A stretch of 42,010 nucleotides of DNA, taken from positions 1 to 42,010 of the forward strand of contig JAKPKU010000181.1 in assembly GCA_029553545.1 (NCBI GenBank), in the 5' to 3' direction. Positions 1-42,010 of this stretch are shown one piece after another. The DNA is from Candidatus Cloacimonadota bacterium. Its GTDB lineage: Bacteria > Cloacimonadota > Cloacimonadia > Cloacimonadales > WRIO01. The position numbers and the translations under genes are program-made. Within the stretch, counting starts at the first letter, position 1; each line of letters begins with the position of its first letter. Under the pieces are notes generated by a model. It was not told the origin of the DNA and did not search any database. It saw only the letters and a list, made by a program, of their open reading frames with translations.

Positions 1-44
1 ACTATATTTATTGTCTGCTTTCTAATTCAAAGCTCTCATATCAG

Positions 45-127
45 GCAAATGGCGGTCATTTGCACAATAGCAAGCACTTCGATTGCTTATTGTTTTTATC
101 AAGAAACGGCAATTTCCTCTTGATAAA
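45..127. repeat. cluster of three adjacent hairpins in the leading intergenic region
   Basis: Three inverted repeats follow one another: GCAAAT/ATTTGC (45-50 with 58-63), AGCAA/TTGCT (69-73 with 83-87, extendable through CAATA/TATTG with one bulge) and the perfect 10-bp TTTATCAAGA/TCTTGATAAA (95-104 with 118-127). No open frame with a ribosome binding site covers this stretch, and none of the hairpins is followed by a T-run. They resemble the hairpins seen at 25.7, 29.5 and 40.1 kb in style but not in sequence. Confidence 0.55.
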
Positions 128-197
128 CGAGCAGCAAGAACAATTTCAGAGGGTATTGCATAGTAACCAAAATAATAATAGAGAATAAAGCAGAATC

Positions 198-345
198 AAA
201 AATTAAAACAACAACCTCTATATATATAGGGCTTAGAAAATGGTGTTTTTCTAAAACTTTTTTTATCCAAATCAGCAGGTGCCTACTACGAGCGGGTTTA
301 GAGATGATTATTTTTTAGCACAAACAACTATCCTTAGTTGACTCA
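198..345 (+). repeat. structured repeat element, copy 1 (upstream of rmuC)
   Basis: This stretch shares blocks in the same order with 29295-29419: an AACAAC..CCTCTATATATAT start, a GG.GTTTTT..AAAACT middle, and a nearly identical 3' block around GCCTACTAC(G/A)AGCGGGTTTAG. A stem AAATC(269-273)/GGTTT(295-299) encloses the conserved block. At the matching position the other copy has AAACC, so a U-G pair is exchanged for a C-G pair. CTCT/AGAG (216-219 with 300-303) closes the element. Directly downstream is a CAACTA-TCCT-TAGTTG hairpin (325-340) that is also one arm of the three-way junctions near 29.7 and 30.4 kb. It could be a non-coding RNA, a mobile-element end or a long terminator. I cannot assign it to a known RNA class. 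Confidence 0.5.
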
Positions 346-465
346 GATCAATTACATTTTATCTCCCACTTCTCAGCTTTCAATATGCTTCGAGTCTTAA
401 AACCTGTATTATGCATTAATCGACACCCTCTTTTTTCTGAGTGAACTAAACTCATTAATAATCAC

Positions 466-494
466 TTGACAAAAAACCATTCACATTGTATTTT
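466..494 (+). promoter_or_regulatory. sigma-70-like promoter of rmuC
   Basis: TTGACA at 466-471, a 17-base spacer, then TATTTT at 489-494. The rmuC ATG follows at 530, after GGAGG at 521-525. This is among the clearest promoter matches in the window. Confidence 0.65.
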
Positions 495-529
495 ACTAAT
501 AAATAATATTATTAATAACTGGAGGTAAC

Positions 530-2059
530 ATGGAAAATATGATTTATTTTGTTATTGCTAATTTTATTATTCTATTAGCGATTTTACTTATTTTAATCTT
601 CAAGAAGAGTAAAGTTGAAGTTGATATCGATAGCATCACAAATGTCATGCGAGATGAATTATCCCGTCTTAAAAAAGAGCAGATGGATGAAAATTCAAAC
701 CAGAGAATTGAGCTTAATAACTCGTTGCAATCGATCAAAGAAGAAATCAAAAAGAACCTCGGTGAAAACAAAACTGAGTTAAATGTGAGTTTGGATCACT
801 TTAGAACACTGATCAATGAGCAGTTAGGCTCTCTAACAAAACAGACCAATGAAAACAATGAGAAGATTATCAAGAAGCAAGATGAGATTAGGCAAGAGAC
901 AGAGAAAAAGCTTGAGAGCACAAATGCCAGCCTCTCTAAAGCCTTTGAAGATCTTCAAAACAAATTACAGCTCAATCTCCAGGAATTTAGTGACAAACAG
1001 AAAATCACTTCAGATGAATATATTAAAAAACATGATGAAATCAAGAAATCAACAGAAGAGAAGCTCGAATTTATCAGAAAAACTGTTGAAGACAAAATGC
1101 AATTAATGCAGGATGGTAATGAGAAAAAGCTCGAAGAAATGAGAAAGACAGTTGATCAAAAACTACAAGAAACCTTAGACAAAAAGCTGAGCGAATCATT
1201 TAATAATGTCAGCCAACAGCTTAAAGAAGTTGATAGAGGGCTTGGTGAAATGCGAACCTTAGCGAATGATGTTGGAGGATTAAAGCGCGTATTATTAAAT
1301 GTAAAAACTGGAGGGATGTTCGGAGAAGTACAACTTGGTAGGATCTTAGAAGATATTTTGACGCCTGATCAATATAACACACAAATTAGTATTAAGCAAG
1401 GAACTCAAGAAAAAGTAGATTTTGCTATCAAATTACCAGGCAAAAGCGATACTTTACCTTATATTTATCTGCCTATAGACTCAAAGTTTCCTATTACAGT
1501 TTATAGAAATCTATCTGATGCTCAAGAAGAGGTTGATACTGACAAGATTACACAATACAAGAAGGAGCTTGAGACTTCAATTAAAAATTCTGCTAAAAGT
1601 ATTAGCGATAAGTATATTAATGTCCCTAATACAACCGACTTTGCAATTCTGTATCTACCATTCGAAAGCCTTTATGCTGAAGTACTAAAAACACATGAAT
1701 TAATAGCATCTATACGAGATAAATACAATGTTATTATTATGGGACCTACTATCTTAGGCGCATTCATCAACAGCCTGCAAATGGGCTTCAAAACACTGGC
1801 TATTGAAAAGAGATCAAGCGAAGTATGGAGTGTTTTAAGAAATGTTAAAGCACAATTTGATAATTTTAAAAATATTCTTGAGTCAGCAAAAAACAACCTA
1901 TCAAAAGTTAGCAAGAATTTGGACGATCTCTCAGGCAAAAATACAAAGAATATTATAAGTGCACTCAAAAATGTAGAAATATTACCAGAGCACACATATA
2001 AAGAAATACTCTTACAAAGTGATAATCAAGACGACGATATAAGCGATAGTGAAGATTAA
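530..2059 (+). CDS. rmuC: RmuC-family DNA recombination protein
   Basis: RmuC is a predicted membrane-anchored nuclease-fold protein that limits inversions and rearrangements at short inverted repeats in E. coli. The 509-aa product has an N-terminal membrane helix (about residues 4-25) and a long charged coiled coil (about 30-235). The conserved RmuC domain follows (about 250-460), with blocks such as LNVKTGGMFGEVQLGRIL, the PIDSKFP segment and ILYLPFESLYAEV. The length is normal for the family. The ATG is fixed by GGAGG five bases upstream, a good promoter lies at 466-494 and a terminator at 2075-2125, so it is probably a single-gene transcript. A protein linked to inverted-repeat stability next to hairpin-rich DNA is notable, but it may be coincidence. 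Confidence 0.95.
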   Translation: MENMIYFVIANFIILLAILLILIFKKSKVEVDIDSITNVMRDELSRLKKEQMDENSNQRIELNNSLQSIKEEIKKNLGENKTELNVSLDHFRTLINEQLGSLTKQTNENNEKIIKKQDEIRQETEKKLESTNASLSKAFEDLQNKLQLNLQEFSDKQKITSDEYIKKHDEIKKSTEEKLEFIRKTVEDKMQLMQDGNEKKLEEMRKTVDQKLQETLDKKLSESFNNVSQQLKEVDRGLGEMRTLANDVGGLKRVLLNVKTGGMFGEVQLGRILEDILTPDQYNTQISIKQGTQEKVDFAIKLPGKSDTLPYIYLPIDSKFPITVYRNLSDAQEEVDTDKITQYKKELETSIKNSAKSISDKYINVPNTTDFAILYLPFESLYAEVLKTHELIASIRDKYNVIIMGPTILGAFINSLQMGFKTLAIEKRSSEVWSVLRNVKAQFDNFKNILESAKNNLSKVSKNLDDLSGKNTKNIISALKNVEILPEHTYKEILLQSDNQDDDISDSED

Positions 2060-2074
2060 TCCCTATTAATTGAT

Positions 2075-2125
2075 AGCTGGTAGTTAAAACTCATCATACG
2101 GGTTTCAAACTACCAGCTTTTTTTA
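2075..2125 (+). terminator. intrinsic terminator of rmuC
   Basis: Perfect 11-bp stem AGCTGGTAGTT (2075-2085) / AACTACCAGCT (2108-2118) with a 22-base loop, followed by a run of seven T. It starts 16 bases after the rmuC stop codon. Confidence 0.8.
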
Positions 2126-2301
2126 TATTCAATTAATTCTCTTTTGATTCCTATTTGATGTCCTTTAGATCTCCGTTCATTCTCCAAGATAGCAAGGGGA
2201 TTGCAAAGGGAATGACACGATTGTATTACGCTGCCAGTCGGTGATTCGAGGCATTTAGAATAGAGTTCTTTTTTTATGTGTTTAAAATATAAAAAATACA
2301 T

Positions 2302-2331
2302 TTGACATATTATCAAAAAAAATAATAATAA
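2302..2331 (+). promoter_or_regulatory. candidate promoter for the 309-aa membrane protein
   Basis: TTGACA at 2302-2307 is followed after about 17-18 bases by TAATAA-type sequence at 2325-2331. The rest of the 312-base gap between rmuC and the next gene holds the rmuC terminator and no other feature I can support. Confidence 0.45.
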
Positions 2332-2371
2332 GATATAAGTAGTCAAAAATGATAAAAGTAATGGAGAGAAA

Positions 2372-3301
2372 ATGACAGGTAGAAATAGAATTATTTATGA
2401 AAAGATGGTGGCAAAACACCAGGCGAAAAAAAAGTGGCTTTACTATATAATTAATTTATTGCTGACCAGCATTATGCTTTTTGTCATAGGATTTTTATTG
2501 AATAAAGTCAAGAGTATTGAGTTTGCAACTCAATCACATCAAGCACTTTACACAATTATTCACGCCACAAATATTAAAGATGCATTTACACAGATTAGCT
2601 TAAAACAGGCAGTGTACTTGACAACACTATTTTCTTTATTATATCTTGTTTTACTCTTTATAATATACTCAATAGCAAGGAGATACTATTATCTCTCTTA
2701 TAAAATAAAGGCACACTTTGCAAAACCTTTGCTGTTTGCTGAATTAACAAGCCAAAATTCCAAAGATTATAGTGCCAAAGACATCAAATACATTGTCGAA
2801 CGCTTGGCTAAATATCAGGCTTTAACCGAGCTTTGGCAGATAAAAAACACGCTGAGAGTAGACTTTAGCCTCGCATATCCTATCTTTATCGATGCCTTTA
2901 AAGATGATGATATCAAGCTGCTTACCATCTATAGCGAGACAATCGACTACAAACAGAATGTCTTAGATCTTTGGTTAAAAAACAATAATCATGAGATGCT
3001 GTGGGCTGTGCGCACCTCCGCTGGGCAGATAATTTATCCTTATTTTATCCAAAATCTCCCACAAGACGATGATAAGATGAGGACTATATACCATGAATCA
3101 GACGCAAATAAACCTCAAATAATTGAGATTTGGAAGGCAAACTCAAAGATGGAATTGCTTTGGGATGCAAGATTTATGTCTGATAATAGTGTTTATAAGC
3201 TTTTAATTGAACACTTCAAGCATGACAAAGAGAGATTGGCTATTATCTACAATGAATCAGAATACTGTAAAGCAGAAATAGATAAATTAACTGAGACATA
3301 G
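2372..3301 (+). CDS. two-TM membrane protein with three C-terminal ~52-aa repeats
   Basis: I do not recognise this 309-aa protein. It has two membrane helices (about residues 20-43 and 86-107) with roughly 40 residues between them, and a soluble C-terminal half. That half contains three imperfect helical repeats of about 52 aa, from about residue 150 to the end. Each carries the pattern ELW-(x)2-R/K...Y..FI..F..D...L..IY.ES: compare TELWQIKN, EMLWAVRT and ELLWDARF, and the endings LLTIYSET, MRTIYHES and LAIIYNES. This suggests a solenoid-like binding region on the inner face of the membrane. The start has a weak GGAGAG site. It is flanked by rmuC and lepA and looks like a single-gene unit. 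The function is unknown. Confidence 0.8.
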   Translation: MTGRNRIIYEKMVAKHQAKKKWLYYIINLLLTSIMLFVIGFLLNKVKSIEFATQSHQALYTIIHATNIKDAFTQISLKQAVYLTTLFSLLYLVLLFIIYSIARRYYYLSYKIKAHFAKPLLFAELTSQNSKDYSAKDIKYIVERLAKYQALTELWQIKNTLRVDFSLAYPIFIDAFKDDDIKLLTIYSETIDYKQNVLDLWLKNNNHEMLWAVRTSAGQIIYPYFIQNLPQDDDKMRTIYHESDANKPQIIEIWKANSKMELLWDARFMSDNSVYKLLIEHFKHDKERLAIIYNESEYCKAEIDKLTET

Positions 3302-3410
3302 AGCTTGATATAAGCTCGCTATATCTAATGCATTGCATAAACAGCTATGATTTTTGAGTAGTAAAATTAAGGGCATTTTTATATTTGAATTATTTATTTA
3401 TGAGGCTGTT

Positions 3411-3530
3411 ATGCAAGCCACCTACTATGTAAAAGAGCCTATTAAACAAGAGCTCTTTGAGGTGTTTAGAAGGTGCAGCGAAAAGAGGGTGGTTTCGCAT
3501 ATTGACAAAAGTCAAATACCTCAGGAGTGA
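3411..3530 (+). CDS. possible 39-aa small protein
   Basis: In the roughly 325-base gap before lepA, an ATG at 3411 with GAGG five bases upstream opens a 39-codon frame ending in TGA at 3528. The peptide is charged (VKEPIKQELFEVFRRCSEK and a tail ending in QIPQE) and has no membrane segment. It could be a small protein, a remnant of an antitoxin-like gene, or chance. Nothing else coding is visible in this gap. A TTGACA at 3578-3583 may belong to the lepA promoter, but it lacks a convincing -10 box. Confidence 0.25.
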   Translation: MQATYYVKEPIKQELFEVFRRCSEKRVVSHIDKSQIPQE

Positions 3531-3626
3531 TACAATGAAGAGTTTTTTGTATTATCCTAAATTTTTAAAGAAAATCATTGACATAAATGCAGGTTTTGAG
3601 AACTTGCTTTAGTGAAAGGGAGTGCA

Positions 3627-5426
3627 ATGAAAATAGAAAATATAAGAAATTTTTGTATAATAGCTCACATAGATCACGGCAAATCAACCTTAGCTGATAG
3701 ATTTTTGGAAGAGACAAACGTAATAGATAAAACTAAGGCTGTTGAGCAAGTGCTTGACAATATGGATCTGGAAAGAGAAAAAGGGATTACTATAAAATCT
3801 CATGCCGTGCGTATGCTGCATAAATACAAGGGAGAGACTTATATTTTTAATCTGATTGATACCCCAGGTCATGTTGACTTTTCTTATGAGGTATCGCGCA
3901 GTTTAGCATCGTGTGAGGGTGCTTTGCTTTTAGTCGATGCTTCGCAAGGAGTTGAGGCGCAGACGATGAGTAATCTTTATTTAGCAATGGAAAATGATTT
4001 GGAAATAGTGCCTGTAATCAATAAAATCGATTTACCAGGTGCTGATATCGAAAATGCAGAGCATGAATTGGTGGAAATAATAGGTATCGATAAAGAAAAT
4101 ATCTTTAAAATATCTGCAAAGACAGGGCTAAATGTAAAACAGCTTTTGGATGGCGTTGTAGAAACCATACCTGCCCCTGTTGGCGACCCCAAAGCGCCAG
4201 TTAAAGCATTGATCTTTGATTCTTTCTTCGACACATTTAGAGGCGTGATAGTCCTCGTTCGTATCTATGATGGCACTTTGCATAAGAATGACCGAATCAA
4301 GCTCATGTCAACTGATAATGAGTATGATATCGAAGAAATAGGCTATTTGAATATTAAACTCGAGCCCAGCAACTCTCTCAGCGCAGGTGAGGTTGGATAT
4401 ATCATTGCCAAGATCAAAGAGGTTGCCGACGCAAGAGTAGGTGACACAATTACCACAGTAAAAAATGGTATTACCGAGCCTCTAAAAGGCTATCAAGACC
4501 CAAAGCCCATGGTGTTTTCAGGCATCTTTCCTATAGATAGTAATGACTATGAAGACTTGCGCGAAAGTATGGCAAAGCTAAAACTCAATGATGCAGCTTT
4601 GGTTTATGAATTAGAGAATTCTTTGGCGCTTGGTTTTGGCTTTAGATGCGGCTTTCTCGGCATGTTGCATCTTGAAATAGTTAAAGAAAGATTATGGCGT
4701 GAATACAGTGTTTCTGTCATCACTACTACCCCTTCTGTAAGCTTTGAAATATACCTAAATACAGGCACAATGACCGTCTGTAATAACCCAGTTGAGATGC
4801 CTGATCCAATGAAAATAGACCACATAAAAGAGCCTGTTATGAATACAGAAATAATTGTGCCAACAGAATATGTGGGCAATATTATGAAGCTTTGCCAAGA
4901 GCGCCGTGGCATTCAAAAAGACATGCAGTATATCGATGCTAAGCGTGTTTCAATACACTATGAAATGCCATTGATAGAGATTGTTTTTGATTTTTATGAT
5001 AAATTAAAGTCTGTTAGTCGCGGTTATGCCTCATTGGATTATTCATTTAAAGAATTCCGTATTGCAGATATTGTTAAAGTTGATATCTTAATAAATGGCG
5101 AAAAAGTGGATGCAATGTCCTTCATGTGTCATTCAGATAAGGCTCATGAATGGGGTAAGAGCGTAACAGATACATTAAAAGACGTGATACCACAACACTT
5201 ATTCAAAATTGCATTGCAAGCAAGTATAGGAGCAAAAATAATAGCCAGAAGCACAATCAATGCTTTACGTAAAAACGTATTAGCAAAATGCTATGGCGGC
5301 GATATAACGAGAAAGAAAAAATTACTTGAAAAACAAAAAGAAGGTAAAAAGAGGATGCGAGAAATAGGTAATGTACAAATACCTCAAGAAGCCTTTTTAG
5401 CCGTATTAAAAGCCGAAAGGAGCTAA
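3627..5426 (+). CDS. lepA: elongation factor 4 (LepA)
   Basis: LepA is a ribosome-associated translational GTPase that affects elongation and initiation under stress. The protein shows the GTP-binding motifs in order: AHIDHGKST (P-loop), a switch I region with EKGIT, DTPGH, NKIDLP and SAKTG. EF-G-like domains follow, then the LepA-specific C-terminal domain with ARSTINALRKNVLAKCYGGD and a KKKLLEKQKEGKKRM tail. I start at the ATG at 3627 (599 aa, the normal length) and not at the in-frame GTG at 3612, because AAGGGA lies just upstream of the ATG and MKIENIRNFCIIAHIDHG is the usual N-terminus. The gene stands alone, with its own spacing on both sides. Confidence 0.97.
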   Translation: MKIENIRNFCIIAHIDHGKSTLADRFLEETNVIDKTKAVEQVLDNMDLEREKGITIKSHAVRMLHKYKGETYIFNLIDTPGHVDFSYEVSRSLASCEGALLLVDASQGVEAQTMSNLYLAMENDLEIVPVINKIDLPGADIENAEHELVEIIGIDKENIFKISAKTGLNVKQLLDGVVETIPAPVGDPKAPVKALIFDSFFDTFRGVIVLVRIYDGTLHKNDRIKLMSTDNEYDIEEIGYLNIKLEPSNSLSAGEVGYIIAKIKEVADARVGDTITTVKNGITEPLKGYQDPKPMVFSGIFPIDSNDYEDLRESMAKLKLNDAALVYELENSLALGFGFRCGFLGMLHLEIVKERLWREYSVSVITTTPSVSFEIYLNTGTMTVCNNPVEMPDPMKIDHIKEPVMNTEIIVPTEYVGNIMKLCQERRGIQKDMQYIDAKRVSIHYEMPLIEIVFDFYDKLKSVSRGYASLDYSFKEFRIADIVKVDILINGEKVDAMSFMCHSDKAHEWGKSVTDTLKDVIPQHLFKIALQASIGAKIIARSTINALRKNVLAKCYGGDITRKKKLLEKQKEGKKRMREIGNVQIPQEAFLAVLKAERS

Positions 5427-5451
5427 AAATTATTAAAAATTAAATAATCTA

Positions 5452-5480
5452 TTGACATAATGCTTTTCTTATTTTATACT
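5452..5480 (+). promoter_or_regulatory. sigma-70-like promoter of the FdhA-like gene
   Basis: TTGACA at 5452-5457, a 17-base spacer, then TATACT at 5475-5480. The start codon is at 5563, behind AAGGAGG. This is a near-consensus match and suggests strong expression. Confidence 0.7.
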
Positions 5481-5562
5481 GCTTGAAATAGATGTGTTTA
5501 TATATATGTTTATTAAATGAGGATGCAAAAAAAGGATACAAAAAAATATTTAAGGAGGATCC

Positions 5563-8250
5563 ATGGTGATTTACATCAATGGGCAGACATGCGAAGCAAG
5601 CCCAGAACAGACCATCCTTCAGGTTGCGAGGTTAAATGATATTTACATACCATCACTTTGCTACCATGAAAAAGTTGGGGCTGCTGGAAAGTGTCGTGTG
5701 TGTGTTGTTGAAGTCGAAGGCGCACGTGGCTTAGTAACTGCGTGTAACACATTATGCCGTGAGGACATGGTAGTAAGAACAGACACTCCAGCTGTAAAAT
5801 CCGCACAAAGAGTTGTTGTAGATTTGATACTATCATCAGGTATTCACGACTGTTTATCATGCGAACAAACTGGGCATTGCGAGTTGCAAGATGTGTGCTA
5901 CTATCTTGGTCTTGAAAGACCAAGCTATGATATGGGCACGATTGAAGTTGATAACGACGATACGAGCGAATTTATCTTCGTTGAAAGGTCAAAATGTATT
6001 TCTTGCGGTCGCTGCATAGCAGGCTGTAATCACACTGTCGTTAATGAAGTTTTAGAGTTTGGACAGCGTGGATTTCATACAAAAATCGTATTTGATAATA
6101 ACCTTCCAATGGGCACATCAAGCTGCGTACAGTGCGGCGAATGCGTGCAACTTTGTCCTGTTGGAGCAATTATTGACAAAAAATCTCGAGGTAAAGGTCG
6201 TCCATGGCAATTGGATAAAGTTGAAACTGTATGTCCATATTGCGGCGTAGGTTGTAAAGTTCATTTACATATCGACAGAAAAACTAATACCCTTGTTCGA
6301 GTAACTGGAGTTGAAGAAGCTCCTTCTAATAATGGAATGCTCTGCGTTAAAGGTCGTTATGGTTTTGATTTTGCCAATGACCCAAGCAGATTGAGAACAC
6401 CATTAATAAAAGAAAATGGCGAATTTAGAGAAGCAACATGGGATGAAGCAATTACCCTTATTGCCAATAAATTTAAAGAAATAAAAGGAGAGCATGGCGC
6501 TGACTCAATCGGCGGGCTATGTTCTGCTAAGGTGACAAACGAAGAAAACTTTGCCTTCATGAAGTTCATGAGAAAGGAGGTCGGCACCAATAATGTCGAC
6601 CACTGTGCGCGGCTTTGCCACTCATCTACCGTGGCCGGTCTGGCTGCTACACTTGGAAGCGGTGCAATGACAAATGACATTGCAGGCATCCACAAAGCCG
6701 ATGTAATCATGATATGGGGATCAGACACTTCTGCTGCTCACCCTGTAATCGCTGCAAGAATAAAACAAGCGGTACGTCATGGCAAAACAAAACTTATCGT
6801 TGTCGACCCAAAACGTATTGTTATGGCTAATTATGCTAATATTTATGCACCTATTAGACCAGGAACAAACGTTGCTGTACTTAATTGCTTAATGCAAATT
6901 ATCATCAAAAATGATTGGCATGACAAAGAGTTTATAAATACAAGAACAGAGGGTTTTGAAGATCTAAAAGCTGAAGTTATGAAAGATAAATACTCGCCTG
7001 AAGAAGTTGAAAAGATCTCTAATATACCTGCAAAAACATTGTATGAAATAGCTGAAATGTTTGGTAAAGCAGAAACTGCTTCTTTCTTCTATGCTATGGG
7101 TATTACTCAACATAGTACAGGTACTGAAAACGTAATGAGCACATCTAACTTGCAATTACTTTGCGGAAACCTTGGAAAAGAAGGTGGCGGAGTAAACCCA
7201 CTTAGAGGTCAATCAAACGTTCAAGGCGCTTGCGATATGGGTGGTTTGCCAAACGTTTATAGTGGTTACCAACAAGTTGCAAACCAACAAGTAAAAGAAA
7301 AGTTTGAAAAAGCTTGGAATTGTACACTATCAGACAAGCCTGGCTTGACTCTCACTGATATGATGAATGAGATTGATACAGGAAAAATTAAATGCCTCTA
7401 TATAATGGGCGAAAACCCTGTGATCTCTGACCCTGATCAAAACCATATTATGCACGTTTTAGACAGCCTTGATTTCTTAGTTGTTCAGGATATATTTATG
7501 ACTGAAACTGCAAAGTTTGCTGATGTTATATTACCAGCAACTTCTTTTGCAGAAAAAACAGGACATATTACCAATACTGAAAGACGCGTTCAAAGACTGA
7601 ATATTGGTATGAAAGCACCTGGACAAGCAAAACAAGACTGGGAGATCATCCAGATGATTGCAACAAAGATGGGTGGCGATTGGAATTATCGCTCTATTAA
7701 AGATATTTGGGCAGAAGTGAATGAGCTAACTCCTTCTTATGCTGGTATCTTATGGGATAGAGTCGATGTTAAAGGTCTTCACTGGCCATGCCCAACACCC
7801 GAACATCCAGGAACACCAGTGCTTCATAAAGGTCAATTCTCAAGAGGTCTTGGGCTCTTCAAAGCTATTGAATATAAATATCCAAAAGAAATGCCTGATG
7901 AAGAATATCCTCTTATCCTCACAACTGGACGTGTTTTACAACAATATCATACAGGTACCATGTCGCGTAAAACTCCTGGCTTGAATAATATCGCTAAACC
8001 TATGGTAATGATGTCTGTTCAAGATGCAGAAAAACTCGGCATAGGCAATAGTGAAAAGGTAAAGGTTGCCTCAAGACGTGGCGAAATTGAAATCGAAGCT
8101 TTTGTTACACGTCGTATTCAACCAGGTGTCGTTTACATCCCATTCCACTACCATGAAGCACCTGCTAATAGACTGACTATTGCAGCTTTAGACCCTATAG
8201 CTAAAATACCAGAATTTAAAGTCTGTGCAGTTAAAATTGCAAAGATTTAA
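5563..8250 (+). CDS. fdhA: formate dehydrogenase alpha subunit-like molybdopterin oxidoreductase (NuoG-type N-terminus)
   Basis: Predicted Mo/W-bis-MGD enzyme, most likely an NAD-linked or electron-bifurcating formate dehydrogenase catalytic subunit, 895 aa and cytoplasmic. Domain order: a 2Fe-2S ferredoxin domain (C33, C44, C47, C61); a NuoG-type CxxC segment ending in HCELQDVC; two 4Fe-4S clusters (CISCGRCIAGC and CVQCGECVQLC); the molybdopterin Fe4S4 motif (CPYCGVGC); the catalytic domain; and the C-terminal dinucleotide-binding domain starting near LILTTGRVLQQYHTGT. At the position of the catalytic selenocysteine in E. coli FdhF the protein has Cys (C352, in CARLCHSSTVAGL), so it is a Cys form and needs no Sec recoding. 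It has its own promoter, and a hairpin follows. No diaphorase (NuoF/NuoE-like) gene is adjacent. Related oxidoreductases with this layout exist, so formate as substrate is an inference. Confidence 0.85.
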   Translation: MVIYINGQTCEASPEQTILQVARLNDIYIPSLCYHEKVGAAGKCRVCVVEVEGARGLVTACNTLCREDMVVRTDTPAVKSAQRVVVDLILSSGIHDCLSCEQTGHCELQDVCYYLGLERPSYDMGTIEVDNDDTSEFIFVERSKCISCGRCIAGCNHTVVNEVLEFGQRGFHTKIVFDNNLPMGTSSCVQCGECVQLCPVGAIIDKKSRGKGRPWQLDKVETVCPYCGVGCKVHLHIDRKTNTLVRVTGVEEAPSNNGMLCVKGRYGFDFANDPSRLRTPLIKENGEFREATWDEAITLIANKFKEIKGEHGADSIGGLCSAKVTNEENFAFMKFMRKEVGTNNVDHCARLCHSSTVAGLAATLGSGAMTNDIAGIHKADVIMIWGSDTSAAHPVIAARIKQAVRHGKTKLIVVDPKRIVMANYANIYAPIRPGTNVAVLNCLMQIIIKNDWHDKEFINTRTEGFEDLKAEVMKDKYSPEEVEKISNIPAKTLYEIAEMFGKAETASFFYAMGITQHSTGTENVMSTSNLQLLCGNLGKEGGGVNPLRGQSNVQGACDMGGLPNVYSGYQQVANQQVKEKFEKAWNCTLSDKPGLTLTDMMNEIDTGKIKCLYIMGENPVISDPDQNHIMHVLDSLDFLVVQDIFMTETAKFADVILPATSFAEKTGHITNTERRVQRLNIGMKAPGQAKQDWEIIQMIATKMGGDWNYRSIKDIWAEVNELTPSYAGILWDRVDVKGLHWPCPTPEHPGTPVLHKGQFSRGLGLFKAIEYKYPKEMPDEEYPLILTTGRVLQQYHTGTMSRKTPGLNNIAKPMVMMSVQDAEKLGIGNSEKVKVASRRGEIEIEAFVTRRIQPGVVYIPFHYHEAPANRLTIAALDPIAKIPEFKVCAVKIAKI

Positions 8251-8268
8251 ATCTCATAATATTCATCT

Positions 8269-8299
8269 GAAGAGAGCCGATTTTGGCTCTCTTCACTTT
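8269..8299 (+). terminator. hairpin terminator after the FdhA-like gene
   Basis: Perfect 10-bp stem GAAGAGAGCC (8269-8278) / GGCTCTCTTC (8285-8294) with loop GATTTT, followed by ACTTTTAAAT. The T-run is short. It begins 18 bases after the stop codon and ends just before the next gene. Confidence 0.6.
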
Positions 8300-8308
8300 T
8301 AAATAAAA

Positions 8309-9448
8309 ATGTTTGAATTTATTAATACAAATAAGTATTTCATTCAAGTCGCTGGCTCTGTTGAAAAACACGCTGCTGAAGAATTAGAAAATATGGGAGC
8401 AACTATACTCAAAGAGCTGCCCCGTGGGCTGAGAATTCAGTGTGAACCTAAAACACTATACGAGATAATTTACACCTCACGCTTGTCTCAGAGGGTATTA
8501 GCACCCCTTATTTCTTTTCAATGCCACAGTGAAAAGTACCTCTACTCACAAGCAAAGAACATCGATTGGACAAGTCTCTTCCCTTTGCAAGACAACTTTA
8601 GTATTATCGCCAATGTTAGCAGATGCAAATTTAATAATTCTCTTTATGCTGGACAATTGCTCAAAGATGCTATCTGCGACCAGTTTAGAGAGAAGTATGG
8701 TGAAAGACCAAATTTCAAAACCAAAGAAGCTGATATTAATTTTAACTTGCATATATCTGACAATTGGGCAACCATTTACCTCGATACGGCAGGAATAAGT
8801 ATGCATAAACGAGGATACAAGAGAATAAGCTATATTGCGCCTCTACAAGAGACTTTGGCTGCTACTGTCATTAAATTGAGTGAATGGGATAGAAACAAGC
8901 CATTGCACGATATTATGTGCGGTTCTGGCACAATATTAGCAGAAGCATTAATGTTAAAATGTAATATTCCGGCAGGATACTTGCGAGATGAAAAGCCTTT
9001 GAGATACTTACCAAACTTTGACGAAGCACTCTGGAAAGAAGTAAAAGATAAAGCCAATGCAAAGATTATACCAATTGATCATGGCTTAATAAAAGGATCT
9101 GATGAGAATAAAGATGCTATTGAAATTACCCGAAAAAACCTGGAGGCTTTGCCATATGGAGACAGAGTTGAGCTGCATATAGCAAAGTTTCAAGATTTAC
9201 CAAAAGAAAGTAATAAGATTATTATTGCTAACCCACCCTATGGCATAAGGTTAGGCGAGCAAAAGGCTATCAGCATTTTATACAATCAGTTGGGAGACTT
9301 CTTAAAGCAAAAATGCCCTCAAAGTGAAGCATATATACTTTGTGGTAGCAAAGAGCTAATTTCTGCAATACGATTAAGAGCACATTGGAAGAAAAATCTG
9401 AAGAATGGTAATCTGAGCGTGGTACTGGCAAAGATTCTTATAAAGTAA
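8309..9448 (+). CDS. THUMP-domain RNA (guanine-N2) methyltransferase, RlmL/YpsC type
   Basis: Predicted S-adenosylmethionine-dependent 23S rRNA guanine-N2 methyltransferase, similar to the N-terminal half of E. coli RlmL and to the stand-alone YpsC type. The 379-aa protein has an N-terminal ferredoxin-like/THUMP region (about 1-155) with LDTAGISMHKRGYK at its end. The Rossmann methyltransferase domain follows, with motif I DIMCGSGTILAEA and motif IV NPPYG. No clear ribosome binding site precedes the ATG: the sequence is A/T-rich and follows closely on the upstream hairpin. Translation may therefore be weak, or the start may differ slightly. A shared bidirectional terminator lies downstream. 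The exact target base cannot be fixed from sequence. Confidence 0.88.
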   Translation: MFEFINTNKYFIQVAGSVEKHAAEELENMGATILKELPRGLRIQCEPKTLYEIIYTSRLSQRVLAPLISFQCHSEKYLYSQAKNIDWTSLFPLQDNFSIIANVSRCKFNNSLYAGQLLKDAICDQFREKYGERPNFKTKEADINFNLHISDNWATIYLDTAGISMHKRGYKRISYIAPLQETLAATVIKLSEWDRNKPLHDIMCGSGTILAEALMLKCNIPAGYLRDEKPLRYLPNFDEALWKEVKDKANAKIIPIDHGLIKGSDENKDAIEITRKNLEALPYGDRVELHIAKFQDLPKESNKIIIANPPYGIRLGEQKAISILYNQLGDFLKQKCPQSEAYILCGSKELISAIRLRAHWKKNLKNGNLSVVLAKILIK

Positions 9449-9463
9449 TACTTCTTTTAACAA

Positions 9464-9498
9464 TAAAAAAAGGTGAGACGAATCTCACCTTTTTTTTG
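9464..9498. terminator. bidirectional intrinsic terminator between convergent genes
   Basis: AGGTGAGA (9471-9478) / TCTCACCT (9483-9490) with loop CGAA, flanked by an A-run on the left and a T-run on the right. It can therefore end the methyltransferase transcript on + and the TPR gene transcript on -. Confidence 0.85.
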
Positions 9499-9510
9499 TA
9501 TATAAAAGCA

Positions 9511-10614
9511 TTACATCTTTTTTAGAATATTTGTATATTCTTGTTGAAGAGCTTTGTCTTTTAGATTGCCTGCTGCAAGAATAATTAACTGAACAGGTTC
9601 TTTATTGCCACTATCTAAAGTGCGCCACTGTTTAGCATAAACGATTAATTCTGTCCAATTCTGAACTTTAGCAAGTTGATAACATAAAGTGGTAAGATTA
9701 TCTTCTGTTTTTTCAACCTGATAAAGTTTTTTCATGTATTCAATAGCTTTCTTGTCATTTCCTGCTGCCTGTACGATGTATGAAGCATTAGCTAAAGCAT
9801 CGATATTATTGGGGTCAATCACCAGTACTTGTTCAAATATTTCTAAAGCTTTTTCTTTATTCTCAAGATAAAGGTAGCAAATACCATTGAATAAAAGGTA
9901 CTCAGTATTTGTGGGTGCTATAGTTGCCAATCTCTCAAAATAGCTGATTGCTTCTTGATACTCTTTAGCTTGATAGTGTTGGTCAGCAATATTGATTAAA
10001 ATCTTTTCATCATTAGGGTTTTTCTGCAATAAAACGCCAAAGTATTCGAGTTGCTTATCTTTATTGCCTCTCTCACCTTCGATTGCAGCAAGTAATTGGT
10101 AAATGTTTAAAGAGTCTGGAGTGTCTTTTTTTAAGTCAAAAAGTATAGCTTCTGACTCATCAAATTTTTGTTCATGGTATAGATCAAAAGCGTCTTTGAA
10201 CACTCTACTCCACTGATTAGCAATCATTCTTATTGATTCTTTTCTGTATTGTGAAAAATGTTCATATTCTTTCCAATCGGGTATGCTTTCAATTGTCTCT
10301 AATGTTTTTTTGTAGTATTGAACAGACTTTGCATATAGTTCATCTGCTTTGTCATATTCTTCGAGCGCTTCATTGTTATAAATACCTGCAATGTTAAACA
10401 AACTCTCTACGTGGTCTGGATAAGCGTCTATAACCTTTAAATAGAAGCCTAATGCTTTTTCAGTGTTCTTTTGTTGTGCGTATAGATTTGCAGATCTGAG
10501 GTCAACTTTTGCTTGTCCTCTAATTTTCTGCTCTTTGCCTTTTGCATGTAAATTTACACTAAAAAACAAAGAAATCATCAGACTAAGTACAAATATCAGT
10601 TTGATCCTTTTCAT
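9511..10614 (-). CDS. secreted tetratricopeptide-repeat protein
   Basis: This 367-aa protein starts with a typical signal peptide (MKRIKLIFVLSLMISLFF..., cleavage likely after LHA), so it is exported to the periplasm or envelope. The rest is built of TPR helices. Units are visible such as EKALGFYLKVIDAYPDHVESLFNIAG, KQLEYFGVLLQKNPNDEKILINIA, EAISYFERLATIAPTNTEYLLFNG and KALEIFEQVLVIDPNNIDALANAS, about six or seven in all. TPR proteins act as scaffolds for protein assembly, and the partner is unknown. GGAGG lies four bases before the ATG. A TTGACT at 10664-10669 upstream may be its -35 box, so it is probably transcribed separately from the envelope genes behind it. Confidence 0.85.
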   Translation of the reverse strand: MKRIKLIFVLSLMISLFFSVNLHAKGKEQKIRGQAKVDLRSANLYAQQKNTEKALGFYLKVIDAYPDHVESLFNIAGIYNNEALEEYDKADELYAKSVQYYKKTLETIESIPDWKEYEHFSQYRKESIRMIANQWSRVFKDAFDLYHEQKFDESEAILFDLKKDTPDSLNIYQLLAAIEGERGNKDKQLEYFGVLLQKNPNDEKILINIADQHYQAKEYQEAISYFERLATIAPTNTEYLLFNGICYLYLENKEKALEIFEQVLVIDPNNIDALANASYIVQAAGNDKKAIEYMKKLYQVEKTEDNLTTLCYQLAKVQNWTELIVYAKQWRTLDSGNKEPVQLIILAAGNLKDKALQQEYTNILKKM

Positions 10615-10721
10615 TGTTCCTCCAAATTATTAATTTATCTTATCTTTTAAAATAGCTGTTTTTAGTCAAGTATTTTATTTAAGTATGCTAAATTTTGTTT
10701 ATATTTAATGCAATTCATACT

Positions 10722-12707
10722 TTAAATTAAGCCCCATTTTTTCCTTAAGAAATACTCTGTAGCCACTAATAATATGAATAATAGAATGATATACCACTTT
10801 TGGTAAAATAATACTTCGGTTTTAACTGGCACTAAAATATGAGGTTCTGATTTTGGTAGATAATCGTTTATTTCTGATACTGTTATATATTTTCCTTTGC
10901 TAAGATTGCTAATCATTGCTAACATATTTGGATTAAACCCAATTTCAAATAACTCCCTGTCTTTTTTACTAATAATAAATGAGCCACTTGTTTGCAACAT
11001 TTTCTCTTTTTGAATTACAGTGTAATCATATTTGCCAGGCTTCAAATTCTCCAACTTTAGTTGGTATTGGTTATTAGACAAAGATAAGAACTCGTCCTTG
11101 ATCAGTTTATTATCAATCTTTAGCTGTAGATTGGGGTTGATATTTGAAAGCGGATTAAAGGTTTCATCATAAGCATTTAGTTTGATTATTGGTGATTCTC
11201 CAAAGAGATAAGAGTTTTTATCTGTATATGCATAGAATCTCTCACTGTTTTTTCTTGAGACCCAATCGATTAAACCATTCATGAAATTATCATATTCGTC
11301 AGTTGATGTTATAGTCTTCCATTTCCACAAATCAAAGCCACAGATATGAAAAATATGAGAACTAAGATATGGTCGATACACGATCCATGGGGATGCCGAT
11401 TCATTTTCTATAAAGGAAAGTGCTTGCCCTTGGTTGATGATCGATAAGTAAAGATATGTGACTATTGGCGTATTCTGAATGTTCTTACCTAATTCTTCAA
11501 AAACTTTATACTGCTCTGCCTGCCCAGACACGCGGAAATTGCCTCTATATGCATCTTTAATATTTGATTGAGTGACAGGTAATATCTCCTGCAAACCCTT
11601 TACTGGATAGCCAATAGAGATGATGCCAAAGTTATCTTGCATCATTTTGATAATATCGTCTTTAACGTTAGTGCTAAAGCTTAAAGTGCCATTATTGATC
11701 AGGATTAGCGATGAATAATCCTTTATATTCAAGTTGTAAGGCTTAGAGTTTTTATAATATTGATTCCTTTTCTGATATATTATATCAAGATTATATCTCT
11801 TGCTATCATGAAAGAGCTGACTAATAAAGGTTAGATCGTAATTTAAAACATCACTAATAATTGCAATCTTTTGTTTTGATTCGACGACTTGAATTGCACC
11901 GCTCATAAGATTATTATCAAGATACACATCGTCTTTTGCAATAATTTCAACGGAAAATGGAATTAAGCCTATCTTGTTGAACATTACCTCAAAATCAAGC
12001 TCAATCGTTTGCTCAGTACTAATATTTATACTCTTCTCTTGCACAGTTTTCCCATCAACGACAAGCTTTAGCTGAGCCGTTGACTTTATGTTTTTAGAAG
12101 TAATCAATGTGCTTATTGTAGTCAATTCATTTTGATAAGCAGTCTTATTATATCTTAAATCTTCTATTCTCAAGTCTTTATTATCTTCTGGTGCATCTAC
12201 ATTAAAGGTGTACACAGGGATATTTAACGATGCTATTGGCTGTAAGTTGTTGTCATGTACCCACCCATCACTTAAAAAGAAGATAGTCTTTATGTTTTGA
12301 TACGAGTTTTTTGTCTGGATATACTCTAAGAAAGGCATTAAATACGTGCTTTTGGTCTTTAATGCATTATAATCTGAGAGCTTATACACTTCATAATTAT
12401 TATTATTTGCTTTTAAAGTGTTGACCAATTGATCGTTTATCTGCTTTATTAGGTCGGCTTTTTTGACCCCATTCTGCTTAATGGTCATGCTTTCCGAATC
12501 GTCAACAATAATAACTGTTTTATCATCAATTCTTTTATTCTTAACAAAATGCAGAATTGGATTAAACAAAAAGATACATATAATTATTGCATAAAGAGAG
12601 CGTATAATAGCCAAAATTATACGCTTTTTTAAAGAAATAGAAGGTGTACTTGACCTATAAAAGATCAGTACACCGAGTATAATTAAAACAGATACAATAA
12701 ATACCAT
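10722..12707 (-). CDS. membrane-anchored VWA-domain protein
   Basis: The 661-aa protein begins with two membrane helices (about 3-17 and 31-53). A von Willebrand factor A domain with a metal-site DxSxS (D69, S71, S73 in VDDSESM) follows, then a FLSDG strand near the domain end. A long region of beta-rich repeats comes next, and a final membrane helix near the C-terminus (YIILLFILLVATEYF). This layout (two TM, VWA, Ig-like region, TM) resembles large membrane proteins of the BatA / N-terminal double-transmembrane type that sit next to MoxR or glutamine-amidotransferase-like genes. No such gene is present here. The start overlaps the upstream stop as TAATG, so translation is coupled to the outer-membrane protein gene. 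The role is unknown, probably in the envelope. Confidence 0.75.
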   Translation of the reverse strand: MVFIVSVLIILGVLIFYRSSTPSISLKKRIILAIIRSLYAIIICIFLFNPILHFVKNKRIDDKTVIIVDDSESMTIKQNGVKKADLIKQINDQLVNTLKANNNNYEVYKLSDYNALKTKSTYLMPFLEYIQTKNSYQNIKTIFFLSDGWVHDNNLQPIASLNIPVYTFNVDAPEDNKDLRIEDLRYNKTAYQNELTTISTLITSKNIKSTAQLKLVVDGKTVQEKSINISTEQTIELDFEVMFNKIGLIPFSVEIIAKDDVYLDNNLMSGAIQVVESKQKIAIISDVLNYDLTFISQLFHDSKRYNLDIIYQKRNQYYKNSKPYNLNIKDYSSLILINNGTLSFSTNVKDDIIKMMQDNFGIISIGYPVKGLQEILPVTQSNIKDAYRGNFRVSGQAEQYKVFEELGKNIQNTPIVTYLYLSIINQGQALSFIENESASPWIVYRPYLSSHIFHICGFDLWKWKTITSTDEYDNFMNGLIDWVSRKNSERFYAYTDKNSYLFGESPIIKLNAYDETFNPLSNINPNLQLKIDNKLIKDEFLSLSNNQYQLKLENLKPGKYDYTVIQKEKMLQTSGSFIISKKDRELFEIGFNPNMLAMISNLSKGKYITVSEINDYLPKSEPHILVPVKTEVLFYQKWYIILLFILLVATEYFLRKKWGLI

Positions 12708-13963
12708 TAATACCTAAATGCCATTTGAGCAGAAAAAGATAACCCTTTGGAGCTTTGACCGCCAAATGAGTCATAGAATTGAAAACCAAGCCCACCATCC
12801 CAGTACTTATAGCGTAAGCCTACACCAAAAGCAGATACAGATGGATGAGAATCATTACCAAATAAATAGCCCCCTTGCAATGGGATAAAGCCCAATAATT
12901 CATACTCTATACCAACTGAAGTGTCTGCCAAATCTGAGCCAAATGCTGACTCTTTAGAGTACTTGGAAAAATCCAATGATGCTGAAAGATTTCCTATCTT
13001 ATACAATAACCCGCCTGACAGCTTTAAAGGCAAATCAGTTGAAAAGTTCGCAATAGAGTAGCTTGTATCTTGTTCTGCAAAGAAATCTTCATTAAGATGA
13101 ACTATATAGACATTTTGAGCTGTCAGATTTGCTTCATGAGCCTTGCAACTAATACTATTATTAAAAGTTCCGAATAAATTATCTAAAGTTAGTCCTGCTG
13201 ACAGAGTTTGGTTTTTAGTTGAGATCAAATCGCTTGACAAGCCAAACATACCTTTATAACCAAAGCCACCTCCATAATGCAGGGTAACTTGTTGATCAAG
13301 ATTTAAGCCATCATCGCTTGCCTTAAACAATCCGTCAAATTTGTCAATATTCCCTGATGCACCTGATAGAAAGCTAATAGCAAAGCCGTATCTGGTCGAT
13401 GGCAAGAAGTTCATTACATCTGGCAGGGCTTTATTCAGCTCATAGCCACCAAAAGCCACAGTAATATCTTGCATTGCTAAAAAGCTTGCGTCATTATTGC
13501 TTTTTGTAAAGAAATAATCTCTTTCATACTCATTGCCATTTAAAATTAAATCAAGATAATGCTCGTCTAATTTTGCATAGGTGTTTACAAAAGTGCCAAA
13601 AGACAAACCAAATGACCTGGTTGCATAGCCAAATAGTATTGTATTCATTTCCATATTGATATTAAGATTACCATTCATCTCACTCAAAAATTTATCTTTT
13701 AAATCTTGACTAAGGGTATCAACCATCATTTCATTGTATAAATCAATCGATAAAGCATTATTATAGACTTTATAAGAAATTGGTAAAACGGTGATTTCCG
13801 CTCTCGTTGGTAAATTAGACAAATTGGCTGGGTTCCAATAAATAGCATCGACGCCTGTTGCTCTCTGCATATAGCTACCAGCAAAAGGAATAGAAGAAGC
13901 AGTACTAAATGCATACAGCATTGATACACAGAGCAATACAAGTATAAATAATAACTTTTTCAT
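12707..13963 (-). CDS. outer-membrane beta-barrel protein, PorV/FadL/DUF5723-like
   Basis: Exported 418-aa protein with signal peptide MKKLLFILVLLCVSMLYAFS. The mature start has GSYMQRATGVDAIYWNPANLS, the A..G..A..WNPA..A pattern of FadL/PorV-like barrels. Many alternating amphipathic strands follow and it ends in an aromatic residue (QMAFRY), as outer-membrane barrels do. I place the start at 13963 because GGAGG lies seven bases upstream; the ATG at 13984 lies inside the preceding gene and lacks a site. It sits one base after the lipoprotein gene stop and overlaps the VWA gene, so the three are probably made together. The transported or displayed substrate cannot be told. Confidence 0.8.
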   Translation of the reverse strand: MKKLLFILVLLCVSMLYAFSTASSIPFAGSYMQRATGVDAIYWNPANLSNLPTRAEITVLPISYKVYNNALSIDLYNEMMVDTLSQDLKDKFLSEMNGNLNINMEMNTILFGYATRSFGLSFGTFVNTYAKLDEHYLDLILNGNEYERDYFFTKSNNDASFLAMQDITVAFGGYELNKALPDVMNFLPSTRYGFAISFLSGASGNIDKFDGLFKASDDGLNLDQQVTLHYGGGFGYKGMFGLSSDLISTKNQTLSAGLTLDNLFGTFNNSISCKAHEANLTAQNVYIVHLNEDFFAEQDTSYSIANFSTDLPLKLSGGLLYKIGNLSASLDFSKYSKESAFGSDLADTSVGIEYELLGFIPLQGGYLFGNDSHPSVSAFGVGLRYKYWDGGLGFQFYDSFGGQSSKGLSFSAQMAFRY

Positions 13964-13964
13964 T

Positions 13965-15533
13965 TTAGTCCTCCTTTTCCCCATTTATCGCCAGCTTGAC
14001 ATCTAATCTCGAGATCACATTAATCTTTTCATAAGAGTGCATAATGGTATCATTTTCTTCAAATGAAAACTGAATACCAAAGTACACTTTTTCATTTTCA
14101 GAGAATAGCTTCAAATCATCTTCATCTATTGAGAAGTGTAATTCTCCGTCATACGATGAATTTTGAGATCCTGCCAGAACGTAGTTATCATCGAATACTA
14201 TACGCTTAATGCTATTATTAGTAGGGGGCACATCGCCGTATACAATCTGTTTATCATCTGAGTTACACAAATATAGGTTAACAAATGCACCTACTGTAAA
14301 ATTGTTTTTAAGTTTTACAGAAAAAGATACTCCTCTTGCATTTTCTTTGATCCTTTTTCTATTTGAGTCATTTATTTCTATTTCAATTAGCTCTTTTGGT
14401 CGAACTGGTTCATTTGCATTAAAGCTAATATCAAATGGAACTATTGCTCGATAATCACCAGAAAAACCTACGCCTACACCAGCAAAACCGATTTCATTAG
14501 CAGGATTATTAACGGTAAAAACAGCATCAACTAATTCAAATTTATCTGGTGCTATTTCCATAATAGTTTCTATTGAATGTTGGAAGACAAGCTCGGTCAA
14601 GACTGAATCTCCCTCGGTATAAGCTCTCTCAATTGTGCGTGTGTCAAGATGAAAAAAGCGAGATTCACCTGTTCTTGAATTGTAAGATTTTAATGTGGCA
14701 TCAAAAAAGACATTAAATCCTAATTTTGACCATATTTTAAACTTAACTTTGGGAGAGTTTATATGCAGTGCATTTTCAATATTATCTGGATAATCGACAT
14801 CTATTTCTGTATAAAAGTCTTCGGCTTCAATTTTCACGTTATGAACCAACCCTTTTATTTGACTGAAATATATAGGCTGTTCGTAGTTTATTTTTATACT
14901 TGATAGGACTATATAGTCTGGGAGATTCGGATCTTGGTTTGTCTCATAAGTGATTTTTATACTTAGATTTTCAAGCAGTTCGTTATCACCGTCCTGTTCA
15001 ATAGTATAACCTTCAAGAGAAAATTCATGCAAACCATTCAATTCATTTGTATAAAATGTGTGTTTAAATAAGTCGCCATTGGGGTCTTTTAACTCTACAA
15101 ATTCAACTGTAATCTCTGGCATATACTCAATTAAAGTATTCTCAAAACTAATTTGTAAAGTGCCTTCTCTAATAGCAGCCGTCACGATTTCAACGTCATT
15201 CTCAGCCTCAGGATCTTTTAAGGGGAGTAACACATTGTACTCAGTGCCTGTAACAATAGGAATGAACCCCGTACCTTCCTCATTTGCTGAAATTTTTAAT
15301 TCATCTTCTTTAACATCAGCTCCGTTAATAAAGCCATCTGTAAAAAAATACATTACAGAATCTTCTGTAACATCAAAGTTCTTTCCATCAATCAAGTCGC
15401 TTGCAAAATAATCTTTATTCATTAAAGGGACTTGAAAATTAATGTCCCATTGAGGGGCAACTGGTGCTTTAATATTACAAGCTGTTAAAATCAACGCGCT
15501 TGCAATCAACATTAAAATCCATCTTCGTTTCAT
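13965..15533 (-). CDS. large lipoprotein of unknown function
   Basis: Predicted 522-aa lipoprotein: MKRRWILMLIASALILTAC gives a clear lipobox (LTAC, lipidated C19). The remainder is acidic and beta-rich, without a domain I can name (segments such as VAPQWDINFQVPLMN and VLTELVFQHSIETIMEIAPD). The start at 15533 is chosen because GGAGG lies just before it; a longer in-frame start at 15593 would bury the lipobox and overlap the radical SAM gene. It follows radical SAM by 13 bases and is one base from the outer-membrane protein gene, so it belongs to the same envelope unit. It is likely in the outer membrane, but no sorting rule is known to me for this group. Confidence 0.78.
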   Translation of the reverse strand: MKRRWILMLIASALILTACNIKAPVAPQWDINFQVPLMNKDYFASDLIDGKNFDVTEDSVMYFFTDGFINGADVKEDELKISANEEGTGFIPIVTGTEYNVLLPLKDPEAENDVEIVTAAIREGTLQISFENTLIEYMPEITVEFVELKDPNGDLFKHTFYTNELNGLHEFSLEGYTIEQDGDNELLENLSIKITYETNQDPNLPDYIVLSSIKINYEQPIYFSQIKGLVHNVKIEAEDFYTEIDVDYPDNIENALHINSPKVKFKIWSKLGFNVFFDATLKSYNSRTGESRFFHLDTRTIERAYTEGDSVLTELVFQHSIETIMEIAPDKFELVDAVFTVNNPANEIGFAGVGVGFSGDYRAIVPFDISFNANEPVRPKELIEIEINDSNRKRIKENARGVSFSVKLKNNFTVGAFVNLYLCNSDDKQIVYGDVPPTNNSIKRIVFDDNYVLAGSQNSSYDGELHFSIDEDDLKLFSENEKVYFGIQFSFEENDTIMHSYEKINVISRLDVKLAINGEKED

Positions 15534-15546
15534 ATTTCCTCCAATA

Positions 15547-16521
15547 CTAATACATAATGTTAAAGTAACCTTTTTGAAAATCTTTGTCAACAATTATTTT
15601 TTCAGGTTTTGCTATTTTTAGCACTTTTTCACAAAAATCAAGCACTATTCTTTTATTTCCTAATAACATAGAAGCCTCATATCTTGAAATAGTAAGCTCT
15701 TGAATAGTTTTATCAACCTTACAATTCCTTTCCATAAAGCAGATACCATTAATGATTTCACCTATGTTTGGTTGCCAAGGTCCAGCCACGATTTCATCTT
15801 TTTGCACATTTAAATCAGAGTGTAAGCCAATCTTTATAAGTTTGATTTTATTCTTTTTTATCAATTGTTGTGCATTTTTCACAGCAAAGAGAGTTTTATT
15901 TAAGTTCCATGGTTTATATTCACCTTTAAGAAAAAGCGTTTCTAAATGTGTGTTTTTTATCACAATTGTAGGGTAAATTCTTACATAGTCAGGTTTTAAT
16001 TCAACAGTCTTTATCATGGTCTTTTCAAAGCTCTCATTTGTATCGTCTGGCAGCCCAGGCATGAGTTGAATACACAATGCAAAGCCTTTGCTCTTGACCA
16101 AATTACAAGCATCTTCAGCTTGTGAGGCTGTATATCCTCTCTTGCTTTTTTCTAATACATTATCATCAAAACTCTGAATGCCCAGTTCAATAGTTTTTAC
16201 TTTATTCTTAGCCAAAAATTCCAGTATTTCTTCATTGATAAAATCAGGGCGAGTCGATATACGAAAACTTGTTTTTTCATCAATATATGGCTTTATTTGA
16301 TTAAAATAATCAGTTTGGATATCTTGGTCAAGTGCAGTGAAAGTACCGCCAAAGAAGGCAATTTCTTTATCTATATCTTTATGTATCCTAATAAATTGTT
16401 GTATTTTATCCAAGGCAAGCACTTCACTTTCTTTACTTGTATGAGTAATAGTCTCTTGCTGACAATAAATACAGCGAAAAGGGCATCCTTGAAATGGGAT
16501 GAATACTGGATAGATCAACAT
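15547..16521 (-). CDS. radical SAM protein, Elp3-like (no acetyltransferase domain)
   Basis: The 324-aa protein starts directly with the radical SAM core. The CxxxCxxC cluster ligands are C13, C17 and C20 in GCPFRCIYC. Later segments FFGGTFTAL, RISTRPDF, ELGIQSFDDNVL and QLMPGLPDDT match the Elp3/YhcC group of SAM proteins. It ends without the GNAT domain of true Elp3. The start overlaps the rnc stop by seven bases, so the two are translationally coupled. A small radical SAM gene next to rnc is also seen in Clostridia. The substrate is not known; a tRNA modification role is a guess from the family. Confidence 0.8.
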   Translation of the reverse strand: MLIYPVFIPFQGCPFRCIYCQQETITHTSKESEVLALDKIQQFIRIHKDIDKEIAFFGGTFTALDQDIQTDYFNQIKPYIDEKTSFRISTRPDFINEEILEFLAKNKVKTIELGIQSFDDNVLEKSKRGYTASQAEDACNLVKSKGFALCIQLMPGLPDDTNESFEKTMIKTVELKPDYVRIYPTIVIKNTHLETLFLKGEYKPWNLNKTLFAVKNAQQLIKKNKIKLIKIGLHSDLNVQKDEIVAGPWQPNIGEIINGICFMERNCKVDKTIQELTISRYEASMLLGNKRIVLDFCEKVLKIAKPEKIIVDKDFQKGYFNIMY

Positions 16522-17288
16522 ATATTTAGGCGTTTACATGCGTATAAAGCAGCTTTTTGTTGAGCTTCTTTCTTGTTTGGTCCATTCCCCTCACCATATT
16601 TTTTGGACATAATATATACTTCCATCATAAATACTTTTTGGTGATCAGGTCCTGTCTCATCTTTTAGTAGATATTTTGGTACACACTGATATTTAGCTTG
16701 GGTAAACTCTTGCAAAATACTCTTATAGTTTGTTAAATCTACTGAAAACATCTCTTTTTCATAATCTTTTATAATAAACTCATGTACAAAATCTCTTGCA
16801 GCTTCAATTCCTCCATCGAGATATATACCGCAAATGAGCGCTTCCATTGTATCAGCGATTATTGATTTTCTTCCTTCGCCGCCATTTCTTCTTTCTTCTT
16901 CGCTCATTTTGATATATTCACCCAAATGAATATTCATTGCTTTTAATGCTAAAAACTTTTCACACACGATATTGGACTTTTCTTTGGACAAATCGCCTTC
17001 ATCTTTATCAGGAAAGCGGGCAAAGAGGTGTTCTGCAACGATTAATCCGAGCACTGAATCGCCGAGGAATTCCATCCTTTCATAAGGAGAAGAAGCGCCA
17101 TTTTCATGTTCACTTTTTCTTATAAATGAGTCATGAGTAAGTGCTGTCCAAAGCAATTTCTTATTTTTAAAGCTATAATTTATTTGTTCTTCTAATTTTT
17201 TTAATTTATTCAGCCATCTATGGTCTGAAGCGTTATCATCTGAGCTATCTGATAGGAAACTAATTATTTTTTTTAGTACAGAAAACAA
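16515..17288 (-). CDS. rnc: ribonuclease III
   Basis: Double-strand RNA endonuclease for rRNA processing and RNA turnover. The catalytic domain carries the signature ERMEFLGDSVLGLIVAEHLF with acidic metal ligands, plus ADTMEALICGIYLDGG. A C-terminal double-stranded RNA-binding domain follows (about 185-257, ending KEAQQKAALYACKRL). The length of 257 aa is normal, with a short N-terminal extension. The start is an unusual TTG at 17288: GGAG at 17297-17294 sits five bases before it, the nearby upstream ATG is out of frame, and no suitable internal ATG exists. The downstream radical SAM gene overlaps it. A terminator separates it from fabF, so it may rely on readthrough. Confidence 0.95.
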   Translation of the reverse strand: MFSVLKKIISFLSDSSDDNASDHRWLNKLKKLEEQINYSFKNKKLLWTALTHDSFIRKSEHENGASSPYERMEFLGDSVLGLIVAEHLFARFPDKDEGDLSKEKSNIVCEKFLALKAMNIHLGEYIKMSEEERRNGGEGRKSIIADTMEALICGIYLDGGIEAARDFVHEFIIKDYEKEMFSVDLTNYKSILQEFTQAKYQCVPKYLLKDETGPDHQKVFMMEVYIMSKKYGEGNGPNKKEAQQKAALYACKRLNIC

Positions 17289-17304
17289 ACGATCTCCATG
17301 TTAT

Positions 17305-17336
17305 AATAATAAAAATTGGGCAGTGTATACTGCCCG
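17305..17336 (-). terminator. intrinsic terminator after fabF
   Basis: On the - strand GGGCAG / CTGCCC (17335-17330 with 17323-17318, loop TATACA) is followed by AATTTTTATTATTA. It lies between the fabF stop and the rnc start. Confidence 0.7.
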
Positions 17337-17341
17337 AGTTT

Positions 17342-18583
17342 TTATTCATATTTTTTGAATATTAATACACCATTATGCCCGCCAAAGCCTAAAGAATTAC
17401 TAAGGGCATATTCTATCTCAAGAGTTTTATTGCCATTTGTTGTATAGTCCAAATCGCAATCAGGGTCAGGTGTTTGATAGCTAATTGTTTGATGCACAAT
17501 GCTATTTTTGATTGAATTGACACAAACAATAGCCTCTAAGGCTGCAGCAGCGCCTAATGTATGTCCAAACATAGACTTTGAAGAATTTATTGCAAGCTTT
17601 CTTGCATGATCGCCAAAAACAGTTTTGATAGCAATAGTTTCATTTTTATCATTCAATGGAGTTGAAGTTCCGTGCGCATTTACATATTGTATATCAGATG
17701 GGCTTATGCCTGCATCTTTGATTGCCATTGCCATTGCTCTTGCACCGCCTTCGCCATTATCTGCAGGTGCAGTAATATGAAATGCATCATCAGTAGCACC
17801 ATAGCCAACGATTTCAGCGTAGATTCTTGCACCTCTTTTTTTCGCATGTTCTAATTCTTCAAGTACGAGCATACCAGCGCCTTCCGCCATAACAAATCCA
17901 TCACGGCCTGCATCAAACGGTCTACTTGCAGTTTTTGGGTCATCATTTCTTGTACTCAATGCTCTCATCGAGCAAAAGCCTGCTATTGATAAAGGTGTTA
18001 CAGCTGCTTCAGCCCCGCCTGCTACAGCGACATCGATATCACCATATTGTAAGGAGCGTAAAGCCGTTCCAATAGCATGATTAGCAGAAGCACATGCAGA
18101 AACGCAGTTAAAATTAATACCTTTAAAATTAAATTCAATAGCAATATAAGCAGCAGCAATATTTGATATCATTTTAGGTATAAAGAAAGGACTAATTCTT
18201 TTAGGTCCTTTTTCTACTAATTTACGAGCTTCTTCTTCGAATGACAGCATTCCACCGATGCCTGCACCAGTAATAACGCCAACTCTTTCAGGGTCATAGC
18301 TCCCTGCCACAAGGTTTGCATCTTTCACAGCTTCTCTTGCAGCAATAATTCCAAATTGTGTATATGGATCAAGTTTTCCTATTTCTTTTTTTTCAAAATA
18401 GTTTAATGGATCATAGTTTTTAACTTCGCCAGCAATTTGTGCTGCATAAACAGATGCGTCGAAGAGAGTGATTTTATCTATACCGCTCACACCTTTCAAA
18501 AGGTTTGCCCATGTCTCTTCTTTTGTGTTTCCAATAGGACTAATTGCACCCATTCCAGTAATAACAATACGGCGACTTTTCAT
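17342..18583 (-). CDS. fabF: beta-ketoacyl-ACP synthase II
   Basis: Elongating condensing enzyme of fatty acid synthesis (malonyl-ACP plus acyl-ACP). The 413-aa thiolase-fold protein has the catalytic Cys C164 in VSACASANHAIG, the two catalytic histidines in NAHGTSTPLND and SMFGHTLGAAA, and the C-terminal NSLGFGGHNG loop. GAGG six bases before the ATG sets the start. It is the last fab gene, transcribed after acpP across a terminator-like hairpin, and is followed by its own terminator. Confidence 0.97.
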   Translation of the reverse strand: MKSRRIVITGMGAISPIGNTKEETWANLLKGVSGIDKITLFDASVYAAQIAGEVKNYDPLNYFEKKEIGKLDPYTQFGIIAAREAVKDANLVAGSYDPERVGVITGAGIGGMLSFEEEARKLVEKGPKRISPFFIPKMISNIAAAYIAIEFNFKGINFNCVSACASANHAIGTALRSLQYGDIDVAVAGGAEAAVTPLSIAGFCSMRALSTRNDDPKTASRPFDAGRDGFVMAEGAGMLVLEELEHAKKRGARIYAEIVGYGATDDAFHITAPADNGEGGARAMAMAIKDAGISPSDIQYVNAHGTSTPLNDKNETIAIKTVFGDHARKLAINSSKSMFGHTLGAAAALEAIVCVNSIKNSIVHQTISYQTPDPDCDLDYTTNGNKTLEIEYALSNSLGFGGHNGVLIFKKYE

Positions 18584-18631
18584 AAATTACCTCATTTTAT
18601 ATTAACTTAATAATAATTATTCAAAAGTAGC

Positions 18632-18671
18632 AAAAAAAAAGCTATTACCCAGCAAATACTGAGTAATAGCT
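18632..18671 (-). terminator. terminator-like hairpin between acpP and fabF
   Basis: On the - strand AGCTATTAC (18671-18663) pairs with GTAATAGCT (18648-18640), with an inner CAG/CTG, and is followed by eight T (18639-18632). It ends right after acpP and so should leave acpP mRNA more abundant than fabF mRNA, which fits the high demand for carrier protein. Confidence 0.75.
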
Positions 18672-18678
18672 AAACTGA

Positions 18679-18912
18679 TTAGTTTAAAGCTTTGCTAATA
18701 TAGTCAATAGCGTCCTGAACTGATTTAATTCTTTCTGAATCTGTGTCAGGAATTTCGATATCAAACTCTTCTTCGAATTTCATAATTAATTCTACTGAAT
18801 CCAATGAGTCTGCGCCTAAATCTTCGATAAAGCGTGCATTTGGTTGAATTTCTGCTTCATCAGAACCCAACTTATCAATGATGATTTCTTTTACTTTTGC
18901 TGCAATATCCAT
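18679..18912 (-). CDS. acpP: acyl carrier protein
   Basis: Small acidic carrier of growing acyl chains on phosphopantetheine. The 77-aa protein has the attachment serine S36 in [13 protein letters not shown]. The start at 18912 gives the canonical length and [11 protein letters not shown]; the ATG at 18924 is rejected because the ribosome binding site GGAGG overlaps it and sits five bases before 18912. It lies directly after fabG and is followed by a strong terminator-like hairpin. Confidence 0.97.
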
Positions 18913-18939
18913 TCTTTCCTCCATTTAGAGTTTTTATTT

Positions 18940-19686
18940 TTATGACATTATTAAGCCACCATCAACTTGGATGGTTTGACCTGTGATATATTGTGCTTCA
19001 TCTGATGCAAGGAATATACATGCATTAGCAACATCAACAGGCTTACCCATCTTTTGAAGAGGGATAGCTTTTGCATAATTTTCTACTACTTCTGGGCTTA
19101 ATTGAGCTGTCATTTCTGTCTCAATAAAGCCAGGAGCAATTGCATTTGCTCTAATATTACGTGATGCAAATTCTTTAGCAGTTGACTTTGTAAGTCCGAT
19201 TATTCCTGCTTTGGAAGCTGCATAATTACTTTGTCCAACATTACCCATAATGCCGATTACAGATGCAATATTAATAATGCTACCTGATTTTTGATTCAGC
19301 ATATGTCTTGAAATCTTTTGTGTACAATTAAATGTGCCTTTTAAGTTTACATTAATTACCGCATCCCAGTCTGACTCTTTCATTCTCATAATTAATGTAT
19401 CCTTAGTTATACCTGCATTATTGACTAATACGTCGATTCTTTGGTATTTAGAAACAATCTCTTTAAATGTTGCTTCAACTTGTGAAGAATCTGTTACATT
19501 GATCACAAAGCCGTCTGCCTTATAGCCTTGATCTTGCAACTTTTTTGCTGCTTCAGCAACTGCTTCTTCAGAAATATCAGAGATTATCGTCATAGCTCCT
19601 TCTTGAGCAAATCTCTCTGCGATAGTAAAGCCTATGCCACGTGCTGAACCTGTTACAACAACCACTCTATCTACAAATCGTTTCAC
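18940..19686 (-). CDS. fabG: 3-oxoacyl-ACP reductase
   Basis: NADPH-dependent reduction of 3-ketoacyl-ACP. The 248-aa short-chain dehydrogenase has the cofactor motif TGSARGIG (12-19), the NNAG motif (89-92) and the catalytic triad S142, Y155, K159. The start is GTG at 19686, overlapping the fabD stop as GTGA; its GGAGG lies inside the last codons of fabD, so the two are translationally coupled. Confidence 0.96.
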   Translation of the reverse strand: MKRFVDRVVVVTGSARGIGFTIAERFAQEGAMTIISDISEEAVAEAAKKLQDQGYKADGFVINVTDSSQVEATFKEIVSKYQRIDVLVNNAGITKDTLIMRMKESDWDAVINVNLKGTFNCTQKISRHMLNQKSGSIINIASVIGIMGNVGQSNYAASKAGIIGLTKSTAKEFASRNIRANAIAPGFIETEMTAQLSPEVVENYAKAIPLQKMGKPVDVANACIFLASDEAQYITGQTIQVDGGLIMS

Positions 19687-20636
19687 AATGCCTCCAATTC
19701 ATTTATTACTTTTTCAATATCTGCAATTTTATCGATATTAAAAACTTTTGCTTCCGGATTAATTTTAGCTATCATACCACTCAAAACCTTTTGTGGTCCA
19801 AATTCTATATAAAGATTTAGTCCTTGAGAGGTAAGATAATTGACTGTATTGACCCATTGAACTGAGTTTGTCACTTGATCAATCAGATTATTTTTAATCT
19901 TTACTGGGTCTATTTCTGGCAATGCATTGATATTTGCGACTACAGGAATATCTGTTTTATTAAATGCAATTTCCTTCATCTCTTCTTCAAGCCATTTGCC
20001 TGCTTTTGCTATTAATGGTGAGTGAAAAGGACCACCAACAAGCAAAGGCATTACTCTCTTTGCCTTTTCTTCTTTAGCGAGTGTTGTCGCAATCTCTACG
20101 CCTTCTTTTGTTCCAGAAATAACTGTTTGTACTGGTGTATTGAAATTTGCTGCCACTACCAAAGCTGTTTTTGACGCCTTATCACAAATCTCTTTCACTT
20201 TATCTGGTGCTAATCCCAAAACTGCTGACATAGCAAACTCTTGTCCATCATTTGCTTTAATCATAAATTCGCCACGTTTATGTACAAGAAAAAGGGCATC
20301 ATTTAATGACAAAACGCCGTTTGCTACCAGTGCAGAAAACTCGCCAAGTGAATGTCCTGCGACATAATCAGCTTTGATATTTACTCTTTTTTGTAATTCT
20401 AAAAAAGCCACTATACTATGAAACAAGATAGCAGGCTGTGTGAATTTTGTATCTTTCAAAGTCTCTTCTGGTCCGTTTGTTATGACATCTTCGAGGTCAA
20501 ATCCAGACTTTGTTTTAAACTGATTTAATACATCTTTATAATCATTATTTTCTGCGATAAAATCAGTTGCCATACCAACATATTGTGCACCTTGTCCAGG
20601 AAACACAAAAGCTATTTTTTGATTTTTATATGCCAT
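19683..20636 (-). CDS. fabD: malonyl-CoA:ACP transacylase
   Basis: Loads malonyl groups onto ACP for fatty acid elongation. The 317-aa protein starts with the typical FVFPGQGAQYVGM and has the nucleophile S96 in GHSLGEFSAL. The later His of the active site is in GGPFHSPLI. The start is ATG at 20636 with AAGG some eight bases upstream. The stop overlaps the fabG start. Confidence 0.96.
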   Translation of the reverse strand: MAYKNQKIAFVFPGQGAQYVGMATDFIAENNDYKDVLNQFKTKSGFDLEDVITNGPEETLKDTKFTQPAILFHSIVAFLELQKRVNIKADYVAGHSLGEFSALVANGVLSLNDALFLVHKRGEFMIKANDGQEFAMSAVLGLAPDKVKEICDKASKTALVVAANFNTPVQTVISGTKEGVEIATTLAKEEKAKRVMPLLVGGPFHSPLIAKAGKWLEEEMKEIAFNKTDIPVVANINALPEIDPVKIKNNLIDQVTNSVQWVNTVNYLTSQGLNLYIEFGPQKVLSGMIAKINPEAKVFNIDKIADIEKVINELEAL

Positions 20637-20673
20637 ATCATTTACCTTTCATTCAATTACTTTCACAGATCAA

Positions 20674-20691
20674 TACCAGCATTTGCTGGTA
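20674..20691 (-). other. short hairpin between fabH and fabD
   Basis: TACCAGC (20674-20680) / GCTGGTA (20685-20691), loop ATTT, just behind the fabH stop and without a T-run. It is possibly an mRNA-stability or processing hairpin and is not a clear terminator. Confidence 0.4.
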
Positions 20692-20693
20692 AA

Positions 20694-21689
20694 TCAATAT
20701 CTGAATATGATTGTACCGTAGGTTAGTCCTGCGCCAAAGGCGGTTATCAGTACAATATCACCTCTTCTGATTTTACCATCAATTATAGCATCTGTGACGG
20801 CTATTGGTATAGAGGATGAAGATGTATTAGCATATTTTTCAATGGTGACAATTACTTTTGATTTTGGTGCTTTAAACTTATCTGCCAATGCATCAATAAT
20901 TCTCAAGTTAGCTTGGTGAGACACGATCCAATCCAAGTCTTTGACGTCCATATTATTCTTTTTTAATAGGTCAGAGCTGACTGTATACATTGAGCGAACG
21001 GCATGTTTAAAGATCTTATTACCCTCCATATAAATGGTATGGGCATTTTCTCTCAGAGTTTCTTGTGATGCGGGGTAGCGTGATCCGCCAGCCTTTTGCA
21101 TCAATAATTCCCATTCAGTTGCGTCTGCTGTTATTTTTGAATCTATTATTCTTGAAAGATCATTTTTTTCTGCACGCTTAATAATTGCAGCGCCTGCACC
21201 ATCACCAAAGAGAATACATGTGCCTCTATCGTCCCAATTAATCGTTCTTGTCAGTATTTCCACACCTACAACGAGGATAGTATCATAAGCACCTGTTTCG
21301 ATATAATGTCTGGCGATATCAGCTGCATAAATGAAGCCTGTACAGCCAGCAGAAACGTCGAAAGCAGGAATATCTTTCAAGCCTAATTTCTTTTGCAAGA
21401 TGCATGCTGTGGCAGGAAATGGATGATCTCCTGATATAGTACCTACGATAATCATTTGAATATCTTTAAGTCGTGTAGTTTTTGAACCGTAAATTGCTTT
21501 TTCAGCAGCGTGGAAAGCTAAGTCAGAGGCAGCTTCATGAGAAGCGCTATAATGTCTTTCAAACATCCCTGTTCTGGTTCTGATCCATTCATCTGATGTA
21601 TCTACTTTTTTTTCCAAATCATAGTTATTTACAATTTTTTCTGGAACGTAAGAACCAAAAGAATCGAATTTTGCATTGTATAAGCTCAT
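20694..21689 (-). CDS. fabH: beta-ketoacyl-ACP synthase III
   Basis: First condensation of fatty acid synthesis (acyl-CoA plus malonyl-ACP). The 331-aa protein has the catalytic Cys in VSAGCTGFIYA (near residue 115), the His in VSHQANLRI and the Asn in YANTSSSSIPIA. AAAGGA lies upstream of the ATG, within the end region of plsX, and the gap to plsX is two bases. Confidence 0.96.
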   Translation of the reverse strand: MSLYNAKFDSFGSYVPEKIVNNYDLEKKVDTSDEWIRTRTGMFERHYSASHEAASDLAFHAAEKAIYGSKTTRLKDIQMIIVGTISGDHPFPATACILQKKLGLKDIPAFDVSAGCTGFIYAADIARHYIETGAYDTILVVGVEILTRTINWDDRGTCILFGDGAGAAIIKRAEKNDLSRIIDSKITADATEWELLMQKAGGSRYPASQETLRENAHTIYMEGNKIFKHAVRSMYTVSSDLLKKNNMDVKDLDWIVSHQANLRIIDALADKFKAPKSKVIVTIEKYANTSSSSIPIAVTDAIIDGKIRRGDIVLITAFGAGLTYGTIIFRY

Positions 21690-21691
21690 TT

Positions 21692-22687
21692 TTATTTCCT
21701 TTCGAAATACTCCTTAACTTCCTCGATAAAGGCAGATTCGGAGATTTTTGCAGCAAATTTAACTGCATTTTTAATCGCAATTGCATTAGATCTACCATGT
21801 GCAACCACAGAAATACCATTTAAACCAACAAGCAAAGCACCACCATATTCAGAATGGTCTAATTTCTTTTTCAAGTATTTATATACTGGATAAGATAAAA
21901 GGGCACCAATCTTTGCCACCCAATCATGTTTCATTTGTTCTTTCATCATATCAAATATTGCCATTGCTGCGCCTTCGACGCTTTTTAGCATTACATTACC
22001 GACAAAGCCATCGCAGACAACAACATCGGTAACACCTTTGAGCAAATCTTTTCCTTCTATATTACCAATAAAATTTATTTCTTTATTCTGAGAAAGAGCC
22101 TGGTAAGCTGTTTTAGTCAGCTCATTGCCCTTCTTACTCTCTTCACCAATATTAAGCAAAGATACAGTCGGAGATTCTAAGTTAAAAGAAAACTTGGCAT
22201 ACAAAGAACCCAAAACAGCAAACTGTTCAAGGTGCTGAGATTCACAATCTACATTTGCACCTACATCGAGAACTATTTCCTGTCCATGCATAGTTGGAAA
22301 AGTCAATGCTATCGCTGGACGCGACACATTTTTAATTCGTCCTAAAGCAAAAAGAGAAGCCGCCATCATTGCGCCTGTATTGCCTGCACTTACAGCGGCA
22401 TCAGCTTTCCCTTCTTTGTGTAGCCTCAAAGCTACAACCATTGACGAATCTGTCTTTTTACGGGCAGATACACTTGGATCATCATCCATGCTTATTACAT
22501 CTGGCGCATGAACTATCTCTATGCGACTTTTGTCATAGATAAATTTATCTAAGTGTGATGCCAGCTCGTCTTCTTTGCCAACTAAGTAGATTTTTTCGCA
22601 CACATTTTCTTTAATAGCTAAAACTGCGCCTTCAACTTCTGCCAAAGGGCAATTATCACTACCGTATGCATCTAATGAGATCTTCAT
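21692..22687 (-). CDS. plsX: phosphate acyltransferase PlsX
   Basis: Converts acyl-ACP to acyl-phosphate, the first step of phospholipid synthesis in the PlsX/PlsY route. The 331-aa protein opens with the family start (ISLDAYGSDNCPLAEVEGA) and contains SAGNTGAMMA and VVCDGFVGNV. The start overlaps the rpmF stop as TAATG and has only a weak site, so it is probably coupled to rpmF translation. The gene order is the classic rpmF-plsX-fabH-fabD-fabG-acpP-fabF-rnc. Confidence 0.96.
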   Translation of the reverse strand: MKISLDAYGSDNCPLAEVEGAVLAIKENVCEKIYLVGKEDELASHLDKFIYDKSRIEIVHAPDVISMDDDPSVSARKKTDSSMVVALRLHKEGKADAAVSAGNTGAMMAASLFALGRIKNVSRPAIALTFPTMHGQEIVLDVGANVDCESQHLEQFAVLGSLYAKFSFNLESPTVSLLNIGEESKKGNELTKTAYQALSQNKEINFIGNIEGKDLLKGVTDVVVCDGFVGNVMLKSVEGAAMAIFDMMKEQMKHDWVAKIGALLSYPVYKYLKKKLDHSEYGGALLVGLNGISVVAHGRSNAIAIKNAVKFAAKISESAFIEEVKEYFERK

Positions 22688-22866
22688 TATTGCTTCGCTT
22701 CTACTATCTGTTTTCCTTTATAAAAACCGCACTTAGCACATACATAGTGTGGTCTGGTTGGTTCACTGCAATTAGGGCAGTTACTCCAGCTTGGGATAGT
22801 CAAAGCGTCATGAGTTCTTCTTTTGTCTCTTCTTGCTTTTGATGTTTTTCTTTTTGGTACTCCCAT
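22687..22866 (-). CDS. rpmF: 50S ribosomal protein L32
   Basis: Short 59-aa gene between plsX and the phosphorylase gene. The product starts MGVPKRKTSKARRDKRR, is very basic, and has four zinc-binding cysteines in CPNC and CAKC. This is typical for L32. GGAG stands just before the ATG. It heads the lipid operon, as in many bacteria, and its stop overlaps the plsX start. Confidence 0.96.
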   Translation of the reverse strand: MGVPKRKTSKARRDKRRTHDALTIPSWSNCPNCSEPTRPHYVCAKCGFYKGKQIVEAKQ

Positions 22867-22897
22867 GTTTTTCTCCTTTCAAATAAATAAAATACAC

Positions 22898-22936
22898 AAT
22901 ATAAATCACGAAATTATTTTTGACAATTATTGTCAA
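22898..22936 (-). promoter_or_regulatory. promoter of the rpmF-plsX-fab operon with an overlapping palindrome
   Basis: On the - strand TTGTCA (22926-22921), a 17-base spacer and TATATT (22903-22898) form a promoter about 30 bases ahead of rpmF. The -35 lies in a perfect 17-base palindrome (22920-22936), TTGACAAT-A-ATTGTCAA, which could be an operator. It does not match the FapR box as I know it. A further TTGACA at 22969-22964 lacks a fitting -10. Confidence 0.55.
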
Positions 22937-22977
22937 GTATTTTGATTTTTAACACTATATTTTTGTCAAAATATTGC

Positions 22978-24282
22978 TTAAATCACCTCTATTATAATAT
23001 CTTCTGAATGTTCTTCAGTCTCTGCAATATTCATGCTATTTAAGATCCGAAAGACTACATTTCTGCCAACTTCGTCATTTTCACAGTAAACATAACCGAT
23101 TATTTCACCTTTATCGATACGATCGCCTTGCTTTTTGTAAAACTCACAGCCTGTATTATAGTCCAAAGCCGACTCTAATACACGTCTACCAGCGTTAATC
23201 TCAACTAAGGCATAGCCGATTTCTTGCGAATTGATACTTTGTACATAACCCCCTTCTTGAGAGATTATTGGAAGTCTATACTTGCTTTTTCCAAAAAGAG
23301 AGTAATCATCAACGATCTTTGGATCTCCTCCTTGGTTATTGACCATCTCGATAAATTTATCCAGAGCTTTACCATTACTGACAACTTCATTAATCTTGCT
23401 CAATGCCTCATTTTTATCTTTTGCAATATTACTTAAAATCAACATCTGGCAGGCAAGTTCATTTGTAATGATCTCTAAATCAGGCACCTTTTCACCTTTT
23501 AAATAATCAATACATTCAATTATTTCAAGTGCATTGCCTATTTTGTAGCCGATTGGTGAATTCATAGCTGTAAAAACCACTTTAACTCTCTGTCCAAAGG
23601 CAGTACCAGTATTAATTAAGCTATGTGCCAAAGCCTCAGCTTCTGCTAAGTTTTTCATAAAAGCACCAGCGCCCACTTTCAAGTCTATTACTAAGTTTTT
23701 TGCACCTTCTGCAATTTTTTTACACATCACGCTGGCTGTAATCAAGGCACGGCTTTCGACTGTACCGCTCACATCTCTTAATGCATAAATCTTTTTATCA
23801 GCTGGCACAAGTTTTTCAGATTGAGCAATAATTGCCAGTCCGCATTTCTCTACCATTTGTACAAACTCAGATTCTGAGTAGTGAGTTTTAAAACCTGGTA
23901 TAGCTTCGAGCTTATCAAGGGTCCCCCCTGTATGTCCCAAACCTCTCCCCGATATCATCGGCACATATGCACCACACGCTGCAACTATTGGCGCTAATAC
24001 TATAGTAACCTTATCGCCAACGCCGCCTGTTGAGTGTTTATCGACAGTATGCAAAGAATCTGCAAACTTTATTTGAGAGCCAGACTCAATATAAGCGGCA
24101 GTCAAATCAATTATTTCAGACATCTCCATACCTTTGAAAAAGGTGCTCATCAAAAAGGCTGACATTTGATAATCAGGTACTCTACCATTAACATAATTAT
24201 TTACCAGAAAGGCAATTTCGTTTTTATTTAAGGTATGCCCATTTCTTTTCTTTATGATCAATTCTACAGGATTGAAGCTCAT
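22978..24282 (-). CDS. deoA: pyrimidine-nucleoside (thymidine) phosphorylase
   Basis: Phosphorolysis of thymidine/uridine/deoxyuridine to base plus (deoxy)ribose-1-phosphate, in nucleoside salvage. The 434-aa length and the motifs KHSTGGVGDKVTIVLAP, SGRGLGHTGGTLDKLE and KVGAGAFMK fit the pyrimidine-nucleoside phosphorylase family, closest in length to the Firmicutes Pdp form. It follows the aminotransferase gene by 25 bases, so the two probably form one transcript. The functional link between them is unclear. Confidence 0.93.
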   Translation of the reverse strand: MSFNPVELIIKKRNGHTLNKNEIAFLVNNYVNGRVPDYQMSAFLMSTFFKGMEMSEIIDLTAAYIESGSQIKFADSLHTVDKHSTGGVGDKVTIVLAPIVAACGAYVPMISGRGLGHTGGTLDKLEAIPGFKTHYSESEFVQMVEKCGLAIIAQSEKLVPADKKIYALRDVSGTVESRALITASVMCKKIAEGAKNLVIDLKVGAGAFMKNLAEAEALAHSLINTGTAFGQRVKVVFTAMNSPIGYKIGNALEIIECIDYLKGEKVPDLEIITNELACQMLILSNIAKDKNEALSKINEVVSNGKALDKFIEMVNNQGGDPKIVDDYSLFGKSKYRLPIISQEGGYVQSINSQEIGYALVEINAGRRVLESALDYNTGCEFYKKQGDRIDKGEIIGYVYCENDEVGRNVVFRILNSMNIAETEEHSEDIIIEVI

Positions 24283-24307
24283 TTAATATTCTTTCAAAAG
24301 TGATTGT

Positions 24308-25522
24308 TTAGATCATTGACTTTAGTAAATCGCCCAATGCCTTCACACCAGCATCGATTTGTTCGATTGATGGATATGAGAAATTTAAGCGTAAAGAGTT
24401 GAATCTTTCATGATTAGTGGGATAGAATTTACTTCCAGGTATGAAAGATATCTTCATTTCTTTTGCTTTTTCAAACAATTCATCTGTATTAATATGTTCA
24501 GGGCATGTCAACCAGATAAAGATACCGCCCTCAATTTCAGGCCATTTCACTTCTTTTGGCATATATTTTTCGAGAGCATTAAGCATTGCCTCCATATAAG
24601 GTGCATAGAATTTCTGTATCTTTTCGATATGTGGATTTAATTTATCATCTCTCATATACTTAGCAACAGCTCTTTCAGCCACACAGTTAGGGCTGACAAT
24701 AACTTTTTGTAGCCAAGAAATCATCGGTTGAATAAGCTCTTTATCTGCTAAGACATAGGCAACACGCAAGCCAGGTCCAAGTATTTTTGAAAAAGATTTT
24801 ACAGCGGTTACTACTTGTGAGTTTTGATAATCTTCTCTTGCGATAGCATAAAGGCTTTTAATGTTTTCACCCTTATATCTCAATTGGCTATAAGGATCAT
24901 CTTCAAGCAATAAGATAGAGTGCTTGATAGCTGTTTTTATCAAGTCATGTCGTCTTTGCAAGCTCATAGTTACGCCTGTTGGATTTTGAAAATCAGGTAT
25001 TGTATAAATAAATTTTATTGTCTTATTTTCTGCTTTGAGTTTAGCGATCACTTCATCAAGCTCAGCCATATTAATGCCTTCATCGTCCATTGACACAGGG
25101 ACAACTTCAGCTCCTGCAGCCTCAAAAGCGACTAAGGTATCTAAGAAGCTTGGTCCTTCACAAAGAATCACATCGCCAGGATTAATAAGAGTTTGGGTGA
25201 AATAATAGATGCCATTAGTAGCACCGTCAACAATTAAGATTTCATCATCAGCTAAATAGTCTTTTTTCTCCCACTTTTTGATCTCAGTTTTCAAAAAGTT
25301 ATCGCCTTCACTTGCCCCATATTGCAAGATATCACAGCCATCACTATCGATTACTTCATTGAATATTTCAGCGAGATCCTGTACAGGAAAAGTCTGCGGC
25401 GAGGGGAAGCCCCCTGCAAATGATATAAGACCTTTGATACCCTTTGTCGAAGCTACCAATTCACGAATCAAAGAAGATTTCATTGTAGCTGTTGATTTGG
25501 AATACATTGATTTTAAATTCAT
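24308..25522 (-). CDS. PLP-dependent aminotransferase (class I/II, LysN / MocR-like fold)
   Basis: Predicted fold-type I aminotransferase for amino acids, 404 aa and cytoplasmic. Visible elements are FAGGFPSPQTFP, the QYGASEG segment, YTIPDFQNPTGVTMS (Asn that binds PLP), EDDPYSQLRY, and the PLP lysine in AVKSFSKILGPGLRVAYV (near residue 245). This pattern matches the 2-aminoadipate/aromatic/branched-chain group, and the substrate cannot be fixed. No GntR DNA-binding domain is fused to it. GGAG five bases before the ATG supports the start. Confidence 0.9.
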   Translation of the reverse strand: MNLKSMYSKSTATMKSSLIRELVASTKGIKGLISFAGGFPSPQTFPVQDLAEIFNEVIDSDGCDILQYGASEGDNFLKTEIKKWEKKDYLADDEILIVDGATNGIYYFTQTLINPGDVILCEGPSFLDTLVAFEAAGAEVVPVSMDDEGINMAELDEVIAKLKAENKTIKFIYTIPDFQNPTGVTMSLQRRHDLIKTAIKHSILLLEDDPYSQLRYKGENIKSLYAIAREDYQNSQVVTAVKSFSKILGPGLRVAYVLADKELIQPMISWLQKVIVSPNCVAERAVAKYMRDDKLNPHIEKIQKFYAPYMEAMLNALEKYMPKEVKWPEIEGGIFIWLTCPEHINTDELFEKAKEMKISFIPGSKFYPTNHERFNSLRLNFSYPSIEQIDAGVKALGDLLKSMI

Positions 25523-25664
25523 CTTAACTCCTATAGTGTTTTTTTATTTGAGCTAAGTATATTTATTATGCCAAATCAGTCAAACAATATTTTCATAAAT
25601 ATGCTTTTATGAATATCTGCTGATCTTATTTCTCTCTTATAAAAACAATTAGAAAGTACAAAAA

Positions 25665-25817
25665 GTCCTCGCTTCGCTGCGGGTGAGGTACTTTACTTTG
25701 TAAAGGTTAGGTACTCTGACTGCGTCAGAGGTTAGGAACTTCGACTTCGTCAAAGGTTAGGTAAAAAATCAATTGATTTTTGTTTTGCTGTAGGTAATTT
25801 CACGAAGTGAAAATACT
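25665..25817 (+). repeat. hairpin array A
   Basis: Five to six short hairpins stand head to tail, separated by GTTAGGTA-like linkers. They are CTCGC/GCGGG (in the 19-mer at 25665-25683), CTTTAC-TTT-GTAAAG, CTCTGAC-TGC-GTCAGAG, CTTCGAC-TTC-GTCAAAG, the palindrome AAAAATCAATTGATTTTT, and ATTTCAC-GAA-GTGAAA. Linkers and loop pattern stay fixed while stems change. This array fills most of the 343-base gap between the aminotransferase and the HsdR-N-like gene. A TTGACA at 25820-25825 just after it may serve the next gene, although the -10 is poor. Confidence 0.75.
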
Positions 25818-25865
25818 TCTTGACAATTACTATCTTTCTTTACAAGATAAGATTTGGAGGCGCAT

Positions 25866-27371
25866 ATGTTATCAATTATTGAAGATATTAAGGGCAAACT
25901 CAATAATGTATCTTTTACAAACAAGGGGCAGATACGTTTTGCACTGATTAGTAGGATATTGCAAAGTCTACAGTGGGACATCTGGAACCCAGCGGAGGTT
26001 TATTACGATTACCCTATCAAGAATTTCCCAAGATGTAGTATCAGCAATGATGAGAATGGCACAGTTGATTTTGCTCTCTTTATATTAGGGGCAAAGGAGC
26101 CTAATATCTATATCAAAGTAGCAGATATTGGTCAGTTGCTTGATAATATTGGCGTATATGAAGAGCAATTATCTACATACAATGACTATGATGCATCGGA
26201 AATCAGCATTATCACCGATGGCATTATCTGGCAATTCTATTTTTTGAATGCTGGTGGCTCTTTTTCGAGTAATCTCGTCGAATCTCTCAATCTTTTGAAT
26301 GACGATATAGAACAAATCATAAATACATTCACTGAGGTCTTTGACAAAAAATTCAATAGAGAAAAATATCGGCAAAGACAATTAGAAGAAAAAGCCCTGA
26401 TCGATGATATTGTGTCTGTAATGCACGAGGCAGAGAAGGATGCTCCACGATATAGTATGACAAAGTATGATGCTGCTTCAAGGTTGATTTATACGCAATG
26501 CAATAAAGAACGCTCTATCGACCAGATCGAAAAGTTTTGGGATAGAGCACTGAAAAAGAAAAACCTTCATAGCACAGAGAGCAAAGACACAATTGCTGAA
26601 ACCCCTGATTATACACCTACTCAAAAGCTAATAGACCTCAATACATTCAATCCAACATTCACCAAAATATTACGTGCTGAAATCTTTGGTGAATTTCATT
26701 ATATCAAAAACTGGAAAGATCTATACCTGAAAGTGTGTACAAAAGTATTGGAAATATACCCAAATTCTGATCTAACAGGCTTTTTAAGCACAGAGAAACC
26801 AAACAAAAACATTGACTATGTCATAATTAAAGGCAAGTATTTAGTTACAAACTTAAGTGCACGTGATATACTAAAGAATTGTATAAGAGTCCTACAAGCC
26901 CATGGTCTCACTGATAATCTGAAGATTTACGAAGGTGATATTGTTAAACAAAAAGATCATACCACTGTTGAAATCTTAGATAACACGCCCACTCAAATAG
27001 TTTCAGAGCCAATTATGCCTATCTTAGCAAGACCTATTAATCTCAGGACATTCAACCCAACCTATACCAAAATAATAAGAGCTGAAATCTTTGGTGAATT
27101 TCATTATATAAAAAACTGGAAAGATCTATATCTGAAAGTGTGTACAAAAGTATTGGAAATATACCCAAATTCTGATCTGGCGGGCTATTTAACCACAGAA
27201 AAACCAAATGGCGATAGCATAATTATTAATGGCATATATTTATCTACAAGGAGCAATCCACAAGAATGCTTAAAACGTTGCCTTATAATATTACAAACCA
27301 ATGACCTGAATGATAGCCTGAAGATCTACAAAAACGATATTATCAAAAGAGAGAAAAAAGTCAGAAAATAA
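25866..27371 (+). CDS. HsdR-N-like protein with inactivated nuclease site and duplicated C-terminal domain
   Basis: The 501-aa protein has an N-terminal domain (about 1-165) like the N-terminus of type I restriction R subunits: RFALISRILQSLQWDIWNP, VDFALF, and EEQL followed by ITDGIIWQFYF. In active relatives the next block reads FIEVK; here it is YIKVA (residues 82-86), so the Glu and Lys of the PD-(D/E)xK site are replaced while D68 is kept. It is therefore probably catalytically dead. After a linker come two copies of a domain of about 105 aa (about 245-360 and 380-500), with WKDLYLKVCTKVLEIYP at the core and LKIY near the end. I start at ATG 25866, because GGAGG lies five bases before it; the TTG at 25854 overlaps that site. 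It lies alone between two inverted hairpin arrays. It could be a regulator, immunity protein or binding subunit. Confidence 0.75.
   Translation: MLSIIEDIKGKLNNVSFTNKGQIRFALISRILQSLQWDIWNPAEVYYDYPIKNFPRCSISNDENGTVDFALFILGAKEPNIYIKVADIGQLLDNIGVYEEQLSTYNDYDASEISIITDGIIWQFYFLNAGGSFSSNLVESLNLLNDDIEQIINTFTEVFDKKFNREKYRQRQLEEKALIDDIVSVMHEAEKDAPRYSMTKYDAASRLIYTQCNKERSIDQIEKFWDRALKKKNLHSTESKDTIAETPDYTPTQKLIDLNTFNPTFTKILRAEIFGEFHYIKNWKDLYLKVCTKVLEIYPNSDLTGFLSTEKPNKNIDYVIIKGKYLVTNLSARDILKNCIRVLQAHGLTDNLKIYEGDIVKQKDHTTVEILDNTPTQIVSEPIMPILARPINLRTFNPTYTKIIRAEIFGEFHYIKNWKDLYLKVCTKVLEIYPNSDLAGYLTTEKPNGDSIIINGIYLSTRSNPQECLKRCLIILQTNDLNDSLKIYKNDIIKREKKVRK
26676..27178 (+). repeat. 98-base near-identical duplication inside the HsdR-N-like gene
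   Basis: 26676-26773 and 27081-27178 match at 96 of 98 positions. Both differences are silent (ATC/ATA for Ile, TAC/TAT for Tyr). The rest of the two domains has diverged much more, so this core looks recently duplicated or converted. Confidence 0.9.
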
Positions 27372-27376
27372 AGTAG

Positions 27377-27455
27377 GTGCGCCCATCTCGGACGCACCCT
27401 GGTAAATCAATTAATTTTACGAAGCAAAGCACCTATCCCGCAGCGAAGCGAGGAC
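27377..27455 (-). repeat. hairpin array B, inverted relative to array A
   Basis: Read on the - strand it starts with GTCCTCGCTTCGCTGCGGG (27455-27437), the exact reverse complement of 25665-25683. It continues with a TAGGTGC linker, an imperfect GTAAA..TTTAC palindrome and a GGTGCG/CGCACC hairpin (27377-27398). The last also stands six bases behind the HsdR-N-like gene and could act as its terminator. Together with array A it frames that gene. Confidence 0.7.
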
Positions 27456-27459
27456 CAAA

Positions 27460-27981
27460 TCAGCTTTCAGTAAGATGTACTTTTGGGCTCATCTTCCTTC
27501 TATTTTTCAGCTCTTCTGCCAATGCTTCATCTTTTTTTTTGATTTTTTTTATACTTCTACCAATAGCTTTGCGAACTGCATCGTATAGCTTTGATTGGGA
27601 GGTGGGGAAACTTCTTAGTTTGAATCTTTTGCCCAAACACTCAGCAAGATACTTTTCCATTATAATAATATCTTCTTCTGTTTTAACTACCAAGTCATTT
27701 CTCCCCAAGCTCTCAAATACAGCTTTTCTTTCGATCATATTATTTAACTCTTTTCTAACTTCAGATAATGCTTTTCGATCAGTCATGGGGATTTTTGTAT
27801 CTAAAACTACCTGATGTATAGCATCTTTCTTAAGATTTTCGTCGAATTTTAGTTTGGCCTCTAATAGTTCTTCAGGTGTAAACCCTTCACCCATATTTTC
27901 CAGTAGCGTGATTAAATAAAAATCATTTTCTCGATTCAAATACCCTAAAATCTCTTTGTGGCGTTCCTTAATTTGGTCCAT
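27460..27981 (-). CDS. 173-aa protein of unknown function, related to the 137-aa protein at 30.7-31.2 kb
   Basis: Highly charged, helix-rich protein without signal peptide or membrane segment. It ends in a basic tail (GRSIKKIKKKDEALAEELKNRRK). The middle contains NMIERKAVFESLGRNDLVVKT, which matches LIERKAILMNYGKTELVKET in the - strand gene at 30747-31160; the two are thus distant paralogues in the same island. GGAG six bases before the ATG sets the start. A basic tail suggests nucleic-acid binding, but I know no family for it. It is last in a same-strand run of small genes. The 261 bases before it contain no supported feature. Confidence 0.7.
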   Translation of the reverse strand: MDQIKERHKEILGYLNRENDFYLITLLENMGEGFTPEELLEAKLKFDENLKKDAIHQVVLDTKIPMTDRKALSEVRKELNNMIERKAVFESLGRNDLVVKTEEDIIIMEKYLAECLGKRFKLRSFPTSQSKLYDAVRKAIGRSIKKIKKKDEALAEELKNRRKMSPKVHLTES

Positions 27982-28242
27982 GGTGGTCTCCTTTGTTTTA
28001 ATAAATATTGTACATTCCTATTTTAATTTAGAATTAAGCACAAAACTCAGAATAGCTCATTCAGAGTTCCATCTTACACAAAAATAAACACGATTATTAC
28101 CTATTATTACATATTTGAATGTACCTCTTATATTATATATAAAAAGAGCAAAATAACAAATAATTTTTATCTCTTTTTTTAATAATATTTGCTGATGTTG
28201 CTGTACAAACAAAACATGCGTGTTTATTATAATTAACATATT

Positions 28243-28416
28243 TTAATTATCCAATGACTCTAAAATTGTACTAATTCGCACAATGTCTTTTTCAATTCTG
28301 ATGGTACGCTCTTCAATGGAATTGACTCGATTGGTCACGTCTTTCCAAACATATCCTAAAACGGCTAAAACCACTGGTATAAGAGCAGCATTAATAAAAG
28401 CTGTATACATTGTCAT
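28243..28416 (-). CDS. 57-aa single-TM, coiled-coil small protein (holin- or XhlA-like)
   Basis: The peptide begins MTMYTAFINAALIPVVLAVL, a hydrophobic helix. A charged heptad stretch follows (VTNRVNSIEERTIRIEKDI) and it ends in SLDN. AGGAG six bases before the ATG gives a good ribosome binding site. One TM helix plus one coiled coil is the layout of small phage proteins (holin/XhlA-like) and of some membrane toxins. No lysin is nearby, so neither role is shown. It is spaced 52 bases behind the 54-aa gene. Confidence 0.65.
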   Translation of the reverse strand: MTMYTAFINAALIPVVLAVLGYVWKDVTNRVNSIEERTIRIEKDIVRISTILESLDN

Positions 28417-28468
28417 ATTATCTCCTTTCTCTGCTTATTGTTATTATTTGTATGCGTATCTTGTATTA

Positions 28469-28633
28469 TCACGTGTTATTCTCAACTAATTCTTCTAAGA
28501 TTTTGACGATTCGGTCGTCGACTTTATTTTCTGTCTTTTTTGCTATATCTTTAAATAGTGCTATTAATAGTCTTATTAGCCTATCATAGGGCAGCATGCT
28601 CAGTAAGAGTATTATATATTTGTCCATTTTCAT
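28469..28633 (-). CDS. 54-aa small protein with amphipathic N-terminal helix
   Basis: The frame starts at ATG 28633, five bases behind GGAG, and ends in TGA. The N-terminal half is hydrophobic (MKMDKYIILLLSMLPYDRLI and on to RLLIALF) and the second half is charged (KKTENKVDDRIVKILEELV). The layout resembles its 57-aa neighbour, but there is no clear sequence match. It could be a membrane-associated peptide of a small phage-like or toxin-like set. The function is unknown. Confidence 0.6.
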   Translation of the reverse strand: MKMDKYIILLLSMLPYDRLIRLLIALFKDIAKKTENKVDDRIVKILEELVENNT

Positions 28634-28656
28634 TTTGTCTCCTTTATTTTTTAATT

Positions 28657-28696
28657 GGCAGGCGGAGGATAAGCTTTTGCTCGCCTCCCGCCCGCC
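28657..28696 (-). other. GC-rich hairpin ahead of the 54-aa gene
   Basis: GGC-A-GGCGG-AGG (28657-28668) pairs with CCT-C-CCGCC-C-GCC (28684-28696) around a 15-base loop. It is strikingly G+C-rich for this window and sits about 20 bases before the ribosome binding site of the 54-aa gene. It has no T-run on the - strand. It is possibly a translational or RNA-stability control, or a separate repeat. Confidence 0.45.
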
Positions 28697-28754
28697 TTAC
28701 TTTCTGGGGTTAAGTGTCGTAGCCACTCAAAAGCAGCTAATTATTTTTACGATA

Positions 28755-29201
28755 TTAAGTGATTGGACTAATTAAATGATCACATCCTTTCAAATAAGGT
28801 AAGATCTGATTTTCCATTAAACCGCTGATAGTAGTTCCACCTATACCATCAAAATCATTTAAAGATAAACTTTCCAATGGATTACTTGACATCTTTGCTG
28901 CAGCATAACATATCTTCACAAATAATGCATATGATGTTGCCTTAAGCTTATCAGGGAAATTAATATTAAGTATCTGAGCATAAATTGTCAGATCGTTTTT
29001 AAATGCTGAATTTGCAGCCACCCATAATGTTCTGATATTCTCAGCATTCTTTTTAAATTGCTCATGTTGGTCAGTATACTTTGGTTTTGTGTAGTTCTTT
29101 GCAATACAAACGTTCCCTAAATTGTGTGAGGAGTAAACGACATCCTCTTCCTTGTCTTTACCTGAATATGCTGTGATATTCTTCTTCATGTACACTCTCA
29201 T
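28755..29201 (-). CDS. 148-aa protein of unknown function
   Basis: Soluble, mostly helical protein, no signal peptide. Segments include KPKYTDQHEQFKKNAENIR, NDLTIYAQILNINFPDKL and a glycine-containing FDGIGGTTISGLMENQI. I recognise no domain. GGAGG six bases before the ATG is strong. It is first of a same-strand run with the 54-, 57- and 173-aa genes, which share the same style of ribosome binding site. A small mobile or phage-derived module would fit, but no integrase, capsid or lysin is visible. Confidence 0.65.
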   Translation of the reverse strand: MRVYMKKNITAYSGKDKEEDVVYSSHNLGNVCIAKNYTKPKYTDQHEQFKKNAENIRTLWVAANSAFKNDLTIYAQILNINFPDKLKATSYALFVKICYAAAKMSSNPLESLSLNDFDGIGGTTISGLMENQILPYLKGCDHLISPIT

Positions 29202-29294
29202 TGTGTACCTCCTTTGATTTTATTTATTCTTCTTGCGCATGAAGTTTTTTTATATTTATTTTATTTGCTTCGGTGAATTTGGAATTATGAATTG

Positions 29295-29419
29295 TGTGAA
29301 AAAAAAACAACACCCTCTATATATATTGGCAGGACAAAACGGAGTTTTTTGAAAACTATTTTCAACTAAACCGGCAGATGCCTACTACAAGCGGGTTTAG
29401 GGGTGATTTTTTTTTCACA
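29295..29419. repeat. structured repeat element, copy 2 (long hairpin)
   Basis: The outer stem TGTG + nine A (29295-29307) pairs with nine T + CACA (29407-29419). Inside is CACCC (29311-29315) with GGGTG (29401-29405), and inside that AAACC (29368-29372) with GGTTT (29394-29398), enclosing GGC-AGAT-GCC and the block GCCTACTACAAGC. It shares its 5', middle and 3' blocks with the element at 198-345. No open frame explains it. Confidence 0.55.
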
Positions 29420-29452
29420 ACACACATTTTTTTTTAACAACACACTGTTTTG

Positions 29453-29601
29453 GTCCTCGCTTCGTTGCGGGTGAGGTACTTTTCTCCGAAAAGGTTAGGT
29501 ACTCTGACTGCGTCAGAGGTTAGGTGCTTCGACTGCGTCGAAGGTTAGGTAAAAAATCAATTGATTTTTGTTTTGCTGTAGGTAATTTCACTACGTGAAA
29601 T
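29453..29601 (+). repeat. hairpin array C
   Basis: Same order as array A: CTCGC/GCGGG, CTTTTC-TCC-GAAAAG, CTCTGAC-TGC-GTCAGAG, CTTCGAC-TGC-GTCGAAG, AAAAATCAATTGATTTTT and ATTTCAC-TAC-GTGAAAT, with GTTAGGT(A/G) linkers. Against array A the second stem exchanges an A-T pair for a T-A pair and the fourth restores a pair that is mismatched in A. The stretch from 29202 to 30746 contains no supported gene and consists largely of such repeats. Confidence 0.75.
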
Positions 29602-29611
29602 TGGAGGGAGC

Positions 29612-29700
29612 TTTTGCTTCGCTGCGGGTACCGTTTAAAAAAATCGGCAGATTTTTTTAAACGTACCCACAACTATCCTTAGTTGTGCAGCGAAGCAAAA
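29612..29700. repeat. perfect three-way-junction inverted repeat, copy 1
   Basis: Base stem TTTTGCTTCGCTGC (29612-29625) / GCAGCGAAGCAAAA (29687-29700), 14 bp. Arm 1 is GGGTA/TACCC plus CGTTTAAAAAAATC / GATTTTTTTAAACG with one bulged C and a GGCA loop (29626-29668). Arm 2 is ACAACTA-TCCT-TAGTTGT (29669-29686). The arms abut with no unpaired base at the junction. A CGAC-TTC-GTCG hairpin follows. Confidence 0.8.
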
Positions 29701-29722
29701 CGTGCGACTTCGTCGCTGACGG

Positions 29723-29848
29723 TTTTAGTCTCAACAAGTTGGTACGCGAAGGTGTTCAGATTATAGGTTTTTAGTCTCAACAAGTTGGTACGCGAAGGTG
29801 TTCAGATTATAGGTTTTTAGTCTCAACAAGTTGGTACGCGAAGGTGTA
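29723..29848 (+). repeat. 46-bp tandem repeat, about 2.7 copies
   Basis: TTTTAGTCTCAACAAGTTGG and the following CGCGAAGGTGTTCAG recur at 29727, 29773 and 29819 (first A of AGTCTC), giving a period of 46. The first two units are identical where compared, and the third breaks off after AAGGTGT. A GTACAATTA/TAATTGTAC hairpin follows directly (29847-29868). Confidence 0.85.
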
Positions 29849-29952
29849 CAATTAAGGCTAATTGTACCTACAATTAGCTGCACGTGAATTTTACTTAAGG
29901 TATTTCTTTCTGGTGAAAGAAATATATAAGGAAGCAGGTTCCTTTTAAATAA

Positions 29953-30296
29953 TCTCTCATTCCCAATAATCTGGCTTTGTAAATAAAAATAGCCTTATTT
30001 GTATATGTGCGATGGACAACTACGAACAAGCCAAAAAGAAATCTATCATTCACGATAATATGGCTTTGTAAATACAAATAGCCTTAATTGTATACGTGCG
30101 ATGGACAACTACGAACAAGCCAAAAAGAAATCTCTCATTCACGATAATCTGGCTTTGTAAATACAAATAGCCTTATTTGTATACGTGCGATGGACAACTA
30201 CGAACAAGCCAAAAAGAAATCTATCATTCACGATAATATGGCTTTGTAAATACAATTAGCCTTATTTGTATACGTGCGATGGACAACTATGAACAA
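29953..30296 (+). repeat. 89-bp tandem repeat, four copies, alternating A-B-A-B
   Basis: GATGGACAAC recurs at 30011, 30100, 30189 and 30278, an exact period of 89. Units differ at only a few positions. Most units contain the inverted repeat ATACAAATA/TATTTGTAT (reduced in the first, second and last) and an outer TGGCTT..AAGCC pairing. The junctions after copies 1 and 3 read CTATCATT..ATATGG and those before copy 1 and after copy 2 read CTCTCATT..ATCTGG, so the units alternate. Each complete unit from ATG to TAA encodes a 19-codon frame (30012-30071, 30101-30160, 30190-30249), without a clear ribosome binding site. Confidence 0.85.
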
Positions 30297-30343
30297 GTAA
30301 ATAGAGTCAATCTTCAATTTCTCGAAGTGAAATTGGAGGGAGC

Positions 30344-30433
30344 TTTTGCTTCGCTGCGGGTATCGTTTGAAAAAATCGACAGATTTTTTTTAAACGTACC
30401 CACAACTATCCTTAGTTGTGCAGCGAAGCAAAA
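30344..30433. repeat. three-way-junction inverted repeat, copy 2
   Basis: Same structure as 29612-29700: base stem 30344-30357 / 30420-30433, arm 1 30358-30401, arm 2 30402-30419. It differs from copy 1 in the bulged base (C to T), in one pair that becomes a G-T wobble, in the apical loop (G to A) and by one extra T. No difference breaks a Watson-Crick pair. Confidence 0.8.
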
Positions 30434-30456
30434 CGTGCGACTTCGTCGTAAAACCG

Positions 30457-30569
30457 GACGAGCAAAGCTCGCCCCTACGTTATTTCTTTCTGACGAGCGA
30501 AGCTCGCCCCTACATTATTTTGGTCCTCGCTTCGCTGCGGGGTAAAAATAAACCTCGCCGAAGCGAGGT
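30457..30569 (+). repeat. cluster of GACGAGC hairpins and a further array unit (D)
   Basis: Two copies of GACGAGC-(AAA/GAA)-GCTCGCCCCTAC (30457-30478 and 30492-30513, period 35) are followed by the 19-mer GTCCTCGCTTCGCTGCGGG at 30523-30541 and by ACCTCGC-CGAA-GCGAGGT (30552-30569). Repeats of the GACGAGC type occur in many unrelated bacterial genomes. The remaining 180 bases up to the next gene are A/T-rich without a feature I can name. Confidence 0.7.
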
Positions 30570-30746
30570 CTAAATAAGTTCTAAATTATATTTTCTATTA
30601 ATATTTGTGAAAAACAAAAAAACAGATTCCAGAGATATAGTAGAATCTATTTTTTCCAATAAGATTGTAGCAATCTATTTTATATAATACACTTAGTCTA
30701 TAATATAAGACAATGATAAAGTATTATATATTAATCATAAGTGAAA

Positions 30747-31160
30747 TCATTTTTTTATGATTTTGGTATTATACTTATGACTGATAAAGTACTTTGCATT
30801 TGGAAAGAAGCTTGCAATGTTCATAGAGAGGTATAATAAATGTATTAATGAATCAGTCTCTTTGACCAATTCAGTTTTGCCATAATTCATTAATATGGCT
30901 TTTCTCTCGATTAAAATATTGATTTTGCTTTTTACCTGAGACTTAAAATACTCGTCTGCAATAGGTAAAACACCACTACATACTTTTTCATAGGTGGTGA
31001 TAGCATTCCTCTTTTTAATCAGATTTTTTACAATTACACGCTTTTTGTCAGTTGGAACAAATCTGACATCCAACTGATTGATAGAGTCGCTATGACCACT
31101 ATAAAGGGTCATAATTCGACTCAAAAACTCATGGGTTTGAGCTTGGATAAGATTATTCAT
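30747..31160 (-). CDS. 137-aa protein of unknown function, related to the 173-aa protein at 27.5-28.0 kb
   Basis: Soluble, basic, mainly helical protein. The central part LIERKAILMNYGKTELVKET, with a preceding ADEYFKSQVKSKIN, aligns with the central part of the 173-aa protein. The N-terminal halves are too divergent to align by eye. GGAGG seven bases before the ATG is strong. It stands apart from its paralogue, on the far side of the repeat block. A role linked to this island is likely, but the function is unknown. Confidence 0.65.
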   Translation of the reverse strand: MNNLIQAQTHEFLSRIMTLYSGHSDSINQLDVRFVPTDKKRVIVKNLIKKRNAITTYEKVCSGVLPIADEYFKSQVKSKINILIERKAILMNYGKTELVKETDSLIHLLYLSMNIASFFPNAKYFISHKYNTKIIKK

Positions 31161-31386
31161 AATCTATCCTCCTTTGTTTATTTTTAGGCTACTTGCCTTA
31201 TACTATCCGTCCTTTCTTTCAAAACCAAAGGCAACTATAGTTCAATTTATTATCAAGTACTTAAACATCTTTCTCATACCCAAATATCTGTCAATATATT
31301 TCTATAAAAACTTTGCATTATATGAAAATTATGCGTATAGACGGCTACTGAGCTGCTTGCTTTTTTTGGCATTATGTAGATATCTC

Positions 31387-31414
31387 TTGCCAAAGTGTTT
31401 TTTTAGCCTATATT
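31387..31414 (+). promoter_or_regulatory. promoter of the UDG-like gene
   Basis: TTGCCA (31387-31392), a 16-base spacer and TATATT (31409-31414), 30 bases before the ATG. The 283-base gap between the divergent neighbours shows no other feature I can support. Confidence 0.5.
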
Positions 31415-31443
31415 ATCTCAAACGAATATAAAGGAGCTGTTTA

Positions 31444-32172
31444 ATGGTATTAGAAATAGAATTACAGGTAAAAGAAGGTGGGGAGATAGAAGTTATTACG
31501 ATAGACTTGAGCCGTATCATTAAAGAAAGTATAAGCGGTGAGGTTGTTTTGAGTAAAGATGAAGCAGAAAAAAAGATAGAAAAATCAAAAATGTTTCATT
31601 ATGATAAAGCTGTGAAAGATGATACATTATGCTTAATAAAGAAAGAAAACGGATATACTGAAATAACTGAAGATGTGAACCCTTACTATAAAACAATCGT
31701 AGTGCTCTTAGAATCGCCTCATAAGGCTGAATATACTGAAGATTTTGCACCAATAAGACCATTAAATAGCAATGATCCAAGAGTGAAATTAAAGAAAGCA
31801 TTAAAAGATATTATTAACAGTGATAATGATTTAAGTGATGGACTTTACCGAATATTATTAGTAAACCCTATACAATTTCAAACTTCAATGTACGAAATCT
31901 TTGGGTTGCCTGTTCAAGGTCGGACTGGTAAAAAAATTCGTGATAAGGTTTGGGATACATTATGGAAGCTGGATAGTATAAAAGATTGCTTGTCTGATAG
32001 ATTGAAAAAATTGGAACTTGATTTGAAAATGATTATTATATCTACCACTAAGCAATTTAGACCCGAAATTAGGACATTTTTAAATGATCGTTTTAAACAT
32101 ATAAAGACAAAAGAGATACATCATCCTTCATGTCGAGAATTATCATTAATTAAAAATGCAAAGAAAAAATAA
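31444..32172 (+). CDS. protein with uracil-DNA-glycosylase-like motifs, function unproven
   Basis: The 242-aa protein has an N-terminal strand-rich part (1-80). A block VVLLESPHKAEYT (about 86-98) stands where UDG-superfamily proteins carry their water-activating/ligand motif, and a late IHHPSCRELSLI (about 223-234) recalls the HPS-type DNA-intercalation motif. The middle has RILLVNPIQFQTSMYEI. UDG-fold proteins remove uracil from DNA or have turned into defence and modification proteins. Here the first motif lacks the classic GQDPYH, so activity is open. GGAG precedes the ATG by seven bases. It is divergent from the 137-aa gene and convergent with the transposase fragment. It could instead be an unrelated Rossmann-like enzyme. 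Confidence 0.45.
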   Translation: MVLEIELQVKEGGEIEVITIDLSRIIKESISGEVVLSKDEAEKKIEKSKMFHYDKAVKDDTLCLIKKENGYTEITEDVNPYYKTIVVLLESPHKAEYTEDFAPIRPLNSNDPRVKLKKALKDIINSDNDLSDGLYRILLVNPIQFQTSMYEIFGLPVQGRTGKKIRDKVWDTLWKLDSIKDCLSDRLKKLELDLKMIIISTTKQFRPEIRTFLNDRFKHIKTKEIHHPSCRELSLIKNAKKK

Positions 32173-32331
32173 AGCATAGAAGTTAAAGAAAAGCCACGTA
32201 AGTTGAAAAGGAGACCCAGGAGTCTTAAAAAATTCGAATAAATATCCTCCGCGTCTTAGCAGCTTATGTATGAGTCAGCTGTGCTCGTCTCATGCGATGA
32301 AGCCGCCTACGTATCAATAGGGACAGGGGAA

Positions 32332-32393
32332 TTGACACTCTTGGAGTTAGATAATTTGGGTTAGGTCGTGTCAATACACCTGCCCCTTGACAC
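32332..32393. repeat. TTGACAC inverted-repeat cluster, possible IS or REP-like end
   Basis: GTGTCAA (32368-32374) and TTGACAC (32387-32393) form an inverted repeat around a C-rich core TACACCTGCCCC. A third TTGACAC (32332-32338) follows CAGGGGAA. The group lies exactly at the 3' end of the transposase fragment and may be what is left of an element end. The 220 bases between the two flanking genes hold no other gene. Confidence 0.45.
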
Positions 32394-32723
32394 CTACTTT
32401 TTTTTCAATTTATTTACTTTAATATGATGGGTGAAGGACCTATAGCCTGCTTTTATTTCAGGGTATTTTTCAGTAAGCATCTCATATAGTCTGGTCATGC
32501 TTATCTCTGGGTCTTGTTTATAAGCCATTTTGATGAAGTCGCGGTACTGTTCAAACTCGCTTTTACGGCTCACTTTATGTGAAAAATATTGACGAGCTTC
32601 TTCGTCATCCATTCTTAAATACTTGGTGACTGTGTTTCTGTGAAAACCTGTTTTTCTCGCTATGGCACGTACAGGCATTCCTTCCATCTGTTTTAATTGC
32701 AGATACACTGCATAGCCTTTCAT
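32394..32723 (-). CDS. N-terminal fragment of an IS21-type transposase (IstA-like)
   Basis: The 109-aa frame has a homeodomain-like helix-turn-helix (MPVRAIARKTGFHRNTVTKYL) followed by the KSEFEQYRDFIKMAYKQDPE and ISMTRLYEMLTEKYPEI region. This is the typical beginning of IS21 IstA. The DDE integrase core and the IstB helper ATPase are absent: the frame stops after HHIKVNKLKKK. It is therefore a truncated remnant, or a small regulator derived from one. The start at 32723 is set by GAGGAGG just upstream; longer in-frame starts lack such a site. It lies close behind the methyltransferase gene on the same strand. Confidence 0.7.
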   Translation of the reverse strand: MKGYAVYLQLKQMEGMPVRAIARKTGFHRNTVTKYLRMDDEEARQYFSHKVSRKSEFEQYRDFIKMAYKQDPEISMTRLYEMLTEKYPEIKAGYRSFTHHIKVNKLKKK

Positions 32724-32815
32724 ACTAACCTCCTCTATGATAAACTCCATATTTTTCAAGAAGTATATGCTGAGAATTGAGACGCAATGTTTAGCTCTCA
32801 ATTCTCAGCTCTCTA

Positions 32816-35800
32816 TCAATTATCTTCCCTCTCAATAATCGCAATTTCATCCTTTGTCAAATCATAAAGCTGATAGACTAATCTATCTATCTGACCTTCA
32901 AGCTCTGAGGTATCTGCCTTTGTATTAGCCTTTTTTATAGCGGTAATTTGCTCAACTAATTCTATCATTTGGTCTGCTATATGCTGATTTGCTGCAGTAA
33001 TAATAGGGACATGGATTTGTTCTATATACTGCTTCGTCCATCTAAAGGCTTTATCAAGAGAATTACTAATAGTCCTAAATTCAAAGAATGTAATTTTTGA
33101 GTTAAGACATGCGATCAAGTATTTTAAGTTAACTGTATCTGATGTGAGAATATATGCTGTTGCTTCCAAGTACATGAGTTCTTCAAATAGTGCAAATGGG
33201 TTTATAGTAGAAATATCTGCCCATATAATCTTTTCTTTTTCAAATTCTTTATAATATGTGGCAGCACATCTTTGAAGAGCATACCACTCATATCTGATAC
33301 CTGTTTCAGCTTTATTTCTACTGCTTAAAGCAGGTTTATAATGAAGTAGATGTTGATAAATTGCAGGATACTGAATTTGGAATTCTTTTTCTGCTTTATC
33401 ACTCGATCCTTGAATACTCGAATCTTCGTGTAAAGGGAAATGCCAAGGCACAAAAATTATCCACAATCCTGCCCATTCATAGCTATATCGTTTAATATCT
33501 CTACCACGAAGAATAGGCTTTATAATTTCTGCTGATTTTGGATCTTCAGCACAGAGTCTCTCTTTAGTTGCTGTATCGATGATAAATGCATCATTGAGTC
33601 CTGTTAATACTCCTCGGTAAATATTCACATCCCAGTCTTTCAGTGGTTTACCAATGCGTTCAATTTTTTCTTTTAGGGAGATTTCAGCAGAATTCCCTAT
33701 AAACCATGCATCCTGAGACACTTTATTCAGAATAATTGACTCATTACTCATCGCTTCATTAATACTTTTTAAATCAGAATAATAGGTTAGTGCTTTTAAG
33801 TTATTTTGGTTTACATTCTTTTCTATTAGCATTATATTGGTATCAACAGTAGCTGATTTAAATACTCCTGGTCCTAAATCTATCAATACTTTGGGATTTA
33901 GTTCAGAGAAGTATCTTCTTAATTTTTCACCATAACCTGCTCTCATCCATTTATTTGAAGTAATCAAACATAAGTGACCATTGTCTTTAAGTAAATTAAT
34001 ACCTTTTTCATAGAATAAACCATAAATATCACCCATAGAATCATAAGTAACAAAGTTTTGTTCTTTGTATAATTTCTGAAGAGGATTTCCTTTGAATTTT
34101 TGTAACTGTACATAAGGTGGATTTCCTATCAGAATATCAAAGCCATCTTCAATACCATACATCCACTGTGCATCAAACCAATCAGCACCACATATTTGAT
34201 TATATGGATCCCATGAAGCAATATTATCGATACTCCCTTCTGGATAATCAGCTTTTTTTAGTTCACTCTTTATTTCTTCTCTTTTCTTACGGTCTTCTGC
34301 TCTTAGCTCCTTTTTTTTCCTTAAGTACTTGGCGGAAAACATTCTATGTCTTATTTGCTTCAGCTCGTTTTCAAGATCTTTAATTTGATACAAATCATAT
34401 ATGGTAATTTGCTCTTTTGGCTTTTCCAACTTGATCAAGCTATTAGCAGCTACAAATTTTGTTTCCAGGTTGGGCAGGGCTTTTAGTCCAAAATTATCTT
34501 CTTTATTTTCATTAGCCTTTTGGTCAACAATCAGAGAGATGAAAAAGCGTAGTTTACTGATCTGAATAGCTATTGGTTGGATATCGACGCCATAGATACA
34601 GTTTTCAATCAAATAGAGTTTACGTCCATAGTCCATTCCTTTATTTTGAAAAGAGGTTTCGATAGCCTTGATAGCCTCTTCTCTGTACTCTGCAACTTCT
34701 ATACTCTCAGTTTTCTTAATCTGTCTCTCTTTCCAGCGTTTATTATCGGGGTCAAGCTTTTGCAAGAGGTGTACTTGTTTATGCAGTATACCCATGGGAA
34801 AGGCGCCTGAACCACAAGCAGGGTCGAGGATCTTACAATTATCAATTGCCTTAATTAAGACCTCAACCTGGTTTTGGTCGAAGAGATGCTCTTTCTCATT
34901 ATAGCTAATCAAGAAATCAATTCCTACTTCTGCATCCTCTTCTTTCATCTTTGCCTCTTTGACCAAGCTCTGGATGAGATAAGCCTTTAAAGACTCATCT
35001 ACCATAAAATTCACAACTTCTCTCGGTGTATAAAAGCTGCCTGTCTTCTTACGTGCTGTTTCTTTTGTATCGGGATTATAGGTTGCCAAGAGGTTTTCAA
35101 AGACACGTCCCAAGAGTTCTGGATCGAGGGCAATATCTTCTTCTATAGGCGTATTCTCTTCAATGGTAAACTTAAAATTATTAAAGATATTAATTAAACC
35201 GTGTACCTTAACTTTATTCTTTTTTGTGTCATAAAGGTCATCAGCAAGGTTTGCCGTCTCTTCAGCTGAGAAGAAGAGATAATCAGGCACTGAAATTACA
35301 TTATCATTACGGTCGGAAAAGCCATCTATCTTAACTTTAACAATGCCCCCCTGAGGACCTCTCTGTGTATCATCCAGATAGTCCAAGCACTCAAAGAGTC
35401 CACCGTTTAAGAAAGGCACATTATCATCAAGCCATTGAGCAAAAGCATCTGGTTCTTTGAAAGTGTCTTTATAGCGCATCAAATTATCAGCGCCCATATT
35501 TTGATCTTTTTTTCTAAATGCACGTTTGCCTACTTCTTGATTGAGTGTAGCAAAGAAGAGGTTTTGCAGAATAGACTTATAATAGATACTCTGCTGTTCG
35601 TGAGGCTCTCGCTCACTATCTTTCTTTGTTTCTATCTCTTGCTTGAGTATCATATTTAAGTGATCTAATTCGAATAACTCGCGGGGCACTAAATCTCTCT
35701 CTTTGATAAACCAGACAAATAAGAGACGGGTGAGCATTCTAATCAGATTCATTTCATTTTGCTCTTTAGCTTTATCATCACCTTTTTGAGTGCCATTAGG

Positions 35801-36502
35801 GAATCTAACTTCATTGATCGCCCAGAAATACCAGTTGGATAGCTCGGTGTAGAATTTCTTATTTAGTTCTTGAATATCGAGTACTTTCTCCCAAGCTTTC
35901 TGCAAATCGTCAAAGTTTTCTATCTTTTTTTTCTCTTCTGTACTTAGCTCAGCGAGCGATAAGCTTAACAATATATCGAGATGTGCTCTGTGTGGAGAGG
36001 CGATAGAGATGTCTTTAATCATCGTGATTTTCAATATAACATCTTTATTATCATCGTTTTTATTCTTTCTTTTATCCATCACAGATAGTGTCAGTAAATC
36101 ATTATATTTGAAGAGAATCAAGACTGGCATTTTATAAACTTTATTGATCTCACGGCTAATCTGTGCTATTTTGGTACGTGAATACTCATGTCCTTTAAGT
36201 TCTACGCACATGAAGAGAAAACTATGTTTCACTTTATGCTCAAATACGTATGGTTTAATACCATTTAGCTCAGCACTTGTAATCTGAAATAAGAGGTTTA
36301 TTGACAGCCACTCATCCACCAATGCTTTGTCTTCTTTAAAACTTGAGGTATCATTAGATCGTTTAAAGCCCTCAAAGTTTGCATAATTATCTATAAGCAC
36401 TCTTTCTGATTCATAGCCTAAAATCTTGAATAGTTCTCTTGCTGCTGCGAGCATTGGTTTGCTTGTAAATGCTTGGATAGCCGTTTTGATCTTATTTCTC
36501 AT
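32816..36502 (-). CDS. type IIG-like adenine-specific DNA methyltransferase (Eco57I/TaqI-type), candidate restriction-modification subunit
   Basis: The 1,228-aa protein has an N-terminal region with a VELKG segment (about 115), which could be a divergent PD-(D/E)xK nuclease core, but the full motif is not certain. A helical part follows, then the N6-adenine methyltransferase domain. That domain carries TGSFYTPREVVNF (motif X, about 490), DPACGSGAFPMG (motif I, about 560) and GNPPYVQL (motif IV, about 793). A C-terminal target-recognition region of TaqI type begins near NIYRGVLTGLNDAFI (about 960). It starts ten bases after the helicase gene stop, with GAGG overlapping that gap, so both are co-expressed. 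The protein probably marks host DNA and supplies sequence recognition. The upstream part may be nuclease or scaffold. Similar helicase/methylase pairs occur in other bacteria, and I do not know a tested mechanism. Confidence 0.85.
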   Translation of the reverse strand: MRNKIKTAIQAFTSKPMLAAARELFKILGYESERVLIDNYANFEGFKRSNDTSSFKEDKALVDEWLSINLLFQITSAELNGIKPYVFEHKVKHSFLFMCVELKGHEYSRTKIAQISREINKVYKMPVLILFKYNDLLTLSVMDKRKNKNDDNKDVILKITMIKDISIASPHRAHLDILLSLSLAELSTEEKKKIENFDDLQKAWEKVLDIQELNKKFYTELSNWYFWAINEVRFPNGTQKGDDKAKEQNEMNLIRMLTRLLFVWFIKERDLVPRELFELDHLNMILKQEIETKKDSEREPHEQQSIYYKSILQNLFFATLNQEVGKRAFRKKDQNMGADNLMRYKDTFKEPDAFAQWLDDNVPFLNGGLFECLDYLDDTQRGPQGGIVKVKIDGFSDRNDNVISVPDYLFFSAEETANLADDLYDTKKNKVKVHGLINIFNNFKFTIEENTPIEEDIALDPELLGRVFENLLATYNPDTKETARKKTGSFYTPREVVNFMVDESLKAYLIQSLVKEAKMKEEDAEVGIDFLISYNEKEHLFDQNQVEVLIKAIDNCKILDPACGSGAFPMGILHKQVHLLQKLDPDNKRWKERQIKKTESIEVAEYREEAIKAIETSFQNKGMDYGRKLYLIENCIYGVDIQPIAIQISKLRFFISLIVDQKANENKEDNFGLKALPNLETKFVAANSLIKLEKPKEQITIYDLYQIKDLENELKQIRHRMFSAKYLRKKKELRAEDRKKREEIKSELKKADYPEGSIDNIASWDPYNQICGADWFDAQWMYGIEDGFDILIGNPPYVQLQKFKGNPLQKLYKEQNFVTYDSMGDIYGLFYEKGINLLKDNGHLCLITSNKWMRAGYGEKLRRYFSELNPKVLIDLGPGVFKSATVDTNIMLIEKNVNQNNLKALTYYSDLKSINEAMSNESIILNKVSQDAWFIGNSAEISLKEKIERIGKPLKDWDVNIYRGVLTGLNDAFIIDTATKERLCAEDPKSAEIIKPILRGRDIKRYSYEWAGLWIIFVPWHFPLHEDSSIQGSSDKAEKEFQIQYPAIYQHLLHYKPALSSRNKAETGIRYEWYALQRCAATYYKEFEKEKIIWADISTINPFALFEELMYLEATAYILTSDTVNLKYLIACLNSKITFFEFRTISNSLDKAFRWTKQYIEQIHVPIITAANQHIADQMIELVEQITAIKKANTKADTSELEGQIDRLVYQLYDLTKDEIAIIEREDN

Positions 36503-36512
36503 AATTTCCTCT

Positions 36513-39500
36513 TTACTTGATTATTAGCCAGGTGATTAGTTCAAAGTCTTTTGACTCATTTAATTGATTTTCTATCAAGGGCAGTATAAAGTCTCTTGAA
36601 TCATTTAAACTCGTCTTATTCTTATCCTGGTAGAGATTTATTATATTAGTGATAGATTTTTTTAATAGTTCTGATTGCTTGTCTATTTTAGTTCCATTAT
36701 CTGTCTCTTGGTCAAATATTTGGCAAAGTTCTTCGATAGGCTTTTCTATTTCCGAGCAGAGCAGTTTGTATATTCTCAAGATCTGTTTTGCATTGGCATA
36801 ATTAAATCTCACAGTGCCATCATCACGCACATAAACCAAATAATAAGGGCTGAATGGGTTTTGCTTTTTATTTTCTTCGTCATCACTAATCTGTCTTAAG
36901 CAAAAGATAATACCTGGTTTAATGATACTCTTTTCTGCTTGTTCAAATACTCTCCCTTGCGCCAGTGAAGCATATTCACCGCCAGGTGCAGGCGCTATTG
37001 CATACAGTCCTAAAGGCGTAGCAGCGAGGTAGTCTCGATAATTGCTATCCAACCCGCTCAGGTCGAGTTTCAGCCCCTCAGTGCTCAAATCAACAAGAGA
37101 TAGCGAGTCGTCGAGATCATCGATATCCAGTATCTCGTCTTTCAGTTTTCGCAATTGATCATTACGAGGATTATTAATATTTGAACAATCTTCATCAGGA
37201 TCAAAGATATTATCATCAGCCGTGGCTGTTGCATCAACAAGGGCAGAGCGTGCTCTCACTCTCTCTTCAAGATTAAGATACTTTTCGATATCTTCTCCTG
37301 GCCAGAAGTTTACCATTTTTATTGTTTCATTTTCGCTGCTCAAGCGATCGATACGACCAAAACGCTGTATTACTCTGACTGGATTCCAGTGAATATCATA
37401 GTTTACCATATAGTCACAGTCCTGCAAGTTTTGTCCTTCACTGATACAGTCAGTAGCGATCAAGATATCTATTTCACCATCTTTATCTGTTGAATTGGAA
37501 TCGCCTCTTTTTTTCGCTTTAGGGGCAAAATTCGTGAGTATATTGTCATAGTCATTTCTGCCAAACATTGTCATATTCTTAGTACCAGTTATCATGGCAA
37601 CATTGAGTTTTAGCTCGTCTTTTGCCCAATCTTTAATATTTTCATAGAGATAATTCACAGTATCGGCAAAGGCAGAAAAGATAAGCACTTTTTTGTTATC
37701 TTTATTAAAAGGATTATTGACTTTCTCAGATATCAATTCTTTGAGACGGATCAGCTTTGCATCGCGGTCTGGTGTAACACTTTCAGCTATATCTAAGAGA
37801 ACACGCATTGCCCGTTTATCTTCTCTCAACTCAATTAACCACTCATCAGTTTTTAGGTCGCAGAGTTTGAATTCAAGTTTTTTACCGACTTCCCAATCAT
37901 CAGATTCACCTTCAAGTTCATCCATTTCATCCTCATCAGGTAGAATAGACTCAATAATATTTTCATCTTTAAATGGATTATCTTTAGCTTGAAATTTGGT
38001 GATTTTCTTTTCGCGTTTCTCTATCTTATCAATAGTCCTCTTGATAGAGATAGCAAAGGAGTTAATTGAACTTTCCAAGCGCTTTAAATAATTCGTTATC
38101 ATTATCCCAATCAAGTTAAACTCGCTTTGATATTGAGATGTGTAATCATTGTCTTTGTCAAAGTAAACATTTTTCTTGTCTTCATAAAGGTATTTAGAAG
38201 GGTTGTAAATAGAGAGTTTATTAGCGAGGATTTGCGTAAAAATATCATTATAACTGAGTGTCGTATTCACGAAATCTATTTGTGAAGATATATCAACAGG
38301 CTTTTCTCTTTTGGAAAAATTAATTCTCGGATGAGCTTCATAAAACTCTTTTACCTGCTTGCGTGAACGCGCAATAGTTAACATATCAAGTAATTTGTAA
38401 AATGAAGCATCGAATCTCTCCATCAAGGCATGTTTACTTTTTACGGGTTTTTCATTTAACCATTCTTTTACTTGTTTATCAGCTTGATTAATAGTTTGAG
38501 AGATGCTTTTAATATTTTCTTTTTCAGACAGAGCTTTGTCATTGCCTTGCGTAATCAAGCTAATCTGATTTCTCAAGTCGGACAGTCTATTATTTACTGG
38601 TGTGGCAGAGAGCATAAGCACTTTGGTATTATAGCCACCCTTGAGAATCTTGTCTAAAAGCCACTTAGCACGGTTCTTCTTGCCATCCCTTTCTATTGGA
38701 TTGCCACGGAAATTATGCGATTCATCAATGACAACGAGGTCAAATGCACCCCAATCAAAGTTTTCTAACAAGATTCCATTTGCGCTTGAGACGCCGCTTT
38801 CTCTACCCATATCTGTATGGAAGAGCACTGTATATCTAAATGCGTCATCTTTAAGAGGATTGAGTCCATTGTTTTGACTGGCTTGGTAAATTGTCCAGTT
38901 TCCCGACAGTTTTTTGGGACAGAGCACCAAGACTTTAGCATTCTGTAATTCAAAATGCTTGATCACAGCGAGTGCTTCATAAGTCTTACCGAGACCGACA
39001 CTATCGGCAAGAATGCAACCACCATAGTTATTTATTTTATTAATCGCCCCTTTCACACCATCCTTTTGATAATGTAAGAGTTCTTTCCAAATCACACTGT
39101 CATAAAGATGAGAGCTCTCAGGCAGGATTTGTTCGTCTAATTGACCTTCAAACATATGATACAGCGTCTTTAAATAGATAAAGCGTGGGCTATTATCTCT
39201 TGTCAATCGCTCGATATATTTCAAAACTTCTTTTTTAACATCAACAACTGTCTTTTCATCACTATTCCAGATCTCGTCAAACCAGGCTTTCAAGTCCATG
39301 CGATCGCGATCATTGTCAACAATAACATTTAATTCAATATTCTTCGAGCCACCAAGACCAAGACCATTGACAGTAAAGTTCGAACTACCAACAATAGCCT
39401 GCTCTACCCCACCTTTCTCTTTCACGTGATACATCTTGCCATGTAAAAAGTTAGGCTTGACCATGGACTTTATCTGGACTTTACTCTTTTTCATCCAAGC

Positions 39501-39806
39501 GGCACAGTCCTTGGCAACCTTCCTCTGATACAGAGTATCTTCGGGTGAGATGACCAGTCTTTCATCTGCAATTGAGTATTTACGGTAAATCGCCTTTTTT
39601 GGATCTACTGACTTAAGAAATGTAGGCTCACCAAAGAGAAATTTCAAGTCATTGACTTGCGCCAGTTTGTCCTTTATCTGCTCATACGCATAAATGGTAA
39701 AATACGCTGAAACAATGGAGACATCAGCCCCCTCTACCAGCTTCTCCTTCAAAAAATCTCCAACACAACCACGATTGTAATTATCACGTAAATTACTGTC
39801 AGCCAT
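36513..39806 (-). CDS. PLD nuclease-SNF2-type helicase fusion, partner of the adenine methyltransferase
   Basis: The 1,097-aa protein starts with a phospholipase-D-type nuclease domain that has one HKD motif (LHGKMYHVKEKGG and GSSNFTVNGLGLGGSKN, about 120-150). The superfamily-2 helicase core follows, with Walker A ADSVGLGKT (about 272), DESH (about 361), motif III SATPVNN and the C-terminal motifs DCISEGQNLQDCDYM and QRFGRIDR (about 820). A helical, acidic insertion separates the two helicase halves. One HKD per chain suggests that the nuclease works as a dimer. The ATG at 39806 is preferred over a GTG at 39821, since GGGGTG precedes it closely. With the methyltransferase it resembles a split type ISP or DISARM-like (drmD/drmMI) system. 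The usual companion genes of DISARM (drmA, drmB, drmC) are absent. Confidence 0.85.
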   Translation of the reverse strand: MADSNLRDNYNRGCVGDFLKEKLVEGADVSIVSAYFTIYAYEQIKDKLAQVNDLKFLFGEPTFLKSVDPKKAIYRKYSIADERLVISPEDTLYQRKVAKDCAAWMKKSKVQIKSMVKPNFLHGKMYHVKEKGGVEQAIVGSSNFTVNGLGLGGSKNIELNVIVDNDRDRMDLKAWFDEIWNSDEKTVVDVKKEVLKYIERLTRDNSPRFIYLKTLYHMFEGQLDEQILPESSHLYDSVIWKELLHYQKDGVKGAINKINNYGGCILADSVGLGKTYEALAVIKHFELQNAKVLVLCPKKLSGNWTIYQASQNNGLNPLKDDAFRYTVLFHTDMGRESGVSSANGILLENFDWGAFDLVVIDESHNFRGNPIERDGKKNRAKWLLDKILKGGYNTKVLMLSATPVNNRLSDLRNQISLITQGNDKALSEKENIKSISQTINQADKQVKEWLNEKPVKSKHALMERFDASFYKLLDMLTIARSRKQVKEFYEAHPRINFSKREKPVDISSQIDFVNTTLSYNDIFTQILANKLSIYNPSKYLYEDKKNVYFDKDNDYTSQYQSEFNLIGIMITNYLKRLESSINSFAISIKRTIDKIEKREKKITKFQAKDNPFKDENIIESILPDEDEMDELEGESDDWEVGKKLEFKLCDLKTDEWLIELREDKRAMRVLLDIAESVTPDRDAKLIRLKELISEKVNNPFNKDNKKVLIFSAFADTVNYLYENIKDWAKDELKLNVAMITGTKNMTMFGRNDYDNILTNFAPKAKKRGDSNSTDKDGEIDILIATDCISEGQNLQDCDYMVNYDIHWNPVRVIQRFGRIDRLSSENETIKMVNFWPGEDIEKYLNLEERVRARSALVDATATADDNIFDPDEDCSNINNPRNDQLRKLKDEILDIDDLDDSLSLVDLSTEGLKLDLSGLDSNYRDYLAATPLGLYAIAPAPGGEYASLAQGRVFEQAEKSIIKPGIIFCLRQISDDEENKKQNPFSPYYLVYVRDDGTVRFNYANAKQILRIYKLLCSEIEKPIEELCQIFDQETDNGTKIDKQSELLKKSITNIINLYQDKNKTSLNDSRDFILPLIENQLNESKDFELITWLIIK

Positions 39807-39837
39807 AAACACCCCACACACACATGATTTTTATGCC

Positions 39838-39866
39838 AATGTAGTTTATGTGTTAAATGTTGTCAA
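39838..39866 (-). promoter_or_regulatory. promoter of the helicase-methyltransferase operon
   Basis: On the - strand TTGACA (39866-39861), a 17-base spacer and TACATT (39843-39838), 32 bases ahead of the helicase ATG. This is a near-consensus match. Confidence 0.65.
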
Positions 39867-39916
39867 TCTTTATTTTTTCATTAGCAACGCACTTTTAACA
39901 ACACACGGCGACAAAA

Positions 39917-40082
39917 GACAAACTGTTCCATGGTACACAAACACTAATTTTACATTTCTTTTTTTAACAACACACTACAACACACTACAACACACTACAA
40001 CACACTTAGGTTTAAAGTCTTTGACAAACTGTTCCATGGTACACAAACACTAATTTTACATTTCTTTTTTTAACAACACACT
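39917..40082 (+). repeat. 60-bp direct repeat enclosing a decamer microsatellite
   Basis: 39917-39976 and 40023-40082 are identical over 60 bases (they begin GACAAACTGTTCCATGGTAC). Between and overlapping them stand four exact copies of ACAACACACT (39967-40006). The end of the repeat, TTTTTAACAACACACTG followed by TTTTGGTCC, also occurs at about 29431-29457, in front of array C. Confidence 0.85.
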
Positions 40083-40088
40083 GTTTTG

Positions 40089-40186
40089 GTCCTCGCTTCG
40101 CTGCGGGTTAGGTACTTCGACTCCGTCGAAGGTTAGGGTCCTCGCTTCGCTGCGGGTTAGGAGCTTTCACTTTCGTGAAAGGTTTT
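40089..40186 (+). repeat. hairpin array E
   Basis: GTCCTCGCTTCGCTGCGGG (40089-40107), TTAGGTA, CTTCGAC-TCC-GTCGAAG, GTTAG, then a second copy of the 19-mer (40138-40156), TTAG, and CTTTCAC-TTTC-GTGAAAG followed by a T-run. It has the same linkers as arrays A and C but a different order of hairpins. The 460 bases between the helicase gene and the oxidoreductase gene contain no gene that I can support. Confidence 0.75.
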
Positions 40187-40281
40187 TTTAAAGGTAGTTG
40201 TAACTTATTCTATACGACAACACACTTGGGTTTATAGCCTTAGACTTACAGTTTCATATTCTACAAGACAGTGAACCAGAA

Positions 40282-42010
40282 TTATTTTTTACTGTTTATT
40301 TTACTTGTCTGATATAGTTCCTTGATTTTCTTTTTCCTAATATCTCGCGTATCTTGTTTTTTGCCTTCAACAGTGACAGAAGCCAAATAATCTTTGAGCC
40401 ATTGCTTATTCTTATGCACGATAGTGCGGCTTTTGAGTAAGAATTCTGCTTTATTGTTCCAGAGGCTTGGTTCTGCATGGGTTGGATGCAAGATCCCAGA
40501 TTCATAGAAGATATTTAATAAGAAATAAAAGAGGCTCGATTTGGTTGGGTTTTTGAACACGGATGTTCTGCCATCATCTGTCAGTGCAAAGCCATCTATC
40601 TCGAGGTATGACGGTGTTGGAATATATAAATCATAGCTATTATTAAAATCAAAATACGATGAGAGACAGACATTATAAGAGTCATTTGCTTCTGAAATAT
40701 CTGTATTCCAATAAAAGTTTAGAGTGCTTTCATGATTAATAGATTGTTTAAAATCAAATAATGCGAGCCCTGATTGATTATCCCAATATGAGTTGACAAT
40801 AACTCCAGAAGGTCCTTCAAAATCGCATACTTCAGTAGATTTTTTCCATATTTCAAGTGCTTCTTTATCATCGATACAATTTCGATTATAAACGAAGATC
40901 GTCTTCTTATCCAGAGGCATCTTTATCTCATTTAGTGAATTGCATATCTCATCGGCAAATAGGTTAAAACGCGATTCACGGGGCTTTATCAAGATTAACT
41001 TTGTGCCTTTTCTTTGTGCTGTGCGACAAAGTGTCCTTAAAGTATGCGATATCTCACCAATAATGACAATTGTATGAGCCTGATTTAGTCTATAGATATT
41101 CAAATCTCTGAAGTTTGTATTTATCAGTGCATCAGTAAAATCTTGGTAATTGTACAGTGTGCTCACACTTGCTTTGCCTGTACCTTCAATAGTTTTGGCT
41201 ATCAATAACTCATCAATTGAAAGCTCCGGGCTGATATAGAAATGCCTATTTGGGTGCATGAGCAGCTGTTGTTTTAATATTTCTTTAACTTCTCTATTTG
41301 ATATTTCATACCATTTACCATCGCGTTTCTGCATCGGTTTACAGATTCTTTCTTTTTGGAAAAAGATTTGCCAACCAAAGCGACCATAGAAACATAAGTT
41401 TCTGCCATTAAAATCCTCATGTTCTTCGTCTGGATGAGAAATAATACGAATAACTTGATTTGCTGAATCAACTCTTATCTTGCAGCCTAAACCACATGAA
41501 ACGCAGTTTTGATAAGTAATTTCTCCTGAGAGAGGGCTTATTTTCTTTTCTGTATGCTTTTCAGTAAGTGCACCAACAGGGCAAACAGCGATACATTTGC
41601 CACAAGATTCACAGCTCGTTGAAGTCAGAGATTCATTATATTCTGGTGCTACAATAGTTGTAAAACCACGATAGATATAGCCTAAAACTCCTGCACCCTG
41701 CACTTCTGAACATATGCGAATGCAGCGTCCACAATTAATACACTTATTATTATCACGGCGGATAAATGGATGGCTATCGTCTATTGGGTGCCTGTTTTGT
41801 TCACCAGTCAAGACTATATCTTCTACCAAGTAATCGCTGGCATATTGTCTCAGCGCACAAGTCTCATTAACCTGACATCCGCATTCAAGACAGCGATTAG
41901 CTTCTTTGATTGCCTGTTCTTCAGTAAAGCCCAATTCTACTTCTGCAAAGTTGCTAATTCTATCTTTTATAGGCAATTCAGGCATCTTTGCACGCTCGAT
42001 AACGGGATAT
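40282..42010 (-). CDS. partial: GltD-type flavoprotein fused to ferredoxin and degenerate molybdopterin domains
   Basis: The frame is open to the window edge (upstream codons read YPVIERAK before MPELPIKDR), so the 5' part is missing. The visible part of about 575 aa starts with the end of a glutamate-synthase small-subunit-like (GltD) unit: EVELGFTEEQAIKEANRCLECGC. Next are two 4Fe-4S clusters (CINCGRCIRIC and CESCGKCIAVC), then a CVSCGLGC motif like the molybdopterin Fe4S4 site. The molybdopterin domain is short and lacks the substrate-site Cys/Sec region (RLCHS in the fdhA product at 5.6-8.2 kb) and the C-terminal half. It is probably an electron-transfer, NAD(P)H-oxidising partner and not a catalytic formate dehydrogenase. 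No companion gene is visible inside the window. Confidence 0.75.
   Translation of the reverse strand, partial: YPVIERAKMPELPIKDRISNFAEVELGFTEEQAIKEANRCLECGCQVNETCALRQYASDYLVEDIVLTGEQNRHPIDDSHPFIRRDNNKCINCGRCIRICSEVQGAGVLGYIYRGFTTIVAPEYNESLTSTSCESCGKCIAVCPVGALTEKHTEKKISPLSGEITYQNCVSCGLGCKIRVDSANQVIRIISHPDEEHEDFNGRNLCFYGRFGWQIFFQKERICKPMQKRDGKWYEISNREVKEILKQQLLMHPNRHFYISPELSIDELLIAKTIEGTGKASVSTLYNYQDFTDALINTNFRDLNIYRLNQAHTIVIIGEISHTLRTLCRTAQRKGTKLILIKPRESRFNLFADEICNSLNEIKMPLDKKTIFVYNRNCIDDKEALEIWKKSTEVCDFEGPSGVIVNSYWDNQSGLALFDFKQSINHESTLNFYWNTDISEANDSYNVCLSSYFDFNNSYDLYIPTPSYLEIDGFALTDDGRTSVFKNPTKSSLFYFLLNIFYESGILHPTHAEPSLWNNKAEFLLKSRTIVHKNKQWLKDYLASVTVEGKKQDTRDIRKKKIKELYQTSKINSKK

Follow-up and report, generated by a model that had tools for sequence, protein, structure and literature searches.

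Hairpin arrays of a Cloacimonadota genome as probable REP/BIME-like mosaic repeats processed by a RAYT

Arrays and neighbouring repeats in the window

The window, by which we mean the whole stretch of DNA analysed (42,010 nucleotides), is contig C38 of a 2.88 Mb MAG of Candidatus Cloacimonadota in 268 contigs, and its aminotransferase shares 87% identity with the one encoded in another Cloacimonadota MAG (JAJBBH010000051.1). About 574 kb of the array-bearing genome and 1.48 Mb of a sister genome (G001) were sampled; array copy density is biased, since the sampled stretches were picked partly for holding arrays. For gene calling, the longest ORF of at least 110 aa was taken in place of the predictions of a trained gene finder.

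Three of the five sites where an earlier note on this DNA had placed hairpin arrays (A, C and E) do hold them, both by sequence and by their folds as single-stranded DNA, and these arrays are real and non-random. The other two (B and D) consist only of the START motif and degraded sequence, and we therefore treat them as remnants. The plan of an array is a START motif (TCCTCGCTTCGCTGCGGG), followed by hairpin units joined by GTTAGGTA and then by a tail. In array A (25665-25817, plus strand) START is followed by CTTTAC/GTAAAG, CTCTGAC/GTCAGAG, a CTTCGAC unit with one mismatch, the tail AAAAATCAATTGATTTTT and ATTTCAC-GAA-GTGAAA, while array C (29453-29601, plus strand), which is 93% identical to A across 148 bp, has START, CTTTTC/GAAAAG, CTCTGAC/GTCAGAG, CTTCGAC/GTCGAAG, an AT tail and a TTTCAC hairpin. 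The change in the second unit from CTTTAC/GTAAAG to CTTTTC/GAAAAG, pointed out earlier as a swap of one base pair for another, is real. Array E (40089-40205, plus strand) is built from the same units as A and C, in the order START, CTTCGAC/GTCGAAG, START, CTTTCAC-TTTC-GTGAAAG and tail 2. As single-stranded DNA, all three fold into a string of hairpins, with z = -4.7 (plus strand) and -4.8 (minus strand) for C, -3.1/-4.0 for E and -2.3/-3.5 for A.

Remnant B (27377-27455, minus strand; fold z -1.65) is an inverted START with a decayed tail, directly after an ORF at 25854-27371, and remnant D (30523-30569, plus strand) is a lone START followed by an inverted half copy. The ORF between array A and the inverted START encodes a 505-aa protein, carries an internal duplication (26637-26803 and 27042-27208, 90% identical) and is possibly a cassette. 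Between arrays C/D and E (32816-39821) lie a type IIG restriction-modification enzyme and a PLD/SNF2-type helicase, likely a defence pair.

Array C stands in a composite of repeats, all on the plus strand. It is followed by a three-arm hairpin element, the cloverleaf (29607-29696; fold z -10.4 on 29617-29696), three tandem copies of a 46-bp repeat (29723-29851), four tandem copies of an 89-bp repeat (29952-30299), a second cloverleaf (30339-30429) and two copies of a GTAG-type REP (GACGAGC-NNN-GCTCGCCCCTAC, 30456-30519). Two copies of a AACAACACACT-type 60-bp repeat, a type which often precedes arrays, lie before array E (39917-40082, plus strand). In general, arrays combine with the cloverleaf, the 89-, 60- and 46-bp repeats and the GTAG-REP into composites; arrays A and E have no adjoining cloverleaf. 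The cloverleaf itself is present in 27 near-full copies genome-wide; on another contig (G000:C158:5440-5809) several copies of its third arm are set at 38-bp spacing, that part having been amplified alone. A further 110-bp intergenic repeat (201-315 and 29304-29414 in the window, with GGCAGATGCCTACTACAAGCGGGTTTA) gave 25 hits in the 574 kb sampled. It alone among the repeats also had hits in the sister species, although weak ones, and may be either a structured RNA or an element of greater age.

Hairpin unit, slot order and distribution

Genome-wide, 101 units share one design, namely a GGTA foot, a 6-7 bp stem, a TNC triloop and a GTTAGG linker, with a length of 17 nt in 56 units and 15 nt in 45. 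The foot and first stem base read GGTAC in 73/101 and GGTAT in 12/101, the rest being others, and the triloop is TNC (TTC, TCC or TGC) in 96/101. The GTAN foot sits 5' of the hairpin on the plus strand, where the loop reads TNC; on the minus strand it reads GNA, and mismatches among the distinct units lean to G.T on the minus strand (7 vs 3 cells).

There are about seven stem types, and 81 of the 101 stems are perfect Watson-Crick pairs, so the claim that stems vary and still pair holds well. Among the 17 distinct 17-nt units, 93.3% of cells are paired against 83.2% after shuffling, two-sided changes occur in 14 cells against 3.9, and the covariation score is 0.351 against 0.165, and for each of the three measures none of 500 shuffles reached the observed value; when the structure is slid along these units, pairing drops to 31-49%. 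However, since the units are paralogues and the stem types alternate in fixed slots, much of this covariation may come from swapping of whole hairpins rather than from independent compensatory mutation. Under either process the structure is kept.

The slots follow a grammar: START comes first, the next slot holds CTTTAC or CTTTTC, the one after it TTTTCAC, CTCTGAC or CATTGC, and the last hairpin slot CTTCGAC or CTTTCAC, before either of two tails closes the array; about 40 arrangements occur among 51 arrays. Units are head-to-tail within an array, and opposed orientation is seen only between some whole arrays.

The genome and its relatives were searched at DNA level. Matches lie at 56 places in the genome itself, and no array DNA was found in 59 relatives, one congener included. 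The exact pattern of linker, unit and linker had no match in 84,980 species or in IMG/VR. Since both the pattern scans and the search of the 59 relatives were empty, the array sequence is taken as lineage-specific. The arrays had been described as non-coding, which their positions bear out: when hits were mapped against gene boundaries in 396 kb of sampled sequence, 28/28 were intergenic, where 24.4 would be expected inside genes, and 7 of 14 array clusters lay between divergent genes, compared with 22 of 262 in the background. The arrays have precise ends and turn up repeatedly next to flanking sequences that are unrelated to one another. At several array loci, such as L083 (10848-11417) and L034 (207-875), a multi-copy gene family (MKVFLTGDHKFPKRIGESILAYY...) repeatedly adjoins the arrays; it has a homologue in G001 and no Pfam match.

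RAYT genes and synteny breaks

Two genes of RAYT type are present in the genome, along with a single IS200/IscB element. RAYT1 (C113:15446-16096) passes the NCBIfam model for REP_Tyr_transpos (NF047646) narrowly, with 80.5 bits at a cut-off of 80, and its catalytic HVH (HUH) and Tyr residues are intact and invariant. Its best match is 4er8 (profile 5.5e-10; fold 3.5e-6, model pLDDT 71), a REP-associated tyrosine transposase whose structure was solved with a REP hairpin. RAYT1 is flanked on both sides by inverted 93-bp copies of the cloverleaf, 95.7% identical to each other. A full hairpin array lies about 640 bp upstream, on one side only, and its tie to RAYT1 is proximity only; with 56 copies in the genome, such a distance could alone be due to chance. 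On either side of RAYT2 (C20:945-1547) stand arrays, inverted relative to each other, of GTAGGGGCGAGC-TNT-GCTCGTC, which looks like a canonical GTAG-REP and belongs to the family present beside array C. The IS200/IscB element (L033 254-1869, contig C186), in which the gene for the RNA-guided endonuclease IscB is immediately followed by that for an IS200-type TnpA, was rejected as a source of the arrays, as none of these repeats lies around it.

Throughout the order, repeats common to both flanks were found within 400 bp at 24 of 25 RAYT loci (RAYT1 included), whereas among 30 control loci, also taken from this order, there was one such case (Fisher p = 2e-13). The repeats at these RAYT loci differ in sequence from locus to locus and mostly have visible hairpins. 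One relative's RAYT (L038), which is 37-42% identical to RAYT1, is flanked by the hairpin GGTACGCAAGC-TTC-GCTTG, with a design nearly that of the array units. Dispersal driven by a RAYT is not evident in the two relatives looked at in this respect (G005 and G014), as their RAYT-flanking hairpins are few and mostly local.

The window is collinear with G001 from 9510 to 25593, and collinearity ends just before array A; the gene to the right of array E lies on a different G001 contig. Of 20 testable arrays, none is placed in G001-collinear sequence, whereas 42/116 other intergenic gaps are (p = 0.0004), or 10/37 when these are limited to gaps of at least 250 bp (p = 0.01). The evidence for an association of arrays with synteny breaks is modest, because the two genomes are distant (aligned sequence is 68-77% identical) and each was compared in part. 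No empty array site and no collinear site was found in the comparison with G001, as arrays sit at the synteny breaks. One ancestral gap (G001 C8, about 14162-14245) has been split, with one side next to array E and the other next to the composite at RAYT1, in the same polarity, which suggests recombination between array copies. The arrays may also account for breaks in synteny and in the assembly of this MAG.

Origin of the arrays and known systems

REP repeats are thought to be spread by a single-strand-cutting transposase, the RAYT, and the mechanism of their spread is still unsettled. The arrays resemble REP/BIME-RAYT systems (REPtrons) in that many copies of a short hairpin, preceded by a 5' foot, lie outside genes in mosaic clusters, in a genome with a RAYT gene. 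They differ in that the foot is GGTA/GTAN instead of GTAG (or GTGG), that units stand head-to-tail where BIMEs alternate REP and inverted REP, that about seven interchangeable stems are held in fixed slots by a constant linker, and that the RAYT is not tightly enclosed by the array on both sides. We consider it probable that the arrays belong with REP/BIME-like repeats, as a mosaic form specific to this lineage, that a RAYT processes them in single-stranded form and that recombination reshuffles them. The unit would then be a minimal single-stranded hairpin, with a GGTA (GTAN) foot, a perfect 6-7 bp stem and a TNC triloop, which a RAYT-type Y1/HUH transposase would bind by shape, foot and loop. 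The enzyme would break and reseal strands within the linker that all units share, by which units and whole arrays would be copied, swapped and moved between genes, and host recombination between near-identical array copies would rearrange the genome. We infer that the units are acted on by RAYT1 (and not by RAYT2, an enzyme since lost, or no enzyme at all), and that this happens at present; the cut site, too, we infer.

Purified RAYTs are known to use very short perfect hairpins with three-base loops as substrates, with the foot as a guide, and the REPs tested, with an 8-bp perfect stem and a 3-nt loop in S. maltophilia and a 5-bp stem in Marinomonas, are of the same size class as the array units (PMC8266576). 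The Marinomonas RAYT can be steered towards GA or GT sites by a GTAC foot (PMC8266576), and a GTAN foot with a GT-containing linker would suit redirection of this kind. It may even be, although we hold this to be rather unlikely, that a RAYT variant with a non-GTAG (GTAN) guide builds the slot-ordered arrays by exchanging single hairpins through the linker, as combinatorial swapping and not as simple REP copying.

A serious rival, if still an unlikely one, is that RAYT1 is a TIR-associated tyrosine transposase serving the cloverleaf and that the arrays merely ride along in composites. RAYT relatives with long terminal inverted repeats as dispersed families are described (TIRtrons/TIRYTs, PMC3733652), and RAYT1, between inverted copies of a cloverleaf which is itself dispersed in 27 near-full copies, is like them; however, the cloverleaf here is a single component of larger composites that also include hairpin arrays, arrays A and E do without it, and arrays vary unit by unit independently. 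The TnpA-Y1 subclass 2.6 and class 3 (PMC6006769) are also alike in having HUH tyrosine transposase genes bracketed by dispersed non-canonical structures, although class 3 has CnGA as its foot. The ends of IS200/IS605 elements and their MITEs share the subterminal hairpins, guide tetranucleotide and Y1 transposase, but the genome's own IS200/IscB element stands apart from these repeats. Quite unlikely, too, in our estimate is that the arrays are passive, being ends of an old mobile element or slipped palindromes which host replication and homologous recombination alone now amplify and shuffle, with no RAYT acting on the units. Head-to-tail units, constant linker, fixed slot order and position at synteny breaks would suit such a history, and the split G001 gap with sides of the same polarity is what recombination between array copies would give, but the arrays keep precise ends in unrelated surroundings, stems and TNC triloop are maintained across types, and across the order RAYT genes come with hairpin arrays.

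Among the roles suggested in the earlier note, protein-binding DNA hairpins and recombination substrates fit, owing to the RAYT-type HUH genes, the hairpin arrays bracketing the RAYTs of relatives and the synteny breaks, whereas a multi-hairpin RNA found no support in Rfam. Conserved pairing would suit RNA as well as single-stranded DNA; nevertheless, a transcribed structured ncRNA or an RNA processing or terminator element seems very improbable, as no array matched Rfam at gathering score (the only hit, istR, is at chance level, E 0.13, and beside the region), the arrays are conserved in no relative, and a 3'-UTR or terminator role is not expected when every second array cluster is flanked by divergent genes. 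The least credible reading, which we give almost no weight, is that of attC-like sites or another site-specific recombination array. The linker GTTAGGT does formally fit the core GTTRRRY and the units fold as single strands, as attC sites do, but the linkers all point the same way and no RYYYAAC partner is present (the lack of an attC partner had been stated before), the units carry no cassettes, and no integron integrase was above cut-off (best 79.9 vs 265 bits). A CRISPR reading of the arrays was likewise poorly supported.

The modular slot design with a non-GTAG foot is unusual, and the surprise is moderate. No paper on REP/RAYT systems in Cloacimonadota was found in the literature searched, in which they appear to be undescribed. 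With two RAYTs, a canonical GTAG-REP and modular non-GTAG hairpins, the genome offers natural variation of foot, stem and loop for testing RAYT recognition, and the order, whose RAYT genes were bracketed by their own hairpin repeats at almost all loci examined, is a good set for studying co-evolution of hairpin and enzyme. The RAYT-bracketing arrays of the order (loci L036-L063) have, among others, GTAG, GTAA and GTAC feet and are often no more than tens of bp away from the start codon.

Follow-up and report, generated by a model that had tools for sequence, protein, structure and literature searches.

The closest described systems are the REP and BIME repeats with their RAYT transposases, the REPtrons (Nunvar et al. 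2010, PMC2817692; Di Nocera et al. 2013, PMC3733652). Compensating mutations in stems have already been described for the REPs in BIMEs, and in most genomes with REPs, head-tail REP dimers are seen seldom or not at all (PMC2817692, PMC3733652). Here, we describe ordered strings of different hairpins in a 2.88-Mb metagenome-assembled genome of Cloacimonadota (G000); a text search of the literature revealed no report of REP/BIME-like repeats in this phylum. The window analysed is contig C38 of this genome, 42,010 nucleotides in length, and the closest of the relatives compared (G001), of the same genus, served as sister species. The initial annotation had taken a 19-mer that surrounds an HsdR-N-like gene in inverted orientation as a boundary of gene cassettes or a site of homologous exchange. 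In our opinion it is highly likely that the 19-mer is the head of a dispersed family of intergenic hairpin arrays, probably spread by a RAYT in a REP/BIME-like landscape, and that the frame of the gene consists of two independent copies.

All placements of the 19-mer GTCCTCGCTTCGCTGCGGG in that annotation were correct: an exact inverted pair, three further direct copies and one copy with a single mismatch (Table 1). Dinucleotide shuffles give a mean expectation of 0.01 matches and thus, its recurrence is not due to chance. Genome-wide there are 42 exact copies, 22 in forward and 20 in reverse orientation, at about 33 places on about 25 contigs, and in a scan of 40 genomes, G000 included, the 19-mer was present only in G000. 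This scatter through ordinary intergenic DNA is what the initial annotation itself had named as speaking against boundaries of cassettes. A looser search revealed 65 head copies in 345-389 kb of fetched G000 DNA that was picked for containing copies and that underlies all counts of the repeat family beyond the 19-mer and the module model mentioned below. The coding share of this DNA is about 83%, yet all but a handful of the head copies are intergenic; they are found in every gene orientation and next to ordinary neighbours. As expected for repeats that break assemblies, several 19-mers, such as those on C100, C245 and C268, are no more than about 150 bp away from the end of a contig. The window has four sites after merging, compared to 0.5 expected, and this mild clustering counts against a reading as dispersed copies; on random placement, some 15-kb stretch with at least four sites arises in about 2% of cases.

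Alignment of the copies side by side revealed that the repeat can extend to ~150 nt; the 19-mer makes up just its first ~19 nt and is the head hairpin (H) of what we call a family A array. The order of parts is nearly fixed: the head is followed by slots a, b and c, an optional second head and a tail. The internal hairpins are about 18-20 nt long and each is followed by a GTTAGG (or GTGAGG) linker; they have a T-N-C loop in common but differ in their stems, which are CTTTAC/GTAAAG, CTTTTC/GAAAAG or CATTGC/GCAATG in slot a, TTTTCAC/GTGAAAA, CTCTGAC/GTCAGAG or CTTTCAC/GTGAAAG in slot b and CTTCGAC/GTCGAAG in slot c. Tail T1 is CTTTCACATTCGTGAAAG followed by a T run, tail T2 is AAAAATCAATTGATTTTT, often followed by a hairpin preceded by GTAG. 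The two arrays A1 and A2 of the window are 93% identical and have different stems in slot a, each of which is self-consistent. In the stems, 96.4% of cells are paired compared to 86.3% after shuffling, four of seven pairs are altered on both sides, and the covariation score of the stems exceeds that of all 500 shuffles and of every slid version. Selection on the hairpin is not the only possible source of such compensating changes, which template switching within quasi-palindromes could produce as well. The slot order is kept in 38 of the 43 arrays with at least two internal hairpins, whereas 5000 shuffles gave 12 on average and never more than 23; this test describes a regularity and not a prior prediction, since the slots were named after inspection of the arrays. 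Of 74 arrays, all but two are located outside ORFs of at least 110 amino acids. A covariance model of one family A module had 73 matches in G000 and none in 14 relatives, the sister species among them. Family A is best pictured as short arrays whose hairpins are joined by GTTAGG and whose stems are interchangeable within a slot.

Table 1 Repeats and the enclosed gene in the window (C38). H, head; a-c, slots; T1 and T2, tails.
Feature	Position	Strand	Remarks
Array A1, H-a1-b2-c-T2	25665-25812	+	Head is an exact GTCCTCGCTTCGCTGCGGG; ssDNA fold z = -3.3
Parts of A1	H 25665-25683, a1 25691-25705, b2 25714-25730, c 25739-25755, T2 25764-25781	+	
GTAG-preceded hairpin trailing A1	25798-25812	+	
HsdR-N-like protein, 505 aa	25854-27371	+	Sole long ORF between the inverted 19-mers
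Head hairpin with decayed array remnant to ~27416	27437-27455	-	Exact match
Array A2, H-a2-b2-c-T2	29453-29600	+	Head with one change
Cloverleaf repeat C, three-way junction	29616-29696	+	Same family as inverted repeats around RAYT1 on C113
Tandem 89-nt repeat, dispersed family	29951-30297	+	
Second cloverleaf repeat C	30348-30429	+	
GTAG-tagged REP, family D	30457-30478	-	GTAGGGGCGAGCTTTGCTCGTC
Second family D REP	30492-30513	-	Variant loop
Head hairpin without array	30523-30541	+	Exact match
AACAACACAC-type repeats (E)	39890-40082	+	
Array H-c-H with terminator-like T1	40089-40189	+	Heads 40089-40107 and 40138-40156, both exact; T1 hairpin 40164-40181, T run

Family A is one of several palindromic families that together make up REP/BIME-like mosaics in this genome. 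The cloverleaf repeat C folds into a three-way junction (z = -11.1 for 29584-29720), and its 5' arm shares GCTTCGCTGCGGGT with the head of family A; A/C hybrids form at that word. Three of 12 C elements begin with the CCTC of the A head and a fourth, C54:513, reads GTGCTC at this place. Family D has the consensus GTAGGGGCGAGCT[T/G]TGCTCGTC; 63 exact copies are present in G000 and none in 20 relatives, and GTAG precedes 55 of 62 palindromes of this family. Other repeats are also seen in the window. The 89-nt repeat recurs at further intergenic sites of G000, and a tandem 46-nt repeat in three copies (29723-29860) is located between the arrays. A dispersed repeat of about 117 nt (CACCCTCTATATATATAGGGCTTA...AGCGGGTTTAG) is present at 198-323 and 29299-29415; G000 has many copies of it, and the sister species has diverged relatives. 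For the 29299 copy there was no Rfam match and there is no covarying fold, and this repeat is thus conserved in sequence rather than in structure.

The genome encodes two RAYT-like proteins (RAYT, REP-associated tyrosine transposase). RAYT1 (C113:15449-16096, minus strand; equivalent to L017:4447-5097, minus strand) narrowly passes the NCBIfam profile REP_Tyr_transpos (NF047646) with 80.5 bits at a cut-off of 80, matches TnpArep (PDB 4er8) in phmmer and contains an HVH motif and a DYxxxxxYIxxNPVKxG region, the latter aligned to 4er8. It is flanked by inverted C repeats of about 75-80 nt. RAYT2 (C20:945-1547, minus strand; 200 amino acids) reaches 60 bits with the same profile, below the cut-off of 80, and is framed by inverted family D arrays (C20:674-799, plus strand, and 1692-1752, minus strand) with the GTAG end pointing outward. 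Neither gene is framed by family A arrays, the closest of which is about 670 bp upstream of RAYT1, and this counts against spread of family A by a RAYT, as does the GTTAGG/GTGAGG linker in place of GTAG. When the relatives were examined by simple matching of exact words, for which the ORF finder missed many RAYT homologues, most of these homologues were without an inverted frame. Family A would have spread as single-stranded hairpin DNA by the action of a RAYT, and RAYT1, whose repeat C has GCTTCGCTGCGGGT in common with the A head, would be the likeliest candidate. Judged from these sequence relationships, the assignment to RAYT1 has about an even chance of being right.

A REPIN is an inverted pair of REPs with a spacer, a small non-autonomous hairpin element thought to depend on a RAYT. 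Family A arrays are small hairpin elements as well, but consist of several different hairpins in a single orientation. They also resemble the attC sites of integrons, which likewise fold, contain GTTRRRY words and are located near accessory genes; however, the linker is repeated directly and has no RYYYAAC partner. RYYYAAC was found in none of the 45 multi-hairpin family A arrays, and a reading as integron cassettes with attC sites was rejected on this ground. A plasmid or phage origin of the arrays was rejected because the 148-nt array had no match in plasmid or phage collections. In viral contigs there was neither a family A module nor a family D match; only one isolated 20-mer was found, in a sequence with 49% G+C and without array modules, and nothing else there matched the fetched G000 DNA. 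The genome as a whole resembles those with REPtrons: it has short palindromes in many copies, intergenic and in mosaics, and RAYT genes inside inverted palindromes. Family D together with the frame of RAYT2 fits GTAG-type REPs (PMC3733652, PMC2817692). Family A has the short palindromes and the many intergenic copies of this type, but lacks the unpaired GTAG end (its linker is GTTAGG or GTGAGG, and GTAG stands only before some of the hairpins that follow T2) and the inverted frame around a RAYT, which is formed by C for RAYT1 and by D for RAYT2. In contrast to REPs, its hairpins are joined head-to-tail in one direction and in nearly fixed slots. The alternating orientation of BIMEs is also missing in family A, whereas the wider intergenic mosaics of G000 mix families and orientations. 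The long, inverted and self-complementary C repeats of RAYT1, which are also present elsewhere in the genome, are reminiscent of TIRtrons and TIR families (PMC3733652), but C is a three-way junction whose first arm is common to the family A head, with which it forms hybrids.

The gene between the inverted 19-mers is indeed single, as had been annotated. Its product could be aligned with homologues from 11 other genomes at 28-40% identity, and ten of the 12 aligned proteins match Pfam HSDR_N (PF04313), so that the label HsdR-N-like is justified for the family; the protein of the window itself has no HSDR_N score and no convincing match to any family. The PD-(D/E)xK motif, IExK, is conserved in all aligned copies except that of the window, which reads IKVA. 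In addition, the C-terminal domain was recently duplicated (26637-26803 and 27042-27208, 167 bp with 90% DNA identity). Since the motif is altered and the C-terminal domain is duplicated, this protein is probably no nuclease any more, either decayed or repurposed. Another 31 genomes of the phylum have homologues; the relatives among them that were included in the 19-mer scans do not have the 19-mer, and a search for exact words revealed neither inverted nor direct repeats beside the gene at 14 homologue loci. The adjacent block (27476-29257) has a paralogue at C252:62243-63606 without a 19-mer on the one readable side, the other side being a contig end. The genes of this block (27460-29201, and L082:6234-7551 for the paralogue) encode a weakly YqeY-like protein of 173 amino acids, a small ORF and a protein of 148 amino acids, whose gene has a relative on contig C125 of the sister species. 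From the loci without repeats and the paralogous block without the 19-mer on its readable side it follows that the HsdR-N-like gene is an accessory gene whose presence does not depend on the repeats. Farther downstream, the restriction group of the initial annotation was found as a type IIG restriction-methylation enzyme (32816-36502) adjoined by a PLD/HKD-SNF2 helicase (36513-39821) that matches the PADLOC candidate C3a139, but the term UDG-like for the protein at 31444-32172 found no support, as no family was hit at E <= 0.001.

How, then, did the gene come to be framed? The 19-mers could be ends of mobile or exchangeable cassettes, with the HsdR-N-like gene in one of them; in favour of this, a lone accessory gene is surrounded by exact inverted copies, different groups of genes are located between the copies, and the region 25.6-40.3 kb is not colinear with the sister species. 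This reading is nevertheless very improbable. Five other close inverted pairs were found (C1:31591/31944, C20:11462/11993, C54:205/554, C75:20904-21915 and C228:7206/7539), and they contain repeats only and no gene of at least 80 amino acids; of the pairs found, only that of the window encloses a gene. The unframed homologues at 14 loci, the paralogous block and the missing attC sites also argue against cassettes. The absence of 19-mers from the homologue loci and from the paralogous block suggests that the pair around the gene is coincidental: it would represent two independent copies that lie in adjacent gaps within an accessory region and not the ends of a cassette. The arrays could also be transcribed hairpin RNAs or terminators with a role for the host, and T1, a hairpin with a T run, would fit a terminator; in ten of 16 T1 arrays the upstream gene points toward the array. 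For T2 arrays the number is five of 18, without a clear bias, and arrays are found in all gene orientations. They are absent from the sister species, and in the window from 24 to 42 kb there is no Rfam family, the best match, istR, being below threshold (E 0.45). Such a function is improbable, if less so than cassettes. Dispersed hairpin arrays in a REP/BIME-like landscape are the reading that we prefer.

Compatible with these dispersed arrays is the view that recombination takes place between direct or inverted copies of family A and of the repeats that accompany it, and that rearrangements and accessory islands have built up between them as a result; this secondary role in homologous rearrangement is a real possibility, to which we would give somewhat less than an even chance. 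Synteny with the sister species stops at 25593, 72 bp short of the first array, and restarts at ~40295-40316, past the last array; the region between (25.6-40.3 kb) is not colinear. In the sister species, a gene for an FeS protein and a gene X form a tight operon (C8:13395-17561). This operon is split in G000: the FeS gene (window 40282-42010) runs into the end of C38, which truncates it, and X is at C113:17436-18254, adjoining RAYT1. A tail-head-c-head-AACAACACAC repeat is present at both broken ends, in the window as the E repeats with the array at 40089 and on C113 upstream of the other half of the operon; relative to the operon the two point the same way, and they are 80% identical over 250 nt. 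On the 77.6-kb contig C113 the matched C, E, H and 89-nt repeats and 19-mers are only found within ~15.3-17.4 kb, at the break of the operon. Among sampled orthologues, neighbours are kept at one of 13 repeat-bearing gaps compared to 26 of 44 gaps without repeats. However, long gaps without repeats are likewise rarely conserved (two of nine) and thus, gap length or accessory DNA may account for the loss of adjacency. No matched repeat is seen at C113:50936, where the left breakpoint has its partner end. The comparison covers 811 kb, or about 38%, of the sister genome, and the repeats could have arrived after the breaks. Apparently, the repeats are associated with synteny breakpoints. For the exchange at repeats proposed in the initial annotation, the breaks beside arrays and the split operon speak in its favour, and a causal role would be plausible. 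Another rearrangement beside repeats is seen on C100, where the blocks 20193-22980 and 23578-29498 have changed their relative order compared to C8 of the sister species; array sequence is located near their outer ends (C100:20021-20172 and 29904). A more far-reaching proposal is that family A is a distinct RAYT-dependent element, with ordered hairpins in fixed slots, stems swapped as units and a head shared with the frame repeat of the transposase, whose copies reshuffle gene order and gather accessory genes. Taken in its entirety this is unlikely, although less so than a function as RNA.

Altogether, a genome of Cloacimonadota has been found to encode transposases of the REPtron type and to be densely populated by REP/BIME-like repeats. 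Ordered strings of hairpins with alternative, compensating stems are unusual and may inform our understanding of hairpin recognition by RAYTs and of the evolution of palindromes. The locus also calls for caution, because dispersed palindromes can, as a by-product, leave a gene with inverted repeats on both sides. It is beside such repeats that the gene order of this organism shifts relative to its sister species.
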